A program made the translations under genes and the position numbers. Shown in pieces: positions 1 to 64,000 of a stretch of 64,000 nt of DNA. Source of the DNA: Thermobifida alba. GTDB taxonomy: Bacteria > Actinomycetota > Actinomycetes > Streptosporangiales > Streptosporangiaceae. The notes beneath the pieces were generated by a model, which saw nothing but the letters and a program-made list of their open reading frames with translations, searched no databases and was not told the origin of the DNA. The first letter of the stretch is position 1, and the number at the start of each line of letters is the position of its first letter. The stretch lies in the NCBI RefSeq assembly GCF_023208015.1, contig NZ_CP051627.1, positions 992,001 through 1,056,000 on the forward strand, read 5' to 3'.

Positions 1-1028
1 GCGTGACCAGTCTGCGCAGCGGCATCCGGCCCTGCTGCACCAGGTCCACCAGGGCGGGCAGGAACACCTGCGGGTTGGAGTCGCCCTCGGTGATGCCGAC
101 GATCCGGCGGCCGTTGAGCACGTAGTTGACGTCCACGTCGATGGTGGTGCCCGCGGCGGGCGCGCCGACGAGGCCGAGCGTGCCGTTGGGGGCCAGCGCC
201 CGCAACGCGCTGGCCAGCACCCCGGTGTGGCCGGTGGCGTCCACCGCGTGGGTCACCCCCTGCCCGCCGGTCAGTTCACGCAGCGCCTCGTCCAGGTCGG
301 TAGAGCCGGAGTTGACCGTGTCGGTGGCGCCGAGGTCGCGGGCCAGTTCCAGACGGGAGTCGACGAGGTCGACGGCGATGATCCGCGTGGCGCCGGTCAT
401 CGTCGCGGCCATCACCGCGGCCAGGCCCACCGCGCCCACGCCGAACACCGCCAGCGTGCTGCCCGGTTCGGGACGCAGCACGTTGAGGACGGCGCCCGCC
501 CCGGTCTGGATGCCGCAGCCCAGCGGGGCCAGCAGGGACAGGTCCGCCGACGGGTCCACCCGGCACACACCGCGTTCGTCGGCCAGCACCCGGGTGGCGA
601 AGGACGACTGGGCGAAGAAGTGTCCGTGCAGCGTCTCCGAGCCCCGGCGCAGGGTGGCGCTGCCGTCGGCGCGCTGGCCGCCCACCAGGTTGCGGGGCAG
701 GAACTCCACGCAGTAGGCGGGGTGCCCGGTGCGGCAGTTGCGGCAGGTGCCGCAGCTGGTGAAGGTGAGCAGCACGTGGTCGCCGGGGGCCACCGAGGTG
801 ACCTCGGAGCCGACCGCCTCCACCACCCCGGCGCCCTCGTGGCCCAGCACACCCGGCAGCGGGAACGGGATGTGCCCGGACTGCACGCCCAGATCGGTGC
901 CGCACACCCCCGAGGCGACGACCCGCACCACCACCTCGTGCGGCTGCGGATCGTCGAGGGTGACCTCCTGCAGGCGGAAGGATTCGTGCGGCCGGTCCAA
1001 CACGGCCGCGGTGACGGTGGAGACCATG
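1..1028 (-). CDS. Zinc-dependent NAD(P) alcohol dehydrogenase, cut by window edge
   Basis: Medium-chain zinc alcohol dehydrogenase, of the kind oxidising aryl or allyl alcohols; the real substrate is unknown. The frame opens at ATG 1028 (MVSTVTAAVLDRPHE) and runs open to the window start, giving about 342 residues, so only the last few dozen residues are missing. Visible are the catalytic-zinc region (GVCGTDLG, then GHEGAG), the structural-zinc loop with four cysteines (SCGTCRNCRTGHPAYC), and the Rossmann motif GVGAVGLAAV followed by an acidic residue (AVDLVDSRLE), which favours NAD. The upstream 290 bases carry no other gene. The family call is secure; the substrate is not. Confidence 0.9.
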
Positions 1029-1317
1029 CTCCCTCCCGGTCGGTCGTCGGGGCCGCCCCGCGCTGGTGCGGCACGGGGCCCTGGAGCGGACCGCTACCCA
1101 CGGAACCGGCCGGGATTCGGTCGCGGGCGTCCGGTCCGTGCGGCACCGACGGGAGGAGGACGGAGCCGCTGCCGGAAGGCCGGGGAACGGCAGGGGCCCG
1201 TCCTCCCCGCCCCGTGGACCGGACGGGAGGGGGGTTCGACACCCGGTCCGGAGCCGGGGACTCCACCGCCCGCTCCGGGGCGGGGCAGACCTCCCGATGA
1301 CGCTCCGCGCGGGGCGG

Positions 1318-1875
1318 CGGGGAACCATGCGGCGGCCGGCTCGGAGAGGTCCGCGGGCAGGACCACCCGGTCCTCGCCGCTGATCGTCACCAGCCCGTCC
1401 GCCACCCGCACCGGCGCCGTGGCCGCGGCGCCGGGCAGCGTAGCCAGGCCCAGGCCGGGCAGCGCCACCGCGCCCCGCCGGACGGGCACGGTGATCTCGC
1501 AGCCGACCCGGGCGTGGACGACGGCGGAGACGGCCACCGCGCCCACGTGGGCGACGTCCGCCCACAGGGGCCCGCGGGCGCGTCCCCCGCCGTGTGCAGC
1601 CGCCGCAGGGTGTGCGCGGCCCAGGAGCCCACCTGAGGGAGGAGCAGCGCCGTGCGCACGGCTGCCGGGGAGGTGCGCTGGATGTCCGCCAGCAGGGTGT
1701 AGCCCGGCAGGAAGTGCTCGGCCAGGCCGCGTTCGTGCGCCGCGCCGTGCAGGGCGCGCAGCAGCACCAGCCGATTGCTGTACCGGGCGGAGCGCAGCCG
1801 GGCGACGGCGGCGTGGTCGCCGTGCCCGCGGGCCAGGGCGGTGAACTCCGCGTCGGAGAGCGTGTGCGGCGTCAT
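1318..1875 (-). pseudogene. Truncated, frameshifted HExxH-motif protein
   Basis: Relic of an actinobacterial HExxH-domain protein of the type encoded beside or fused to FxsB-like radical-SAM peptide maturases. ATG 1875 opens MTPHTLSDAEFTALARG and the frame reads well to LRRLHTAGDAPAG. At about 1570 the sensible reading moves to another frame (LWADVAHVGAVAVSAVV, then VRVADGLVTISGEDRVVLPADL). Recognisable sequence ends near AAAWFP at about 1318, before the HExxH motif that names the family. The start overlaps the stop of the upstream radical-SAM relic by ATGA, so the two were once translationally coupled. One indel plus a 3' truncation make a functional product unlikely. Confidence 0.7.
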
Positions 1876-2672
1876 CCCGGTCCTTTCTCGCCGGTGCGTG
1901 CCGACCGCCGTCGCGGCGCCTCGACGTCGGCGCGCACGCGGTTCCGGATGTGTCGGATCAGCGCCATGAGGTCGGGGCAGTAGACGGAGGGGTTGGCGAA
2001 CCCCCGGCCCGCCCGGTAGCGGTGCGGGTAGTAGCCTCCCCGCACACCGCACGCAGCGAGCAGGGGCGGCAGGCGCCGCCCAGCGCGTCGAGGCCGAGCT
2101 GGCGGACCGCGATCGCCGGGTGGCGCAGCGCGGCGTCCAGGTCGCTGGTGTGCACGTTCAGTCCGGTCGCGGGGGCTCCCGGGTAGACGGACCTGAGCGT
2201 GTCGACCTGTTCGAGAGCGCTGTCGGTGTCGATGACCAGCAGCCTCACCGGACTGGTGCCCACGGCCTCACTGCGGCTGGAGCCCCCAGCAGCAGGTTCA
2301 TGATCTCCTGGAAGAGGCGGACCTCCGTCTCCTGGCGGCGCTGCCCGTACCAGCGGTCGAACACCGCGCGCAGCCAGTCGGCGTAGGGGGTGTGCGCGGG
2401 GTCGGCGGTGCGCCGCGGGGGCGGGGAGGTCCAGTTGCCGTGGGGGAGCAGGAAGTCGACGCGCGGCGGCGCGAACTCCAGCGGTCCGTCGTGGACGCCG
2501 ACCGGGTCGGAAGCCAGGTCGATCGTGCACAGCAGTCCGCTGAACAGGTGGCGGTTCTCCGGGGTGCCCGGGTGGCGCAGCGCGGCGGACACCTCGGCGT
2601 GGCTGCCGCGGCCGTCGGCGTGCACGCGGCGGCGGTCGTTGTCGGCGCGCCCCCGTCCAGGCTGACTCCCAC
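1872..2672 (-). pseudogene. Remnant of FxsB-type radical SAM/SPASM peptide maturase
   Basis: Decayed radical-SAM/SPASM gene of the FxsB kind, which in intact form modifies small FxSxx-type ribosomal peptides. Fragments read in order: GVSLDGG; then in another frame RADNDRRRVHADGRGSH, ENRHLFSGLLCTIDLASDPV and DFLLPHGNWTSPPP; then, after a break near 2270, RLLVIDTDSALEQVDTLR and the SPASM cysteines CRPCSLRAVCG; then, after one more missing base, GYYPHRYRAGRGFANPS and VYCPDLMALI. That is at least three frame breaks. The N-terminal CxxxCxxC cluster that binds the SAM iron-sulfur centre is absent. The fragment order and HExxH neighbour make the family call fairly firm. Confidence 0.72.
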
Positions 2673-2732
2673 GGGGATGAGGAATTTCGGGTTTTTGGAC
2701 TCCGCCGGAATCGTTGTGCTGGTCGCGGGAGA

Positions 2733-2945
2733 TCAGCGGCAGCGGGAGCACGGACGGCGGGAGAACAGGCGGCGGAGCAGGGACGCGTCCCGGAGGGCGC
2801 GGCGGGCGTCGAAGAGCCGGGCCGCGGCCCGTGCCGACGGGGCGCCGAGCCGCTCCATCTCCTCGGTGAGGAGCTTGGCCGACTCCACGGTCTGCCTCGG
2901 GTCGGCGACCAGGACGCGGGGCCTCGCCCCCCGGCGGTCGTTCAC
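2733..2945 (-). CDS. Small hypothetical basic protein, 70 aa
   Basis: Short frame from GTG 2945 to TGA 2733, 38 bases downstream of the membrane GAF-like gene, so probably its operon partner. The product is rich in Arg and Ala (starts VNDRRGARPRVLVADPRQ, ends RRLFSRRPCSRCR). A central amphipathic helix (TVESAKLLTEEMERLG) and a cysteine pair in the tail are the only notable features. No family recognised. It borders the decayed FxsB locus and may itself be a relic. Confidence 0.45.
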   Translation of the reverse strand: MNDRRGARPRVLVADPRQTVESAKLLTEEMERLGAPSARAAARLFDARRALRDASLLRRLFSRRPCSRCR

Positions 2946-2983
2946 GGTCCTCACCCCTCGTCTCTCCGCGTCGCGGACCGGGA

Positions 2984-3802
2984 TCAGGTGGAGGCGGCCA
3001 GAACGTTGCTGATCTCGTATGCCGCGGCGCTGGCGGCGAACCGCACGGCCTCGTCGGACAGTAGTCGGTAGCTGTCGGAACCGGGATCGGGGACCATGAT
3101 GTCGACCGACACGCACCCCAGGATCTTCGACCGGGTGGCGCCCTGCCCGATCAACGGGGTGGCGAGGATGACGCTGAACTTGCCCCGGGCCCGCTGCCAC
3201 TCACGGTAACTCATGCCGAGGGTGAGGGACTGCTCGGGGGGTTCGCGCCGTTCGAGCTGCTGGAGTTCCTGCCACTCGGCCTCGGTGGTCCCCTCCAGTT
3301 GCCGGTCGAGCGCCGCGACGTCCACGACGAGCAGTTTGCCCAGCGCCACGCAGCGGCCGATGACCCCCACCCCCGGGCGCCAGGTGGTGCCCGAGGCGCT
3401 GGTCGCGCGGAAGCGCACCCGCGTCAACGGCACCAGCCTCTCGCGGCGGTACGGCCACAGGCCGGTGCGGGCGCACAGGTGGACGGTGGCGCCCAGGTCG
3501 CGCACGTCGATACCGGTCTCGTCCTGGATCCGGAACAGCAGCGCGTGGAGGGCGTGGGTGACCCCCCGCTGGACGTTCCTGAGGGTGACCTCGGCGCTGT
3601 CCGCGCGCCACTGCTGGACCGCCGAGACGACCGAGGCGAGGAAGAGCAGGGTGACGCTGACCGCGGCGAGCCGGAACTCCTCGCGGGGGGAGAAGTGCCA
3701 CAGCCCCGACTCGTGCCCGGCGAGAGCCACTCCCGCGGCGAACGCCAGGACGGCGCTGAGGAGCTTGGCGACGAGTCTGACCTGACTCCAGTGAGGGCCC
3801 AC
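2984..3802 (-). CDS. Membrane-anchored GAF-like sensor protein
   Basis: Protein of 272 residues from GTG 3802. The frame is open further upstream but without a good start. Two hydrophobic segments (VAKLLSAVLAFAAGVALAG and LAAVSVTLLFLASVVSAV) span the membrane near the N-terminus. A cytoplasmic GAF-like fold follows (GVGVIGRCVALGKLL, then KFSVILATPLIG and ILGCVSVDIM). No kinase, cyclase or DNA-binding domain is attached, so it may sense a small ligand and signal through a partner. A GATAAA hexamer about a dozen bases before the GTG suggests a very short leader. It diverges from the phosphatase gene across a 214-base gap. Function unknown. Confidence 0.65.
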   Translation of the reverse strand: MGPHWSQVRLVAKLLSAVLAFAAGVALAGHESGLWHFSPREEFRLAAVSVTLLFLASVVSAVQQWRADSAEVTLRNVQRGVTHALHALLFRIQDETGIDVRDLGATVHLCARTGLWPYRRERLVPLTRVRFRATSASGTTWRPGVGVIGRCVALGKLLVVDVAALDRQLEGTTEAEWQELQQLERREPPEQSLTLGMSYREWQRARGKFSVILATPLIGQGATRSKILGCVSVDIMVPDPGSDSYRLLSDEAVRFAASAAAYEISNVLAAST

Positions 3803-3981
3803 GGTTACCTGTTTATCACAGAAAGTAATCCCTTTTTGTCGTTCCGTGACCAGTGTTTGTCCAGGTCCGCCTGGGAACGGACGGCGGTCCGGCGGGAAGC
3901 GGGGACCGCTCCCCGCGCCGTGGACGCCCGCCGGACGCAGCCCGCCCGGGGCGGGCACCCGGCCGCCGGTGAGGGCACCGA

Positions 3982-4010
3982 TTGTCCGGAATGCAGGGAT
4001 CGGCGAAGAT
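3982..4010 (+). promoter_or_regulatory. Candidate sigma-70-type promoter of the phosphatase gene
   Basis: TTGTCC (3982-3987) and GAAGAT (4005-4010) lie 17 bases apart. Transcription would begin about 7 bases later, at or just before GTG 4017, giving a leaderless message, which is common in actinobacteria and agrees with the lack of a Shine-Dalgarno sequence. Confidence 0.35.
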
Positions 4011-4016
4011 GGCCGG

Positions 4017-4772
4017 GTGACCCAGACCAGTGAAACCCCCGCACCCCCGCCCCCCGCCTTCACCACCCTGCTGAACTTCCGCGACGTGGGCGGGGTCCGC
4101 ACCGCCGACGGCGGCAGGGTCCGCACCGGACGGCTGTACCGCAGCGCCTCCCCCCAGTTCCTCGACGCCGCGGAGGCGCACCGGCTCGTCCACGACCTCG
4201 GGATACGCACCCGCGTCGACCTGCGCGGCCGCACCGAGGCGTGGGAGGCGCCCCCGCCCGCGACCGTCGCGGCCGGCATCGAGACGGCCCACCTGCCGCT
4301 GTACGCCGGACGCCGGATGGTCGACGCCGCACCCACCAGCAGCGCCGCGATCGCCGCACACTACCTGAGCTACCTGGAGCACGCCGGCGACTCGCTCGCC
4401 CGGATGGTGCGCACCCTGGGCGACCGTCCCGGCCTGCCCGCCCTGGTGCACTGCGCCGCGGGCAAGGACCGCACCGGCGCCGCGGTCGCGCTCGTACTCG
4501 CGGCGCTCGGCGTGGACCGCGACGACGTCGTCGCCGACTACGCACGCACCAGCGAGCACCTCGGCGCCATCCACGCCCAGCTCAGCGGGGTCCCCGCCTA
4601 CCAGCAGCGGCTCGCGGCCATGCCGGAGGAGGCGTTCAGCGCCTTCCCCGAGACCATGGAGGTCTTCCTCGACCGGCTCGCCGCCGAGTACGGCGGAGCC
4701 CGCGGCTACCTGCGCGACCGCGGCGTCACCGCCGAGGAACTGCACCGGCTGGCCGAGGCCCTGGTGGAGTAG
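4017..4772 (+). CDS. Tyrosine-phosphatase-like protein (dual-specificity fold)
   Basis: Protein of 251 residues of the bacterial tyrosine/serine phosphatase family related to mycobacterial PtpB. The N-terminal signature NFRDVGG is followed by GRLYRSASP, and the catalytic P-loop is VHCAAGKDRTG (Cx5R) with Cys as nucleophile, Arg as phosphate binder and a following Asp. GTG 4017 is chosen because it sits directly after a promoter-like element and starts VTQTSETPAPPPPAFTTLLN just before the domain. In this family substrates may be phosphotyrosine or phosphoinositides; nothing here tells which. It stands alone and converges on the MFS gene. Confidence 0.88.
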   Translation: MTQTSETPAPPPPAFTTLLNFRDVGGVRTADGGRVRTGRLYRSASPQFLDAAEAHRLVHDLGIRTRVDLRGRTEAWEAPPPATVAAGIETAHLPLYAGRRMVDAAPTSSAAIAAHYLSYLEHAGDSLARMVRTLGDRPGLPALVHCAAGKDRTGAAVALVLAALGVDRDDVVADYARTSEHLGAIHAQLSGVPAYQQRLAAMPEEAFSAFPETMEVFLDRLAAEYGGARGYLRDRGVTAEELHRLAEALVE

Positions 4773-4779
4773 CCCGTCC

Positions 4780-6237
4780 TCACGTGGGGGCCAGCGGCTG
4801 CCCGCCCCGGGCGCTCAGCGGAGCGGCGATGTCCTCCAGGGAGCGGCGGGCCGCCTCCACGCCGATGAAGATCTCCACGATCCCCGCGGCGATCATCAGG
4901 CCCGCACCCAGGTAATAGCCGAACGCCACCTGGCCCACCTCGCCGCTGCCCACCAGCGCGCCGAACAGGCCGGGGCCGAGGATGCCGCCCAGCGCGGTGC
5001 CGGTGGCGTAGAACAGGGCGATGGCCTGGGGGCGGGTCTCCATCGGGAAGATCTCGCTGACGGTCAGGTAGGCGGAGCTGGCGCCCGCGGAGGCCACGAA
5101 GAACACCACGCACCAGCACAGGGTGAGCGTGACCGCGCCCAGCAGTCCGTTCTGGAACAGCAGCCCGGTGCCGACCAGCAGCAGCCCCGAACCGATGTAG
5201 GTGCCCGCGATCATCGGTTTGCGGCCCAGGGAGTCGAAGAGGGGGCCCAGCAGCACCGGGCCGAGGAAGTTGCCCAGCGCCAGCGGGATGATGAACAGCG
5301 GCGCGAGTCCGGAGGGAACGTCGAAGAACACGGTGAGCACCAGCGCCTGGGTGAAGAACACCGCGTTGTACAGGAACGCCTGCCCCGTGAACAGGGACAG
5401 GCCCAGCACGGTGCGCCGCGGATAGGTGCGCACCATGGTGGCGGCCAGCTCCCGGAACGTGGTGGTGTCGCGCTGGTGGAGGGTCAGCACCCGGCGGGGG
5501 TCGATCGACGGCAGCCGGTCGGTGTGGGTCTCGGAGGAGACCTCCGACTCGATGCCGCGCACCACCCGTTCGGCCTCCTCGGTGCGGCCGTGGATGACCA
5601 GCCAGCGCGGGCTCTCCGGCACGATGCGCCGCACCACCAGGATGACCAGTCCCAGCACACCGCCGATCGCGAAGGTGGCCCGCCAGCCGATGTCCTCGGG
5701 CAGGAGGTCGGGGTTGAGCAGCGGGTAGGCCATCGCCGCCCCGGCCGCGGCGCCCAGCCAGTACGACCCGTTGACCATCAGCGCGATCCGGCCGCGCAGC
5801 CGGGCGGGCATCATCTCGTCGATCGCCGAGTTGATCGCCGCGTACTCCCCGCCGATGCCGAAGCCGGTGAAGAACCGGCACGCGTAGAACCACCACACGT
5901 TGGGGGCGAACGCGGTCAGCACCGTGGCCACCAGGTAGACGCCCAGGGTGGCCAGGAAGATCCTGCGGCGGCCGTACTTCTCGGTCAGGTGGCCGAAGAA
6001 CAGCGCCCCCGAACAGGCCCCGACGATGTACACCGACGCGGCGAGGCCGACCTGCGCCTCGGTGATCGCCAGACCGCTGCCCGGTTCGGTGATGCGCGAC
6101 CCGATCGCGCCGACGATCGTGACCTCCAGGCCGTCCAGGATCCACACGCTGCCCAGGCCGGCCAGGATCAGCCAGTGCCAGCGGGCCCAGGGCAGGCGGT
6201 CGAGGCGAGCGGGGATGTCGGTGGTGACGCTGCTCAT
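4780..6237 (-). CDS. MFS transporter, sugar-porter-like
   Basis: Protein of 485 residues with twelve predicted membrane segments. Start ATG 6237 gives MSSVTTDIPARLDRLPWARW. The motif after helix 2 (GHLTEKYGRRRIF) and the sequence after helix 6 (PESPRWLVIHGRTEEAERVV) are typical of the sugar-porter or metabolite:H+ symporter branch. The N-terminal helix contains the acidic DGLEVTIVGAIG stretch. Substrate cannot be read from sequence. It has no enzyme partner: the upstream gene (a ferritin-fold stress protein) is divergent across 203 bases. Confidence 0.85.
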   Translation of the reverse strand: MSSVTTDIPARLDRLPWARWHWLILAGLGSVWILDGLEVTIVGAIGSRITEPGSGLAITEAQVGLAASVYIVGACSGALFFGHLTEKYGRRRIFLATLGVYLVATVLTAFAPNVWWFYACRFFTGFGIGGEYAAINSAIDEMMPARLRGRIALMVNGSYWLGAAAGAAMAYPLLNPDLLPEDIGWRATFAIGGVLGLVILVVRRIVPESPRWLVIHGRTEEAERVVRGIESEVSSETHTDRLPSIDPRRVLTLHQRDTTTFRELAATMVRTYPRRTVLGLSLFTGQAFLYNAVFFTQALVLTVFFDVPSGLAPLFIIPLALGNFLGPVLLGPLFDSLGRKPMIAGTYIGSGLLLVGTGLLFQNGLLGAVTLTLCWCVVFFVASAGASSAYLTVSEIFPMETRPQAIALFYATGTALGGILGPGLFGALVGSGEVGQVAFGYYLGAGLMIAAGIVEIFIGVEAARRSLEDIAAPLSARGGQPLAPT

Positions 6238-6440
6238 AACGCATGCCCCTGACCGGGTGAGCGCCACCCAATCCCGGTTTGGCGGGGGTTTGGACGAAGC
6301 CGGGCAACTCCTTGACGGACGCGCGTCGCGGAGCGGAGGGGCAATGGCGAAGAAACCGCAAAACCCCGGAAAAAGGGGTGGATGCGGCGGGGGTGGGGGT
6401 AGCCGGGGGAGCGCCCGAGTCCGTCCGACGAGGAGAGGCC

Positions 6441-6935
6441 ATGAAGCTGGAGAACCCCAGGGATCTGTTCATCCACGAGATGTCGTCGATGTACACCGGT
6501 GAGAAGAAGATCGCCGAGATGCTGGACGAGGTGTCCGGCAAGGTCGACGACGACAAGCTGATGCAGATGCTGCGGGAGCACAAGCAGGAGACGCAGCAGC
6601 AGATCAAGAACCTGGAGCAGTGTTTCCAGGCGATCGGCGAGTCCCCGCAGGACGTGCCCTGCGCCGTGGTCGACGCGATCCACCAGGAGTTCCGTCAGTT
6701 CGCCGGCATGAACCCGTCGCCGCAGGTGCTGACGATGTTCGCGCTGGCCGGGGCGGACAAGATCGAGCACTTCGAGATCGCCGCCTACCGGGGGCTGGTC
6801 AACAAGGCGATGCTCATGGGCGAGACCACGTGCATGCAGCTGCTGGAGACCAACCTCCTGCAGGAGGAGGAGACCGCGGGCAAGCTGGAGCGCTACGCCA
6901 ACGAGATGGGGCGCAAGGCGCTCGCGACAGCCTGA
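6441..6935 (+). CDS. YciF-like ferritin-fold stress protein (DUF892)
   Basis: Protein of 164 residues, full length for the DUF892/YciF family, whose members are four-helix ferritin-like proteins induced by general stress. It starts at ATG 6441 behind the ribosome site AGGAGAGG. Carboxylate and histidine residues are spaced along the helices (HEMSSMYTGEKKIAEML, HKQETQQQIKNLEQ, DKIEHFEIAAYRG), as in diiron carriers. A 203-base gap upstream contains a short CCCC-GGGG hairpin at 6363-6377 but no promoter I can name. A strong hairpin follows the stop. Confidence 0.88.
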   Translation: MKLENPRDLFIHEMSSMYTGEKKIAEMLDEVSGKVDDDKLMQMLREHKQETQQQIKNLEQCFQAIGESPQDVPCAVVDAIHQEFRQFAGMNPSPQVLTMFALAGADKIEHFEIAAYRGLVNKAMLMGETTCMQLLETNLLQEEETAGKLERYANEMGRKALATA

Positions 6936-6949
6936 TCCGCGATCCGCGC

Positions 6950-6978
6950 GGGGCGGCGGCCGCCGCGGCCGCCGCCCC
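6950..6978 (+). terminator. Strong GC hairpin after the YciF-like gene
   Basis: A perfect 12-base stem (GGGGCGGCGGCC against GGCCGCCGCCCC) with a 5-base loop begins 14 bases after the stop. There is no T tract, as is usual in very GC-rich actinobacteria. It may also serve the convergent DUF2267 gene. Confidence 0.6.
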
Positions 6979-7004
6979 GTCGCGTGCGCGTGTCCGCGCC
7001 GCGG

Positions 7005-7442
7005 TCAGCTCCCCCGGTTCTCACCCGGTTCCTCCGCCGTCCGCGTGTCGGCGCGTTCCTGTGCCCCCACCGGGTCGCGGCTCCAGTCCGCGAGGTCCTC
7101 CGGCAGCGATTCGGCCATCTCCTGGCCCAGGACGGGCGAGGCCAGCGCGAGTTCGGACACCACGGCCCGGGCCAGTCGCAGCCCGTGTTCGGGCGGGCAG
7201 TGCAGCTCCTCGCTCACCTGCTGGGCCAGGTCCCCGGATGCCCGGGCGGACGCGGCCTGTCCGCGGTCCAGGTCCTCCCAGAGCGACTTGGGCAGCTCCC
7301 GGCGCAGGTCCCTGCGGGCCTCCGGAGCCAGCCGCGGGGACAGTGAGGCGACCACGGCGTGCACCGCGCGGCGCGCCTCCTCGCTGTCGGCGACCTCCTC
7401 GCGTGCGGCGACACGGTCGATGAGTTCCTGGTGTGCGATCAA
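7005..7442 (-). CDS. DUF2267 protein, copy 1
   Basis: Protein of 145 residues of the DUF2267 family, alpha-helical proteins of unknown role, often encoded near stress genes. The start is an unusual TTG at 7442 (LIAHQELIDRVAAREEV), chosen because GGAGAGG lies about 6 bases upstream and no ATG or GTG fits. Two DUF2267-type half repeats are seen: EEARRAVHAVVASLSPRL with LPKSLWEDL, and GLRLARAVVSELALAS with MAESLPEDLADW. It lies 104 bases downstream of a second family member on the same strand, so the pair probably forms one operon. Confidence 0.8.
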   Translation of the reverse strand: MIAHQELIDRVAAREEVADSEEARRAVHAVVASLSPRLAPEARRDLRRELPKSLWEDLDRGQAASARASGDLAQQVSEELHCPPEHGLRLARAVVSELALASPVLGQEMAESLPEDLADWSRDPVGAQERADTRTAEEPGENRGS

Positions 7443-7546
7443 CGGCCTCTCCTCTCCACGGCGGCGCCCGGGCGGCCGCGTGCCGCGGAGCCGACAGCGG
7501 CTCCGCGGCACACCGGCGGGCCGGGCACCGCCTGCCGCGGCGGCGC

Positions 7547-7948
7547 TCAGCCCGTGCTGCCCGCGAGGGTCAGTTGGCGCAGGTCCTCGGGCAGGCTGTG
7601 GCGGACCTTGTCCATGGTCCTGCCGGTGGTCGCCTCGTTGAGGACCTCGAACACCACCCGGGCGATGTGCGCCGCCTTGGGGTCGTCGGTGTGCGCGCGC
7701 TGTTTGACCCGGGCGATGAACTCGTCCTGGCCGAACCGGTGCCCGTGCTCGGAACCGGGCTGCGCGGTGATGCGCAGCACGTGCTCGCTGATCTCCCGTG
7801 GCAGTTGTGCGGCCAGGTCGTTGGCGAGATCGGCGGGGATCCGCTCGGCCAGTGTCTCCAGCGTCGCCCGGGTGGCGGTCTCGGCCGACCCCCGGCTGTC
7901 CAGTCGGGCCCGGGCCTGGACCTGTCCGATGAACGTGTCGTGCTGCAT
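7547..7948 (-). CDS. DUF2267 protein, copy 2
   Basis: Protein of 133 residues from ATG 7948 (MQHDTFIGQVQARARLDSRG), first gene of the two-gene DUF2267 operon. It has the same two-half organisation as its neighbour: TRATLETLAERIPADLAND with LPREISEHVLRI, and AARIARVVFEV-type helix with DKVRHSLPEDLRQL. The two proteins clearly share the family but are diverged, so this is an old duplication. No enzyme motif is visible. The neighbouring YciF-like gene suggests a stress setting; that is inference from context. Confidence 0.82.
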   Translation of the reverse strand: MQHDTFIGQVQARARLDSRGSAETATRATLETLAERIPADLANDLAAQLPREISEHVLRITAQPGSEHGHRFGQDEFIARVKQRAHTDDPKAAHIARVVFEVLNEATTGRTMDKVRHSLPEDLRQLTLAGSTG

Positions 7949-8144
7949 TGCTCTCCCCCGTGTGCGTGTCGAAAGCGGTGGGATCCGTCCGCGCCGCGGA
8001 CCCCCGTCCCACGGCACGAATGACTCGCCTGCCTCCGCCCCCTACCAAAAGCACAGGGGAATATGCGGATTTTGGTGGCTTTTGGGGGGTGGTGCCCGTG
8101 GGCTCTTGCTGTTTCCGGCCAGAAGGAGGTGAAACGGACGGCCG

Positions 8145-8850
8145 GTGGGTGGGGCGGCGGAAGAATGCCGCCCCGGCGGGACCTCCCGCGGCCGTGCCGT
8201 GGCACGGCCCCCGGCCCGCCGCCGGGGCGCCGCACCCCGCGCCCGGCGACCCGTGTGCAGAGCCGAGAGGGCAGAACACGACGGCTCCTTCCCCCACTCC
8301 GGCCGCGCAGCGGAGAACGGCCGCGTGCGGCGGCCCCGGCCTCGGCCGGTACCGGGCCGGAGGGATCCCCGAGCGGCAGCCCCTGCTCGACGGGGGCGCG
8401 CTGCCCCGGAGCCCGGCGAGGACGCCCCGCCCACGGAGAAGAGCGGGGGGACGGTGCTCCGGGCGGCCGTCGGACACGCTCGGGGGTTCTCCGCCGACAC
8501 CGCCGCCGCGCGCCCCGAGGCCGACGCGACCCGCGCGGAGGAGGTGCAGCCCGCCTGCACCGTCACCGACCGGGGAGTGGAGGTGCCGTGGAGCACCGAG
8601 GTCTCCGGCGGGTTCCCCGTCACCTGCAACGCCAGGGCCGCGGCGGGGCCCGCGGCCGCCCACGACGTCGTGGAGGACCCCGCCCGCCACGACGCCGGCG
8701 CGGAGTGCGTCCGCCGCGGCACGGACGAGGGGGGAGCTGGCCGGCCCCGACCACGAGGACGGGGGCAGCGTCGGCCACCGGGCCGCCGAGGACGCCCGGG
8801 GAAGCCCGGGACGCATCCCCTCCTCGCTCCCGGGGCCGGAGGAACACCAC
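8145..8850 (+). pseudogene. Possible decayed or frameshifted coding sequence in a 944-base gap
   Basis: The gap between the DUF2267 operon and the Old Yellow Enzyme has no intact recognisable gene. A strong ribosome site (AAGGAGGTGA, 8123-8132) precedes GTG 8145. In that frame, 8418-8730 has strongly G/C-ended codons as in real genes here (EDAPPTEKSGGTVLRAAVGH, then ACTVTDRGVEVPWSTEVSGG). Gene-like codon use then moves to another frame (ELAGPDHEDGGSVGH) after a run of six G at about 8732, and runs on to about 8850. No family recognised. It may be a pseudogene, a sequencing indel or chance in GC-rich DNA. Confidence 0.3.
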
Positions 8851-8892
8851 CCCCGACCCGCTGCTGTGACAAAGTTCACGGAAGAAGAGGGA

Positions 8893-9990
8893 ATGCGGGG
8901 GTGCACCCGACGATTCACGCTCTGTGTGAGCTACCTCTTCGAACCGATCAAGCTGCGCGACGTCCTCGTCCCCAACCGGGTGTGGGTCTCCCCGATGTGC
9001 CAGTACTCGGCCACCGACGGCGTTCCCAACGACTGGCACCTGGTCCACCTCGGACAGTTCGCCACCGGAGGGGCCGGACTGGTGATGGCCGAGGCCACCG
9101 CCGTGGTCCCCGAAGGGCGGATCAGCCCCGCCGACACCGGACTGTGGAACGACGAGCAGGCCGCCGCCTGGCGGCGGATCACCGACTTCCTGCGCGCCCA
9201 GGGCGCGGTTCCCGCCGTCCAGCTGGCGCACGCAGGCCGCAAGGCGTCCACCGCCGTGCCGTGGGAGGGGGAGCGGAGCGTGCCCGAGTCGGAGGGCGGC
9301 TGGCCCACGGTCAGCTCCACCGCCCAGCCGTTCGGGTCCCTCGCCGCGCCGCGCGCACTGCGCACCGAAGAAGTCGCCGCGCTGCCCGAGCGGTTCGCCG
9401 AGGCCGCCCGCCGCGCCGAGGCCGCCGGGTTCGACGTCGTGGAACTGCACTTCGCGCACGGCTACCTGGCCCACCAGTTCTACTCCCCGCTGGTCAACGA
9501 CCGCACCGACGCCTACGGCGGCGGCTTCGACAACCGCGTCCGGCTGCTGCTGGAGATCACCGGGGCGGTGCGCCGCGTGTGGCCGTCCCACCGGCCCCTG
9601 TTCGCGCGGATCTCCGCCACCGACTGGGTCGAGGGCGGCTGGACCGGGGACGACTCGGTGCGCCTGGCCCGGCTGCTCGCCGAACGCGGCGTCGACCTCA
9701 TCGACACCTCCACCGGCGGCGCGGTGCCCAACGCCCCCATCCGGGTCCGCCCCGGCTACCAGGTGCCCTTCGCCCGGCAGATCAGGCTGGAGGCCGAGGT
9801 GCCCACCGGCGCGGTCGGCCTGATCACCGCCCCCGAGCAGGCCGAGGAGATCGTCGCCTCCGGTTCGGCCGACGCGGTGCTGCTGGGCCGCACCCTGCTG
9901 CGCGACCCGCACTGGCCGCTGCACGCCGCCGACCGGTTGCGCGCGGGCAACCTGTGGCCCCGGCCCTACGAGCGCGCCCGCCTCGTCTGA
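8893..9990 (+). CDS. Old Yellow Enzyme, YqjM-type ene-reductase
   Basis: FMN-dependent NAD(P)H:flavin oxidoreductase that reduces activated C=C bonds of enones and similar electrophiles. The YqjM-class signatures are clear: PNRVWVSPMCQYSA with the redox-tuning Cys, QLAHAGRKAS, substrate-binding HFAHGYLAHQF, then SPLVNDRTDAYGGGFDNR, and a C-terminal FMN-phosphate site near SGSADAVLLGRTLLRDP. ATG 8893 follows AAGAAGAGGGA closely and gives 365 residues. GTG 8926 (VSYLFEPIKLRDV) matches the usual family N-terminus better but has no ribosome site, so either may be used. The gene stands alone and converges on the HEAT-like gene. Confidence 0.92.
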   Translation: MRGCTRRFTLCVSYLFEPIKLRDVLVPNRVWVSPMCQYSATDGVPNDWHLVHLGQFATGGAGLVMAEATAVVPEGRISPADTGLWNDEQAAAWRRITDFLRAQGAVPAVQLAHAGRKASTAVPWEGERSVPESEGGWPTVSSTAQPFGSLAAPRALRTEEVAALPERFAEAARRAEAAGFDVVELHFAHGYLAHQFYSPLVNDRTDAYGGGFDNRVRLLLEITGAVRRVWPSHRPLFARISATDWVEGGWTGDDSVRLARLLAERGVDLIDTSTGGAVPNAPIRVRPGYQVPFARQIRLEAEVPTGAVGLITAPEQAEEIVASGSADAVLLGRTLLRDPHWPLHAADRLRAGNLWPRPYERARLV

Positions 9991-10007
9991 ACCGGCACAC
10001 CCCGGCG

Positions 10008-10026
10008 GGGGCCGCGCCGCGGCCCC
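10008..10026. terminator. Bidirectional hairpin between convergent genes
   Basis: GGGGCCGCG and CGCGGCCCC form a near-perfect palindrome around one base, in the 49-base gap between the ends of the ene-reductase and HEAT-like genes. It would form a stem of about 8 pairs in RNA from either strand. Confidence 0.55.
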
Positions 10027-10039
10027 AGCCCCAGGGCTG

Positions 10040-11275
10040 TCAGGAAGCGGCGAGCCGACGGCAGGACTCGCGGTCCTCGGGCAGCCCCACCCGGCGCAGC
10101 CCCAGGGCCGCGTTGCCGACCCGCCCCCGCCACAGCGACTCGTTGGCGACCAGCGCACGCAGGTAGGCCCGCTGCGCGTCGGTGAGGTCGGCGCCCACCG
10201 CGGCACCGGACAGCGGCGTGGGGAAGGCGGCGCACAGCAGCGGACCCCAGTCGAAGTCGGCGGTGAAGGGACCGGCCACGGCGGCCACGGCGCACGCCGC
10301 CGGCAGCAGCCGAGCGAAGTCGTCCACCCGCTCCACCGCGGCCCGGACCAGCGTGAAGCGGACGTGGTGCGGAAACTGCGGCGGCCGGTGGGTGAACCAG
10401 GCGTCGGCGGCGGCCGGATCGGCCAGCGCGGCCAGGAGCTCCCCGACCGCGTCGGGGTCGCCGGCCAGCGCGGGGGCGAGCGCGGCGCAGGCCCGCACCG
10501 CCGGATCGGGATCGGCCAGGAAGGCGCGCGGGGCACGGCCCAGGTCGCCCAGCGCCAGCACCAGGCAGGCGCGCTCGTCGCGCCGCACCGCACGGCGGGC
10601 CGCCGCCGCGACCCGGTCGGCCAGGTCCTCCCTCCGGGCGGCGTCGCCGACGAGGACGGCCAGCGCGGCCGCCGCGTGCGCGGCGTGCATCCGGGTCAGC
10701 GGCTCACCGTCGGCCAGGTGGGGCACGACCGCGTCCAGCAGCACGGGGGCGGCGGCGCGGAGGTCGAGGACCGCGCGGGCCGTCAGCGCCTCGACGGCCC
10801 CGGACTCGCCCGGCCACGCCGCCGCGTCCCCGTCGAGGACCGCCTCCGGGGCCGCGTCGACCCGCTCTGGCGCCACATCGGCGGGGAAGGCCGCCGCGCG
10901 CAGTTCGGCGTCGTCGAGGTGCGGGCACCCCGCCTCGGCCACACCGGCGAGGAAGGACAGCAGCGCCGAACGCAGCGGGGCCCCCGCGTCCCCCGCGTCC
11001 CCCGCGGCGCCGACCGGGGCGGCCGCCGGACGGGACAGGGACTCCTCGGCGAGCAGCCCGGCGACGACCCGGGCCGCCGGGGCGGTGACCGGCCAGGGGG
11101 TGCCCTGGTGCACCACCGCGCTGCACAGGTGCTTCAGGGCCCGCCGCACGGCGTCGGCGTCGCCGTCGGTCAACGCGCGCAGGTGCGCGGGCGTGTCGTA
11201 GGCCGCCCCGTAGGCGTGGCAGAGCTTCGACCAGTCGACCTCGGCGGCCGCGTCCCAACCGGTGGTGTGCGTCAT
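10040..11275 (-). CDS. HEAT-repeat-like helical protein
   Basis: Protein of 411 residues from ATG 11275 (MTHTTGWDAAAEVDWSKLCH). It is built of repeated helical pairs rich in Ala, Leu and Asp (LTRMHAAHAAAALAVLVGDA, DPAVRACAALAPALAGD), as in HEAT or armadillo proteins. The opening WDAAAEVDWSKLCHAYGAA is, as far as I recall, a recurring start of an uncharacterised actinobacterial family. No catalytic motif is visible, so a scaffold or binding role is inferred. It diverges from the SWIM gene with 141 bases between them, so shared regulation with that cassette is possible. Confidence 0.65.
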   Translation of the reverse strand: MTHTTGWDAAAEVDWSKLCHAYGAAYDTPAHLRALTDGDADAVRRALKHLCSAVVHQGTPWPVTAPAARVVAGLLAEESLSRPAAAPVGAAGDAGDAGAPLRSALLSFLAGVAEAGCPHLDDAELRAAAFPADVAPERVDAAPEAVLDGDAAAWPGESGAVEALTARAVLDLRAAAPVLLDAVVPHLADGEPLTRMHAAHAAAALAVLVGDAARREDLADRVAAAARRAVRRDERACLVLALGDLGRAPRAFLADPDPAVRACAALAPALAGDPDAVGELLAALADPAAADAWFTHRPPQFPHHVRFTLVRAAVERVDDFARLLPAACAVAAVAGPFTADFDWGPLLCAAFPTPLSGAAVGADLTDAQRAYLRALVANESLWRGRVGNAALGLRRVGLPEDRESCRRLAAS

Positions 11276-11416
11276 GGCGGCAGTGTGCCCGACACCGCCG
11301 ACACCCGGCGGCGCACGGCGGCCGGCCCCCGGAGCGGCGCGGCCCCGGAACGGTGTTGCCGCAGCTCACCCCGATGATCGCGGTTTTGTCACCGGCTGCC
11401 CCTACGGTCTGCTGAC

Positions 11417-12745
11417 GTGAGCGAACGATGGACCACCGACGACGTCTGGGCACTCGCCCCCGACGCGTCGTCCCGCAGGGCCGCGACGAAGATCGCCCGA
11501 CCCACCTCCTGGCCGAGGCTGGGCTGGCGCGCCGCCGAGCCCGGGACCGACGCGCCCGGCGGCGCCGCAGCGGTGTGGGGCGAATGCAAGGGCAGCGGAG
11601 CCAAGCCGTACCAGGCCGCGGCGCACCTGGTCGGCCCCGGCGCGCCCGCCTACCGGTGCAGCTGCCCCAGCCGCAAGTTCCCCTGCAAGCACGTGCTGGC
11701 CCTGCTGAGCCTGTGGGCCGAGGGCGAGGCCGCCGAGGACGCGGGCCCCGACTGGCTCGACGAATGGCTGGCCAAGCGCACCGCCAAGGCGGCCGCACCC
11801 ACGACCCCGAAGAAGGCCGGGCCCCCCGCCGACCCCGAGGCCGCGGCCCGCCGCGCACGGCAGCGCGAGGAACGGGTCGCCGAAGGGCTGACCGAGTTCC
11901 AGACCTGGCTGACCGACCAGATCGGCACCGGACTCGTCGACAGCCGCCGACGCGGCTACCAGAAGTGGGACACCGTGGCCGCCCGCCTCGTCGACGCCCA
12001 GGCCGGGCGGCTCGCCGAACGGGTGCGGGCCCTGTCCGGGGTGATCACCGCCGCCGACTGGCCCGACCGCCTCCTCACCGAGTACGCGCTGCTGCACCTG
12101 CTGTGCGTCGGCTACCGCCGCCGCGACGAACTGCCCGCGGGGCTGGGCGCCGCGGTTCGCGCCCGCGTCGGCCTCCCGCTGCCCGACCCCGACGAGACCG
12201 TCCGCGACCACTGGTACGTCCTGGGCCGCCACGACTTCGACGCCGGACAGCGGGTGCGCGGACGGCGGATCTGGCTGCGCGGCCGCGACACCGGGCGCAC
12301 CGCCGCGCTGCTGTCCTTCGCCCACGGGGGGCGGGCCCTCGACACCCCGGCGCGGGTCGGCACCCTGCTCGACGCCGACCTCGCCCTCCACCCCGCGGAG
12401 AACCGCGCCGTGGTCGCCGCACGCCACGCCGAACAGCGCGTCGGCGCCCCGCCCGGCGGCTCCGTCGCCGACGCGCTGGACGACGTCTCCCGCGCCCTGG
12501 CCGACGACCCGTGGCGCGACGTGTGGCCGGTGGTGCTCGCCGACGCCGTCGTCGCCCACGACGACGGCTGGTGGATCGTCGACCCCTCCGGCGACGCCCT
12601 GCCGCTGCTCGTCGACGACGCCGGCTGGAAGCTGTTCAGCATCAGCGGCGGCCGGGGCCTCACCGCAGCGGGCGAGTGGACCCCCGACGGGCTGCGCCCG
12701 CTCACCGTGTGGGACGCCCGGGGACGGGCCGTTCCGGTCGCCTGA
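11417..12745 (+). CDS. SWIM zinc-finger protein, first gene of MoxR/vWA cassette
   Basis: Protein of 442 residues from GTG 11417. A SWIM zinc finger (CxCx(n)CxH) sits at about residues 77-95: YRCSCPSRKFPCKHVLAL, expected to bind zinc and to contact nucleic acid or protein. A basic Lys/Ala-rich linker follows, then a long C-terminal region of unknown fold (WTPDGLRPLTVWDARG near the end). A TACGGT hexamer ends 8 bases before the GTG with no Shine-Dalgarno, suggesting a leaderless transcript. It precedes the DUF5691, MoxR, DUF5682 and vWA genes. E. coli yehQ, also a SWIM protein, has a comparable place beside yehL-yehM-yehP. Confidence 0.82.
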   Translation: MSERWTTDDVWALAPDASSRRAATKIARPTSWPRLGWRAAEPGTDAPGGAAAVWGECKGSGAKPYQAAAHLVGPGAPAYRCSCPSRKFPCKHVLALLSLWAEGEAAEDAGPDWLDEWLAKRTAKAAAPTTPKKAGPPADPEAAARRARQREERVAEGLTEFQTWLTDQIGTGLVDSRRRGYQKWDTVAARLVDAQAGRLAERVRALSGVITAADWPDRLLTEYALLHLLCVGYRRRDELPAGLGAAVRARVGLPLPDPDETVRDHWYVLGRHDFDAGQRVRGRRIWLRGRDTGRTAALLSFAHGGRALDTPARVGTLLDADLALHPAENRAVVAARHAEQRVGAPPGGSVADALDDVSRALADDPWRDVWPVVLADAVVAHDDGWWIVDPSGDALPLLVDDAGWKLFSISGGRGLTAAGEWTPDGLRPLTVWDARGRAVPVA

Positions 12746-12828
12746 CCCGCGTCCCGCCCGGCGACACCGCCCCCGACCCCCACCCGCCCGCTGTGCGCAG
12801 TGCCCGTGCCATCCCGAAAGGAAGCCAC

Positions 12829-14307
12829 GTGACCGACCCCGACCCCTGGCCCGACCTCGTGTCGACGGCCCTGGTGGGTACCTCCCGGCGCGCCGTGCCG
12901 CCCACGCCCGGCCTGCCCGGGGCCAGCGGCGGCGACCCCGCCACCGCGCTGCTCGACCGCGCCGCCCTGGCCGCCGTGCGGCGCCGCGCGGGACAGCGCC
13001 CCCGCCGGATCGCCCCGCCGCCGCCCGCCCCGGACGAGACCGCACCCCTGATCGACGGCCCGGCCCTGGTCCGGCTGCAGTCGATCCTCGCCGGAAGGCA
13101 CCCCGAGGTCCTGCCCGAATGGCTGGACCTCGCCGCCGCAACCGGCCGCCGGCTCCCCCCGGAGGTCCTGCCCGCGCTGCTCGACCGGGCCCGCAGCAAC
13201 ACGCAGGTCCGTCCCGTCCTGGCCCGCCTCGGCGGCGCCCGCGCCCGCTGGCTGGCCGAACACAACCCGGCCTGGCTCTTCTTCCTGGAGAGCGCCGACC
13301 CCGAGGAGACCGTCTTCGACCCCGAGGCCTGGAAGACCGGCACCCCCGCGCTGCGCCGCCTCCACCTCGCCGCGCTGCGCCGCACCGACCCCGCCGCGGC
13401 CCGCGACCTGCTCGCCCAGACCTGGACGCACGAACGCGCCGACCAGCGCCACGCGCTCCTGGCGACCCTGGAGACCGGACTGTCGGAGGAGGACGAACCG
13501 CTGCTCGCCACGGCGCTGCGCGACCGCACCCACCGGGTGCGCGTCCTGGCCGCGGTCCTGCTCATGCGGCTGCCCGGCAGCGACACCGGCCGCCGCCTGG
13601 CCGAGCAGACGGCCCGCCTGCTGCGCGTCGACGACTCGGGCGGCACCCGCAGGATCGTCGTCGACCAGCCCGGCGACGTCGACGCCGAGTTCACCTCCCT
13701 GCTCGACCCGGGGACCAAGAAGAAGAAGGAGAAGGACGAGCAGCAGACCCCCGCGGCGCGGGTGCGCCCCCTGCTGTCCCAGATCCCCCCGGCCACCTGG
13801 ATCGGCCGCCTCGGCGACACCCCCCGACAGGTGCTGGACGCCGTCGCGGACCCCGAGGTCCGCAGCATCCTCGCCAACGCGGCGGCACTGCACGGCGACC
13901 TGGACTGGGCACGGGCGCTCCTGGACTCCATGACCCCGGCGGCGTTCGACCTCCCCGAGGCGGAGTGCCGGATGGCCGGCCTGCTGGCCCTGCTGCCCCG
14001 CGACGAGCAGCACGCCTGGGCGCTGCGCTGGGAGAGCGGGCGGCTCCACATCCCGCACCGCTTCGGCGCCCTGCTCGACGCACTGGACTTCCCGTGGAAC
14101 AGGGAACTGAGCGAACGCATGGCCGACCGGCTGCTCGCCGAGGACCAGGACCCCCACCGCCTGTACCAGGTGCGCGAGCACGCCTCCCGGCACCTCGACC
14201 CCGGCCTGTACGAGCGCTTCGCCGCCGAAGGCGCTGGCAACCGCCGCCTCACCGACCTCGTCAACACCCTCAGATTCCGTCACGACATGCGCAAGGAGCT
14301 GACCTGA
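12829..14307 (+). CDS. DUF5691 family protein of MoxR/vWA cassette
   Basis: Protein of 492 residues from GTG 12829 behind GAAAGGAAG. It matches the DUF5691 pattern: it opens with WPDLVSTALVGTSRRAVP and has helical repeats (LRRLHLAALRRTDPAAARDL, HRVRVLAAVLLMRLPGSD). A charged Lys-rich loop (TKKKKEKDEQQ) interrupts the middle at about residues 300-312. The C-terminal portion carries PRDEQHAWALRWESGRLH. No enzyme motif is seen. It ends 2 bases before the MoxR ATG and is very likely co-translated with it, so a structural or adaptor role for the ATPase is inferred. Biochemical function unknown. Confidence 0.75.
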   Translation: MTDPDPWPDLVSTALVGTSRRAVPPTPGLPGASGGDPATALLDRAALAAVRRRAGQRPRRIAPPPPAPDETAPLIDGPALVRLQSILAGRHPEVLPEWLDLAAATGRRLPPEVLPALLDRARSNTQVRPVLARLGGARARWLAEHNPAWLFFLESADPEETVFDPEAWKTGTPALRRLHLAALRRTDPAAARDLLAQTWTHERADQRHALLATLETGLSEEDEPLLATALRDRTHRVRVLAAVLLMRLPGSDTGRRLAEQTARLLRVDDSGGTRRIVVDQPGDVDAEFTSLLDPGTKKKKEKDEQQTPAARVRPLLSQIPPATWIGRLGDTPRQVLDAVADPEVRSILANAAALHGDLDWARALLDSMTPAAFDLPEAECRMAGLLALLPRDEQHAWALRWESGRLHIPHRFGALLDALDFPWNRELSERMADRLLAEDQDPHRLYQVREHASRHLDPGLYERFAAEGAGNRRLTDLVNTLRFRHDMRKELT

Positions 14308-14309
14308 CC

Positions 14310-15401
14310 ATGACCGCCACCCCCGCCGTGCTGCGCCCCCACGCCGAACAGGCCTACGCCGAGGAACTCGCCGCCCTCGCCAAGGCCGACGACCGCCCCC
14401 GCCCGCCCGGCTGGAAGCTGTCGCCGTGGGCCGTCACCCAGTACGTCCTCGGCGCCACCCTCGACGACGGCACCGAGATCACCCCCAAGTACGTGGGCGC
14501 GCGCCGCATCGTCGAGGTCGCCGTCGCCACCCTGGCCACCGACCGCGCCCTGCTGCTGCTCGGCGTGCCCGGCACCGCCAAGACCTGGCTGTCCGAACAC
14601 CTCGCCGCCGCCATCTCCGGCGACTCCACCCTGCTGGTCCAGGGCACCGCGGGCACCGCCGAGGAAGCGGTGCGCTACGGCTGGAACTACGCCCGCCTGC
14701 TCGCCGAGGGCCCCTCCGAGAAGGCCCTGGTGCCCAGCCCCGTCATGACCGCCATGGCCGAGGGCCGCCTGGCCCGCGTCGAGGAACTCACCCGCATCCC
14801 CTCCGACGTGCAGGACGCGCTGATCACCATCCTGTCGGAGAAGACCCTGCCGGTGCCCGAACTCGGCATCGAGGTGCAGGCCCAGCGCGGCTTCAACATC
14901 ATCGCCACCGCCAACGACCGCGACCGCGGCGTCAACGACCTGTCCAGCGCGCTGCGCCGCCGCTTCAACACCGTCGTGCTGCCGGTCCCGCAGACCGCCG
15001 ACGACGAGGTCGAGATCGTCACCCGCCGCGTCGCCCAGCTGGGCCGCAACCTCGACCTGCCCGAGGTGCCCGCCTCCCTCACCGAGATCCGCCGCGTCGT
15101 CACCGTCTTCCGGGAACTGCGCAACGGCATCACCGAGGACGGCCGCACCAAGGTCAAGTCCCCCAGCGGCACCCTCAGCACCGCCGAGGCCATCTCCGTC
15201 ATCACCAACGGCATCGCCCTGGCCGCGCACTTCGGCGACGGCGTGCTGCGCCCCACCGACGTCGCCGCCGGCATCAGCGGCGCGGTCGTGCAGGACCCCG
15301 TCTCCGACGGCGTGGTGTGGCGCGAGTACCTGGAGACCGTGGTCCGCGAACGCGAGGACTGGGACGACTTCTACGCCGCCTGCCGGGAGGCGAGCCACTG
15401 A
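14310..15401 (+). CDS. MoxR-family AAA+ ATPase (YehL-like)
   Basis: Protein of 363 residues. Walker A is GVPGTAKT (about residues 85-92), the Walker B region is ARVEELTRIPSDVQDAL, sensor 1 is IIATANDRDRGVND, and the arginine-finger region is LSSALRRRFNTVVLPVP. These are hallmarks of MoxR-type AAA+ proteins, which act with vWA partners as chaperones that remodel or metallate target complexes. The stop overlaps the start of the DUF5682 gene by one base (TGATG), so the two are coupled. In E. coli the equivalent is yehL. The target of this machine is unknown. Confidence 0.92.
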   Translation: MTATPAVLRPHAEQAYAEELAALAKADDRPRPPGWKLSPWAVTQYVLGATLDDGTEITPKYVGARRIVEVAVATLATDRALLLLGVPGTAKTWLSEHLAAAISGDSTLLVQGTAGTAEEAVRYGWNYARLLAEGPSEKALVPSPVMTAMAEGRLARVEELTRIPSDVQDALITILSEKTLPVPELGIEVQAQRGFNIIATANDRDRGVNDLSSALRRRFNTVVLPVPQTADDEVEIVTRRVAQLGRNLDLPEVPASLTEIRRVVTVFRELRNGITEDGRTKVKSPSGTLSTAEAISVITNGIALAAHFGDGVLRPTDVAAGISGAVVQDPVSDGVVWREYLETVVREREDWDDFYAACREASH

Positions 15402-17620
15402 TGCCCGCACTCGACACCGACCGCGTCCACGTCCTGGGCGTCCGCCACCACGGCCCCGGGTCGGCGCGCGCGGTCCGGGCCGAACTGGAGCGGCTGCGCC
15501 CCGACGCGGTCCTCATCGAAGGCCCCCCCGAAGCCGACGCGCTCGTCGGGCACGTCGGCGGCCTGGAACCGCCGGTGGCGCTGCTCGCCTACGACCGCTC
15601 CGAACCGTCCCGCGCCGCGTTCTGGCCGTTCGCGGTCTTCTCCCCGGAGTGGCAGGCGCTGCGCTACGCCGCCGAGCACGGCGCCGAGGTGCGCTTCTGC
15701 GACCTGCCCGCCGCCCACACCCTGGCCGCGCGCACCGAAGAAGAGGAGGAGACCGGAGAGGGGGAGGCGCCGCGCGTGCGCGTCGACCCGCTCGGCGTCC
15801 TCGCCGAGGCCGCCGGCTACGACGACCCCGAACGCTGGTGGGACGACGTGGTGGAGCAGCGCCGCGACGGCGGCCCCTCCCCGTTCCCCGCCATCGCCGA
15901 GGCCATGGCCGCGGTCCGCGCCGAACTCGCCCCCGAACCCGAGACCGAGCACGAGGCCCGCCGCGAGGCGCACATGCGCCAGGTGCTGCGCGCCGCCCTG
16001 CGCGCCGGGCACGAACGGATCGCCGTGGTCTGCGGCGCCTGGCACGTGCCCGCCCTGCTGGAACTGCCCGCCGCCACCGCCGACGCCCGCCTGCTGCGCG
16101 GCCTGCCCAAGACCAGGGTCGCCACCACCTGGATCCCGTGGACCCACGGACGGCTCGCCGCCGCCAGCGGCTACCGCGCCGGAGTACGCTCCCCCGGCTG
16201 GTACCACCACCTGTTCACCACGCCCGACCGGCCCGTGGAACGGTGGCTCACCGAGACCGCACGCCGACTGCGGGACCGCGGCCACGCGGTCTCCTCCTCC
16301 CACGTCATCGAGGCGGTACGGCTGTGCGAGACCCTGGCGGCGCTGCGCGGCCGCCCACTGGCCGGACTGGAGGAGACCGCCGAGGCCACCTCCGCGGTGC
16401 TGTGCGAGGGAGCGGAACTGCGCGCCCGCCTCGTGCACGACGAGATGGCCCTGGGGGAGCGGCTCGGCGCGGTCCCGCCGGACACGCCCACCGTCCCGCT
16501 CCAGCGCGACCTCGCCGCCCAGCAGAAGCGGCTGCGCCTCAAACCCGGGGCACTGGACCGGGACCTCGTCCTCGACCTGCGCAAGGACGTGGACCGGGAA
16601 CGCAGCGTCCTGCTGCACCGGCTGGGACTGCTCGGCGTGCCGTGGGGCGCCCCGCGCCGCGACACCGTGCGGTCGCGCGGCACGTTCCGCGAGACGTGGG
16701 CCCTGCGCTGGGAACCCGAGTACGACCTCGCGGTCATCGAGGCCAGCCGGTGGGGCACCACCGTCGCCGCCGCGACCGCCGCCCGCGTCCGGGACCGCGC
16801 CGCCGACGCCGACCTGCCCGCGCTGACCGCACTCGTCGAGGACTGCCTGCTCGCCGACCTGCCCGACGCCCTCACCGACACGGTGGCGCAGCTCTCGCGG
16901 CGGGCCGCCGAGGACGCCGACATCCAACGGCTGATGAGGGCGCTGCCGCCGCTGGCGCGCTCCGTCCGCTACGGCAGCGTCCGCCGCTTCGACGCCGACG
17001 CGCTGCGCGGCGTCGCCGTGGAGATGCTGCGCCGCGTCTGCGCGGGCCTCACCGTCGCGGTCACCGGCTTGGACGAGGCGGCGGCGGTCCCGGTGGCCGC
17101 CGACGTCGACGCCACCCACACGGCGGCGGTCCTGCTCGGCGGCGACGCCGAAACCGGATGGCTGGACGCCCTGGAGGCCCTCGCGCCGCGCAGCGGCGTC
17201 CCCGGCCGCCTCAGCGGACGCGCACACCGCCTCCTGCGCGACAGCGGCCGCCTGGACGCCGACACCCTGCGCCTGCGCCTCAGCCAGGTCGCCTCGCCCG
17301 GCACCCCGCCCGAACGCACCGCCGCCTGGATCGAGGGCTTCGCGGCCGACAGCGGGCTGCTGCTGGTGCACGACAGCGCCCTGCTGGACCTCATCGACCA
17401 GTGGCTGACCGGGCTGAGCGGACGCGCCTTCGTCGACGTGCTGCCGCTGCTGCGCCGCACCTTCGGCGGCTTCACCGCGGCCGAACGCCGCTCCATCGCC
17501 GAGCTGGTGGTCCGCGGCGGCGTCGACCGCGACCCCGCCGAGCAGCCGGTCGACACCGGACGGGCCGCCGCCGCGGTGGCCGCGGCCGCCGCGGTCCTCG
17601 GCCTGCCCGCCCACACCTGA
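15401..17620 (+). CDS. DUF5682 family protein of MoxR/vWA cassette (YehM-like)
   Basis: Protein of 739 residues starting at ATG 15401, coupled to moxR. The N-terminus is diagnostic: VHVLGVRHHGPGSARAVRAE followed by LRPDAVLIEGPPEAD, resembling TraB/EreA-like folds in which paired His residues sit near the start. A GxW segment (ERIAVVCGAWHVPALLEL, about residue 205) and the later HDEMALGERLGAVPPDTPTV region are also seen. An acidic loop (TEEEEETGEGEAP) occurs near residue 110. It corresponds to E. coli YehM by position and size. The His and Glu residues hint at metal chemistry, but no activity can be assigned. Confidence 0.75.
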   Translation: MPALDTDRVHVLGVRHHGPGSARAVRAELERLRPDAVLIEGPPEADALVGHVGGLEPPVALLAYDRSEPSRAAFWPFAVFSPEWQALRYAAEHGAEVRFCDLPAAHTLAARTEEEEETGEGEAPRVRVDPLGVLAEAAGYDDPERWWDDVVEQRRDGGPSPFPAIAEAMAAVRAELAPEPETEHEARREAHMRQVLRAALRAGHERIAVVCGAWHVPALLELPAATADARLLRGLPKTRVATTWIPWTHGRLAAASGYRAGVRSPGWYHHLFTTPDRPVERWLTETARRLRDRGHAVSSSHVIEAVRLCETLAALRGRPLAGLEETAEATSAVLCEGAELRARLVHDEMALGERLGAVPPDTPTVPLQRDLAAQQKRLRLKPGALDRDLVLDLRKDVDRERSVLLHRLGLLGVPWGAPRRDTVRSRGTFRETWALRWEPEYDLAVIEASRWGTTVAAATAARVRDRAADADLPALTALVEDCLLADLPDALTDTVAQLSRRAAEDADIQRLMRALPPLARSVRYGSVRRFDADALRGVAVEMLRRVCAGLTVAVTGLDEAAAVPVAADVDATHTAAVLLGGDAETGWLDALEALAPRSGVPGRLSGRAHRLLRDSGRLDADTLRLRLSQVASPGTPPERTAAWIEGFAADSGLLLVHDSALLDLIDQWLTGLSGRAFVDVLPLLRRTFGGFTAAERRSIAELVVRGGVDRDPAEQPVDTGRAAAAVAAAAAVLGLPAHT

Positions 17621-17637
17621 GAGCACGGAAGGCAACG

Positions 17638-18852
17638 ATGCACGACGACTTCGACCCCGCGGCGTCCGCCGAACGGGTGCGCCGCTGGCGGCTGGTGCTG
17701 GGCAACAAGGCCGAGGACGCCTGCGCCGCGTCGCTCGGCGGCGGCCCGGGCACCGTCCTCACCGGCGACGACGCCCGCATGGACGCCGCGCTCGCCGCCC
17801 TGTACAACCGCTCCGACGAAGGCGTGGAGGACCTCGGCGGGCGGCGCGGCGCCACCCTCGGCGCCTCCGCGCCGAGGGTGGCGCGCTGGCTCGGCGACAT
17901 CCGCGACTACTTCCCCGCCAGCGTGGTCCGGGTCATGCAGCAGGACGCCCTGCACCGGCTCAACCTGCGGCAGCTCCTGCTGGAACCGGAGATGATGGAG
18001 GCCGTCGAACCCGACGTCCACCTCGTGGGCACCCTGCTGTCCCTCAAGGACGTCATGCCCGACACCGCCCGCGAGACGGCGCGCGCCGTGGTCCGCCGGG
18101 TCGTGGAGGACCTGGAACGCAGACTGGCCCAGCACACCCGCTCCACGGTGCAGGGCGCGCTGGACCGCTCGGCGCGCACCACCCGCCCCCGCCGCGTCTC
18201 CGACATCGACTGGGACCGCACCATCCGCCGCAACCTCCAGCACTACCTGCCCGACCACCGCACCGTCGTACCGCAGACCCTCGTCGGCTACGGGCGGCGC
18301 AGCAGGGGCGTGCAGCGCGACGTCGTCCTCGCCGTCGACCAGAGCGGGTCGATGGCCTCCTCCGTGGTCTACGCCAGCGTGTTCGGCGCGGTGCTGGGGT
18401 CGATGCGGACCCTGCGCACCTCCCTGGTGGTGTTCGACACCGCCGTGGTCGACCTCACCGAGCACCTGAGCGACCCCGTGGAGGTGCTGTTCGGCACCCA
18501 GCTCGGCGGCGGCACCGACATCAACCGGGCCATCGCCTACGGCCAGAGCCTCATCACCCGGCCCGCCGACTCGGTGTTCGTGCTCATCAGCGACCTGTAC
18601 GAGGGCGGCATCCGCGACGAGATGGTGCGCCGGGTCGCGGAGATGACCGCGGCCGGGGTGCAGGTGGTGGTGCTGCTGGCGCTCTCCGACGACGGCGCGC
18701 CCGCCTACGACCGCGACAACGCCGCGGCCCTGGCCGCGCTGGGGGTGCCCGCGTTCGCCTGCACCCCCGACCAGTTCCCGGAGCTGATGGCCGCGGCCAT
18801 CCAGGGGCGGCCGCTCACGGCCTGGGTGGAGCAGCACGCGGACTCCGCGTAG
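17638..18852 (+). CDS. vWA-domain protein, partner of MoxR ATPase (YehP-like)
   Basis: Protein of 404 residues from ATG 17638 behind CGGAAGG. The C-terminal von Willebrand A domain has a complete MIDAS: DQSGSM at about residue 234 (DxSxS), a Thr in GGGTDINRAI, and Asp in VLISDLYEGG. The N-terminal half is helical (LNLRQLLLEPEMMEAVEPD) and probably docks onto the MoxR ring. It is the last gene of the cassette and is followed by a hairpin terminator. By family, metal-bound vWA domains deliver the MoxR ATPase to its client. Confidence 0.88.
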   Translation: MHDDFDPAASAERVRRWRLVLGNKAEDACAASLGGGPGTVLTGDDARMDAALAALYNRSDEGVEDLGGRRGATLGASAPRVARWLGDIRDYFPASVVRVMQQDALHRLNLRQLLLEPEMMEAVEPDVHLVGTLLSLKDVMPDTARETARAVVRRVVEDLERRLAQHTRSTVQGALDRSARTTRPRRVSDIDWDRTIRRNLQHYLPDHRTVVPQTLVGYGRRSRGVQRDVVLAVDQSGSMASSVVYASVFGAVLGSMRTLRTSLVVFDTAVVDLTEHLSDPVEVLFGTQLGGGTDINRAIAYGQSLITRPADSVFVLISDLYEGGIRDEMVRRVAEMTAAGVQVVVLLALSDDGAPAYDRDNAAALAALGVPAFACTPDQFPELMAAAIQGRPLTAWVEQHADSA

Positions 18853-18863
18853 CCGGACGGGGC

Positions 18864-18880
18864 CGCGCAGCGCCTGCGCG
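18864..18880. terminator. Hairpin between convergent vWA and methyltransferase-fold genes
   Basis: CGCGCAG and CTGCGCG form a 7-base stem with a CGC loop, 12 bases after the vWA stop and 42 bases from the end of the convergent gene. Confidence 0.5.
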
Positions 18881-18921
18881 CGGGGCCGCGGGTGGGGCGT
18901 GCGGCGGGAACCGCCGACGCC

Positions 18922-19647
18922 TCACCCGGACCCGTGCCGCGCCAGGTAGACCGTGTTGGCGGCCTCGCGCCCCTGCAGGGGGTTGGGGAAGGCGACGGTG
19001 TGCGCCCGCACCTCGGTGAAGACCTCCTCCAGCACCGCGGTGAAGCCCGCGTCGGGCGGATCGTTGGACCACAGGGCGAAGACCCCGCCCGGATGCAGGT
19101 GGCCGGTGAGCCGCCGCAGTCCGGCCGCCTCGTAGAACCCGGCGTGGCCGGGGGACAGCAGGTGCCGCGGCGAGTGGTCGATGTCGACGACGACGGCGTG
19201 GAAACGCCGGCTCGGGGTGTCGGGGTCGAAGCCCTCCTGTGACGCGGCCAGCGCGAAGAAGTCGCCGTGGACCAGACGGCAGCGGGCGTCGCCGGCCAGC
19301 GCGGCCCCCTCCGGCACCAGGCCGCGTTCGGTCCACTCGATCACCTCGCCCAGCGCCTCCACCACGACCAGCGACCCCACCCGCGGGTCCGCCAGCACCG
19401 CACGCGCGGTGTGGCCGAGCCCCAGCCCGCCCACGGCCACGTCGAGGCGCGGCTGCGGCAGCCAGGCCAGGGCCAGCCGCGCCACCTCCACCTCCGCCGT
19501 CGTGAACAGGCTCGACATCAGGTACTCGTCGCCGAGCTTGACCTCGTAGGCGTACTCGCCGAAGACCGGGTCCCAGCGGCGGCGCAGACTGAGCTCCCCC
19601 ATCGGGGTCGGCCTCCAGTCGAGCTCCTGGAAACGGGTGCTCACCAT
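18922..19647 (-). CDS. Spermidine-synthase-like methyltransferase-fold protein
   Basis: Protein of 241 residues. ATG 19647 (MVSTRFQELDWRPTPMGELS) is chosen because GGAGGAG lies 4-5 bases upstream. It has the Rossmann fold of spermidine synthases and their relatives: a glycine-rich loop VGGLGLGHTARAVL, an acidic strand end (VVVEALGEVIEWTER), and VVVDIDHSPRHLL in place of the catalytic D-[TS]-D motif. It probably binds a nucleoside such as SAM or decarboxylated SAM, but the active-site change makes polyamine synthesis doubtful. It diverges from the RNA-repair operon across 139 bases, where an upstream TACAGT (19749-19754) may belong to that operon. Confidence 0.75.
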   Translation of the reverse strand: MVSTRFQELDWRPTPMGELSLRRRWDPVFGEYAYEVKLGDEYLMSSLFTTAEVEVARLALAWLPQPRLDVAVGGLGLGHTARAVLADPRVGSLVVVEALGEVIEWTERGLVPEGAALAGDARCRLVHGDFFALAASQEGFDPDTPSRRFHAVVVDIDHSPRHLLSPGHAGFYEAAGLRRLTGHLHPGGVFALWSNDPPDAGFTAVLEEVFTEVRAHTVAFPNPLQGREAANTVYLARHGSG

Positions 19648-19786
19648 GTGCTCCTCCGATGCTGTGGGGTGCGACGAGCATGCCACGTCCGGGCGCGCCG
19701 CGCCGCCGGGACCGGAGAAAATCGGTGGCCCCGCGCCGCGGCCGCCCCTACAGTCGTCGCAGCACCCGGCGTCGAAAGCACCGATC

Positions 19787-21574
19787 ATGTGGTTTGCCTA
19801 CCCCCGTACCCCGCACCTGCCCTGGTCCCCGGGGGCGAGCGCGGACGACGTGCGGACCAGCGGCCTGGCAGGGCTGGCGGGCCGCGAGGTCGTGGTCACC
19901 GAGAAGCTCGACGGGGAGAACACCACCCTGTACCCCGACGGGCTGCACGCCCGGTCCCTGGACTCCGCCCACCACCCCTCCCGCGCCTGGATCAAGGCCC
20001 TGCACGGCCGGATCGCCCGCGCCCTCCCGCCCGGCCGGCGGGTGTGCGGCGAGAACATGTACGCGCGCCACTCCCTCGCCTACCCCGCCCTGGACAGCTG
20101 GTTCTACGCCTTCTCCGTGTGGGACGGCGACCACTGCCTGGACTGGGACGCCACCGTGCGCGTCACCCGGCGGCTGGGCCTGCCGACACCGCCGGTGCTG
20201 TGGCGCGGCGTCTTCGACGAGCGGGCCCTGCGCGCGCTGCGCGTGGACACCGCCCGCCAGGAGGGCTACGTGGTGCGCACCGTCGACGGCTTCTCCTACG
20301 ACGAGTTCGCCCACCGCGTCGCCAAGTGGGTGCGCCCCCACCACGTGCAGACCGACGAGCACTGGATGTCCGCGCCCGTCGTCCCCAACGGGCTGGCGCC
20401 CACCGCAGCCCTGTGGGAGGTGCGCTCCGGAGCCGAACCGGACCCCGAGGCGCTGCTCGCCGCCCTGGACCTCACCCCCGCCGACCTGTGCGGGCCCGCG
20501 GCGGCCACCCCCGCGGACGCCGCGCACGCCCGGGCCGCGGCGGCCGACGCCGCCTCCCGCCTCGACCTGCTGGGCCGCACCGGCGACGCCCGCCTCACCG
20601 GGGTGCTGGCCGCCCTGCTGCACCGCACCCGCCGCGCCTGGCTGGCCCCCCGCCTGACGGACCGGCTCGGCCCCCGCCAGGCCCGCCGCACCGCCGACCT
20701 GGTCGGCCTGCACGGCCTGCTGCACCGCGACTTCCCCGACGAGCAGCGGCGCACCGGACTGGCCGGCCTGGCCGAGGCCGCCGACCTGGGCGTGCTGCAC
20801 GCCCTGGCCGCCGCCGTCCTCACCGGACGCGACGACGCCGAAGCCGAGGAGGCCCGCGACCGGGTCGCCTGGTCCGAACTGCACGCCGAGGACGCCGGAC
20901 TGCTCGGCGAGGCGCCCCTGGAGACCCTGCGCGCCCAGCTGCGCGACGAGTTCGCCCACGGCGACCCCGACACGGCGGACCGCCGCTGGGCCGAGGCGCG
21001 GCGCGCGTTCACCCGGGGACGCATCGGCACCGCCGCGGAGGCGGCCGCGCTGACCTGGCGGTGGCGCAACGGCGCCTTCCCCCGCCTCGTCGTCACCGTC
21101 GGACCGTCCGGCAGCGGCAAGAGCACCTTCGCCCGCTCCCTGCCCGCGGTCCACACCGTCGTCTCCCTCGACGACCTGCGCCGGGACCGCGGCTCCCGCG
21201 CCGACCAGCGCGCCAACCGCGCAGTCCTCGACGAGGGCCTGCACCGGCTCGACGCCGCCCTGCGCGACGCGGCGCCCGACGGGGGCACCGTGGTGTGGGA
21301 CGCCACCGCCCTCAACCGGCACCAGCGCTCCCTGGTCCACGCCGTGGCCCGCCGCCGCGACGCGCTCCTCACCCACGCGGTGTGGCTGCTCGACGAGGAC
21401 GACCTGGCCCGCCGCAACACCGCCCGCGACCACCCGGTTCCCCCCGCGGTACTGGACGGCCAGCTGCGCCGCTACGAACCGCCCTACCCGGACGAGGCCC
21501 ACCGCACCTGGTACGTCGGAGCCGGCGGCGGAATCGGCGACACCGCGGGCGGCCTGCACGACGAGGAGGACTGA
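19787..21574 (+). CDS. RNA ligase-polynucleotide kinase fusion
   Basis: Protein of 595 residues. The N-terminal ATP-dependent RNA ligase domain has motif I EKLDGEN with AMP-accepting Lys at about 40, motif III FYAFSVWD, motif IV EGYVVRT and motif V AKWVRPHH. A helical middle region (about 230-430, RLTGVLAALLHRTRRAW) lacks clear catalytic residues. The C-terminal kinase domain has P-loop GPSGSGKST (439-447) and WDATALNRHQRS, as in T4 Pnkp-type 5'-kinases. It can be expected to phosphorylate 5'-OH ends and seal RNA. The ATG follows no Shine-Dalgarno. The stop lies 3 bases before the next start, so this and the end-processing protein form one operon. Confidence 0.87.
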   Translation: MWFAYPRTPHLPWSPGASADDVRTSGLAGLAGREVVVTEKLDGENTTLYPDGLHARSLDSAHHPSRAWIKALHGRIARALPPGRRVCGENMYARHSLAYPALDSWFYAFSVWDGDHCLDWDATVRVTRRLGLPTPPVLWRGVFDERALRALRVDTARQEGYVVRTVDGFSYDEFAHRVAKWVRPHHVQTDEHWMSAPVVPNGLAPTAALWEVRSGAEPDPEALLAALDLTPADLCGPAAATPADAAHARAAAADAASRLDLLGRTGDARLTGVLAALLHRTRRAWLAPRLTDRLGPRQARRTADLVGLHGLLHRDFPDEQRRTGLAGLAEAADLGVLHALAAAVLTGRDDAEAEEARDRVAWSELHAEDAGLLGEAPLETLRAQLRDEFAHGDPDTADRRWAEARRAFTRGRIGTAAEAAALTWRWRNGAFPRLVVTVGPSGSGKSTFARSLPAVHTVVSLDDLRRDRGSRADQRANRAVLDEGLHRLDAALRDAAPDGGTVVWDATALNRHQRSLVHAVARRRDALLTHAVWLLDEDDLARRNTARDHPVPPAVLDGQLRRYEPPYPDEAHRTWYVGAGGGIGDTAGGLHDEED

Positions 21575-21577
21575 ACC

Positions 21578-24443
<2,866 letters not shown>

Positions 24444-24448
<5 letters not shown>

Positions 24449-24468
24449 GCGGCGGCCCGCCCCTCAGC
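24444..24468. terminator. Palindrome spanning both stop codons of convergent genes
   Basis: GCTGAG (24444-24449) and CTCAGC (24463-24468) pair around a GC-rich loop. The arms contain the TGA codons of both the RNA-repair gene and the response-regulator gene, so this acts in both directions if at all. Confidence 0.4.
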
Positions 24469-25111
24469 CGCGGCCCCGCAGGTAGGCCAGGACCGCGAGG
24501 ACACGGCGGTTGACGTCCTGCGACGGCGGCAGGTCGAGTTTGGCGAGGATGTTGCCGACGTGCTTGCCGACCGCCGCCTCGCTGACGACGAGCGCGCGGG
24601 CGATCGCCGTGTTGGAGTGCCCCTCGGCGATGAGCGCCAGCACGTCCAGCTCACGCGGGGTGAGCCGCTCCATCGGGTCGTCGCGGCGGCGCAGCAGCCG
24701 CCGCACCACCTCCGGGTCGATGACCGTCGCCCCGTCCACCACCCGGCGCAGGGTCCGCGCGAACTCCGCGACGTCGGCCACCCGGTCCTTGAGCAGGTAC
24801 CCCAGGCCCGCACCGGCGGAGGAGTCGAGCAGTTCGGCGGCGTAGTCCTGCACCACGTACTGGCTGAGCGCCACCACCGCCAGGTCGGGGCGTTCCGCGC
24901 GCAGCCGCACGGCCGCCCGCAACCCGTCGTCGCGGTGCCCGGGCGGCATGCGGATGTCGGTGACCAGCAGCTCGGGCCGGTGGCGGCGGACCGCCGCCAC
25001 CAGCGCGTCGGCGTCGCCGACCGCCTCGGCCACGTGGAAGCCGAAGCGCTCCAACAGGCCGACCAGGCCCTCCCGCAACAGCACCCCGTCCTCGGCGAGG
25101 ACCACGCTCAC
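24464..25111 (-). CDS. NarL/FixJ-family response regulator
   Basis: Protein of 215 residues. The receiver domain has the acidic pocket (VVLAEDGVLLREG), phospho-acceptor Asp in LLVTDIRMPPG and the conserved Lys in GYLLKDRVADVAEF. The C-terminal LuxR-type helix-turn-helix reads LTPRELDVLALIAEGHSNTA followed by VSEAAVGKHVGNIL. GTG 25111 overlaps the kinase stop by four bases (GTGA), so the two are coupled. The divergent ABC exporter genes 1.5 kb away are the likely target, as is usual for kinase/regulator/exporter sets; a 20-base palindrome in the gap may be its operator. Confidence 0.92.
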   Translation of the reverse strand: MSVVLAEDGVLLREGLVGLLERFGFHVAEAVGDADALVAAVRRHRPELLVTDIRMPPGHRDDGLRAAVRLRAERPDLAVVALSQYVVQDYAAELLDSSAGAGLGYLLKDRVADVAEFARTLRRVVDGATVIDPEVVRRLLRRRDDPMERLTPRELDVLALIAEGHSNTAIARALVVSEAAVGKHVGNILAKLDLPPSQDVNRRVLAVLAYLRGRG

Positions 25112-26439
25112 AGCTGGTTCGGACCGCACGGAAGCTCCACTCTCACCACGGTCGGACCGCCGACCGGACTGGACAGGACCAGGGTGCCGCCGACCGCCGC
25201 CACCCGGTCGGACAGCCCGGACAGGCCGGTGCCGCCGCGCTCCTCGGCACCGCCGCGGCCGTCGTCGCGCACCTGCAGCGACAGCACCGCGCCGTCGCCG
25301 CGCACGGTCACCTCGGCCCGGCGCGCACCGCTGTGCTTGGCCACGTTCGACAGGGCCTCGGCCGCGACGAAGTACGCCGTGGACTCGATGGGAGCCGGCG
25401 GCCGTTCCGGCAGGTCGGCGTCGACGGTGACGGCAACGGCGCAGCGGTCGGCCAGCTCCCGCAGCGCCGGAACCAGCCCGCGGTCGGTGAGGATCGCCGG
25501 ATGGATGCCGTGGACGAACTCCCGGAACTCGGCGAGCAGCTGCTTGGCCTCCTCGTGGGCGGCCGCGACCGACGCGGACGCGGGAGAGTCGGGCGGCAGG
25601 TCCAGGCGGGCCATGCCCAGCCGCAGGGTGAGGTTGACCAGCCGCTGCTGGGCCCCGTCGTGCAGGTCGCGTTCGATACGGCGGCGCTCGGCCGTGAACG
25701 CGTTCGCGATCCGGGCGCGCGACCGCGCCACCTCCGACAGCTCTGCCCGCAGCCGCCGCGCCGAGCCGCCCCCCAGCAGCGCCCGGCCCAGGGCGGCCTG
25801 CCCCGCCGCGAGCAGACCCGCCAGGTATCCGAGCACGGGCAGCGCCGCCACCCCGACCAGCATGACCAGCAGCGCACCGCCCGCCCCCGAGACCACGACC
25901 GGACCGAACACGGCCGGCCCGCCACCGGACAGGACGATCAGCGGGGCCGCCAGCACGGTGCCCACCAGCAGGAGCAGCGGCGCCACGACGCAGCAGGCCG
26001 CGACGGCCGCGGGCACGGCGACGACGGCGTGCGCCACCTCCCGCCACACCTCCGGATCGGTGTAGCGGGCGCGCAGCCGCCGCCAGCCGTCGCCGTCGGA
26101 CGGTTCGGGGCGCGGCGGCAGCGGACGCCCGTCCACCAGGCCCAGCCGCAGCCGTTCCACCGCGGTCACCGGCGCGACCGCCACCGGGGCCACCGCGGCC
26201 GCCAGGGCCACGCCCACCAGCGCCACGGCCGCCGCCAGCCCCGCACCGGTCCACCACCGCGCCAGCACCGCCCAGGCCACGACGGTCCCCGCCGCGACCG
26301 GCAGCAGCGCCGGAAGCGCCGCCGTCACCGGCAGCGGCGCGGACAGCAGGTAGCCGAGCGCGCGCCACGGCCAGCCCGACACCAGGTAGCGGGGAACGGC
26401 CAGCGCCCTCAGCAGAGTCGCGGGAGCTCGATCGGCCAC
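25108..26439 (-). CDS. Sensor histidine kinase (NarX/DesK-like)
   Basis: Protein of 443 residues from GTG 26439 (VADRAPATLLRALAVPRYL). Two hydrophobic blocks at about residues 25-115 and 165-240 supply membrane helices (LPALLPVAAGTVVAWAVLA, VVAPLLLLVGTVLAAPLIVL), with little extracellular sequence, so it senses the membrane or an intramembrane ligand. A HisKA_3 dimerisation helix carries the phosphorylated His (ERRRIERDLHDGAQQRL), and the ATPase domain has NVAKHSGARR, RDDGRGG and GGTGLSGLSDRVAAVGG. It sits at the head of the two-gene operon with the response regulator. Signal unknown. Confidence 0.9.
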   Translation of the reverse strand: MADRAPATLLRALAVPRYLVSGWPWRALGYLLSAPLPVTAALPALLPVAAGTVVAWAVLARWWTGAGLAAAVALVGVALAAAVAPVAVAPVTAVERLRLGLVDGRPLPPRPEPSDGDGWRRLRARYTDPEVWREVAHAVVAVPAAVAACCVVAPLLLLVGTVLAAPLIVLSGGGPAVFGPVVVSGAGGALLVMLVGVAALPVLGYLAGLLAAGQAALGRALLGGGSARRLRAELSEVARSRARIANAFTAERRRIERDLHDGAQQRLVNLTLRLGMARLDLPPDSPASASVAAAHEEAKQLLAEFREFVHGIHPAILTDRGLVPALRELADRCAVAVTVDADLPERPPAPIESTAYFVAAEALSNVAKHSGARRAEVTVRGDGAVLSLQVRDDGRGGAEERGGTGLSGLSDRVAAVGGTLVLSSPVGGPTVVRVELPCGPNQL

Positions 26440-26496
26440 GCACCGATCGTAGGCGCCGACCGCCGCACCCGGCCATCCGCCCAGACCCCCCGGAAA

Positions 26497-26516
26497 GGGT
26501 GGGGCCAGCCCCACCC
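26497..26516. repeat. Perfect inverted repeat between divergent TCS and ABC genes
   Basis: GGGTGGGGC and GCCCCACCC flank CA, a perfect 9-base inverted repeat 58 bases upstream of the kinase start and about 145 bases before the ABC gene. It could be an operator for the regulator encoded beside it or a hairpin in the leader RNA. Confidence 0.4.
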
Positions 26517-26609
26517 CCGGACCGGAGGTGGACGTAGTGACGGACCGCGCCCGCCGGTGGTGTGCTCGACACCGCCCCCGAGGACCCGACACGAAAGGAC
26601 GAGGAACGC

Positions 26610-26660
26610 ATGCCGACAGAACCGGGACGGCGGGACACGGCGGCGGGGCGGGCCGCGTGA
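26610..26660 (+). CDS. Possible 16-codon leader ORF upstream of ABC ATPase
   Basis: ATG 26610 behind CGAGGAACGC opens a 16-residue frame (MPTEPGRRDTAAGRAA) whose TGA overlaps the GTGATG start region of the ABC gene. It may simply place ribosomes at the ATPase start. The peptide has no recognised family and could be chance. Confidence 0.25.
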   Translation: MPTEPGRRDTAAGRAA

Positions 26661-27556
26661 TGCTGGAACTGGAGAACGTCACCAAGACCTACCGGGGCGG
26701 CACCCGGGCCGTCGACGGCCTGACGCTGCGCCTGGGCACCGGCCTGCTGGGGCTGCTCGGCCCCAACGGCGCGGGCAAGTCCACCCTGATACGGATCGCG
26801 GCCACCGTCACCCGGCCCTCCGCCGGCACCGTCCGCTACCGCGGCGTCGACGCCGTCGCCCGCCCCGACCCGCTGCGCCGCGTCCTCGGCTACCTGCCGC
26901 AGGACTTCGGCGGCTATCCCAACCTCTCGGCCCGGGAGTTCCTGGCCTACCTCGCCGCGGTCAGGGGCATGCCCGCCCGGACCGCCCGCAGGCGCATCGC
27001 TGAACTGCTGGAACTGGTGAACCTGGCGGACGCCGCACGGCGCCCGCTCGGCGGCTAGTCGGGCGGCATGCTGCGGCGGGTCGGCATCGCCCAGGCGCTG
27101 CTCGCCGACCCGCGGGTGCTCATCGTGGACGAGCCCACGGCCGGCCTGGACCCCGAGGAACGCGTCCGGTTCCGTTCCCTGCTCGGCGACCTGGCGGCGG
27201 ACCGGACCGTGGTCCTGTCCACGCACATCGTCTCCGACGTCGAGTCCGTCGCCGCTGACCTCGCGGTCGTCGTCCGCGGCCGCCTGGTCTACCGGGGCAG
27301 CCCCGAGCAGCTGCGGGACCGGGCGCGGGGACGGGTCTGGCAGGTCACCGCCGCCCCGCAGGAGGCCGCGGCGCTGCAACGCCGCTTCCCGGTCAGCCGG
27401 ATCGTGCACACCGGCGACGGCGTGCGGATGCGGCTGGTCGCCGAGGAGCCCCCGCACCGCGACGGCCGGCCGTGCGACCCCGACCTGGAGGACGCCTACC
27501 TCGCGCTCCTCCAAGACGGCGCAGCGCGCCCGGGCCCGGGGGAGGAGCGGTGGTGA
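26660..27556 (+). pseudogene. ABC exporter ATPase interrupted by in-frame amber codon
   Basis: ATP-binding subunit of an ABC-2 exporter, 298 codons if read through. Walker A (GLLGPNGAGKSTLIRIAA), the Q-loop (GYLPQDFGGYPN), Walker B with its Glu (VLIVDEPTAGLDPEE) and the switch His (VLSTHIVSDVE) are all intact. The frame is broken only by TAG at 27056-27058, directly before SGGM of the ABC signature. Relatives commonly have YSGGM there, so a single TAC-to-TAG change would explain it. The reading frame after the stop keeps normal codon use. Restart at ATG 27068 would lose the signature, so separate halves should not work. Recent inactivation, a sequencing error or readthrough remain open. Confidence 0.85.
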
Positions 27557-28947
27557 GGCAGATGCGCGCGGCCGCCGGAACCGCCCTGGCAACCTGGCGG
27601 CAGCGGGTCAGGGAACCGTCGTTCCTGGCGGCGCTGCTGGCGTCGGCCGCACTCGCCCACCTGGCGGTCCCGGACCCCGAGTCGCGCTGGGTCGTGGTGG
27701 GCCTGGGGGAGTACCGGGCCGAGTACAACAGCGCCTACGTCGGCACGGCCGCGGCGCTGTCGGGCGCGCTGTGGCTGTCGCTGGCGGGCTTCTACGTGGT
27801 CACCGGAACCGGCGGGCGGGGCGGGGCCGCCGGGCTCGCGCAGGTGCTCGCGGCGGGCCCGCTGCGCGGCTGGGCCCATTACGCCGGCCGTTTCACCGGG
27901 AACCTCGCGGTCCTCGCCGACGCCGTCCCCGGGCTGCGGAAGGGGGCGGGCACCCTCGTCTGGTTCCCCGTGTGGCTGGCTCTCGTGATCGCGGCCCAGG
28001 GCAGGGTCCTGGGGACCGGGCCGGTCGCCGAGTCCATGCGGGACCAGATGGCCGGGCAGGGGATCGAGGCGGACACGGCCGAGTTCGCGGTGGGGCTGAT
28101 GCAGATCGACTCCACGGCGGGCGTGTTCTCGTGGTCGGGGTTCGAGCTGCCGTGGGGCTACCTGGCGGAGCGCCTCGCCGTGGTGCTCGGCGCTCTCCTG
28201 GTGGCGCTCCTGCCCGCCCTGTGGTTCCGGCGCGCCGCCCCCGGCCGGGGGCGGCGCGCGGCGGACGGGGCGCCGGAGGCGCCGCGGCCGTGGCGGCGGG
28301 TGGCCTACCGGGGGCTGGCGGCGGCGCCGGACCGGAGCCTCGGCGCGTTTGCGAGGACGGTCGCCGCACGGTCGCGGGTCCTGGCACGGAGCATGCCGCG
28401 CTGGTGGTGGGCGGTCGCCGCGGCGGTGAACGCGGCGGCCCTGGCCGTCCCCGGCGGGACGGTGCCGGCGGTGCTGCTCGCGGCGTGGATCTGGCCCGTC
28501 CTGCTCTGGTCGGGACTGGGCACCCGGCATCCGGGGCGCGGCGACGTCGACGCCGTGCTGGCCGCCTGCCCCGCACGCCGCCGGCGCGTGGCGGCGGAGT
28601 GGGCGGCCGGGATGCTCCTGACCGCCCTCACCGGCCTGGGGCCCCTCGTCCGCATGGCGGCGACGGCGGACTGGCCCGGCGTGGCCGCCTGGGCGGGCGG
28701 GGCCGCGTTCGTCGCCTCGCTGGCCCTCGTGCTCGGCACGGTCTCGGGCACGCGGCGGCTGTTCCAGGCCGGGTACACGCCCCTGTGGTACCTCGTCCTC
28801 AACGGCGTGTCGGCGGTGGACTTCCTCGGTGCGGTGCGGGTTGGCGGCCGACTGGCCGGACCGCCTCCCGGAGCGGTCCTCCTGGCCGCGGTCGCCCTGT
28901 TCGCCGCCGCCGTCGCCGTCGCCGAACTCCGGCACGCCCGGCGCTGA
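27553..28947 (+). CDS. ABC-2-type exporter permease
   Basis: Membrane protein of 464 residues from GTG 27553, overlapping the ATPase stop by GTGA. Hydrophobic segments are seen at about 60-85, 140-160, 205-230 and through the C-terminal half (VLLAAVALFAAAVAVAEL at the end), with arginine-rich loops between. It was presumably the membrane partner of the interrupted ATPase. In its N-terminal half RFTGNLAVLADAVPGLRKGA runs straight from one transmembrane region into a segment that, in relatives I recall, lies several helices later. An internal deletion is therefore possible. Substrate unknown. Confidence 0.68.
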   Translation: MRQMRAAAGTALATWRQRVREPSFLAALLASAALAHLAVPDPESRWVVVGLGEYRAEYNSAYVGTAAALSGALWLSLAGFYVVTGTGGRGGAAGLAQVLAAGPLRGWAHYAGRFTGNLAVLADAVPGLRKGAGTLVWFPVWLALVIAAQGRVLGTGPVAESMRDQMAGQGIEADTAEFAVGLMQIDSTAGVFSWSGFELPWGYLAERLAVVLGALLVALLPALWFRRAAPGRGRRAADGAPEAPRPWRRVAYRGLAAAPDRSLGAFARTVAARSRVLARSMPRWWWAVAAAVNAAALAVPGGTVPAVLLAAWIWPVLLWSGLGTRHPGRGDVDAVLAACPARRRRVAAEWAAGMLLTALTGLGPLVRMAATADWPGVAAWAGGAAFVASLALVLGTVSGTRRLFQAGYTPLWYLVLNGVSAVDFLGAVRVGGRLAGPPPGAVLLAAVALFAAAVAVAELRHARR

Positions 28948-28970
28948 GCCGCCGCGGAGCGGCGGCTCAG
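28944..28970. terminator. Perfect bidirectional hairpin containing both stop codons
   Basis: CTGAGCCGCCGC (28944-28955), a GGA loop and GCGGCGGCTCAG (28959-28970) form a perfect 12-pair stem. The TGA of the permease gene lies in the left arm and the TGA of the convergent oxidoreductase gene in the right arm. Confidence 0.75.
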
Positions 28971-29947
28971 ACCGCCGCGGTCCGCGGAGCCAGTCGGCGC
29001 AGCCGGTCGGCCAGTTCGCTGCGGTAGAAGTCGAGGAACCCGTCGGGGTCGGGACCGGCGTTCTGCATCACCAGGTGGTCGAACCCGGCGTCGGCGTAGC
29101 GCTGCGCGGCCTCGACGTAGCGCTCCGGGTCGGGGCCGCAGGCGAAGGCGTCGAGGACGTCGTCGGCGCGGACGGTGGCGCTGGCCGCGTCGAAGTTGAC
29201 CGGGTTGGGCAGTTCGCTCATCACCTTCCACCCGGTCAGCGCCCACCGGGAGGTCGCCAGGACCGCCTGCACCGCGGCCTCCTCCTCGGGCGCCCAGGCC
29301 ACCGGGACCTCGGCGTAGCGCGGTCCGCCGCCGCCCGCGCCCCGGTAGTACTCGACGATCTGCGGTTTGGCCTCGGTGGCGAACAGCCCGTCCCCCAGGC
29401 GGGCGGCCAGTTCCGCCGACGGCTGCCCGCTGGCCGCCACCGCGATCAGCGGCGGCTCGGAGGGCAGGTCGAAGATCCGCGCGTCCTCCAGACGCAGGTA
29501 CCGGCCCTCGTAGCTCTGGTAGCCGCCGCGCCACAGCAGCCGGATGATCTCCACGGCCTCGCCCAGCATCTCGTGGCGCACCCGCACGGTGTCGGGGAAG
29601 CCGCGCCCCACGACGTGCTCGTTGAGGCGCTCCCCGGAGCCGACGCCCAGGGTGAAGCGGCCGCCGCAGAGCAGCGCGGTGGTCGCCGCGGCCTGCGCGA
29701 TGATCGCGGGATGGTAGCGGACGGTCGGGCAGGTCACGCCGGTCACCAGGCCGACGCGTTCGGTGCGGACGGCGATCGCGCCCAGCAGGGTCCAGGTGAA
29801 CGGCGAGTGCCCCTGGTCGTCCAGCCACGGGTGGAAGTGGTCGCTGATCTCCACGAAGTCGAAGCCCGCCGCCTCGGCCAGAACCGCCTGGCGGACGATC
29901 TCGTCGGGGCCGAACGCCTCGGTCGCGAGTTTGTATCCGATCCTCAT
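28967..29947 (-). CDS. F420-dependent LLM-class oxidoreductase
   Basis: TIM-barrel oxidoreductase of 326 residues in the luciferase-like family, in the branch close to F420-dependent glucose-6-phosphate dehydrogenase (MRIGYKLATEAFGP, VEISDHFHPW with a conserved His, RFTLGVGSGERLNEHV). It likely uses cofactor F420; the substrate is unknown. ATG 29947 is preferred over a start 11 codons earlier because it begins exactly at the domain and follows GGAGGGAGTCGGC. The gene stands alone, convergent with the ABC permease and divergent from the metallophore cluster across 236 bases. Confidence 0.87.
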   Translation of the reverse strand: MRIGYKLATEAFGPDEIVRQAVLAEAAGFDFVEISDHFHPWLDDQGHSPFTWTLLGAIAVRTERVGLVTGVTCPTVRYHPAIIAQAAATTALLCGGRFTLGVGSGERLNEHVVGRGFPDTVRVRHEMLGEAVEIIRLLWRGGYQSYEGRYLRLEDARIFDLPSEPPLIAVAASGQPSAELAARLGDGLFATEAKPQIVEYYRGAGGGGPRYAEVPVAWAPEEEAAVQAVLATSRWALTGWKVMSELPNPVNFDAASATVRADDVLDAFACGPDPERYVEAAQRYADAGFDHLVMQNAGPDPDGFLDFYRSELADRLRRLAPRTAAV

Positions 29948-30103
29948 GCCGACTCCCTCCGAAGGGTTCTGCGGTGCCACCGCTGCCCCCTATCCAGGGG
30001 AGGTTTCCGGCAAACGCGGCTCGGCCGGGCATACGGCACGCGGACGGCGGGGCCCGCCCGGCCGGAGCCCCGGAGGCTTGCCCCGGGGTGGACAGACCAT
30101 TTT

Positions 30104-30123
30104 GAGAGTGATAATCATTTTCG
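30104..30123 (+). promoter_or_regulatory. Fur/Zur-family operator before the DHB operon
   Basis: GAGAGTGATAATCATTTTC (30104-30122) matches the classic Fur box GATAATGATAATCATTATC at 16 of 19 positions and is a 9-1-9 palindrome with 7 of 9 pairs. An overlapping 15-mer TGATAATCATTTTCG (30109-30123) matches actinobacterial Zur boxes of the form TGAAAATCATTTTCA at 13 positions. It lies about 60 bases upstream of the first gene of the operon in an AT-rich island. Confidence 0.65.
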
Positions 30124-30183
30124 GTAGCAAACGGCCGCACCTCACGCCGATCCGGCGCGACGGGACGAAGGGACAAAAACGCC

Positions 30184-30921
30184 GTGGACGACCACTACAG
30201 GGCCTCGGCCGAGTACATCGACATGATGATCGCCCCCTGGTGGGAGAGCGCCGCGCCGCTGCTGGCCGGGGCCCTGCACGGCCTGGACGCCGCGTCGGGG
30301 CCGATCGTGGACGCGGGGGCCGGGAGCGGGCGGGCCCTGCGGACGGTCGTCGAGGCGGTCCCCGGCGCGGAGGTGCTGGCGGTGGAGCCCTCGCCCGGGA
30401 TGCGCGCCGCCCTGTTCACCCGCGTCCTCGCCGACGAGCGGCTGCGCACGCGCGTCACCGTGGTCGCCGGCGGCCTGCCCGGGGCCCGGCTGCCGGCCCC
30501 CCTCGGCGCACTGGTCGCCATGAACGTGATCGGACACCTCCCCCCGGCCCACCGCGCCGGGTTCTGGGCGCTGGCCGCCGAACGGCTCGCCCCCGCCGGA
30601 CGCGTGGTGCTCAACCTCTCACCTCCCTTCGAACCCGTGGCGGTACCGCTGTCGCCGATGGCGGACGTGCGCGTGGGACACGCCCGCTACGAGGGGTGGG
30701 CGAGGGCGCAACCCGCGGGGCGGGACCGCCTCGTCTGGGAGATGACCTACCGGGTGACCGGAGCGGACGGCGCCGTCACCGAGAGCGCCGTCTCCTACGA
30801 GTGGTTCACGCTCGGCCCCGACGCCCTGGCCGCGGAGGTCGCCGGGCACGGGCTGGCCGCCGTCCCGCACGGCCCCGCCGACGCGGGCTTCTTCGTCGTC
30901 ACCCGGGAGGGGAGGCGGTGA
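30184..30921 (+). CDS. SAM-dependent methyltransferase, first gene of DHB operon
   Basis: Class I methyltransferase of 245 residues from GTG 30184 (VDDHYRASAEYIDMMIAPWW). SAM-binding motif I is IVDAGAGSGRALRT, motif II ends VLAVEPSPGM, and GALVAMNVIGHLPP follows. It is clearly paralogous to the methyltransferase at 50658-51386: both share the YIDMMI/FFDLVG-type N-terminus, AEPSPTMRA/VEPSPGMRA, and the C-terminal EWFTLG/DWETFG region. It overlaps dhbA by GTGA. A tailoring role in the metallophore is inferred from position and from the operator upstream. Methylation site (O, N or C) unknown. Confidence 0.82.
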   Translation: MDDHYRASAEYIDMMIAPWWESAAPLLAGALHGLDAASGPIVDAGAGSGRALRTVVEAVPGAEVLAVEPSPGMRAALFTRVLADERLRTRVTVVAGGLPGARLPAPLGALVAMNVIGHLPPAHRAGFWALAAERLAPAGRVVLNLSPPFEPVAVPLSPMADVRVGHARYEGWARAQPAGRDRLVWEMTYRVTGADGAVTESAVSYEWFTLGPDALAAEVAGHGLAAVPHGPADAGFFVVTREGRR

Positions 30922-31772
30922 CCCCGCACTCCGGCCGGGGCCGGGGCGGGTCCACCCGGACCGGCCCCGGCGAGGCGTCCTCCACGGCCCGGCGCGGCGC
31001 GGCACAGACCGGGGTCGCGGTGGTGACGGGGGCCTGCGGGGGCATCGGCGCCGCCGTCGTGCGGGCCCTGGCCGACCACGGCGTGCCCGTGGCCGCGCTG
31101 GACGTCGACGGCGGCGTCGAGCGCCTCGGCGAGCGGTTCGCCGCCCCGGGGCGGGCGCAGGTCCGCGGACACCTCGTCGACGTCGCCGACCCCGCGGCGG
31201 TGGAGGAGGCCGTGGCCCGCGTCGAGGAGGAGCAGGGCCCCGTCGCGGTCGCCGTCAACGTCGCCGGGACACTGCGCCCCGGACCGGTCCTCGACTACGC
31301 CGCGGCGGACTGGGCCGCCGTCTTCGCCGTCAACAGCGCGGGGGTGTTCCACGTCTCCCGGGCCGTGGCCCGGAGGATGGTGCCGCGGCGGACGGGGACG
31401 ATCATCACCGTCAGCTCCAACGCGGCGGACGTCGCCCGGACCGGCATGGCGGCCTACGCGGCGTCGAAGGCCGCCGCCACCCACTTCACCAGGTGCCTGG
31501 GACTGGAACTGGCACGCTTCGGCATCCGGTGCAACGTGGTCTCCCCCGGCTCCACCGACACCCCCATGCAGCGGGAGCTGTGGCGCGGCGGCGCCGGGGC
31601 GGCCCGCGCCGTCGCCGGGTCGCCGTCGGACTTCCGCGCGGGCATCCCCCTGGGGCGCGTCGCCGACCCCGACGACGTCGCCGCCGCGGTCCTCTTCCTC
31701 GCCTCGCCCGGGGCGCGGCACATCACCATGCACGACCTCCGCGTCGACGGCGGGGCCACGCTCGGCTCCTGA
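30918..31772 (+). CDS. dhbA: 2,3-dihydro-2,3-dihydroxybenzoate dehydrogenase
   Basis: Short-chain dehydrogenase that oxidises 2,3-dihydro-2,3-dihydroxybenzoate to 2,3-dihydroxybenzoate with NAD. GTG 30918 gives 284 residues, including an extra disordered Arg/Gly/Ser-rich leader of about 30 residues; an internal start is possible. Seen are the cofactor loop GACGGIGAA, the NVAGT motif, catalytic Ser in ITVSSNAAD and YAASK (Tyr-Lys). [17 protein letters not shown] is the signature of EntA/DhbA proteins. Its presence beside isochorismate synthase and isochorismatase shows the starter is the catechol acid, not salicylate. Confidence 0.9.
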
Positions 31773-31824
31773 CCGCGCGCCGCCGCCGGACAGCACCCTC
31801 CAGGACAGAACGGCAGACACCTCC

Positions 31825-32994
31825 ATGACCTCCGCACGCCCCCTCGCCCCGCCCCCCGTGTCCCTGGCCGACTACCGCCCCGGGGACTTCGCCTTCGCCG
31901 CGCCCGGACGCACGCTGCTGGCGCGCGACCCGGTCCGCGAGGTGGTCCTGCCGCCGGGGGAGCCGGAGAGCGGCCTGCGCGAACGGCTGGCCGAGGCGTT
32001 CGCCGCCGCGGGGGCGCAGTCGGCCCCGATCGCGGTGGGGGCGCTGCCCTTCGACCCCGGCGCCCCGGCGCGCCTCGCGGTGCCGCGCACCGCGGTGGCG
32101 GGGCCGCCGGAGCGCGCCCGGGTGCCGCCCGGCCCCCTCCCGCGCATCCGGGAGCGCCGCGAGGAGCCCGCCGCGCACGAGTACGCGCGCGGCGTCGCGC
32201 TGGCCGTCGACCGGATCGCCCGGACGGGGCTGCGCAAGGTCGTCCTGGCCAGGACCCTGCGGCTGGAGGCCGACCGCCCCGTCGACCCGGGGCTGCTGCT
32301 GCGGCGGCTCGCCGGGCCGGACCCGCGCGGGTACCTGTTCGCCGTGGACGTGCCCGCCGCGGGCCCGCGCACCACCCTGGTCGGCGCCAGCCCCGAACTC
32401 CTCGTCGCCAAACGGGGGAGGACCGTGTCCTGCCATCCGCTCGCCGGGTCCGCTCCCCGCCACGCCGACCCCGGCGTCGACCGGGAGCGGGCCCGCTCCC
32501 TGGCGGCCTCGGCCAAGGACCGGCGGGAGCACGCGTTCGTCGTGGCCGCCGTCGCCGACGCGCTGCGCCCCCTGTGCGCGGCCCTCGAGGTGCCCGCGCG
32601 GCCCGCCCTGACCGCGACCGCGACCATGTGGCACCTGGGCACCCGCATCACCGGGGAGCTGGCCGACCCGGGGGTGTCCTCGCTGGCGCTCGCCCGCGCG
32701 CTGCATCCCACCCCGGCGGTGTGCGGGACGCCCGCCGAGGAGGCGAGGCGGGCCATCGGCGAGCTCGAACCGTTCGACCGCGGCCACTACGCGGGAGCGG
32801 TGGGCTGGTGCGGCGCCGACGGCGACGGCGAGTGGGCGGTCGCCCTGCGCTGCGCCGAGGTCGCGGGCGGGCAGGTGCGGCTGTTCGCGGGCGCGGGGAT
32901 CGTCGCCGACTCCCGCCCGGCGGCCGAGCTCGCCGAGACCGAGGCCAAGTTCCGCACCGTGCTGGCCGCGCTGGCCGCCGCACCGGCGGAGTGA
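31825..32994 (+). CDS. dhbC: Isochorismate synthase
   Basis: Chorismate-utilising enzyme of 389 residues converting chorismate to isochorismate, the first step of 2,3-DHB formation. Conserved segments are [11 protein letters not shown] (catalytic Lys), [16 protein letters not shown], the [10 protein letters not shown] motif, and [14 protein letters not shown] with ETEAKF (Mg2+-binding Glu). It starts at ATG 31825 and ends 9 bases before the isochorismatase gene. Family members that also eliminate pyruvate to give salicylate look similar, but the adjacent DhbA and DhbB make isochorismate the likely product. Confidence 0.93.
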
Positions 32995-33003
32995 GGAGGA
33001 CCC

Positions 33004-33678
33004 GTGACCCTGCCCCGAATCGCCCCCTACCCGATGCCCGAGGAGCCGCCGCCCACCCGGGTCGGCTGGCGTCCGGAGCGCGACCGCTGCGCGCTGCTGG
33101 TCCACGACATGCAGCGCTACTTCCTCGGCGCCTTCCGCGCCGACGCCGAGCCGGTGCCCGCGCTGCTGCGCAACGTCCGAGCGCTCCGCGACCGCTGCGC
33201 CGACCTGGGCATCCCTGTAATCTACACCGTACAGCCGGGGTCCCAGAGCAGCGCGGAGCGGGGGCTGCTGCGCGCGTTCTGGGGGGAGGGGCTGCGCGAC
33301 GAGGAGCGGCACACCGCCGTGGTGCCCGAGGTGGCGCCCCGCGCCGGGGACACCGTGCTGACCAAGCGGCGCTACAGCGCCTTCGCCCGCAGCCGCCTGG
33401 CGGAGCTGCTGCGCGGGGCCGGCCGCGACCAGTTGGTCGTCTGCGGGGTCTACGCGCACATCGGCGTCCTCATGACGGCCTGCGACGCGTTCATGCGCGA
33501 CATCGAGCCGTTCGTCGTGGCCGACGCGGTCGCCGACTTCTCCGCCGCCGACCACGCCATGGCGCTGGACTACGCGGCGCGCCGCTGCGCCGCGGTCACG
33601 ACCGCGCGGGCCGTCCTGGAGGACCTGGACCGAGCGGTCCCCGGCCGGAACGGGGCCGTCCCGGCCGGGGACCGCTGA
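33004..33678 (+). CDS. dhbB: Isochorismatase, without carrier domain
   Basis: Isochorismatase of 224 residues hydrolysing isochorismate to 2,3-dihydro-2,3-dihydroxybenzoate and pyruvate. The opening IAPYPMPEEPPPTRVGWRPE is characteristic of EntB/DhbB. The catalytic Asp is in LLVHDMQRYF, with Lys in TKRRYSAF and the Cys-loop CGVYAHIGVL. EntB and DhbB normally carry a C-terminal aryl carrier domain; here the protein stops at about residue 224 and lacks it. A carrier domain instead sits at the start of the NRPS at 35467. Last gene of the DHB operon, converging on dhbE 10 bases away. Confidence 0.93.
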   Translation: MTLPRIAPYPMPEEPPPTRVGWRPERDRCALLVHDMQRYFLGAFRADAEPVPALLRNVRALRDRCADLGIPVIYTVQPGSQSSAERGLLRAFWGEGLRDEERHTAVVPEVAPRAGDTVLTKRRYSAFARSRLAELLRGAGRDQLVVCGVYAHIGVLMTACDAFMRDIEPFVVADAVADFSAADHAMALDYAARRCAAVTTARAVLEDLDRAVPGRNGAVPAGDR

Positions 33679-33688
33679 GGGGGAGGGG

Positions 33689-35311
33689 TCAGGGCGCCGG
33701 GGAGTCGGCCAGCAGTTCGCGCAGCCGCTTCTTGTCCACCTTGCCGATGCCGGTGAGCGGAAGGGAGGGGAGCCCGCGCAGCTCGTCGGGGACCTTGAAG
33801 GGGGCCAGCCCGCGCTCCAGCAGGGCCCGCCGCACCTGCTCCTGCGGCGGGCAGGGCCCGTCGGTCACCACGAACGCCACCGTGCGCTCGCCCAGGTGCG
33901 GGTCGGGCGCGCCCACGACCGCGGCGGCGCGCACGCCGGGCAGCGCGAGCAGGTGCTCCTCGACCTCCACCGCGGCGACCTTCTCCCCGGCCCGGTTGAC
34001 CTGGTCCTTGACCCGGCCGACGACGACCAGGTCGCCGTCGGCGGTGCGGCGCACCAGGTCGCCGGTCCGGTAGAACCCGTCGGGGGTGAACCGCGCCGCG
34101 TCCTGCTCCCGGGCCCGGTAGTAGCCGCGCAGCGTGTACGGCCCCCGGACCAGCAGCTCGCCGGGGGTCCCCGCGGGCACGGGGCGGTCCTCCTCGTCGA
34201 CGACGCGGATCTCGTCGGCGGGGGAGAGGGGGCGGCCCTGCGTGGTGCACACGACGTCGTCGGGGGCGTCCAGCGGGGTGTAGTTGTTCAGCCCCTCGGC
34301 CATGCCGAACACCTGCTGCAGGCGGCAGCCCAGCTCCGGGCGGACGCGGCGGGCGGTCGCCTCGTCCAGGCGGGAGCCGCCCACCTGGAGGACCTCCAGG
34401 CTGGACAGGTCGCGGCGGGTGCGCGCGGCCTCGTCCAGCCAGTGCGGCAGCAGGGCGGGGACCAGCGCGGTGATCGTGACCCGCTCGGCCTCGACGAGGG
34501 AGAAGGCGGTGGTGGGGCTGGGGTCGGGGCACAGCACGACCGTGCCGCCCGCCGCGACGGTGCCGAGGATGCCCGGGGAGACCATGGTGAAGTTGTGCGC
34601 CGCGGGCAGCACCGCCAGGTAGACCGACCCGCCGTGCAGTCCGCAGACCTCGGCCGAGGCACGCGCGTTGTAGCCGTAGTCGGCGTGGGTGCGGGGGATG
34701 AGCTTGGGCACTCCGGTGGTGCCGCCCGACAGCAGCAGCAGGGCCGGGTCCTCGGCGCGACCCGGGGGCGCCTCGGGCACGGGCCCGGCGGAGGCGGCCA
34801 GGCCGGCGACACCGTGGTGGCGGTCCGCCCCCGGCTCCCCGGCCACGACGACGTGGCGCAGCGTCGGGCAGGCGCGCGCCGTCTCCTCGGCCAGCAGCCG
34901 GGGGTCGCGCACACCCCGGCCGGCGGCGACGACGTGGGCGGCGGCGCCGCTGAGCCGGGCCAGCGCGACGACCTCGGCGCGGCCCAGGGACGGCAGTACC
35001 AGGACGGGGACCGCGCCCAGGCGCAGCAGGGCGAAGAGCACGGTCACGTACTCCTCGCAGTTGGGCAGCTGCACCAGGACGCGCTCTCCCGGGTGCAGCG
35101 GGAGGGCGGCCAGGCCCGCGGCCAGCCGGTCGACGCGCGCGTCCAGTCCGGCGTAGTCGAGCCTGCCGGAGGGCGAGACCAGGGCGGTGCGCGCGCCGTG
35201 GCGGCGCGCTCCCTCGCGCAGCAGCGCGTCGAGGGTCTGGTCGCGCCAGTACCCGGCCCGGCGGTACTCGGCCGCGACCTCCTCCGGCCAGGGAGTCCAG
35301 TCCTGTTCCAC
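33689..35311 (-). CDS. dhbE: 2,3-dihydroxybenzoate-AMP ligase
   Basis: Stand-alone adenylation enzyme of 540 residues from GTG 35311 behind GGAGG. It activates 2,3-DHB and loads it onto the aryl carrier of the adjacent NRPS. It opens with WTPWPEEVAAEYRRAGYWR, shared with EntE/DhbE. The ATP loop is LLLLSGGTTGVPKLIPR, the aryl pocket includes AHNFTMVSPG, and later motifs are VFGMAEGLNNYT, RTGDLVRR and LTGIGKVDKKRLRE with the catalytic Lys. The His-Asn in AHNF is typical of DHB/salicylate enzymes. It diverges from the NRPS across 155 bases containing a Zur-like box. Confidence 0.93.
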   Translation of the reverse strand: MEQDWTPWPEEVAAEYRRAGYWRDQTLDALLREGARRHGARTALVSPSGRLDYAGLDARVDRLAAGLAALPLHPGERVLVQLPNCEEYVTVLFALLRLGAVPVLVLPSLGRAEVVALARLSGAAAHVVAAGRGVRDPRLLAEETARACPTLRHVVVAGEPGADRHHGVAGLAASAGPVPEAPPGRAEDPALLLLSGGTTGVPKLIPRTHADYGYNARASAEVCGLHGGSVYLAVLPAAHNFTMVSPGILGTVAAGGTVVLCPDPSPTTAFSLVEAERVTITALVPALLPHWLDEAARTRRDLSSLEVLQVGGSRLDEATARRVRPELGCRLQQVFGMAEGLNNYTPLDAPDDVVCTTQGRPLSPADEIRVVDEEDRPVPAGTPGELLVRGPYTLRGYYRAREQDAARFTPDGFYRTGDLVRRTADGDLVVVGRVKDQVNRAGEKVAAVEVEEHLLALPGVRAAAVVGAPDPHLGERTVAFVVTDGPCPPQEQVRRALLERGLAPFKVPDELRGLPSLPLTGIGKVDKKRLRELLADSPAP

Positions 35312-35401
35312 GTGATCCTCCGCATATTTCGGGCGTCTGCTCGCGATTGCCGCATCACGGTCTCGACTGGACCAAGGCGGCGATGCTATACATAGTGCCG
35401 C

Positions 35402-35422
35402 AAATGAAAACAGTTTTCATTT
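35402..35422. promoter_or_regulatory. Perfect palindromic Zur box between dhbE and NRPS genes
   Basis: A 10-1-10 perfect palindrome centred on A35412, with core TGAAAACAGTTTTCA (35405-35419). This matches the 7-1-7 Zur boxes known from Streptomyces and Mycobacterium (TGAAAATnATTTTCA type). It is nearly the only AT-rich patch in the cluster and stands between the divergent starts at 35311 and 35467. TATACAT at 35388-35394 is a possible -10 element, so a bound repressor could silence both genes. Confidence 0.82.
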
Positions 35423-35466
35423 TCTGGGCGGTGGGTGGCCCCACCCGAGACGGAGGGCGGTAGGAC

Positions 35467-38400
35467 GTGCGGGAACCGGTCGCGGCGGTCCGGCAGCGGG
35501 TCGCGGAGATCCTCGGCACCACCGACTTCACCGACGGCGACGACCTCTTCGACCACGGCCTGGACTCCCTGGGCCTGATCCGCCTGGTCGGCGAGTGGCG
35601 GGAGAGGGGCGCCGAGGTCACCTTCGAGGAACTGGCCGCCGCGCCCACCGTCAAGCAGTGGGCGGCGCTGCTGGAGCACGCCGCCCCGACCCCGCCCCGG
35701 GCCGCGGCGGCGGCCGCGCCGGACGCCGACGCGCCGTTCCCCCTCGCCACGATGCAGCACGCCTACTGGATCGGCCGCCAGGACGAGCAGCCGCTCGGTG
35801 GGGTCGCCGCGCACTTCTACACCGAGTTCGACGGCCGCGCGGTGGACCCCGAGCGGCTCGACGCGGCCGTCGCCGCCGTCACCGGGCGCCACCCCATGCT
35901 GCGCGCCCGCTTCCTCGACGACGGCCGCCAGCGCGTCGCACCGCCCGGCCGCCACCGCCCGGTCACCGTGCACGACCTGCGCGGCCTGCCGCCGGAGGAG
36001 GCCGAACGCCGCCTGGCCGACCTGCGCGACCAGGCCACCCACCGGCGCATGGACGTCGCCTCCGGCCACGTCCTCGACGTGGCGCTGTCCCTGCTGCCCG
36101 GCGGGGCCACCCGGCTGCACGTCGACCTGGACATGATCGTGGCCGACGCGCTGAGCCTGCGGGTGCTGCTGGAGGACCTGGCCGCCGCCTACGACGGGCG
36201 GGACCTGCCCCCGCTGGACTACGACTTCGCCCGCTACCTCGCCGAACGCGCCGCACGCGACACCGCGGCCCGCCAGCGCGCCCGGGACTGGTGGCACCAG
36301 CGGCTGGCCGACCTGCCCGCGCCCCCGGAGCTGCCCACCGTCGTCGACGCCACCCGCCCCACCCCGGCCGGCGGCCCCCACACGCGCTCCACCCGGCTGC
36401 ACCACTGGCTCGACCCCGACCGCTCCCGGCGGTTCGCCGAACGCGCCCGCGCCCGCGGACTGACCCCCGCGGCCGCGCTGGCCACCGCGTTCGCCGAGGT
36501 CCTGGGAGCCTGGAGCGCCTCCCCCCGCTTCCTGCTCAACCTGCCGCTGTTCGACCGCGCCCCGCTGCACCCCGACGTCGACCGGCTGGTCGGCGACTTC
36601 AGCGGCTCGGTCCTGGTCGCCGCCGACACCACCGAGCCCCTGCCCTTCGCCGAACGGGCCCGCCGCACCCAGCAGGAGCTGCGCCAGGCCATCGACCACG
36701 GCGCCTACAGCGGGGTCGAGGTGCTGCGCGACCTCGCCCGCGCGGCGGGCGGCGCCCCCGTGCTCGCCCCCGTCGTCTACACCAGCGCCATCGGCCTGGG
36801 ACCCCTGTTCACCGACACCGTCCAACAGCGCTTCGGCCAACCGTCGTGGATCATCTCCCAGGGGCCGCAGGTGTGGCTGGACGCGCAGGTCACCGAACTC
36901 GACGGCGGACTGCTGCTCAACTGGGACGCGCGCGAGCGGGTGTTCGCCCCCGGCTTCCTCGACGCCGCGTTCGCCGCCTACCGCGGCCTGGTCGACGCGC
37001 TGGTCGACACCTCCGAGGCATGGCGGGCCCCCTACCGGCCCCGCCTGCCGGAACTGCGGCGGCGCGCGGCCGCGGCCGTCGACGCCGAAGCGCCCGCGCC
37101 GCGCCCCCTGCACCGCGCGTTCTTCGAACACGCCCGCCGCGCCCCCGACCGCACCGCCGTGGTCGCCCCCGACGGAACCGGAACCGGCTACGGGGAGCTG
37201 GCCGAACGCGCGCTGCGCGTCGCCGGGGCGCTCGCCCCGCTCGTCGAACCCGGAGACACCGTCGCGGTGGCGCTGCCCCGCGGCCGCGACCAGGCCGCCG
37301 CGCTGCTCGGCGTGCTCGCCGCGGGCTGCGCCTACCTGCCGGTGGGCGCCGACCAGCCGCCCGCCCGGCTCGCCCGCGTCCTGGCCCGCGGACGGGCCGC
37401 GCTGCTGCTCACCGACGCCGACGGCACCGCGGCCGCCCCGGAGGTGCCCGTCCTCGGACTGGCCGAGGCGCTGGCCGCCGACCCCCTGCAACAGCCGCGC
37501 GACGTCTCCCCCGACGCGCCCGCCTACCTGCTGTTCACCTCCGGCTCCACCGGAGAGCCCAAGGGGGTGCAGGTGCCGCACCGGGCGGCCGCCCACACCG
37601 TCGACGTGCTCAACGCCCTGCTGGGCATGACCGGCGCCGACCGCACGCTCGCCCTCGCCGAAGCCGACTTCGACATGTCGGTCTACGACCTGTTCGCGCC
37701 GCTGTCGGCGGGCGGCGCCGCGGTCCTCGTCGAGCCGGAGGCGCGCCGCGACGCCGCGAACTGGGCGCGCACCGCCGTCCGCGGCGGCGTGACCGTCCTC
37801 AACTGCGTGCCCACCCTCCTCGACATGCTGCTCACCGCGGCCGAGTCGGGACTGGCGGAGCTGCCGCCGCTGCGGGCGGTGCTGCTCGGCGGCGAGCGGG
37901 TCGGCGCCGATCTGCCCGCCCGGCTGCGCGCCTTCGCCCCCGGCTGCCGCTTCCTCGCGCTGGGCGGCATGACCGAGGCCGCGATCCACTCCACGCTCCA
38001 GGAGGTCGACCGGGCCGACCCCGCGTGGAGTTCGGTGCCGTGGGGCCGACCCCTGCCCGGCGTGCGCTGCCGCGTCGTCGACTCCCAGGAGCGCGACCGC
38101 CCCGACTGGGTCCCCGGCGAGCTGTGGGTGGGCGGCGCGGGACTGGCCGACGGCTACCGGGGCGACCCCGCCGCGACCGCCGACCGGTTCGTGGAGCGCG
38201 ACGGGCAGCGCTGGTACCGCACCGGCGACCTGCTGCGCTACCGCCCCGACGGGACCCTGGACTTCCTCGGCCGCGTCGACCACCAGGTGAAGGTGCGCGG
38301 CGTGCGCGTCGAACTCGGCGAGATCGAGGCCGCCCTGCGCGCCCACCCCGAGGTGGGCGCCGCGGTGGCGCTCGCCGAGGAGGGGCCCGCCCCCCGCCTG

Positions 38401-41400
38401 GCGGCGGCGGTCGCCGCCGACGGCGGCGACGGCACCCTGCCCGCACGCCTGGCCGAGCACGCGGCGTCGCTGCTGCCCGCGGCCATGCTGCCCGAGCGGA
38501 TCGTGGTCCTGGACCGCCTGCCGCTGACCGCCAACGGCAAACCCGACCGGGCCGCCGTGGCCCGGCTGGTGCGCGGACACTCCCGCGGCGGGGGCGGGAC
38601 GGGCGACGCCCCCCGCGGACCGGTCGAGCAGGAGGTCGCCCGGATCTGGGCCGACCTGCTCGGGTGCGACCGGGTCGGCCGCGACGACAACTTCTTCGCG
38701 CTGGGCGGCGACTCCCTGCTGGCCACGCGCGTGGTCGCGGCGCTGCGCGCGGCCGGGCACGCCGACGCGGGGGTCGCCCGGCTGTTCGCCGAACCCGTGC
38801 TGCGGGACTTCGCCGCGTCCCTCACCGCGCGGGGGCCGGCCCGGCGCGCCCCCGCCGTCCGCCCCGACCCCGCACACCGGCACGACCCCTTCCCGCCCAC
38901 CGAGGTGCAGCGCGCCTACCTGCTGGGCCGATCGCCCGAGTTCACCCTCGGCGGCGTCGGCACCTACCACTACAGCGAGTTCGACGGGGCCGAAGTGGAC
39001 CTGGACCGGCTGGAGCGGGCGTGGAACCGGCTGGTGCGGCGGCACGACATGCTGCGGGCGGTCTTCGACGACCACGGCGACCAGCGGGTCCTGGCGGAGG
39101 TGCCCGCCTACCGCATCGCCGTCGTCGACGCCGCCGACACCGACCCCGCACCCGCTCTGGCCGCGCTGCGCGAGCAGATGTCGCACCGCCTGTTCGACCC
39201 GACCCGGTGGCCGCTGTTCGAGGTGCGCGCCGTGCGGTACACGCGCGACGGCGAACGGCGTACCCGCCTCGGGATCGGACTGGACTACATCGTCCTGGAC
39301 GCGCTCAGCATCATGACCCTCTACACCGAACTGGACCGGCTCCACACCGACCCCGACGCCGAGCTGCCGCCGGTCGAGGTGTCCTTCCGCGACTACGTCA
39401 CCCAGGTCCGGGCCGACCCCGAGCGCGTGGAGGCGGCGCGCGCCTACTGGCGGGAACGGATCGCCGCGCTGCCGCCGGCCCCCGACCTGCCCCTCGCCGT
39501 CGACCCCGCCGACGTCGACCGCCCCCGCTTCACCCGCCGCGCCGACCGGCTGGCCCCAAGGGAGTGGCGGGCGCTGGCCGGCCTGGCCCGCTCCGCCGGG
39601 ATCACCCCCTCCACCCTGCTGCTGGCCTGCTACGCCGACGTGCTCGCCGCGTGGAGCGGGCAGACGGAGCTGAGCCTGACGCTGACCCTGTTCAACCGCT
39701 CCGAGGTCCACCCGCACATCTCCCGCGTCCTGGGCGACTTCACGTCGCTGTCGCTGACCTCCTACCGGCGCGGCCCCGGGCAGGGGCTGCTGGAGGCGGC
39801 CCGCGCGCTGCAGCGGCGGCTGGGCGCCGACCTGGACCACCGCGACGTCTCGGCCGGCTGGGTGCTGCACGAGCTCGCGCGGCGCACCGGCACCGCCCAG
39901 CCCGGCGTGCCGGTGGTGTTCACCAGCTCCCTGGGCGTGGGCGGCGGGGAGGCGTCCATGGACCTGTCGCCCGGCTTCCCCGGACGGATCTGGGGGCTGT
40001 CGCAGTCGCCCCAGGTCCACCTGGACAACCAGGTGCTCCAGGTGGGCGGCGGACTCGACGTGTACTGGGACGCCGTCGAGGAGCTGTTCCGCCCCGGCGT
40101 GCTCGACGCCATGTTCGCCGCCTACCTGGACCTGCTGCGCGACCTCGCCGCCACCGGGCGGATCGCCGCTCCCGACGACGTGCTGCCGAGCGGGCAGCGC
40201 GCCGCGCGCGACCGGGTCAACGCCCCCGCGGCCCCGGCGGTGCGCGCGGTCCTGCACGAGGCGGTGTTCGCCGCCGCCGACCGCGCCCCCGACCGGCCCG
40301 CGGTCGTCACCGACGGCGGTGTGCTCACCCACGGCGAGCTGGCCGAGCGCGCGCTGCGGATCGCGGCGGGCCTGCGGCGGCGCGGCGTCGCCCCCGACGA
40401 CGCGGTCGCGGTGTGCCTGCCCAAGGGCCCCGACCAGGTCGCCGCCGTGCTGGGCGTGCTGGCCGCCGGGGCGGTCTACGTGCCGGTCGGCCCCGACCAG
40501 CCGCGGCTGCGCCGGGACCGCGTCCACCGCGCGGCCCGGATCGCCTTCACCGTCGGCGCGGGCGGGGACCCGGCGCGGCGGGCCCGGCCGGAGGAGCTGT
40601 ACGCCGAGCCGCCGCTGGACGCCCCCGTGCCCCGCCACCCCGACGACCTCGCCTACGTCGTCTTCACCTCCGGCTCCACCGGCGAGCCCAAGGGCGTCGA
40701 GGTCACCCACGCCGCCGCGGCCGCCACCGTCGCCGACGTCAACGAACGCTACGGCGTCGGCCCCGACGACCGGGTCCTCGGCCTGTCCGCGCTCGACTTC
40801 GACCTGTCGGTCTACGACATCTTCGGCCTGCTCGGCGCGGGCGGCGCCGTCGTCCTGCCCACCGAGGAGGAGCGGCGCGACGCCGCGCGCTGGCGCGACC
40901 TGGCGGTCCGGCACCGGGTGACGGTGTGGAACACCGTGCCCGCCCTGCTGGACATGCTGCTGCTCGCCGCGGAGGGCGCCGAGTTCCCCCCGCACCTGCG
41001 CCTGGCCCTGGTCTCCGGCGACTGGGTGGGCACCGACCTGGCCCCCCGGCTGCGCGCCGCCACCGCGGGCCGCGCCCGCCTCGTCGCGCTCGGCGGCGCC
41101 ACCGAGGCCGCGATCTGGTCCAACGCCTTCGACGGCGGCCACGCCCCGCCCGGGTGGCCCTCCGTGCCCTACGGCTACCCGCTGCGCAACCAGCGCTACC
41201 GGGTCGTCGACGCCCACGGCCGCGACTGCCCCGACTGGGTGCCCGGTGAGCTGTGGATCGGCGGGGGCGGTGTGGCCCGCGGCTACCGGGGCGACCCGGA
41301 GCGGACCCGCGCGAAGTTCGTCACCGCCGCCGGACAGCGTTGGTACCGCACCGGCGACCTGGGACGCTACCGGCCCGGCGGGGTGCTGGAGTTCCTCGGC

Positions 41401-41982
41401 CGCCTGGACCGGCAGGTCAAGGTCGCCGGGCACCGCCTGGAACCCGGCGAGGTCGAGGCGGCGCTGGAGGAGCACCCGGCCGTGCGCCGCGCGGCCGTGG
41501 TCGCGGTCGGACCGCGCCAGAGGCGGCGGCTGTGCGCGTTCGTCACCACCGGCGAGCCCGCCCCCGACCCCGGCGAACTCACCGCGCACCTGGCCGAACG
41601 CCTGCCCCGCCCCGCCGTTCCCGCGGTGGTCCGCGCGGTGGCGGAGTTCCCGCTGACCCCCAACGGCAAGGTGGACGTCGCCGCGCTCGCCGACCTCGCC
41701 GCACCCGCCGCCGAGACGGAAGGCGCCGCACCGGCCGACGACGTCGAACGCCGCCTCGCCGAGGTCTGGGGCGGACTCCTCGACACCCCCGTCACCGACC
41801 GCGAGGCCAACTTCTTCGCGCTGGGCGGCACCAGCCTGCTGGCCATCCGCATGATCGGCGAACTGCGCCGGGTCTTCGGCGCGGAGGTGTCCACCCGCGC
41901 CTTCCTGGCCGCCCCGACCCTCGCCGCACTGGCCGACCAGGTCCGCGCCGCCGTCGGCGCGGACGAGACCGGCGAGATCTGA
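35467..41982 (+). CDS. NRPS 1: ArCP-Cy-A-PCP-Cy-A-PCP
   Basis: Metallophore synthetase of 2171 residues, GTG start. Aryl carrier 1-80 (LFDHGLDSLGL, Ser34). Cyclisation domain 1, about 90-540 (DMIVAD at 222). Adenylation 1, about 550-1025 (FTSGSTGEPKG at 690; pocket residues DMYNLGLIH). PCP at Ser1083 (LGGDSLL). Cyclisation domain 2, about 1140-1590 (DYIVLD). Adenylation 2, about 1600-2065 (pocket DLYNLSLIW, the cysteine code). PCP2 at Ser2123 (LGGTSLL). It would take 2,3-DHB from DhbE and build two cyclised five-membered rings. The first pocket resembles the Thr code DFWNIGMVH more than Cys. No thioesterase, so the chain passes to NRPS 2. Confidence 0.95.
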   Translation: MREPVAAVRQRVAEILGTTDFTDGDDLFDHGLDSLGLIRLVGEWRERGAEVTFEELAAAPTVKQWAALLEHAAPTPPRAAAAAAPDADAPFPLATMQHAYWIGRQDEQPLGGVAAHFYTEFDGRAVDPERLDAAVAAVTGRHPMLRARFLDDGRQRVAPPGRHRPVTVHDLRGLPPEEAERRLADLRDQATHRRMDVASGHVLDVALSLLPGGATRLHVDLDMIVADALSLRVLLEDLAAAYDGRDLPPLDYDFARYLAERAARDTAARQRARDWWHQRLADLPAPPELPTVVDATRPTPAGGPHTRSTRLHHWLDPDRSRRFAERARARGLTPAAALATAFAEVLGAWSASPRFLLNLPLFDRAPLHPDVDRLVGDFSGSVLVAADTTEPLPFAERARRTQQELRQAIDHGAYSGVEVLRDLARAAGGAPVLAPVVYTSAIGLGPLFTDTVQQRFGQPSWIISQGPQVWLDAQVTELDGGLLLNWDARERVFAPGFLDAAFAAYRGLVDALVDTSEAWRAPYRPRLPELRRRAAAAVDAEAPAPRPLHRAFFEHARRAPDRTAVVAPDGTGTGYGELAERALRVAGALAPLVEPGDTVAVALPRGRDQAAALLGVLAAGCAYLPVGADQPPARLARVLARGRAALLLTDADGTAAAPEVPVLGLAEALAADPLQQPRDVSPDAPAYLLFTSGSTGEPKGVQVPHRAAAHTVDVLNALLGMTGADRTLALAEADFDMSVYDLFAPLSAGGAAVLVEPEARRDAANWARTAVRGGVTVLNCVPTLLDMLLTAAESGLAELPPLRAVLLGGERVGADLPARLRAFAPGCRFLALGGMTEAAIHSTLQEVDRADPAWSSVPWGRPLPGVRCRVVDSQERDRPDWVPGELWVGGAGLADGYRGDPAATADRFVERDGQRWYRTGDLLRYRPDGTLDFLGRVDHQVKVRGVRVELGEIEAALRAHPEVGAAVALAEEGPAPRLAAAVAADGGDGTLPARLAEHAASLLPAAMLPERIVVLDRLPLTANGKPDRAAVARLVRGHSRGGGGTGDAPRGPVEQEVARIWADLLGCDRVGRDDNFFALGGDSLLATRVVAALRAAGHADAGVARLFAEPVLRDFAASLTARGPARRAPAVRPDPAHRHDPFPPTEVQRAYLLGRSPEFTLGGVGTYHYSEFDGAEVDLDRLERAWNRLVRRHDMLRAVFDDHGDQRVLAEVPAYRIAVVDAADTDPAPALAALREQMSHRLFDPTRWPLFEVRAVRYTRDGERRTRLGIGLDYIVLDALSIMTLYTELDRLHTDPDAELPPVEVSFRDYVTQVRADPERVEAARAYWRERIAALPPAPDLPLAVDPADVDRPRFTRRADRLAPREWRALAGLARSAGITPSTLLLACYADVLAAWSGQTELSLTLTLFNRSEVHPHISRVLGDFTSLSLTSYRRGPGQGLLEAARALQRRLGADLDHRDVSAGWVLHELARRTGTAQPGVPVVFTSSLGVGGGEASMDLSPGFPGRIWGLSQSPQVHLDNQVLQVGGGLDVYWDAVEELFRPGVLDAMFAAYLDLLRDLAATGRIAAPDDVLPSGQRAARDRVNAPAAPAVRAVLHEAVFAAADRAPDRPAVVTDGGVLTHGELAERALRIAAGLRRRGVAPDDAVAVCLPKGPDQVAAVLGVLAAGAVYVPVGPDQPRLRRDRVHRAARIAFTVGAGGDPARRARPEELYAEPPLDAPVPRHPDDLAYVVFTSGSTGEPKGVEVTHAAAAATVADVNERYGVGPDDRVLGLSALDFDLSVYDIFGLLGAGGAVVLPTEEERRDAARWRDLAVRHRVTVWNTVPALLDMLLLAAEGAEFPPHLRLALVSGDWVGTDLAPRLRAATAGRARLVALGGATEAAIWSNAFDGGHAPPGWPSVPYGYPLRNQRYRVVDAHGRDCPDWVPGELWIGGGGVARGYRGDPERTRAKFVTAAGQRWYRTGDLGRYRPGGVLEFLGRLDRQVKVAGHRLEPGEVEAALEEHPAVRRAAVVAVGPRQRRRLCAFVTTGEPAPDPGELTAHLAERLPRPAVPAVVRAVAEFPLTPNGKVDVAALADLAAPAAETEGAAPADDVERRLAEVWGGLLDTPVTDREANFFALGGTSLLAIRMIGELRRVFGAEVSTRAFLAAPTLAALADQVRAAVGADETGEI

Positions 41983-42055
41983 CCCCGCCCCCGTTCACCC
42001 CCAGCCCCTCCCGACCCGCCCGGTCGGCGACGTCGACAGGAAGAGACGAGAACAC

Positions 42056-45000
42056 GTGAATGCCGCCCAGGGGCCCTTCGAGCCCGTTGCGACCCTGCTG
42101 GAACAACTGCGCGCCGAAGGCGTCCACCTGTGGGAGGACGGCGGCCGGCTGCGCTACCGCGCCCCCGCCGGAACACTGACCGACCAGCGCCGCGCACTGC
42201 TGCGCGCCCGCCGCGACGAGGTCGTGGCCCTGCTGCGGGCCGAGGAGGCCCCGTCGCTGACCCCCGACCCCGCCCGGCGCCACGACCCCTTCCCCCTCAC
42301 CGACGTCCAGGGCGCCTACCTCGTCGGCCGGGGGACGGCCTACGACTACGGCGGGGTGGCCTGCCACGCCTACGCCGAACTGGAGCTGCCGCCCCTCGAC
42401 CCCGACCGGCTGCGCCGGGCCTGGGACGCCCTGGTGCGGCGGCACGACATGCTGCGCGCGGTCGTGTCGGCCGAAGGCCACCAGCGGGTCCTGGCCGAGG
42501 CCCCCCAGCCCTCGCTGACCGTCACCGACGCGCGCGGCGGCGACGTCGGGGCGCGCGCCCGCCACACCCGGGAGCGGCTGCGCGACCTGGTCCCCGACCC
42601 CGCGGCCTGGCCGCTGGTGCGCCTGCACCACACCCGCGGGGACGACCGCTCGGTCCTGCACCTGTCGGCCGACCTGCTCGTCGCCGACTACGCGAGCGTG
42701 CGGCTGCTGCTGGACGAGCTCGCCGCGCTGTACGCCGACCCCGGCCGCGAACTCCCCGCGATCGGCGCGACCTTCCGCGACTACGTGCTGGCCCAGCGCG
42801 CCCTCAAGGAGGGGGCGCGCTACCACCGCGACCGGGCCTACTGGATGGAGCGGATCGACGACCTCCCTCCCGCCCCGGAACTGCCGCTGGCGGACCGCGC
42901 CGCCGACGCCCCGCCCCGCTTCACCCGGCGCTCGGCCGCGCTCTCCCCGGCCGAGTGGGAGGAGCTACGCGCCCGGGCCGCGGCCCGCGGCGTCACCCCC
43001 TCCTCCGTGGCGCTGGCCGCCTACGCCGAGACGGTCGCCCGGTGGAGCCGCCGCCCCGACTTCACCCTCAACCTCCCCGCGGCGCGCAGACTGCCCCTGC
43101 ACCCCGACGTCGACCGGATCGTCGGCGACTTCACCACCGTCACCCTGCTCGCCGTGCGCGCCGGCGACGGGGCGACCTTCACCGAACGCGCCCGCACCCG
43201 GCAGGCGCGGCTGGTCGAGGACCTCGACCACTCCCTGTACTCCGGTGTGGAGCTGCTGGCCGAGCTGTCGCGCCGCCGCGACGAGGCGGCCGTGCTCATG
43301 CCGGTCGTCTTCACCGGCGCCCTCGGCGCCGCGGCGGGCGCCGAGGGCGGCTCGTGGGCCGACCACGAGGTCCACGGCCTCAGCCAGACCCCCCAGGTGT
43401 GGCTGGACTGCCAGGTCACCGAGACCGGCGGCGGCCTCGCCGTCCGCTGGGACGTGCGCGACGGGGTCCTGCCCGACGGGGTGGCCGACGACGCCTTCGC
43501 CGCCTACGTCGCGCTCCTGCGCGACCTGGCCGCCTCCGACGGGCCGTGGGACGCCGCCGACCCGGTCCGCCTCCCCGAGCACCAGGCGCGCCGGCGCGCC
43601 CGCGCCAACGCCACCGCGGGCCCGCTGCCCGAGGGGCTGCTGCACGAGGAGGCGCTGGCCGCCGCGCTGCGCACCCCCCACGCCCCGGCTGTGATCACCT
43701 CCCAGGGCGCGCTCGGCCACGGAGCGCTGTGGGGCCGGGCCGCGGCCCTCGCCGCGGTGCTCGCCGAACGGGGCTGCCGCCCCGGCGACCGGGTCGCCGT
43801 CGCCATGGACAAGGGCGTCGAGCAGGTCGTCGCCGTCTGCGCCGTGCTGCTCGCCGGGGCCGCCTACGTGCCCGTCGACGTCGCCCAGCCGGCCGCGCGC
43901 CGCAACGCCATCCTCGACGACGCCGGGGTGCGCTGCGTCCTCACCCAGTCGTGGCTGGCCGCCGCGGCCGACTGGGGCGCGCACACCGACCCCGTCGCCG
44001 TCGACCTCGTCCCCGCCGCCGAGCCGCCCGCGCAGCTCCCGCCGCGCGCCGCCGACCCCGACGACCTCGCCTACGTGATCTACACCTCCGGCTCCACCGG
44101 CACCCCCAAGGGGGTGATGGTCTCCCACCGCGCGGCCCGCAACACCGTCGACGACGTCAACCGGCGCTTCGCGGTCACCGCCGAGGACCGCGTCCTGGGA
44201 CTGGCCTCCCTCGGCTTCGACCTGTCGGTCTACGACGTCTTCGGCCTGCTCGGCGCGGGCGGCGCCGTCGTGCTGCCCGACGCCGAACGCAGGGGGGACC
44301 CCTCGCACTGGGCCGAACTGGCCGCCGAGCACGGGGTGACGCTGTGGAACTCGGTGCCCGCGCAGATGCAGATGCTCTGCGACTACCTGGACGCCGACCG
44401 GACGGTCGAGCTGCCCTCGCTGCGCGTGGCCCTGCTGTCGGGGGACTGGATTCCGGTCGCCCTGCCCGACCGCGTCCGCGCCCGCGTGCCCGGACTGTCC
44501 GTCGTCAGCCTCGGCGGTGCGACCGAGGCGGCCATCTGGTCCATCCACCACCCGGTCGAGCGGGTCGACCCCGACTGGCCGAGCATCCCCTACGGACGTC
44601 CGCTCACCAACCAGACCTTCCACGTCCTGGACGGGGCGATGCGCGACCGCCCCGACTGGGTGCCCGGCGAACTGTACATCGGCGGAGCGGGCGTGGCCCT
44701 GGGCTACCTGGGCGACGAGGCCCGCACCGCCGAGCGGTTCGTGACCCACCCGGCCACCGGGGAGCGCCTCTACCGCACCGGCGACATGGGACGCTACCGG
44801 CCGAGCGGCGACATCGAGTTCCTCGGCCGCGAGGACTCCCAGGTCAAGATCCGCGGCCACCGGGTCGAGCTGGCCGAGATCGAGGCCGCGCTGCAGACGC
44901 ACCCGGCCGTCGCCGCCGCCGCGGTCGTCGCCGTGGGGGAACGCGACTCCCGCAGGCTCGCGGCGTTCGTCGAGACCGCCCGCCGCGACGGCACCGGACC

Positions 45001-47548
45001 GGACGGCCGCGCCACCGCCGAGGCCGCCGACGCCGCCCGCGACGCCGTGCGGCGCGCCACGGCCGGCCTCGACCGCGACGGCCTCACCGCGCTCCTGGAC
45101 GCCATGGACGAGGTGGCGCTGGCCGCCGTCACCCGCACCCTCACCGGCGCGGGCCTGTTCGCCTCCCCCGGCGCCGCCTGCGACCGCGCCGCCGTCCTCG
45201 CCGCGCTGCGCGCCGACCGGCGCCACCACCGCCTGGTCGGCCGCTGGCTGGACGCGCTCGTGCGCGCCGGACGGCTGCGCGAGGAGGCGGGCACGCTGTC
45301 GGGGCTGCGCCCGGTCTCCGAGGAGGAGTACCGGAACGCCTGGGAGCGGGTCGCGGAACTGGAGCGCGGCGTCGACTACGGCACCGAGGTGCTGGAGTAC
45401 ATGCGCGCCTGCGCCGACCGGCTGCCCGAACTGGTCGCCGCAGACCTCGACGTGCGCACCCTGCTGTTCCCCGGAGCGGAACTGGACACCGCGGGCGCCG
45501 CCTACCGCGACAACCTCGCCATCCGCCACCTCAACGCGGCGGCCGCGGCGGCGCTGCGCGCGATCGCCGGGGCCCACCGGGGGGAGGAGCCGCTGCGGGT
45601 CCTGGAGATCGGCGCGGGCGTCGGCGGCACCACCGCCGCGGCGGTCCCGGCCCTGGCCGGGCACCACGTCGAGTACCGGTTCACCGACATCTCCCCGTTC
45701 TTCCTCACCGAGGCGCGCGAGCAGTTCGCGGACTTCCCCTGGATCTCCTACGGCCTGTTCGACCTCAACCGCGACACCGCGGAGCAGGGCTACGCGCCCA
45801 ACTCCTTCGACGTCGTCGTCGCCGCCAACGTCCTGCACAACGCCGTCGACGCCGCGGCGGCGCTGCGCCGGATCAGGGAACTGCTCACCCCGGGCGGGCA
45901 CCTGGTGTCCATCGAGACCACGCGCGAGCACAACCCGCCGCTGCTGGTGTCCATGGAGTTCCTGGACGGGCTGGACGGCGGCCACCGGGACGTGCGGGCC
46001 GAGGCCGACCAGACGTTCCTCACCCGCGGACAGTGGGAGGACCTGTACGCCGAGGCGGACGCGCACCCGGCCGCGGTCCTGCCCGACGCCGACGACCGCC
46101 TCGCCCGCACCGGGCAGACCCTCCACCTGGTCCGCCTCAAGGACGACCGCGTTGCGGTGACCGCGGGCGAACTGGCCCGCCACACCGCCGAGCGGCTGCC
46201 CGACCCCATGGTGCCCGCCCACTGGCAGATCCTCGACGCGCTGCCGCTGACCGCCAACGGCAAGGTGAACCGCTCCGCGCTGGCGGCCCGCCTGCCGCGC
46301 GAGGACGCCGCCACCGTGGCCACCGTCTCCGCCGAACCCGCCGACGACCTGGAGCGCTCCCTGGCCGCGCTCTGGGCCGAACTCCTGGAACGCGAGCACG
46401 TCGGACGCGACGACGACTTCTTCGCGCTCGGCGGCGACTCGCTGCTGGTGGCCCGCATGGTCGGCCGCCTGGGGGAGGCGGTGCCCGACGCCGAGGGCAT
46501 CGAGTGGGAGGTCGTGCTGCGGCACATGCTGCGCCGCCCCACCGTCTCCGGCCTCGCCGCCTACCTGCGCGACCGCTCCGGCGCGGCCGTCCAGGCCCCC
46601 GCCGCCGCGGCCACCCCCTACGTGGCGCTCAACGGCTCCGGCGGCGAACCGGTCACCGCGCTGGTCCACGCCGGCACCGGCACGCTCGTCCCCTACCGCG
46701 CGCTGATCACCGAGATCCGCCGCCGGGCGGGCGGCGCGGCCACGCTGGCCGGACTGGAACTGCCCGACGTGGCCGCGTTCCTCGACGCCGACCCGGGCAC
46801 CGTCATCACCCGCTGGGCCGCCGACTACGCGCACGCCCTGCTGGAGCGGGGCGTGCGCCGGTTCCACGTCGTCGGCTACTGCCTGGGCGGACTGATCGCC
46901 ACGGAGGTGGCGCGCACCCTCACCGAGGCCGGAGCCGAGGTCGCCTCCCTCACCGCGATCAGCACCCACCGGCCCCCGTTCCGCCTCGACGACGAGCTGA
47001 TCTCCGAGTACGCGTTCGCGGTCATGATGGGCATCGACCCGGCCGCGGTCGGCTTCCCCGCCGACGAGAACCGCGTCTCGGCGGCCTCCGACGCGCTGCT
47101 GGAGCAGACCCCCGGCCTGCTGCCCGACGGCGCGATCGGACGCCTGGGGGGCGAGTACGCCGACGTCGCCGCGTGCTTCCGCGCGCTGGCGGACGTGCCG
47201 CGCGAGGTCCGCGTCGAGCGGATGTGCGCGGCGGTCCCGCCGTCGGCGGGCACCTACGAGCCGGAGGCGCTGCACAACCTGTTCCGCATCTTCCGCCAGA
47301 GCGTCTTCGCGATCTCCCGCTACGAGCCGCAGCCCTACGCGGGCGACGTCACGTTCCTGCGGCACAGCGGCTCCTACCCCTTCCCCGGCAACAAGGAGAG
47401 CGTCACCGACTACTGGGAGCGGCTGGTCCTGGGCGAGCTGCGGATCGTCGACGTGCCCGGGGACCACTTCAGCTGCCTGTCGGTGCCCTACGCCCCGGGC
47501 ATCGTGAAGCTGCTCGCCGAGATCACCGGAGGGGACGTCATCCGATGA
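42056..47548 (+). CDS. NRPS 2: docking-Cy-A(MT)-PCP-TE
   Basis: Terminal synthetase of 1830 residues, GTG start. Residues 1-65 resemble a TubC-type docking domain (LLEQLRAEGVHLWEDGGRLR). Cyclisation domain about 75-510 (DLLVAD). Adenylation about 530-1400 (YTSGSTGTPKG at 675; pocket DLYNLSLIW, cysteine) with a methyltransferase inserted between motifs A8 and A10 (VLEIGAGVGGTT at 1182; FDVVVAANVLHN), as in PchF and HMWP proteins. PCP at about Ser1462 (LGGDSLL). C-terminal thioesterase with GYCLGG, whose nucleophile position is Cys1609 rather than Ser, and catalytic-type His in GDHFSC. It adds a methylated thiazoline/thiazolidine and releases the product. Confidence 0.95.
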   Translation: MNAAQGPFEPVATLLEQLRAEGVHLWEDGGRLRYRAPAGTLTDQRRALLRARRDEVVALLRAEEAPSLTPDPARRHDPFPLTDVQGAYLVGRGTAYDYGGVACHAYAELELPPLDPDRLRRAWDALVRRHDMLRAVVSAEGHQRVLAEAPQPSLTVTDARGGDVGARARHTRERLRDLVPDPAAWPLVRLHHTRGDDRSVLHLSADLLVADYASVRLLLDELAALYADPGRELPAIGATFRDYVLAQRALKEGARYHRDRAYWMERIDDLPPAPELPLADRAADAPPRFTRRSAALSPAEWEELRARAAARGVTPSSVALAAYAETVARWSRRPDFTLNLPAARRLPLHPDVDRIVGDFTTVTLLAVRAGDGATFTERARTRQARLVEDLDHSLYSGVELLAELSRRRDEAAVLMPVVFTGALGAAAGAEGGSWADHEVHGLSQTPQVWLDCQVTETGGGLAVRWDVRDGVLPDGVADDAFAAYVALLRDLAASDGPWDAADPVRLPEHQARRRARANATAGPLPEGLLHEEALAAALRTPHAPAVITSQGALGHGALWGRAAALAAVLAERGCRPGDRVAVAMDKGVEQVVAVCAVLLAGAAYVPVDVAQPAARRNAILDDAGVRCVLTQSWLAAAADWGAHTDPVAVDLVPAAEPPAQLPPRAADPDDLAYVIYTSGSTGTPKGVMVSHRAARNTVDDVNRRFAVTAEDRVLGLASLGFDLSVYDVFGLLGAGGAVVLPDAERRGDPSHWAELAAEHGVTLWNSVPAQMQMLCDYLDADRTVELPSLRVALLSGDWIPVALPDRVRARVPGLSVVSLGGATEAAIWSIHHPVERVDPDWPSIPYGRPLTNQTFHVLDGAMRDRPDWVPGELYIGGAGVALGYLGDEARTAERFVTHPATGERLYRTGDMGRYRPSGDIEFLGREDSQVKIRGHRVELAEIEAALQTHPAVAAAAVVAVGERDSRRLAAFVETARRDGTGPDGRATAEAADAARDAVRRATAGLDRDGLTALLDAMDEVALAAVTRTLTGAGLFASPGAACDRAAVLAALRADRRHHRLVGRWLDALVRAGRLREEAGTLSGLRPVSEEEYRNAWERVAELERGVDYGTEVLEYMRACADRLPELVAADLDVRTLLFPGAELDTAGAAYRDNLAIRHLNAAAAAALRAIAGAHRGEEPLRVLEIGAGVGGTTAAAVPALAGHHVEYRFTDISPFFLTEAREQFADFPWISYGLFDLNRDTAEQGYAPNSFDVVVAANVLHNAVDAAAALRRIRELLTPGGHLVSIETTREHNPPLLVSMEFLDGLDGGHRDVRAEADQTFLTRGQWEDLYAEADAHPAAVLPDADDRLARTGQTLHLVRLKDDRVAVTAGELARHTAERLPDPMVPAHWQILDALPLTANGKVNRSALAARLPREDAATVATVSAEPADDLERSLAALWAELLEREHVGRDDDFFALGGDSLLVARMVGRLGEAVPDAEGIEWEVVLRHMLRRPTVSGLAAYLRDRSGAAVQAPAAAATPYVALNGSGGEPVTALVHAGTGTLVPYRALITEIRRRAGGAATLAGLELPDVAAFLDADPGTVITRWAADYAHALLERGVRRFHVVGYCLGGLIATEVARTLTEAGAEVASLTAISTHRPPFRLDDELISEYAFAVMMGIDPAAVGFPADENRVSAASDALLEQTPGLLPDGAIGRLGGEYADVAACFRALADVPREVRVERMCAAVPPSAGTYEPEALHNLFRIFRQSVFAISRYEPQPYAGDVTFLRHSGSYPFPGNKESVTDYWERLVLGELRIVDVPGDHFSCLSVPYAPGIVKLLAEITGGDVIR

Positions 47549-48693
47549 CCGACGCGGACCAGCCTCTGGTCGGCCTCGTCGGCGCCTCCGGAGCCGTCGG
47601 AGCCCAGGCCGCGCGCGCCCTGCGCGGCCTGGGCCGCACCCGGCTGCGGCTGGGCGGGCGCCGCGCGGCCCCGCTGCGCGCCCTGGCCGCCGAACTCGGC
47701 GCGGGGGCCGAGGCCCGCCCCGTCGACCTCGACGACGCCGCGGCGCTGGCGGACTTCTGCTCCGGCTGCGCCGTCGTGGTCAACTGCGCCGGCCCCTCCT
47801 ACCGGATCGTGGACCGGGTGGCCCGGGCGGCGCTGGCCGCCGGCGCCGACTACGTCGACGTCACCGGCGACGCCCCGGTGCACGCCCGGCTCAGCCGGGA
47901 CGGCCTCGCCGGGCGGCGCACCGCCGTGCTGTCGGCGGGGGTGCTGCCGGGCCTGTCCGCGCTGCTGCCCCGCTGGGCGGCGCGGGGCCGCCTGGAGCGC
48001 GTCGTCGCCTACACCGGCGGCCTGGAGCGGTGCACCGAGGCCGCGGCGGCCGACCTGCTGCTGTCGCTGCCCGGAAGCGCGCGCCAGGCCGCCGTCTTCG
48101 GCGAGCCCCTGGCCGTCTGGCGCGCGGGGCGGCGCGTGCCCCGCGCCCTGCAGGCCCGCGACGGCGTCCGCGCCCCCTTCTTCCCCGAGGAGGCGTTCGT
48201 CCAGCCGTTCCTGACCGGCGAGGCCGAACGGCTCGCCGCCGCGCTCGGCCTGCGGGAGGTGCAGTGGCACACCGTCCACCCGGGGCCGCGGACCCGCGCG
48301 GTGCTGACCGGGGCGGCCGGCCGCCCCGACGGCGCCGACGGGGCGACCGCTGCCCGGCTGCGCGCCGCAGCAGACCTCGACCTGGCCGGACGCACCCCCT
48401 ACTACCTGCTGGTCTTCCAACTGACCGAACGGGTGGAGGGGAAGGTGCGCGAACGCTGCCTCGTCGTCCGCACCGCCGACAGCTACCGCCTGAGCGGCCG
48501 CGTCGCCGCGGTGGCCGCGCACGAGGTGCTGCGCGGCGCGGTTCCCCCGGGCCTCCACTACGCCTGCGACGTCCTGGACCCGCGGACCACCGTGCGCCTG
48601 CTGTTCGACGACGCCGACGCGGGCACGCTGCACCTGCTGGACGGAGCCGCGGCGGACGGGACCGCGGCCGGGGTCGAGGAGGGGGCGCTGTGA
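47545..48693 (+). CDS. Saccharopine-dehydrogenase-like NAD(P)-binding protein
   Basis: Protein of 382 residues coupled to NRPS 2 by ATGA. An N-terminal Rossmann loop (GLVGASGAVGAQAARAL) and VVVNCAGPSYRIVDRVARA with DYVDVTGDAPVH are typical of saccharopine-dehydrogenase-like or trans-acting enoyl-reductase-like proteins. Comparable genes occur in coelibactin-type clusters between the NRPS and imine-reductase genes. It may reduce or otherwise adjust a thiazoline or the released carboxyl/aldehyde end, but its reaction is unproven. The second half (LVVRTADSYRLSGRVAAVAA) fits the family's substrate domain. Confidence 0.75.
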   Translation: MTDADQPLVGLVGASGAVGAQAARALRGLGRTRLRLGGRRAAPLRALAAELGAGAEARPVDLDDAAALADFCSGCAVVVNCAGPSYRIVDRVARAALAAGADYVDVTGDAPVHARLSRDGLAGRRTAVLSAGVLPGLSALLPRWAARGRLERVVAYTGGLERCTEAAAADLLLSLPGSARQAAVFGEPLAVWRAGRRVPRALQARDGVRAPFFPEEAFVQPFLTGEAERLAAALGLREVQWHTVHPGPRTRAVLTGAAGRPDGADGATAARLRAAADLDLAGRTPYYLLVFQLTERVEGKVRERCLVVRTADSYRLSGRVAAVAAHEVLRGAVPPGLHYACDVLDPRTTVRLLFDDADAGTLHLLDGAAADGTAAGVEEGAL

Positions 48694-49841
48694 CGGCCGC
48701 CGCCCGCCCCGTCCGCCCGCTGCGCACCATCGTCTGCGGCACCGGGTTCGGCCGCTGCTACGTCCGGGCCGTGCGGGCCATGGACGGGGAGTTCGAACTG
48801 GTCGGCATCCTCGCCAGGGGCGGCGACTACTCCCGCGACTACGCGCGCGCCCAGGGCGTGCCGCTGTACACCTCGGTCGCCGAGGTGCCCGACGACGTCG
48901 ACGTCGCCTGCGTCGTCGTCGGCGCGGCCGTCTCCGGCGGGCCGGGCAGCGAACTGGCCCGCGCGCTGCTGGCCAGGGGCGTCCACGTCCTCCAGGAGCA
49001 CCCCGTCCACCACGACGAACTGGCGCAGACCCTGCGCGCGGCCCGCGCCGCGGGCCGCGTCTACCACCTCAACCCCTTCTACCGGCACGTCGCCCCGATC
49101 ACCCGGTTCCTGCGGGCCGCCGAGGCGCTGCGCGGACACGGGCGCCCGCTGTTCGTCGACGCCGCCTCCGCGATCCAGGTGCTCTACCCCCTGCTCGACG
49201 TGCTCGGCCGCGCGCTGGGCGGCGTCCGGCCGTGGGCGTTCGCCGGCCCCCACCCCCAGGAGGAGGCCGTGGCCGCGCTCGCGCACTCCCCCCAGCCCTA
49301 CCGGGTGCTGCACGGGGTGGTCGGCGGTGTGCCGGTGGTGCTGCGGGTGCAGAACCAGCTCGACCCGGCCGACGGCGACAACCACGCCCTGCTCTGGCAC
49401 CGCCTGGCCGTCGGCGCGGAGGGCGGGGTGCTCACCCTCGCAGACACCCACGGCCCCGTGCTGTGGAGCCCTCGGCTGCACGTGCCGCGCGACGCCCACC
49501 GGCGGCTGACCACCGACGGGGAGGGCACCGCGCACCTGGACGAGCCCAGCACCACGGTGCTCGACGGCACCGCGCCGCGCCCCTTCCGCGGCGTGTTCGA
49601 CCACACCTGGCCGGAGGCGATCGCCCGGGCGCTGCGCGGACTCGCCGCCGACATCGCCGCCCGCGCCGACCCCCTGGCCCGCGGCCAGTACGACCTGTCG
49701 GTGTGCCGCATGTGGCACGACGTCACCGCCCGGCTCGGCCGGCCCGAGATCATCCGCCCCGCGCCCCCGCGCCCGCTGCGCGCCGCCGACGTCTGCGGCC
49801 CCAGCCCGAGTGCCCCCTCCGCCCAGACAGGACCACGATGA
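48690..49841 (+). CDS. Thiazolinyl imine reductase (PchG/Irp3-like)
   Basis: NADPH-dependent Gfo/Idh/MocA-type reductase of 383 residues from GTG 48690, overlapping the previous stop. It opens with TIVCGTGFGRCYVRAV and has VLQEHPVHHDEL and YHLNPFYRHVAP, as in PchG, Irp3 and YbtU, which reduce one NRPS-bound thiazoline to thiazolidine. The C-terminal helix motif QYDLSVCRMWHDVTARLG also matches. Its presence, with two cysteine modules, predicts one thiazolidine ring in the product. Catalytic Lys is replaced by His in this family (EHPVHH), consistent with known members. Confidence 0.92.
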   Translation: MTAAARPVRPLRTIVCGTGFGRCYVRAVRAMDGEFELVGILARGGDYSRDYARAQGVPLYTSVAEVPDDVDVACVVVGAAVSGGPGSELARALLARGVHVLQEHPVHHDELAQTLRAARAAGRVYHLNPFYRHVAPITRFLRAAEALRGHGRPLFVDAASAIQVLYPLLDVLGRALGGVRPWAFAGPHPQEEAVAALAHSPQPYRVLHGVVGGVPVVLRVQNQLDPADGDNHALLWHRLAVGAEGGVLTLADTHGPVLWSPRLHVPRDAHRRLTTDGEGTAHLDEPSTTVLDGTAPRPFRGVFDHTWPEAIARALRGLAADIAARADPLARGQYDLSVCRMWHDVTARLGRPEIIRPAPPRPLRAADVCGPSPSAPSAQTGPR

Positions 49842-50623
49842 CCGCCGCGACCTCGCCCCACCCCTGGCTGCGCCGCTTCCGACCCGCCGCGCACGCCCGG
49901 ATGCGCCTGATCTGCCTGCCCCACGCCGGCGGAGGAGCCAACGCCTACCGCTCCTGGGCCGCGCTGCTGCCCACCGGCGTGGACCTGCTGTGCGTGCAGT
50001 ACCCCGGCCGCGAGGACCGGTTCACCGACCCGCCCGTCGACGACATGTCCGCCCTCGTGGCCGCGGCCGCCGACGGGCTGGAACCCCTGCTGGACCGGCC
50101 CTACGCGGTCTTCGGCCACAGCATGGGGTCGGCCGTCGGCTACGAGCTCGCCCGCGAGCTGCGCGGACGCGGGCACGCCGGGCCGACGCGGCTGTTCGCC
50201 TCGGGGCGCCGCGCCCCCGCCGACGCGCCCGGCGGACGGGTCCACCAGGCCGACGACGACGCCCTGGTCGCCGAACTCGTCCGCCTCGGCGGCACCGAAC
50301 GCGAGATCCTCGACGACCCCGGGCTGCGCGCCGCCGTCCTCGGCTACGTCCGCAGCGACTACCGGCTGATCGAACGCTACCGCCCGCTGGCCGGACCGCC
50401 GCTGGACTGCCCGGTCAGCGTGTTCGTCGGCGACCGCGACCCCGAGGTCGACGCCGCCTCGGCCCGGCGCTGGGACACCGCCACCACCGGGCGCGTCGAC
50501 GTCCAGGAGTTCCCCGGAGGCCACTTCTACCTGGCGGCCCGCAGAGGCGAGGTGGTCCGCGCGCTGCTGCGCCGGATCGACCCGGCACTGGTTGCCCAGG
50601 GGCCGTGGCCGAGCACGCCCTGA
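49838..50623 (+). CDS. Type II thioesterase (YbtT-like)
   Basis: Editing thioesterase of 261 residues that frees NRPS carrier domains from wrong or stalled acyl groups. It is coupled by ATGA to the reductase gene. Conserved motifs are RLICLPHAGGGANAYRSWA, VQYPGREDRF, nucleophile elbow FGHSMGSAVGYELA (Ser), FVGDRDPEV (Asp) and FPGGHFYL (His). It contrasts with the Cys-type TE fused to NRPS 2. Length and motif order are normal for the family. Confidence 0.93.
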   Translation: MTAATSPHPWLRRFRPAAHARMRLICLPHAGGGANAYRSWAALLPTGVDLLCVQYPGREDRFTDPPVDDMSALVAAAADGLEPLLDRPYAVFGHSMGSAVGYELARELRGRGHAGPTRLFASGRRAPADAPGGRVHQADDDALVAELVRLGGTEREILDDPGLRAAVLGYVRSDYRLIERYRPLAGPPLDCPVSVFVGDRDPEVDAASARRWDTATTGRVDVQEFPGGHFYLAARRGEVVRALLRRIDPALVAQGPWPSTP

Positions 50624-50657
50624 CCCGACCGACCCGCGGAAGGAAGAGAGCACCCCC

Positions 50658-51386
50658 GTGATCGACTACTACTCCCCGGCCGCCGAGTTCTTCGACCTCG
50701 TCGGCCACCGCCACCTGGCCTCCAGCGGCCCCGCGCTGCGGGCCGCCCTGGCCGGGCTCGACACCGGCCACGGCCCCGTCGTCGACATCGGGGCGGGCAC
50801 CGGGCTCGTCACCGCGACCATCGCCCAGACCCTGCCGTCGGCGCGCATCGTCTCCGCCGAGCCGTCCCCCACCATGCGGGCGATCCTCACCAGCCGCGTC
50901 TTCGGCGACCCCGACCTGCGCCGGCGCGTCACCGTGCTGCCCGATCCGGCGCAGACCATGCCGCTGCCCGACACGATCTCCGCGGCGGTCATCTTCGGGG
51001 TCGCCGGGCACCTCACCCGCGCCGAACGCGCCGACCTGTGGCGCCGCCTGGCCGACCGGCTGCCCCCGGGCGGGCCGATCGTCGTCGAGCTCATGGGAGT
51101 GGAGACGCCCCGCAGCATCCCCCCCACCCGGATGGTCCGCGAGACCGTGGGCGAGCAGGTCTACGAGTGGTGGATCGCGGGCGAGCCCGCGGGCGCGGAC
51201 GTCATGCGCTGGCGCACCGAGTGGCGGGTCCACCGCGGCGGCGAACTCGTGCGCACCGTCACCGACGAGTACGACTGGGAGACCTTCGGCATCCCCCAGC
51301 TCGCCGAGGAGGCGGGGATGACCGCCAAACGCCTCGTGCAGGCCGGACGCGAGGCCACACCCGAGATCGGGGTGCTGGTCAAATGA
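50658..51386 (+). CDS. SAM-dependent methyltransferase, second paralogue
   Basis: Class I methyltransferase of 242 residues from GTG 50658 behind GGAAGAG. Motif I is VVDIGAGTGLVTAT, motif II ends IVSAEPSPTMRA, and VIFGVAGHLTRAERADLW follows. It is paralogous to the first gene of the DHB operon about 20 kb away, sharing the same N-terminal, post-motif I and C-terminal segments. Coelibactin-type clusters carry one such gene near the ABC exporters/importers. With a methyltransferase domain already in NRPS 2, two further stand-alone copies imply extra methyl groups or intermediate editing. Target unknown. Confidence 0.82.
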   Translation: MIDYYSPAAEFFDLVGHRHLASSGPALRAALAGLDTGHGPVVDIGAGTGLVTATIAQTLPSARIVSAEPSPTMRAILTSRVFGDPDLRRRVTVLPDPAQTMPLPDTISAAVIFGVAGHLTRAERADLWRRLADRLPPGGPIVVELMGVETPRSIPPTRMVRETVGEQVYEWWIAGEPAGADVMRWRTEWRVHRGGELVRTVTDEYDWETFGIPQLAEEAGMTAKRLVQAGREATPEIGVLVK

Positions 51387-53200
51387 CCCGGAACGCCGAC
51401 ACGGCGCCCCCCGCAGGCGCGGCGGACCCGCCCCCCGGATCCCGCCGGGAGCCGGGACCGCTGGCCGCGCTGCTCGCCGGCGTCAGGGGCCGCATCGGGG
51501 CGGCGGTGGCCCTGCAGGCCGCCGCCAGCGCGCTGGGCCTGCTGCCGCTCGTGGTCGTGGTCGAACTCGGCCGCACCCTCCTGGACGGCGGGGCCGTCGA
51601 CGCGGGCCGCGCCTGGACGCTGGTCGCCCTCGCCCTCGCCGCGGCCGTCGCCGCCCTGGCCGCCGGATACGCCTCCACCCTGGTCGGCCACCTCGCCGAC
51701 AACGACATGCAGTTGGGCGTCCGGCTCGCCCTGGCCGCCCGCCTGGCCCGGGTCCCGCTCGGCTGGTTCACCGCGCGCGGGTCGGGCCGGGTGAAGAAGG
51801 CCCTGCACGACGACATCGGCGAGGTGCACTCGCTGGTGGCGCACACGCTGCCCGACCTGGCCGCCGTGCTCACCGCACCGGTCGTGGCCCTGGTCTACCT
51901 GTTCGCCGTGGACTGGCGGCTCGCCCTGGTCGCGGCCGCCCTGGCCGCGGCCGGGACGGCGCTGTTCGCCCGCGCCATGTCGGGGTCGATGCGCAAGATG
52001 GCCGAGTACGCGGCCGCCATGAACGACATCAACACCGGGGCGGTGGAGTTCATCGACGGCATCGCCGTGGTCAAGCACTTCGGCGGCCACCGCCGCGCCC
52101 ACGAGCGCTACGTCCGCGCCGCCGACCGCTTCGCCGCGTTCTTCACCGACTGGTCCCGCTCCACGATGGCGCCGTCGGTCGCCTCCTTCCTGGTGCTGTC
52201 CCCGGTGATGGCGACCGTCGCGGTCACCGCCGCGGGAACCGCGAGCGCCGCGCTGGGCTGGAGCCGGCCGCTGGACGTCGCGGCGTGCGCGCTCCTCGCC
52301 CCGGCGCTGTGCGCGCCGATGAACGTCATCGGCTCGCGGGTCCAGCAGATCCAGGCCGCGGCCGCGGCGGCCCGCCGCGTCCACGCGCTCCTGCACGCAC
52401 CCGTGCTCGCCCGGCAGGGCACGGCCCGGCCCGACGGGGCGCGCGTGGTCTTCGACGACGTGCGCTTCTCCTACCCCGCTGAGGACGGCGGCGAGGCCGC
52501 CGAGGTCCTCCACGGCGTCGACCTGGTACTGGAACCCGGAACGGTCACCGCCCTGGTCGGTCCCTCCGGGGCGGGCAAGACCACCCTGGCCACCCTCCCG
52601 GCCCGCTTCCACGACGTCACCGGCGGCGCCGTCCGCGTCGGCGGCGCCGACGTCCGCGACATGCCCGCCGACGCGCTCTACCGCACCGTGGGCTTCGTCT
52701 TCCAGGACGCCCGGCTGCTGCGCGGGTCGATCGCCGACAACATCGCCCTGGGCCGCCCGTCCGCCTCGCGCGCCGAGATCGAGGCGGCGGCCCGCGCGGC
52801 CCGCGTCGCCGACCGCGTCGAACGCCTGCCCCGCGGCTACGACTCGGTCGTCGGCGAGGACGCCCACCTATCGGGGGGAGAGGTCCAGCGCGTCTGCGTC
52901 GCCCGGGCGCTGCTCGCCGACACCCCCGTGCTCGTGCTGGACGAGGCCACCGCGGCCAGCGACCCGGTGGCGGAGGCCGCCGTCCAGGACGCGCTCAGCA
53001 CGCTCGCCCGGGGCCGCACCGTCCTGGTGGTCGCCCACCGCCTGGCCACCGTCACCGGCGCGGACCGGATCGCCGTCATGGACGGCGGCCGGATCGTCGA
53101 GACCGGCACCCACGCCGAACTGCTGGAGCGGGAAGGACGCTACGCCGCCCTGTGGCGCGCCCAGCAGACCCCCGCCCCCAGGGAAGGAGCCCCCCGGTGA
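51383..53200 (+). CDS. ABC transporter, membrane-ATPase fusion, subunit 1 (YbtP/IrtA-like)
   Basis: Half-transporter of 605 residues from ATG 51383, coupled to the methyltransferase gene. Six membrane helices (about 35-330; LVVVVELGRTLLDGGAV, VALVYLFAVDWRLALVAAAL) precede an ATPase with Walker [10 protein letters not shown], signature LSGGEVQRVCVARALL, Walker [14 protein letters not shown] and switch His (VVAHR). Relatives YbtP/YbtQ and IrtA/IrtB look like exporters but import metal-loaded siderophores. The N-terminal siderophore-interacting reductase domain of IrtA is absent. It should form a heterodimer with the next gene product. Confidence 0.9.
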   Translation: MTRNADTAPPAGAADPPPGSRREPGPLAALLAGVRGRIGAAVALQAAASALGLLPLVVVVELGRTLLDGGAVDAGRAWTLVALALAAAVAALAAGYASTLVGHLADNDMQLGVRLALAARLARVPLGWFTARGSGRVKKALHDDIGEVHSLVAHTLPDLAAVLTAPVVALVYLFAVDWRLALVAAALAAAGTALFARAMSGSMRKMAEYAAAMNDINTGAVEFIDGIAVVKHFGGHRRAHERYVRAADRFAAFFTDWSRSTMAPSVASFLVLSPVMATVAVTAAGTASAALGWSRPLDVAACALLAPALCAPMNVIGSRVQQIQAAAAAARRVHALLHAPVLARQGTARPDGARVVFDDVRFSYPAEDGGEAAEVLHGVDLVLEPGTVTALVGPSGAGKTTLATLPARFHDVTGGAVRVGGADVRDMPADALYRTVGFVFQDARLLRGSIADNIALGRPSASRAEIEAAARAARVADRVERLPRGYDSVVGEDAHLSGGEVQRVCVARALLADTPVLVLDEATAASDPVAEAAVQDALSTLARGRTVLVVAHRLATVTGADRIAVMDGGRIVETGTHAELLEREGRYAALWRAQQTPAPREGAPR

Positions 53201-54936
53201 TCCGCGCGTTCCTCGACGCACTCGGACCCGACCACGCCCGGCCGGTCCGCAACCGCCTGCTGCTCACCGCGGCCGTCTCCGCGCTCCAGGGCGTGCTGCT
53301 GGCCCTGCTGGTGCCGGTGTTCGCGGCCCTGCTGGGCCCCGGCCCCGAGGCCGCGCTGCCGTGGCTGGCGGCCCTGCTCGCCGTCACCGCCGGCTACGCG
53401 GTGCTGCGGTCGGTCAGCCTCTACCTGAACTTCACCCTCGGCGGCAGCATCTCCCGGGGACTGCACCGCCGCATCGGCGACCACGTGGCGCGCCTGCCGC
53501 TGGGCTGGTTCACCGGGGCCCGCCTCGGCGAGCTGAACCGGATCGCCACCGACGGGGTCTCGCGCACCATGCAGGTGCCGGTGCACATCCTGCCGCCGCT
53601 GTCGGACGCGGTCATCACCCCCGCCGTGGCACTGGTCGGCCTGGCCGTGTTCGACTGGCGGCTCGCGGCGGCCGCCGCCGTCGCCGCCCTGCCGCTGTGG
53701 GCGGCGTTCCGCCGCAGCAACGCGGCCGTGGCGCGCAACGACGCCGCCCGCGACGCCGCCGCCGACGAAGCCGCCGGGCGGGTGCTGGAGTACGCCCGCG
53801 CCCAGCCGGTGCTGCGTGCCTTCGGCCGCCTCGACCAGGGGCACGCGGCCTTGGAGGAGTCCCTGCGCGGCGAGCACGCCGCCGTGCGCCGCCTGCTCCT
53901 GCGCGCCGTCCCCGCCATGTTCGCGTTCGGCTTCCTGGCCCGCCTGGCTTTCGGCGCGCTGCTGGCCGTGGCCGTCCTGCTCGCGCTCGACGCCCAGACC
54001 CCCGCACCGCTGCTGGTGGCGCTGCTCGTGCCGGTCGCCCGCTGCGCCCACGCGGTGGCCGGCGCGGCCGAACTCGGCGGGGCGCTGCGCATGGCCGAGA
54101 CCGGCCTGCGCCGCATCAACGAGGTGCTGGCCGCCGAGCCGCTGCCCGAACCGGACCGCCCGCGCCGCCCCGAACGCTTCGACGTGGAGTTCGACTCCGT
54201 CAGCTTCCGCCACGACGACGGCACCCAGGCCCTGTCCGACGTGTCGTTCCACGTCCCCGAGGGGTCGGTGACCGCGCTGGTGGGGCCGTCGGGGGCGGGC
54301 AAGACCACCGCGGCCCGCCTCCTGGCCCGCTTCCACGACGCCACCGGCGGCGCCGTGCGGATCGGCGGCGTCGACGTCCGCGACATCGGCAGCGAGGAAC
54401 TGTCGCGCCACGTCGCCATGGTGTTCCAGGACGTCTACCTGTTCGACGCCACCATCGCCGACAACATCCGCCTGGCCCGCCCCGGCGCCGACGGCGCCGA
54501 ACTGGAGCGCGTCGCCCGCCTGTCCGGACTGGACCGCGTCGTCGCCGAACTGCCCGACGGGTGGGACACCCGCGTCGGCGAGGGCGGCACCGCGCTGTCG
54601 GGCGGGCAGAAGCAGCGCGTCTCCATCGCCCGCGCGCTGCTCAAGGACGCCCCCGTCGTCGTCCTGGACGAGGCCACCGCCGCCCTGGACGCGGAGAACG
54701 AGGCCGTCGTCTCCGCCGCCGTCACCGAACTGGCCCGCGAACGCACCGTCATCGTCATCGCGCACCGCATGGCGACCGTCCGCGCCGCCGACCGGATCGT
54801 CTTCCTCGACGGCGGCCGCGTCGCGGAGCAGGGCGCCCCCGGCGAGCTGGCCGCCGCGAACGGCCGCTACGCCGAGTTCCTGCACGCCAGGCAGAAGGCG
54901 CTCGGCTGGCGGCTGACCGCCGCCGCGAGCACCTGA
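53197..54936 (+). CDS. ABC transporter, membrane-ATPase fusion, subunit 2 (YbtQ/IrtB-like)
   Basis: Half-transporter of 579 residues from GTG 53197, overlapping subunit 1 by GTGA. Six helices lie at about 15-310, followed by an ATPase with Walker [11 protein letters not shown]-loop [10 protein letters not shown], signature [16 protein letters not shown], Walker [16 protein letters not shown] and [16 protein letters not shown]. It has a complete canonical set of ATPase motifs, while subunit 1 has small deviations (AASDP in the D-loop region), hinting at one strong and one weaker ATP site. Expected substrate is the cluster's metallophore, direction more likely inward by homology. Confidence 0.9.
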
Positions 54937-54982
54937 CCCGCACGTCCTCACCCCGAGACAGAGAAAGCTGAGGCATCCCGCC

Positions 54983-56209
54983 ATGACCCCACCGCCGGAC
55001 TCCGCCGCACCGGAGGAGAACTCCGCCGTCGTCTTCCCCATCGCCCGCTCCTGCCCCTTCGCCCCGCCCGACGGCTACGCCGACCTGCGGGAGGCGCGGC
55101 CGCTGACCCGGGCCGCGATCCCCGGCGGCAAGGAGGCGTGGCTGGTGACCCGGCACGCCGACGTGCGCGCCGCGCTGGCGCACCCCGCCGCCAGCTCCGA
55201 CGCCCGCCACCCGGCGTTCCCCGCGCTCGGCGACGGCGAGCAGGCGGTGGCCGCCGAACTGCGGCCGTTCATCCGGATGGACCCGCCCGAGCACACCCGC
55301 GTCCGCCGCATGCTCATCGGCGAGTTCACCGTCAAGCGCGTCCGCGAACTGCGCCCCGCCGTCGAGGAGATCTGCGAGGAGCAGGTGCGCCACCTGCTCT
55401 CCCGGCCGCGCCCCGCCGACCTCGTCGGCGACTACGCCAACCGCGTCTCCACCACGGTGATCTGCCGCCTGCTCGGCGTGCCCACCGAGGACCTGGAGTT
55501 CTTCCGGCGCGTCACCTCGGTCTCCGGCAGCCGCTCCAGCACCGCCGAGGAGGTCAGGGCCGCGCTCGCCGGACTGTTCGGCCTGCTGGACAAGCTCGTC
55601 GACGCCAAGGCCGCCGACCCGCGCGACGACCTCATCAGCCGCCTGGTCACCGGACCGCTGGCCCGGGGGGAGATCTCCCGGCAGTCGCTGCTGTCGCAGA
55701 TCGGGATCACCCTCAACGCCGGGCACGAGACCTCCCGCAACATGATCCCGCTGGCCGCGCTCGCCCTGCTGCGCCACCCCGACCAGCTGGAGCTGCTGCG
55801 CTCCGAACCCCACAGGTGGCCCGACGCCGTGGAGGAGCTGCTGCGCCACCTGTCGGTCGCCGACGTCATCCCGCTGCGCGTGGCCGCCGACGACATCGAA
55901 CTGGACGGGGCGACGATCCCCGCCGGCGACGGCTTCATCGCGCTGCTCGCCGCCGCCAACCGCGACCCGCGGGCCTTCGACCGCCCCGACACCCTCGACA
56001 TCACCCGCCCCGAACGCCACCACGTGGCGTTCGGCTACGGCCCCCACCAGTGCGTCGGCCAGAACCTGGGGCGCCTGGAACTGGAGGTCGCGCTGCGCGT
56101 CCTGTTCGACCGGGTGCCGACGCTGCGGCTCGCCGTCCCGGTCGAGGAGCTGCCGACCAGGTCCGCCTCCGCCATCTTCGGCCTGGAGGAGGTGCCGGTC
56201 CGGTGGTGA
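54983..56209 (+). CDS. Cytochrome P450, metallophore tailoring
   Basis: Cytochrome P450 of 408 residues from ATG 54983. The I-helix oxygen-binding stretch is LNAGHETSRNMIPL, the ExxR motif is EELLRHLS, and the haem loop is FGYGPHQCVGQNLGR with the axial Cys. It starts with ENSAVVFPIARSCPFAPPDGY, typical of soluble CYP105/CYP107-like actinobacterial enzymes. A ferredoxin gene overlaps its stop, giving a complete electron-transfer pair apart from a reductase. Coelibactin-type clusters also hold a P450. The oxidised position is unknown; ring hydroxylation or thiazoline-to-thiazole oxidation are possibilities. Confidence 0.92.
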   Translation: MTPPPDSAAPEENSAVVFPIARSCPFAPPDGYADLREARPLTRAAIPGGKEAWLVTRHADVRAALAHPAASSDARHPAFPALGDGEQAVAAELRPFIRMDPPEHTRVRRMLIGEFTVKRVRELRPAVEEICEEQVRHLLSRPRPADLVGDYANRVSTTVICRLLGVPTEDLEFFRRVTSVSGSRSSTAEEVRAALAGLFGLLDKLVDAKAADPRDDLISRLVTGPLARGEISRQSLLSQIGITLNAGHETSRNMIPLAALALLRHPDQLELLRSEPHRWPDAVEELLRHLSVADVIPLRVAADDIELDGATIPAGDGFIALLAAANRDPRAFDRPDTLDITRPERHHVAFGYGPHQCVGQNLGRLELEVALRVLFDRVPTLRLAVPVEELPTRSASAIFGLEEVPVRW

Positions 56210-56427
56210 GCCCCGACCCCGCGCGGCCGCTGCGGCTGCGCGCCGACACCGGGGTGTGCGCGGGAGCCGGGCAGTGCGCCCGCGTGGCCCCCGACCTGTT
56301 CGACCAGGGCGACGACGGACTGGTCGTCCTGCGGCGCGCCGACGCCGACGGCCCCGCCCGCGACCGCGCGCTGCTGGCCGCCGACCTGTGCCCCTCCGGC
56401 GCGCTGCGCGTGACCGACCCCGCCTGA
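56206..56427 (+). CDS. 3Fe-4S ferredoxin, P450 partner
   Basis: Small ferredoxin of 73 residues from GTG 56206, coupled to the P450 gene by GTGA. It fits the P450-associated 3Fe-4S type: RADTGVCAGAGQCARVAPDLFD (two Cys spaced by five residues) and CPSGALRV near the end supply the three ligands. The usual second cysteine of 4Fe-4S forms is replaced by Ala/Gly. It should pass electrons to the neighbouring P450. Confidence 0.92.
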   Translation: MSPDPARPLRLRADTGVCAGAGQCARVAPDLFDQGDDGLVVLRRADADGPARDRALLAADLCPSGALRVTDPA

Positions 56428-56473
56428 CCCCGCGGCCTGCGGCCGCCTCCCTCCCGAAAGGACACCGAACCAG

Positions 56474-57979
56474 ATGAGACTGCGATCCGTTCTCGCCGCG
56501 GCGTGCGCCATCACCCTGGCCGCGGCCGGATGCGCGAACGAGGCCGCCCCCGCCGAGGAGACGGCGACCCTGCGCTACGCGGCGGTCGGCTCCCCGGCGG
56601 CCACGACCCACGACCCGCACGGCAGGGTCGCCAACGAAGCCGACTACCTGCGCTTCGCCATGCTCTACGACGTGCTCACCGTCCCCGACGAGCACGGGGA
56701 GATCCAGCCCCGGCTCGCCGAGTCCTGGGAGCCGGTCGACGGCGACCTCACCCGCTGGCGGATCGACCTGCGCGACGACGCGGTCTTCTCCGACGGCAGC
56801 CCCGTCACCGCCGCCGACGTGCTGTTCTCCCTGCGCCGCATCCAGGGCAAGGGGGCGGAGAACAACGGGCGGCTGTCGATGTTCGACCTGGACGCCTCCA
56901 CCGTCACCGGCGAGCACGGACTGGAACTGGCCACCGTCCAGCCCTACGCCGAGGTGGGCGCCGCCCTGGCGGCGCTGACCTTCGTCGTCCCCGAGGGCAG
57001 CGACGACCTCACCGAGCCCGCCGTCGGCTCCGGGCCGTTCGTGCTCGGCGACGGCGACGACACCACCGCCGTACTGGAACGCAACGACGACTGGTGGGGG
57101 CCCGAGCCCCGGGTCGACCGCCTGGAGATCATCGCCATGGCCGACCCGGCCGCCCGCGCCGCGGCGGTGGCCTCCGGGCAGGCCGACGTCGCGGGCAGCG
57201 TCAGCCCGGCCGCCGCGGGCGAGCACGGCGGCACCGGCGGACTGCAGGTGGTGCACCGGCCCGCGGCGGTGAACTACCCCCTCGTCATGGACCTGGGCAG
57301 CGAGCCCTTCGACGACCCCGGCGTCCGCGAGGCCGTCAAACTCGCCGTGGACCGCGAGCAGCTGGTGGAGACGGTCTTCCTCGGCCACGGGCAGGTCGGC
57401 GCCGACATCGTCAGCCCCGCCGACCCCTCCGCGCCCGACGCCGCCCCGGTCGACCGCGACGTGGAGCGGGCGCGCGAGCTGCTCGCCGACGCCGGGCACG
57501 GCGACGGGCTCTCCCTCACCCTGCACACCACCAACTCCTACCCCGGCATGGAGGAGGCCGCGGTGCTGGTCGCCGAGCAGCTCCAGGAGGCCGGCGTCGA
57601 CGTCCAGGTCGAGGTGGTCCCGCCCGACACCTACTGGGCCGAGGTGTGGAACGTCGAGCCGTTCTACCTCAACAGCCTGGGAGGCAGCGGGTTCGTCGAC
57701 TTCGCCCGGATGGCGCTGGTCTCCGACGGCCCCATCAACGAGACCGGGTGGAACGACGAGGAGTGGGACGCCGACTTCGCCGAGGCGCTGGCCACCGCCG
57801 ACGCCGACGAGCGCCGCGACCGCCTCGCCGGCCTGCAGCAGCGCCTCGCCGACGAGGGCGGCTACGTGGTGTGGGGCACCGGCGACGGGCTCGACCTCGC
57901 CACGGAGGCGGTGAGCGGCCTGCCCACCGGCCCCGGCTTCCACCGGCTGTTCATCGACCAGGCCGGCGTGGGCGGCTGA
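56474..57979 (+). CDS. ABC importer substrate-binding lipoprotein (SBP_bac_5, Nik/Opp type)
   Basis: Extracellular solute-binding lipoprotein of 501 residues. The signal peptide MRLRSVLAAACAITLAAAGC ends in a lipobox with Cys20. The mature protein has the class 5 binding-protein pattern: FAMLYDVLTVPDEHGEIQPR, LAESWEPV, FSDGSPVTAADVLFSLRR, and PFDDPGVREAVKLAVDREQL. Class 5 proteins bind peptides, nickel or metal-chelate complexes, including opine-type metallophores. Its place at the end of the metallophore operon, 46 bases after the ferredoxin gene, suggests it captures the loaded metallophore. Direct ligand evidence is absent. Confidence 0.88.
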   Translation: MRLRSVLAAACAITLAAAGCANEAAPAEETATLRYAAVGSPAATTHDPHGRVANEADYLRFAMLYDVLTVPDEHGEIQPRLAESWEPVDGDLTRWRIDLRDDAVFSDGSPVTAADVLFSLRRIQGKGAENNGRLSMFDLDASTVTGEHGLELATVQPYAEVGAALAALTFVVPEGSDDLTEPAVGSGPFVLGDGDDTTAVLERNDDWWGPEPRVDRLEIIAMADPAARAAAVASGQADVAGSVSPAAAGEHGGTGGLQVVHRPAAVNYPLVMDLGSEPFDDPGVREAVKLAVDREQLVETVFLGHGQVGADIVSPADPSAPDAAPVDRDVERARELLADAGHGDGLSLTLHTTNSYPGMEEAAVLVAEQLQEAGVDVQVEVVPPDTYWAEVWNVEPFYLNSLGGSGFVDFARMALVSDGPINETGWNDEEWDADFAEALATADADERRDRLAGLQQRLADEGGYVVWGTGDGLDLATEAVSGLPTGPGFHRLFIDQAGVGG

Positions 57980-58983
57980 TGCCGGACACCGTGAAGGCCG
58001 CCGCCCCCTCCCCCTCCTCCGGGGGCGGCGCGGCCCGTGCCGCGGCGCTGGCCGCCGCGCGCACGGGCCTGCTCCTCGCCGCGGCCTCGATCGCGGTGTT
58101 CGCGGCCACCGACGTGCTGCCCGGGGACGCCGCGTGGACGCGCGCCGCCCCCGGGGCCACCGAGGAGCAGGTCGCCGAGCTGCGCGCGCAGCTCGGCCTG
58201 GACCGTCCGGCCTGGCGGCGCTACGCCGACTGGGTCGGCGGCCTGCTCACCGGCGACGCGGGGACCTCACTGGTCAACGGGCGGCCCGTCGCCGACGCCG
58301 TCGCCCAGCGGGCCGCGGCGACCGCCGCGCTCGTCGCCGGCGCGCTGGCGGTGGCGGCCCCCCTCATGCTGGCCCTGGGCTGGTGGGCCGGGGCGGCCCG
58401 GCGCGTCCGGGCGGCGGCCACCGCCGTCCTCACCGGGGCCGCGGCGGTCCCGACGGCCGTGGCCGCCAGCGGCCTGGCCGCGCTGCTGTCGGGAACCCTG
58501 GGACTGCTGCCCGCGGTCTCGCTCCTGGCACCGGGGGCCTCCCCGCTGGACAGCCCCGAGCTGCTGGTGCTGCCGGTGCTGTCGGTGGCGCTGCCCACGG
58601 CGCTGTTCGGCGCGGGTCTGCTGTCGGGGGCGGTGGCCGACGCCCTGCGCCGGCCGCACGTCGCCGACGCGCGCCGCCGGGGCCGCCCCGCCTGGGCCGT
58701 GGCCTGCGTCGACGTGCTGCCGTTCGTGCTGGCCCCGTTCGTGCGCGTGGTGGCGGTCAGCGCCGGGGGGCTCGTCGCCGCCACCACGGTCGTGGAGACG
58801 CTGTTCGGCTACCCCGGCCTGGGATCGCTGCTGGTCTCCGCGGTAGCCACCCGCGACGTCCCGGTCGTCCAGGCCGTCGCGATGCTGGCCGCGCTGGTCG
58901 TCCTCGCCGGACTGCTCGCCGCCGACCTCGTCGCCGCGGCGGTGGACCCCCGCCGCGGCGGAGCGCCCCGGGAGGCGCGGTGA
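57979..58983 (+). CDS. ABC importer permease 1 (NikB/OppB type)
   Basis: Inner-membrane permease of 334 residues sharing one base with the binding-protein stop (TGATG). Six helices are predicted. TDVLPGDAAWTRAAPGATEE and QLGLDRPAWRRYADWVGG are the DppB/NikB family features near the N-terminus, and the EAA-like loop is around VVETLFGYPGLGSLLVSAV. It pairs with the next permease to form the channel. Confidence 0.9.
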   Translation: MPDTVKAAAPSPSSGGGAARAAALAAARTGLLLAAASIAVFAATDVLPGDAAWTRAAPGATEEQVAELRAQLGLDRPAWRRYADWVGGLLTGDAGTSLVNGRPVADAVAQRAAATAALVAGALAVAAPLMLALGWWAGAARRVRAAATAVLTGAAAVPTAVAASGLAALLSGTLGLLPAVSLLAPGASPLDSPELLVLPVLSVALPTALFGAGLLSGAVADALRRPHVADARRRGRPAWAVACVDVLPFVLAPFVRVVAVSAGGLVAATTVVETLFGYPGLGSLLVSAVATRDVPVVQAVAMLAALVVLAGLLAADLVAAAVDPRRGGAPREAR

Positions 58984-59765
58984 GAGGCGCGGCGGCCGCC
59001 GCGGTGGCGGCGGCACTGCTGGGCGCAGCGGTCGGCGGCCCGCTGCTCGCCCCGCACGACCCGACCGCCGTCGTGGCCGCGGCCTGGCAGGCCCCCGGGC
59101 CCGGCCACCCGTTCGGCGCCGACGGCCTGGGCCGCGACGTGTGGTCGCGGGTGCTCGCAGGCGGACGCGACCTCGTCGCCACCGCGGCCGCGGCCGCGCT
59201 GGCCGCCTCAGCGGTGGGGGTGGCCGGGGGACTGGCCGCGGGCTGGGGCGGGCGGCTCGCGGACCGGGTGCTGACCGGTGCGGCCGATCTGCTGCTGGCC
59301 GTCCCCTCCCTGCTGCTGGCCCTGGTCGTCGCCGTCGCCGTCCCGGGCCGGGCCGCGGTCGTGGCGGCGACCGTCTGCGGAGGCGCGCCCCTGACGCTGC
59401 GCGTGGTCCGCGACGCCGTCCGCGGCGTCCGCCACGCGGGCTACGTCGAGGCGGCGTGGACGCGGGGGGAGCGCCCCGCCGCCGTGCTCGTGCGCGAGGT
59501 GCTGCCCGCCGTGCGCGGACTGGTCGCCGCCGACCTGGGGCTGCGCCTGGTCATCGCGGTGCAGGTCGCCTCGGCGCTGGGCCTGCTGGGCTTCGGGGCG
59601 TCCCCGCCCGCCCCCGACTGGGCGCTGATGCTGCGGGAGAACATGCCCGGTGTCGCGGCCAACCCGGCGGCGGTCGCCGCCCCCGCGGCGGCGCTGGGAC
59701 TGGTGACCGTGGCACTGGCACTGACGGTCCAGGCGGCCGCGCGGCACGACGGGAGGGCGGAATGA
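58980..59765 (+). CDS. ABC importer permease 2 (NikC/OppC type)
   Basis: Permease of 261 residues from GTG 58980 overlapping its partner by GTGA. GPLLAPHDPTAVVAAAWQAP followed by HPFGADGLGRDVWSRVLAGG is the diagnostic DppC/NikC opening, and the EAA loop is YVEAAWTRGERPAAVLVREV. The C-terminus PDWALMLRENMPGV also fits. It forms the heterodimeric channel with permease 1. Confidence 0.9.
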   Translation: MRGAAAAAVAAALLGAAVGGPLLAPHDPTAVVAAAWQAPGPGHPFGADGLGRDVWSRVLAGGRDLVATAAAAALAASAVGVAGGLAAGWGGRLADRVLTGAADLLLAVPSLLLALVVAVAVPGRAAVVAATVCGGAPLTLRVVRDAVRGVRHAGYVEAAWTRGERPAAVLVREVLPAVRGLVAADLGLRLVIAVQVASALGLLGFGASPPAPDWALMLRENMPGVAANPAAVAAPAAALGLVTVALALTVQAAARHDGRAE

Positions 59766-61246
59766 CCACCGGGGACGGGACGGGGCTGCTGGCCCGCGGG
59801 ATCGAGGTGGCCGACGCGCGGGGACGGCGGATCGTCGGACCGCTGGACCTGCGCGCCCCCGCGGGGCGGGTCGTCGCCGTGGTGGGCGAGTCGGGCGGCG
59901 GCAAGACCAGCGCGGTGCTGGCCGCGCTGGACGCGCTCGCCCCCGGGCTGCGCCGGGTCGGCGGCACGACGCTGTGGAACGGCCGCCCGGTGCCTTACGG
60001 GCGGGCCGCGCGCCGCTGGCGCAGGAGCACCGTCGGGTGGCTCGGCCAGGACCCGGTCGGCGACCTGCACCCCCTGCGCACGGTCGCGGCCCTGGTCGCC
60101 GAGGGCTGCCCCGGCCTGCGCGGCGGCGAACGCGACCGGGCGGTCGCCCGCGTGCTGGAGGACCTCGGCCTGGAGCCCGGGCTGCGCCACCGCCGCCCGC
60201 ACGAGCTGTCCGGCGGCCAGGCCCAGCGGGTCGCGCTGGCCCGCGCGGCCGTGGGCGCGCCCCCGCTGCTCGTCCTGGACGAGCCGACCAGCGGACTGGA
60301 CCCGGCGACGGTGGAACTGGTGGCCGCCCTGCTGGAGCGGCGGCGCGCCGACCCGGGCGCGGCCGCCCTCGTCGTCTCCCACGACCGCTCCTTCGTCGAA
60401 CGGGTCGCCGACGACGTGGTCGAGGTCGGCCCGCGGCGGACCGCGCGCCGTCCCGCCCCCGCCGCCCCGGCGCGGCGTCCCGGGCGGCGCGCCGTCCTCG
60501 CGGCGCGCGGCCTGACCCTGGACGTGCCGGGCGGGCGGGTGCTGCTGGACGGGGCGGACCTGGAGGTGGGGGAGGGGGAGTTCGTGGCCGTCCTCGGCCC
60601 CTCCGGCAGCGGCAAGTCCACCCTGCTGCGCGCCCTGGCCGGACTCCACCCGCCGCGCTCGGGAACGGTCGAGGTGAACGGCCGGGAGGCGCCGCCCCGG
60701 GTGCGCGAGCGGGACCGCGCGCTGCTGCGCGCGGTGCAGTTCGTCGGGCAGGACCCGGCGGGCGCGCTCAACCCCGCGCACCGGGCGGCGACCGCGCTGG
60801 CGCGGACCGCGCGCCTGCTGCGCGGGATGCCGCCCGCCGAGGCCGCCGCGGCCGCGGCGCGCCTGCTGGAGGACGTCGGCCTGCCCGCGGAGGCGGCGCG
60901 CCGCCGCCCCGGCCGGCTCTCCGGCGGCCAGCGCCAGCGCGTCGCAATCGCGCGGGCGCTGGCCGCCGACCCCGACGTGGTCCTGGCCGACGAGATCACC
61001 TCGGCCCTGGACGCCGCGACCGCCCGGGGCGTCCTCGACCTGCTGGACGGGCTGCGCGCGGCGCACGGCACGGCCCTCGTCGTGGCCACCCACGACCGCG
61101 CGGTGGCCGCCCGCGCCGACCGGGTGCTCGCCGTGGACCCCGAGCGGCGGGCGCTCGTCCCCCAGCGGTGGCCCCGCCCGGCCGCGGCCAGCGCGGCGGG
61201 ACGCCCCGACCGGGCGCGGCACGGCACCGCGGCCGACCTTTCCTGA
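59762..61246 (+). CDS. ABC importer tandem ATPase (NikDE/OppDF fused)
   Basis: Protein of 494 residues with two complete ABC ATPase domains in one chain. Domain 1 (about 1-225) has Walker A VGESGGGKTS, signature ELSGGQAQRVALARA and Walker B LLVLDEPTSGLDP. Domain 2 (about 245-480) has GPSGSGKST, LSGGQRQRVAIARALA and VVLADEITSALDA. Such fusions replace the separate NikD and NikE or OppD and OppF subunits. ATG 59762 overlaps the preceding stop by ATGA. It completes the importer and is followed by a hairpin, probably the end of the long operon. Confidence 0.92.
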   Translation: MTTGDGTGLLARGIEVADARGRRIVGPLDLRAPAGRVVAVVGESGGGKTSAVLAALDALAPGLRRVGGTTLWNGRPVPYGRAARRWRRSTVGWLGQDPVGDLHPLRTVAALVAEGCPGLRGGERDRAVARVLEDLGLEPGLRHRRPHELSGGQAQRVALARAAVGAPPLLVLDEPTSGLDPATVELVAALLERRRADPGAAALVVSHDRSFVERVADDVVEVGPRRTARRPAPAAPARRPGRRAVLAARGLTLDVPGGRVLLDGADLEVGEGEFVAVLGPSGSGKSTLLRALAGLHPPRSGTVEVNGREAPPRVRERDRALLRAVQFVGQDPAGALNPAHRAATALARTARLLRGMPPAEAAAAAARLLEDVGLPAEAARRRPGRLSGGQRQRVAIARALAADPDVVLADEITSALDAATARGVLDLLDGLRAAHGTALVVATHDRAVAARADRVLAVDPERRALVPQRWPRPAAASAAGRPDRARHGTAADLS

Positions 61247-61254
61247 CCCGGCCG

Positions 61255-61292
61255 CCCCGGAGCCCCGCGCACGCGCGGCGGGACGCCCGGGG
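61255..61292 (+). terminator. Two-part GC hairpin ending the metallophore operon
   Basis: An outer stem CCCCGG (61255-61260) with CCGGGG (61287-61292) encloses an inner stem CCGCGC/GCGCGG (61265-61278), starting 9 bases after the ATPase stop. The rest of the gap to the next gene holds no feature I can name. Confidence 0.5.
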
Positions 61293-61446
61293 CCGGACCG
61301 CGGCCGCACCGCCCCGTGCGGGGGAGGTCCGGGATTCGGATACCTTTCCCGCGTGAGCCACCGGCGCGCCGACCGGAAGCCCGGCCACGCGGGCTGCTCC
61401 GGGCCGTTCCGGCACGGCCGCCGGACGACCGAAAGGAACGGCGACC

Positions 61447-62490
61447 ATGCACGTCGACCTCCCACTGGACAGCCTCCTGGAGTACCGGGCGGCGACCGGC
61501 GCCCCCGCGGACTTCGACGAGTTCTGGGAGTCCTCGCTAGCCGAGGCCCGCACCCGTCCCCTGGGCCTGCGCGTGGCGAAGGTGGACACCCCGGTGCGCA
61601 CCCTCGACGTCCACGACGTCGTCTTCAACGGCTACGGCGGCCACCCGGTCCGGGCGTGGCTGAAGACCCCGCGGGGAGCCGACGGCCCGCTGCCCGCGGT
61701 CGTGGAGTTCCCCGGCTACGGCAACGGCCGCGGCGACGTGCTGGAGGGCCTGGAGTGGGCGAGCGCCGGGTTCGCGCACCTGAGCATCGACGCCCGCGGG
61801 CAGGGCGCGGCCGGCAGCCGGGCCGGGGCCACCCCCGACCCGGTGGGCAGCGCCGCGGCGTTCCCCGGCTTCATGACCCGCGGCATCGAGGACCCCGCAG
61901 CCTACTACTACCGGCGCCTCGTCGTCGACGCGGTGCGGGCGGTGGAGGCCGCGCGGACGTTCGACGCCGTCGACCCGGCGCGCGTGGCGGTCGTCGGCGG
62001 CTCCCAGGGCGGCGGGCTGGCGCTGGCCGCCGCCGGGCTCGTCGACGGCCTGGCCGGGGTGGTCGCCTGCGTGCCGTTCCTCTGCCACATCGACCGCGCC
62101 GTCACCGTCACCGACGCCCACCCCTACGCGGAGATCCCCCGGTACCTCGCGGTGCACCGGACCAGGGCCGGTGCGGTGCTGCGGACGCTGTCCTACATCG
62201 ACGGCGTGCACTTCGCGGCCCGGGCCGGCGCGCCCGCGCTGTTCACCGTCGGGCTCATGGACCCGGTCTGCCCTCCGTCGACGGTGTTCGCCGCCCACAA
62301 CGCCTACGCGGGACCGAAGGACATGCTGGTGTGGCCCTACAACGCCCACGAGGGCGGCGGCGTGGAGGACCTGCGCGCCTCCCTGGCCTTCCTCGCGCCG
62401 CTGCTCGACGGCAAACCGGTGACGGCGCGCGGCACGGTCACCGTCCACGACGGGACGGACGGGCAGTCCCGAGAACGCGGTCGCCTCTGA
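61447..62490 (+). CDS. Acetyl xylan esterase / cephalosporin-C deacetylase (CE7 type)
   Basis: Alpha/beta hydrolase of 347 residues removing acetyl groups from small acetylated sugars or related esters. ATG 61447 is preceded by GAAAGGAACGGCG. Hallmarks of the CE7 family are FDEFWESSLAEAR near the start, GYGNGRGD, DARGQGAAGS, the nucleophile elbow GGSQGGGLAL (Ser), GLMDPVCPPST (Asp) and YNAHEGG (His). No signal peptide, so it acts in the cytoplasm. It follows the metallophore operon but is separated by a terminator and 200 bases; a link to the metallophore is not implied. Confidence 0.9.
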   Translation: MHVDLPLDSLLEYRAATGAPADFDEFWESSLAEARTRPLGLRVAKVDTPVRTLDVHDVVFNGYGGHPVRAWLKTPRGADGPLPAVVEFPGYGNGRGDVLEGLEWASAGFAHLSIDARGQGAAGSRAGATPDPVGSAAAFPGFMTRGIEDPAAYYYRRLVVDAVRAVEAARTFDAVDPARVAVVGGSQGGGLALAAAGLVDGLAGVVACVPFLCHIDRAVTVTDAHPYAEIPRYLAVHRTRAGAVLRTLSYIDGVHFAARAGAPALFTVGLMDPVCPPSTVFAAHNAYAGPKDMLVWPYNAHEGGGVEDLRASLAFLAPLLDGKPVTARGTVTVHDGTDGQSRERGRL

Positions 62491-62715
62491 GCCCGCGGCA
62501 TCCCTGAACCCGCGGTGATCTTGTCCCCAGGACCATCAGAAGCGCTCGACCATGCCCCTGGGGCCAGGATCGCCGACTGGGGGAAGGCGGGCCGGGGCCG
62601 TTCACCTTTACCATGCCTGCACACCTTCTGAGCCGCCAGGGGGTCTGCTCCCTTCCGCAAAGGGGAGAGTGACCAGGTGGCGAATGGTCGTTGACGTGTG
62701 CTGAAATGTGCAGCC

Positions 62716-63516
62716 ATGGCGCATGCGGTTAAAGAACGCTGGTTGCGACTCGGTCGCCAAATCCGGGGATACCGTGAGCGAGCTGGGCTTTCACAGCACG
62801 AAGTGGCCCAGAAGATCATGGTCTCCCCCACGATGCTGAGTGCAATGGAACGAGGCGCGCGAGGGATCAAACGGGAACACCTGGAACGTCTCGACAAGGT
62901 GCTCGGCACCGGCGGAATACTGGTGGACTCGTGGGACGCCTCATCGGGCGCGGGGATACCCGAGTGGTACCAGGACGGCACCGAGCGGGAGCGGGCCGCA
63001 TACGAGATCCGCACCTATCAGCCGCTCGTGATCCCGGGCCTGCTCCAGACCGAGAGGTACGCCCACACCCTCCTGAGGGCGGGGATGCCCACCAGCCCGG
63101 CCGAGGAGATCGCCCGTCTGGTGCGCGGGCGGATGGACCGGCAGGCCGTCCTCAAGAAGAAGGACCCTCCGCGACTGGTGGTCGCGGTCGAGGAGACGGT
63201 CCTGCGGCGTCCGTTCGGCGGGCGCGACCTCATGGCGGAACAGCTCGCCCATCTATTGGAAGAGGCGCAGGAACCGCACATCTCGCTCCATGTCATCCCT
63301 TTCGAAACCGAGTATCATCCAGGGTTTCCTGAGGCGTTCACGCTGTACTCTCTTCACGACCGACCTGACATCCTGTACTTGGAGACACGGCGTTCCAGCA
63401 GCGCAACCACCGACATAGGCGACTACGCACGAGTGTTCAGAGACTTGCTGGGTGCCGCGCTACCCCCCTCGGCTTCCCGGGAGTTGATCGCGCAGATTCA
63501 AGGAGAATTCTCATGA
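62716..63516 (+). CDS. HTH XRE / DUF5753 regulator
   Basis: Protein of 266 residues with an N-terminal Cro/CI-type helix-turn-helix (LGRQIRGYRERAGLSQHEVA, VSPTMLSAMERGARG) and a C-terminal DUF5753 region (IRTYQPLVIPGLLQTERYAH, ISLHVIPFETEYHPGF). These regulators pair with DUF397 proteins and are abundant in actinomycetes, where some affect sporulation or antibiotic production. ATG 62716 is chosen as the start of the conserved part; GTG 62698 six codons upstream is also open. Its coding sequence is less GC-extreme than its neighbours. The stop overlaps the DUF397 start. Confidence 0.88.
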   Translation: MAHAVKERWLRLGRQIRGYRERAGLSQHEVAQKIMVSPTMLSAMERGARGIKREHLERLDKVLGTGGILVDSWDASSGAGIPEWYQDGTERERAAYEIRTYQPLVIPGLLQTERYAHTLLRAGMPTSPAEEIARLVRGRMDRQAVLKKKDPPRLVVAVEETVLRRPFGGRDLMAEQLAHLLEEAQEPHISLHVIPFETEYHPGFPEAFTLYSLHDRPDILYLETRRSSSATTDIGDYARVFRDLLGAALPPSASRELIAQIQGEFS

Positions 63517-63701
63517 GCGCTGAACTGGTCTGGCACAAGTCCAGCTACAGCAACTCGACCGGTGGCGAATGCGTCGAGGTCGCGGAGACTCCGCGTGCGG
63601 TGCTGGTGCGCGACACACAGCACCGGGAACTGGGGCACCTGGACTTCACCCCCGGGGCGTGGGCGGCGTTCCTGGCGGAGGCCAAGGCAGGGCGGCTGTA
63701 G
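63513..63701 (+). CDS. DUF397 protein, partner of the HTH regulator
   Basis: Small protein of 62 residues from ATG 63513 behind AAGGAG, overlapping the regulator stop by ATGA. The pattern VWHKSSYSNSTGGECVEVAE with VLVRDTQHRELG and FTPGAWAAFLAEAK is complete for DUF397. These proteins are thought to act with their partner regulators as a signalling or toxin-antitoxin-like pair. Mechanism not established. Confidence 0.92.
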   Translation: MSAELVWHKSSYSNSTGGECVEVAETPRAVLVRDTQHRELGHLDFTPGAWAAFLAEAKAGRL

Positions 63702-63723
63702 CTGCCGCCCCCGCTGGTTCTTC

Positions 63724-63751
63724 GCGCCCCGGGTTTCCTGCCCGGGGGCGC
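63724..63751 (+). terminator. Hairpin terminator after DUF397
   Basis: GCGCCCCGGG (63724-63733) pairs with CCCGGGGGCGC (63741-63751), 10 base pairs with one bulged G and a 7-base loop, 22 bases after the stop. Confidence 0.65.
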
Positions 63752-63789
63752 TGTCATGTCCGAGGTGCGTCGTCAGCACAGTAGACGGT

Positions 63790-63810
63790 TTGTCCCCACG
63801 TGCGTGGGGG
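63790..63810. repeat. Single CRISPR-repeat-like hairpin
   Basis: CCCCACG (63794-63800) and CGTGGGG (63803-63809) flank TG inside GTCCCCACGTGCGTGGGGG. It looks like one type I-E CRISPR repeat, but no second copy or cas gene is in view. The rest of 63702-63953 has no gene. Confidence 0.3.
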
Positions 63811-63953
63811 CGGCAGACGGGTGCGCGGATCCGCGCTGTCGGCGGCTTCTGCGCCGCACAACCCGGGGACGTGCTGTCGGACACCGTCCGAGAGTTGGTT
63901 GACGGTCTCAACCCCGTCCGGCCGCCCTTCACTCCCTGGGGAGAGGCGAACCG

Positions 63954-64000
63954 ATGAAAAACGGGGTGGCCTCGACCGACGCAAGGTCGGCGACCGGGAA
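63954..64000 (+). CDS. Start of an unidentified gene, cut by window edge
   Basis: ATG 63954 follows GAGAGGCGAACCG and opens MKNGVASTDARSATG before the window ends. The ribosome site and lower GC start codons make a real gene plausible, but 15 residues are too few to name it. Confidence 0.4.
   Translation, partial: MKNGVASTDARSATG

Follow-up and report, generated by a model that had tools for sequence, protein, structure and literature searches.

A coelibactin-type gene cluster with a predicted 2,3-dihydroxybenzoate starter and putative Zur boxes in Thermobifida alba

Introduction

Catechol genes are routinely taken as the sign of an iron siderophore. In Thermobifida alba, genes of this kind stand beside an NRPS cluster whose promoter seems to belong to a different metal. 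The cluster lies in a stretch of 64,000 nucleotides (contig NZ_CP051627.1, positions 992,001 to 1,056,000), which was analysed whole and is called the window below. A first-pass annotation, made from the letters of the window, described a box for Zur, not for IdeR/DmdR, between the divergent genes for the starter ligase and the NRPS. It suggested that both starter activation and assembly would be tied to zinc starvation, implying a zincophore despite the catechol starter. Which metal does this cluster answer to, and which starter does it use?

In the coelibactin cluster of Streptomyces coelicolor, Zur ChIP sites have been reported for SCO7676 and for the promoter shared by the divergent SCO7681/SCO7682 (PMC5472717), whereas a study of DmdR1 reported no recovered sites there (PMC12161575). 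The predicted starter of coelibactin is salicylate (PMC10127202). The coelibactin pathway is reported as a salicylate source, and zinc-deficient medium is reported to raise the level of a compound made from that salicylate (PMC5445379). Coelibactin itself had not yet been isolated as of PMC3430247 and PMC10127202. Clusters have been labelled coelibactin by similarity in Nocardiopsis and Streptomonospora (PMC11475406, PMC12842786). Zur at a divergent coelibactin promoter is already published and is therefore not new; the surprise of the present locus lies only in the starter. Among the titles and abstract openings that we searched, a collection with subscription papers largely outside it, none describes a Zur-controlled DHB (2,3-dihydroxybenzoate) form of coelibactin or of another zincophore.

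Results

The divergent promoter carries a Zur-type box

Box 1, AAATGAAAACAGTTTTCATTT, reads AAATGAAAAC-A-GTTTTCATTT and is, as the first-pass annotation had stated, a perfect 10-1-10 palindrome (centre 35412) flanked by the GTG starts of the divergent ligase and NRPS1 genes (Table 1). Its 15-bp core has no mismatch to TGAAAACNNTTTTCA, and it contains the 15-bp 7-1-7 palindrome of the published actinobacterial Zur consensus, taaTGaNAANNNTTNtCANta (PMC5472717). At up to three mismatches, TGAAAACNNTTTTCA gives four rows in the window (two sites on both strands), compared with a mean of 0.22 in 100 shuffles, one of which reached four. Palindromy alone was dropped as evidence: the window holds five perfect 10-1-10 palindromes (22 were counted across 30 shuffled windows), so the sequence of box 1 outweighs its symmetry.

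Our Zur matrix was made from six of the ten sites found in the same genome outside the window, the four weaker ones (L008, L010, L011 and L012) being dropped by eye. The IdeR matrix was made from seven of nine genome sites (L020 and L021 dropped), or from six when the second dhb cluster was scored (L017, inside the tested region, dropped). With the thresholds set at 18 (Zur) and 17 (IdeR), five and one passes, respectively, occurred in 2000 shuffled upstream stretches. Box 1 scores 38.0 on the Zur matrix, the top match of the window, compared with 30.2-44.5 for the six training sites, a score that is partly circular because the training sites came from a pattern resembling the box. When the 155-bp intergenic region was shuffled 2000 times, 38.0 was never reached and 18 was reached six times. 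The best IdeR score in this region is -6.8, versus 24.2-33.0 for the IdeR training sites, and none of the nine genome sites of the IdeR/DmdR pattern (a 19-bp palindrome, TTAGG...CCTAA) falls in the window. We rejected control of this promoter by IdeR on the basis of both the matrix and the pattern. A simple scan found no sigma-70-type promoter.

Across the genome, a single 4.9-Mb contig, TGAWAAYNNTTWTCA occurs 12 times at up to one mismatch, versus no site in the reversed control. One of these boxes stands directly before a ZnuA gene (PF01297, 253 bits). Another precedes an operon of a znuC-like ABC ATPase gene, znuB (ABC-3) and a FUR-family gene, with a class II tRNA synthetase gene adjoining. 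When the matrix was made from two znuA sites and one znu-operon site only, the sites at 35402 and 30106 ranked first and second in the window. A search of the genome for the FUR family gave two genes, one directly after znuB; the 8-kb region around the other has no Zur-type box (best score 3.7). The genome also has two genes for DtxR-type regulators. These matrices, the boxes before znuA and the znu operon, and the conservation described below all favour the reading of box 1 as a site for Zur and not IdeR/DmdR. Two further Zur-like boxes, 73 bp apart (C1:1881828 and 1881901; L024), lie between an MFS transporter gene and the gene for a 239-aa protein without a Pfam match.

A second Zur-like box precedes the dhb operon

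Box 2 is absent from the first-pass annotation. It scores 29.2, which was reached by none of 2000 shuffles of its 203-bp region; a weaker match (20.8) overlaps it and begins at 30100. Box 2 precedes an operon of a methyltransferase gene, dhbA, dhbC and dhbB, and Zur would thus control the making of the starter in addition to its activation and the NRPS assembly. The gene for an F420-dependent LLM-class oxidoreductase (TIGR03557, 28967-29980) adjoins box 2, and L160 has an ORF of similar appearance, judged by eye, next to its dhb operon.

The set of enzymes for a DHB starter is complete in the window: isochorismate synthase, isochorismatase, DHB dehydrogenase and DHB-AMP ligase, with the cut-offs of TIGR00543 and TIGR04316 reached and those of the DhbC and DHB_AMP_lig equivalogs not reached. 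The notion that the window lacks a DHB dehydrogenase proved wrong, as dhbA encodes one. Only one chorismate-binding enzyme was found among the scanned ORFs of the window; it is DhbC-like and has 106 bits on the salicylate synthase model (cut-off 325).

Table 1. Predicted features of the cluster, in window coordinates.
Feature	Position	Strand	Remarks
Zur-like box 2 (putative)	30106..30126	.	score 29.2; counterpart in 14/14 relatives
Methyltransferase	30184..30921	+	Pfam Methyltransf_12/25; homologues near the cluster in some relatives
dhbA, 2,3-dihydro-2,3-dihydroxybenzoate dehydrogenase	31017..31772	+	TIGR04316, 324.5 bits (cut-off 300), genome C1:1023017-1023766; exact start uncertain
dhbC, isochorismate synthase	31825..32994	+	TIGR00543 over cut-off; DhbC model 421 bits, under its cut-off of 486
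dhbB, isochorismatase without carrier domain	33004..33678	+	present in 14/14 relatives
Aryl-AMP ligase, DHB type (predicted)	33689..35311	-	Ser at DhbE-240, Asn at DhbE-337; DHB_AMP_lig 618 bits, under cut-off of 723.55
Zur box 1 (putative)	35402..35422	.	divergent ligase/NRPS1 promoter; perfect 10-1-10 palindrome, matrix, conservation
NRPS1	35467..41982	+	aryl carrier-Cy-A-PCP-Cy-A-PCP
NRPS2	42056..47548	+	TubC docking-Cy-A(MT)-PCP-TE; TE motif GYCLG with Cys
Saccharopine-dehydrogenase-like enzyme	47545..48693	+	homologue in 12/12 downstream regions of relatives
Thiazolinyl imine reductase	48690..49841	+	TIGR01761, 336 bits, over cut-off; PDB YbtU/Irp3
Protein without Pfam match at 1e-5	49810..50661	+	homologue in 9/12 downstream regions of relatives
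Methyltransferase	50592..51386	+	domain match
ABC transporter half	51038..53200	+	true start probably after 51386
ABC transporter half	53152..54936	+	two ABC genes in 12/12 downstream regions of relatives
P450	54983..56209	+	57% identical to CYP105N1 (3tyw) of coelibactin
Solute-binding protein SBP_bac_5	56474..57979	+	no NCBIfam cut-off reached; best models nickel/peptide type
ABC permease (BPD_transp_1)	58134..59765	+	domain match
ABC ATPase, two ABC_tran stretches	59141..61246	+	start uncertain

The ligase pocket has a DHB-type Ser and the NRPS genes are of the coelibactin type

In our alignments, the position of DhbE-240 is Ser in the window ligase, as in DHB ligases, and Cys in a salicylate ligase. 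The meaning of this position for starter choice we take to be that given by the work on DhbE. The position of DhbE-337 is Asn in the window ligase, compared with Val in canonical DHB ligases; Asn at this site is confined to the lineage of the window, since the 17 of 110 other ligase rows that share it are all lineage members. Ser at DhbE-240 is found in 15 of 15 lineage loci, whereas Cys takes this position in every one of the 12 loci outside the lineage whose ligase has a Zur match upstream (eight and four in the two surveys below). The Cys of a salicylate starter ligase, as expected in a coelibactin-type cluster, was thus found in none of the lineage loci, and Ser in its place suggests that the cluster is a coelibactin variant and not coelibactin itself. 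The catechol starter proposed in the first-pass annotation agrees with the dhbA-dhbC-dhbB set and with the predicted DHB-type Ser in the pocket.

Judged by its predicted domains, the cluster has the architecture of coelibactin. It encodes an NRPS pair with Cy domains, an MT in the last module, a TE with an active-site Cys, a CYP105N-type P450 and a saccharopine-dehydrogenase-like enzyme, and a putative Zur box lies between its divergent ligase and NRPS genes; a thiazolinyl imine reductase is also present. Cy motifs stand in place of the usual condensation motif. The NRPS substrate is probably Cys, as suggested by the Cy domains and the thiazolinyl reductase, not by A-domain codes. The best solved relative of the P450 is 3tyw (57.4% identity over 408 residues), which is CYP105N1 of coelibactin (PMC3430247). 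Elsewhere, window positions 19637-24448 encode an RNA end-repair pair. One partner is an RNA ligase/AAA protein; its neighbour combines domains of the MJ1316, exo-endo-phos, 2'-5' RNA ligase and poly(A) polymerase-like kinds.

Both boxes are conserved in a lineage of relatives

We surveyed 297 genomes of the family, 159 of which had a ligase match at 1e-100, and scored the 30 best loci. Fifteen of the 30 (L117-L131: the window and 14 relatives, in six genera) encode Ser/Asn ligases, and all 15 have box 1 (scores 33.8-40.4). The remaining 15 comprise four Cys-type loci with a Zur match (28.4-37.3) and 11 loci without one. Ten Ser/Val loci among the best 30 have no Zur match above 7.7 in the 4.6-kb stretches scored, which end before the dhbA promoter. 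When the promoters of the 15 lineage loci were aligned, box 1 was the best conserved 21 bp (0.914 versus a mean of 0.53). On the ligase side, box 1 is followed by TGTATAGCA, which is conserved and matches exactly in 14 of 15 loci; this sequence is plausibly a -10 element, which would place box 1 over the -35.

A second Zur match (22.9-40.2) precedes the dhb genes in all 14 relatives, and in none of the 14 does an IdeR match exceed 17 around the ligase and dhb genes. Around the ligase, dhbB is present in all 14 relatives, dhbA in 12 and dhbC in six; in four relatives, no DhbC homologue at E<=1e-60 was found in the genome. DHB supply thus varies among lineage members, dhbC being absent from the operon region in eight of the 14 and dhbA in two. 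These gaps leave room, in part of the lineage, for another source of isochorismate or for a related starter.

Downstream regions were compared in 12 of the 14 relatives (G080 and G232 were left out, as their contigs end close by). The genes for the saccharopine-like enzyme, the reductase, two ABC proteins, the P450 and the solute-binding protein occur in 12 of 12. Homologues of the P450 at 70-90% were found in all 13 of the relatives searched that have this ligase (G232 left out) and in neither of two same-genus genomes without it. Six of the 12 downstream regions (L161, L163, L164, L167, L168 and L170) have further Zur matches of at least 29 beyond the uptake genes.

Nine of the 14 relatives have a FUR-family-like gene between box 2 and dhbA (L148:5466-5858 (+), L156:5360-5755 (-) and L159:3447-3842 (-), with homologues in L151-L155 and L158). 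For three of these genes, a check against Pfam gave a match to PF01475. The proteins match the FUR protein of the znu operon in the window genome at 34-43%. No FUR-family gene lies between box 2 and dhbA in the window; a methyltransferase gene holds that place. Additionally, genes for CobW-type GTPases (PF02492/PF07683) adjoin the dhb operon in two relatives, at L152:4857-6068 (+) and L159:4105-5208 (+).

Canonical actinobacterial DHB loci carry IdeR-like boxes

A wider set of ligases comprised 80 relatives kept of at least 513. Among these 80, a Zur match lies upstream of the ligase in all three Ser/Asn loci, and an IdeR match in none of them. The 35 Cys-type loci divide into eight with Zur, 22 with IdeR and none with both, the rest having neither. 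Neither match lies upstream of the ligase in the 41 Ser/Val loci, and one Ser/Leu locus has IdeR. The eight Cys-type Zur loci (Streptomyces, Pseudonocardia) all carry NRPS1 homologues (46-58%), so they look like salicylate coelibactin.

The region upstream of the ligase is an unfair control for Ser/Val loci because their ligase gene usually lies inside the operon, and we therefore scored the region upstream of dhbA. This was done for 36 of the 41 loci; five without a dhbA match of at least 45% were left out, including one actinobacterial locus, L094, which was checked separately. Record titles assign 20 of the 41 loci to actinobacteria, and dhbA is present in 19 of these 20. Within the same 80 kept of at least 513, an IdeR match of at least 21 lies directly before dhbA in 17 of the 19; one above 20 lies within about 6 kb in 20 of 20, L094 without dhbA included; and no Zur match in the 20 loci exceeds 11.1. 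Scores above 18 on the Zur matrix occur before dhbA in eight of the 36 canonical DHB loci, five in Bacillota and three in Myxococcota. These sites are probably Fur boxes, and because they pass the Zur threshold the motif alone cannot separate Zur from Fur.

A second dhb cluster lies elsewhere in this genome, at about 2.058-2.062 Mb of C1; the IdeR score directly before its dhbA is 25.5, and no Zur match exceeds 12. In both trees described below, the ligase of this second cluster falls with the one from Thermobifida fusca, and a genome of the same genus has a ligase identical to that T. fusca protein. A third dhbA homologue at 3.35 Mb (L116, 3338000-3357000) has as neighbours an isochorismatase gene and one for a distantly related chorismate-binding enzyme (31%), has no Zur or IdeR match above 12, and possibly belongs to a 3-hydroxyanthranilate-type pathway.

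The ligase groups with Cys-type Zur-boxed ligases

A tree of 44 rows, hand-picked from one of 111 rows, joins the Ser/Asn ligases to nine Cys-type Zur-boxed ligases (SH-aLRT 99) and places the canonical DHB ligases in a clade of their own (99). A single clade of Ser/Asn and Ser/Val ligases, a grouping defined with knowledge of the larger tree, was rejected (p-AU 0.009). A clade of Ser/Asn ligases with all eleven chosen Cys-type Zur ligases was not rejected (p-AU 0.124). In the 111-row tree the Ser/Asn ligases also join Cys-type Zur ligases, with a support of only 83 for a group that takes in L143, which is of the Cys type but lacks a Zur match. In both trees, two of the Cys-type Zur ligases, L061 and L085, are placed elsewhere. 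These results suggest that DHB specificity was likely, though not provenly, gained independently of the canonical DHB ligases.

Discussion

Our results make it likely, as far as sequence can tell, that the window encodes a zinc-repressed metallophore cluster of the coelibactin type with DHB in place of salicylate as its starter. The zincophore suggested by the first-pass annotation gains from the apparent kinship to the Zur-bound coelibactin cluster, and we regard it as putative.

The coelibactin cluster (SCO7676-SCO7692) resembles the window cluster in the Zur sites at its divergent promoter (PMC5472717), where we place putative box 1, in its two NRPSs, the P450 CYP105N1 and ABC transporters (PMC3430247), and in a TE with an active-site Cys, an unusual trait, and a saccharopine-dehydrogenase-like protein (PMC10127202). 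We compared the S. coelicolor cluster by its description, apart from the sequence of CYP105N1. It differs in its predicted salicylate starter, whereas the window has a DHB-type ligase and a dhbA-dhbC-dhbB operon with its own Zur-like box. Sorangibactin of Sorangiineae MSr11367 also has a coelibactin-like NRPS, a P450 and a TE with Cys, but it is myxobacterial, takes its salicylate starter from a salicylate synthase and is described as a siderophore (PMC10127202). The window shares dhbA, dhbC, dhbB and a DHB ligase with canonical actinobacterial DHB loci, of which L048 from Thermobifida fusca is an example. However, these loci have an IdeR-like box before dhbA, no Zur match, a Ser/Val ligase and only distant NRPS similarity.

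The cluster could instead be an ordinary iron siderophore cluster in which an iron-sensing repressor of the Fur type, not Zur, binds the box. DHB is a typical iron ligand, and the probable Fur boxes before dhbA in other phyla score well on the Zur matrix (eight of 36 loci). We nevertheless consider this highly unlikely: the same kind of box stands before znuA and the znu operon, the FUR search gave only the gene after znuB and one without a box nearby, and the genome has two DtxR-type genes and marks its other dhb cluster with an IdeR-like box. Alternatively, the ligase may take salicylate, as in plain coelibactin, with the neighbouring dhb genes feeding something else. The architecture equals that of coelibactin, and the 44-row tree groups the ligase with Cys-type Zur-boxed ligases and not with canonical DHB ligases. 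This reading is quite improbable given the Ser at DhbE-240 in every lineage locus, compared with Cys in the 12 other Zur-matched loci. Moreover, dhbB and a Zur match before the dhb genes occur in all 14 relatives, and the only chorismate-binding enzyme among the scanned ORFs is DhbC-like and falls well under the salicylate synthase cut-off.

It is also conceivable, although unlikely, that a related ring, for example 3-hydroxyanthranilate from a near-identical pathway, serves as the starter. EntC is what separates the two pathways (PMC12971057), dhbC is absent from the operon region in eight of 14 relatives, and the Asn in the ligase pocket is unusual; against this, the window itself has a DhbC-type isochorismate synthase, as do the operon regions of six relatives.

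Taking DHB as the starter and zinc as the metal, we have drawn up a model that builds on the observed boxes, gene content, motif identity, conservation and contrast with IdeR-boxed DHB loci, and in which Zur binding and repression, the choice of substrate, the structure of the product and zinc as its cargo are what we infer. When zinc is plentiful, Zn-Zur would sit on box 1 and turn off the starter ligase gene and the NRPS operon, and would sit on box 2 and turn off the methyltransferase-dhbA-dhbC-dhbB operon. When zinc is scarce, Zur would leave both boxes, and DHB would be made, adenylated and loaded onto the carrier domain of NRPS1. Three cyclising modules, probably with Cys, would then extend DHB to a catechol-thiazoline/thiazolidine product. 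We propose that this product is exported and re-imported as a zinc complex.

We lean towards the view that one actinobacterial family moved from a salicylate zincophore to a catechol zincophore. A ligase lineage of the salicylate type would have acquired DHB specificity independently of the canonical DHB ligases, with Ser and Asn in place of Cys and Leu/Ile, and a dhb operon would have been added and wired to Zur, while a separate dhb cluster wired to IdeR was kept. If this is true, one building block is made twice in the same cell under two metal sensors. A relative of coelibactin with a different starter and a clear predicted trigger, zinc starvation, offers a concrete route to the product. 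The regulator sites argue that the chelating group usually assigned to iron would here serve zinc, which bears on the mining of genomes for metallophores and on the evolution of metal selectivity.
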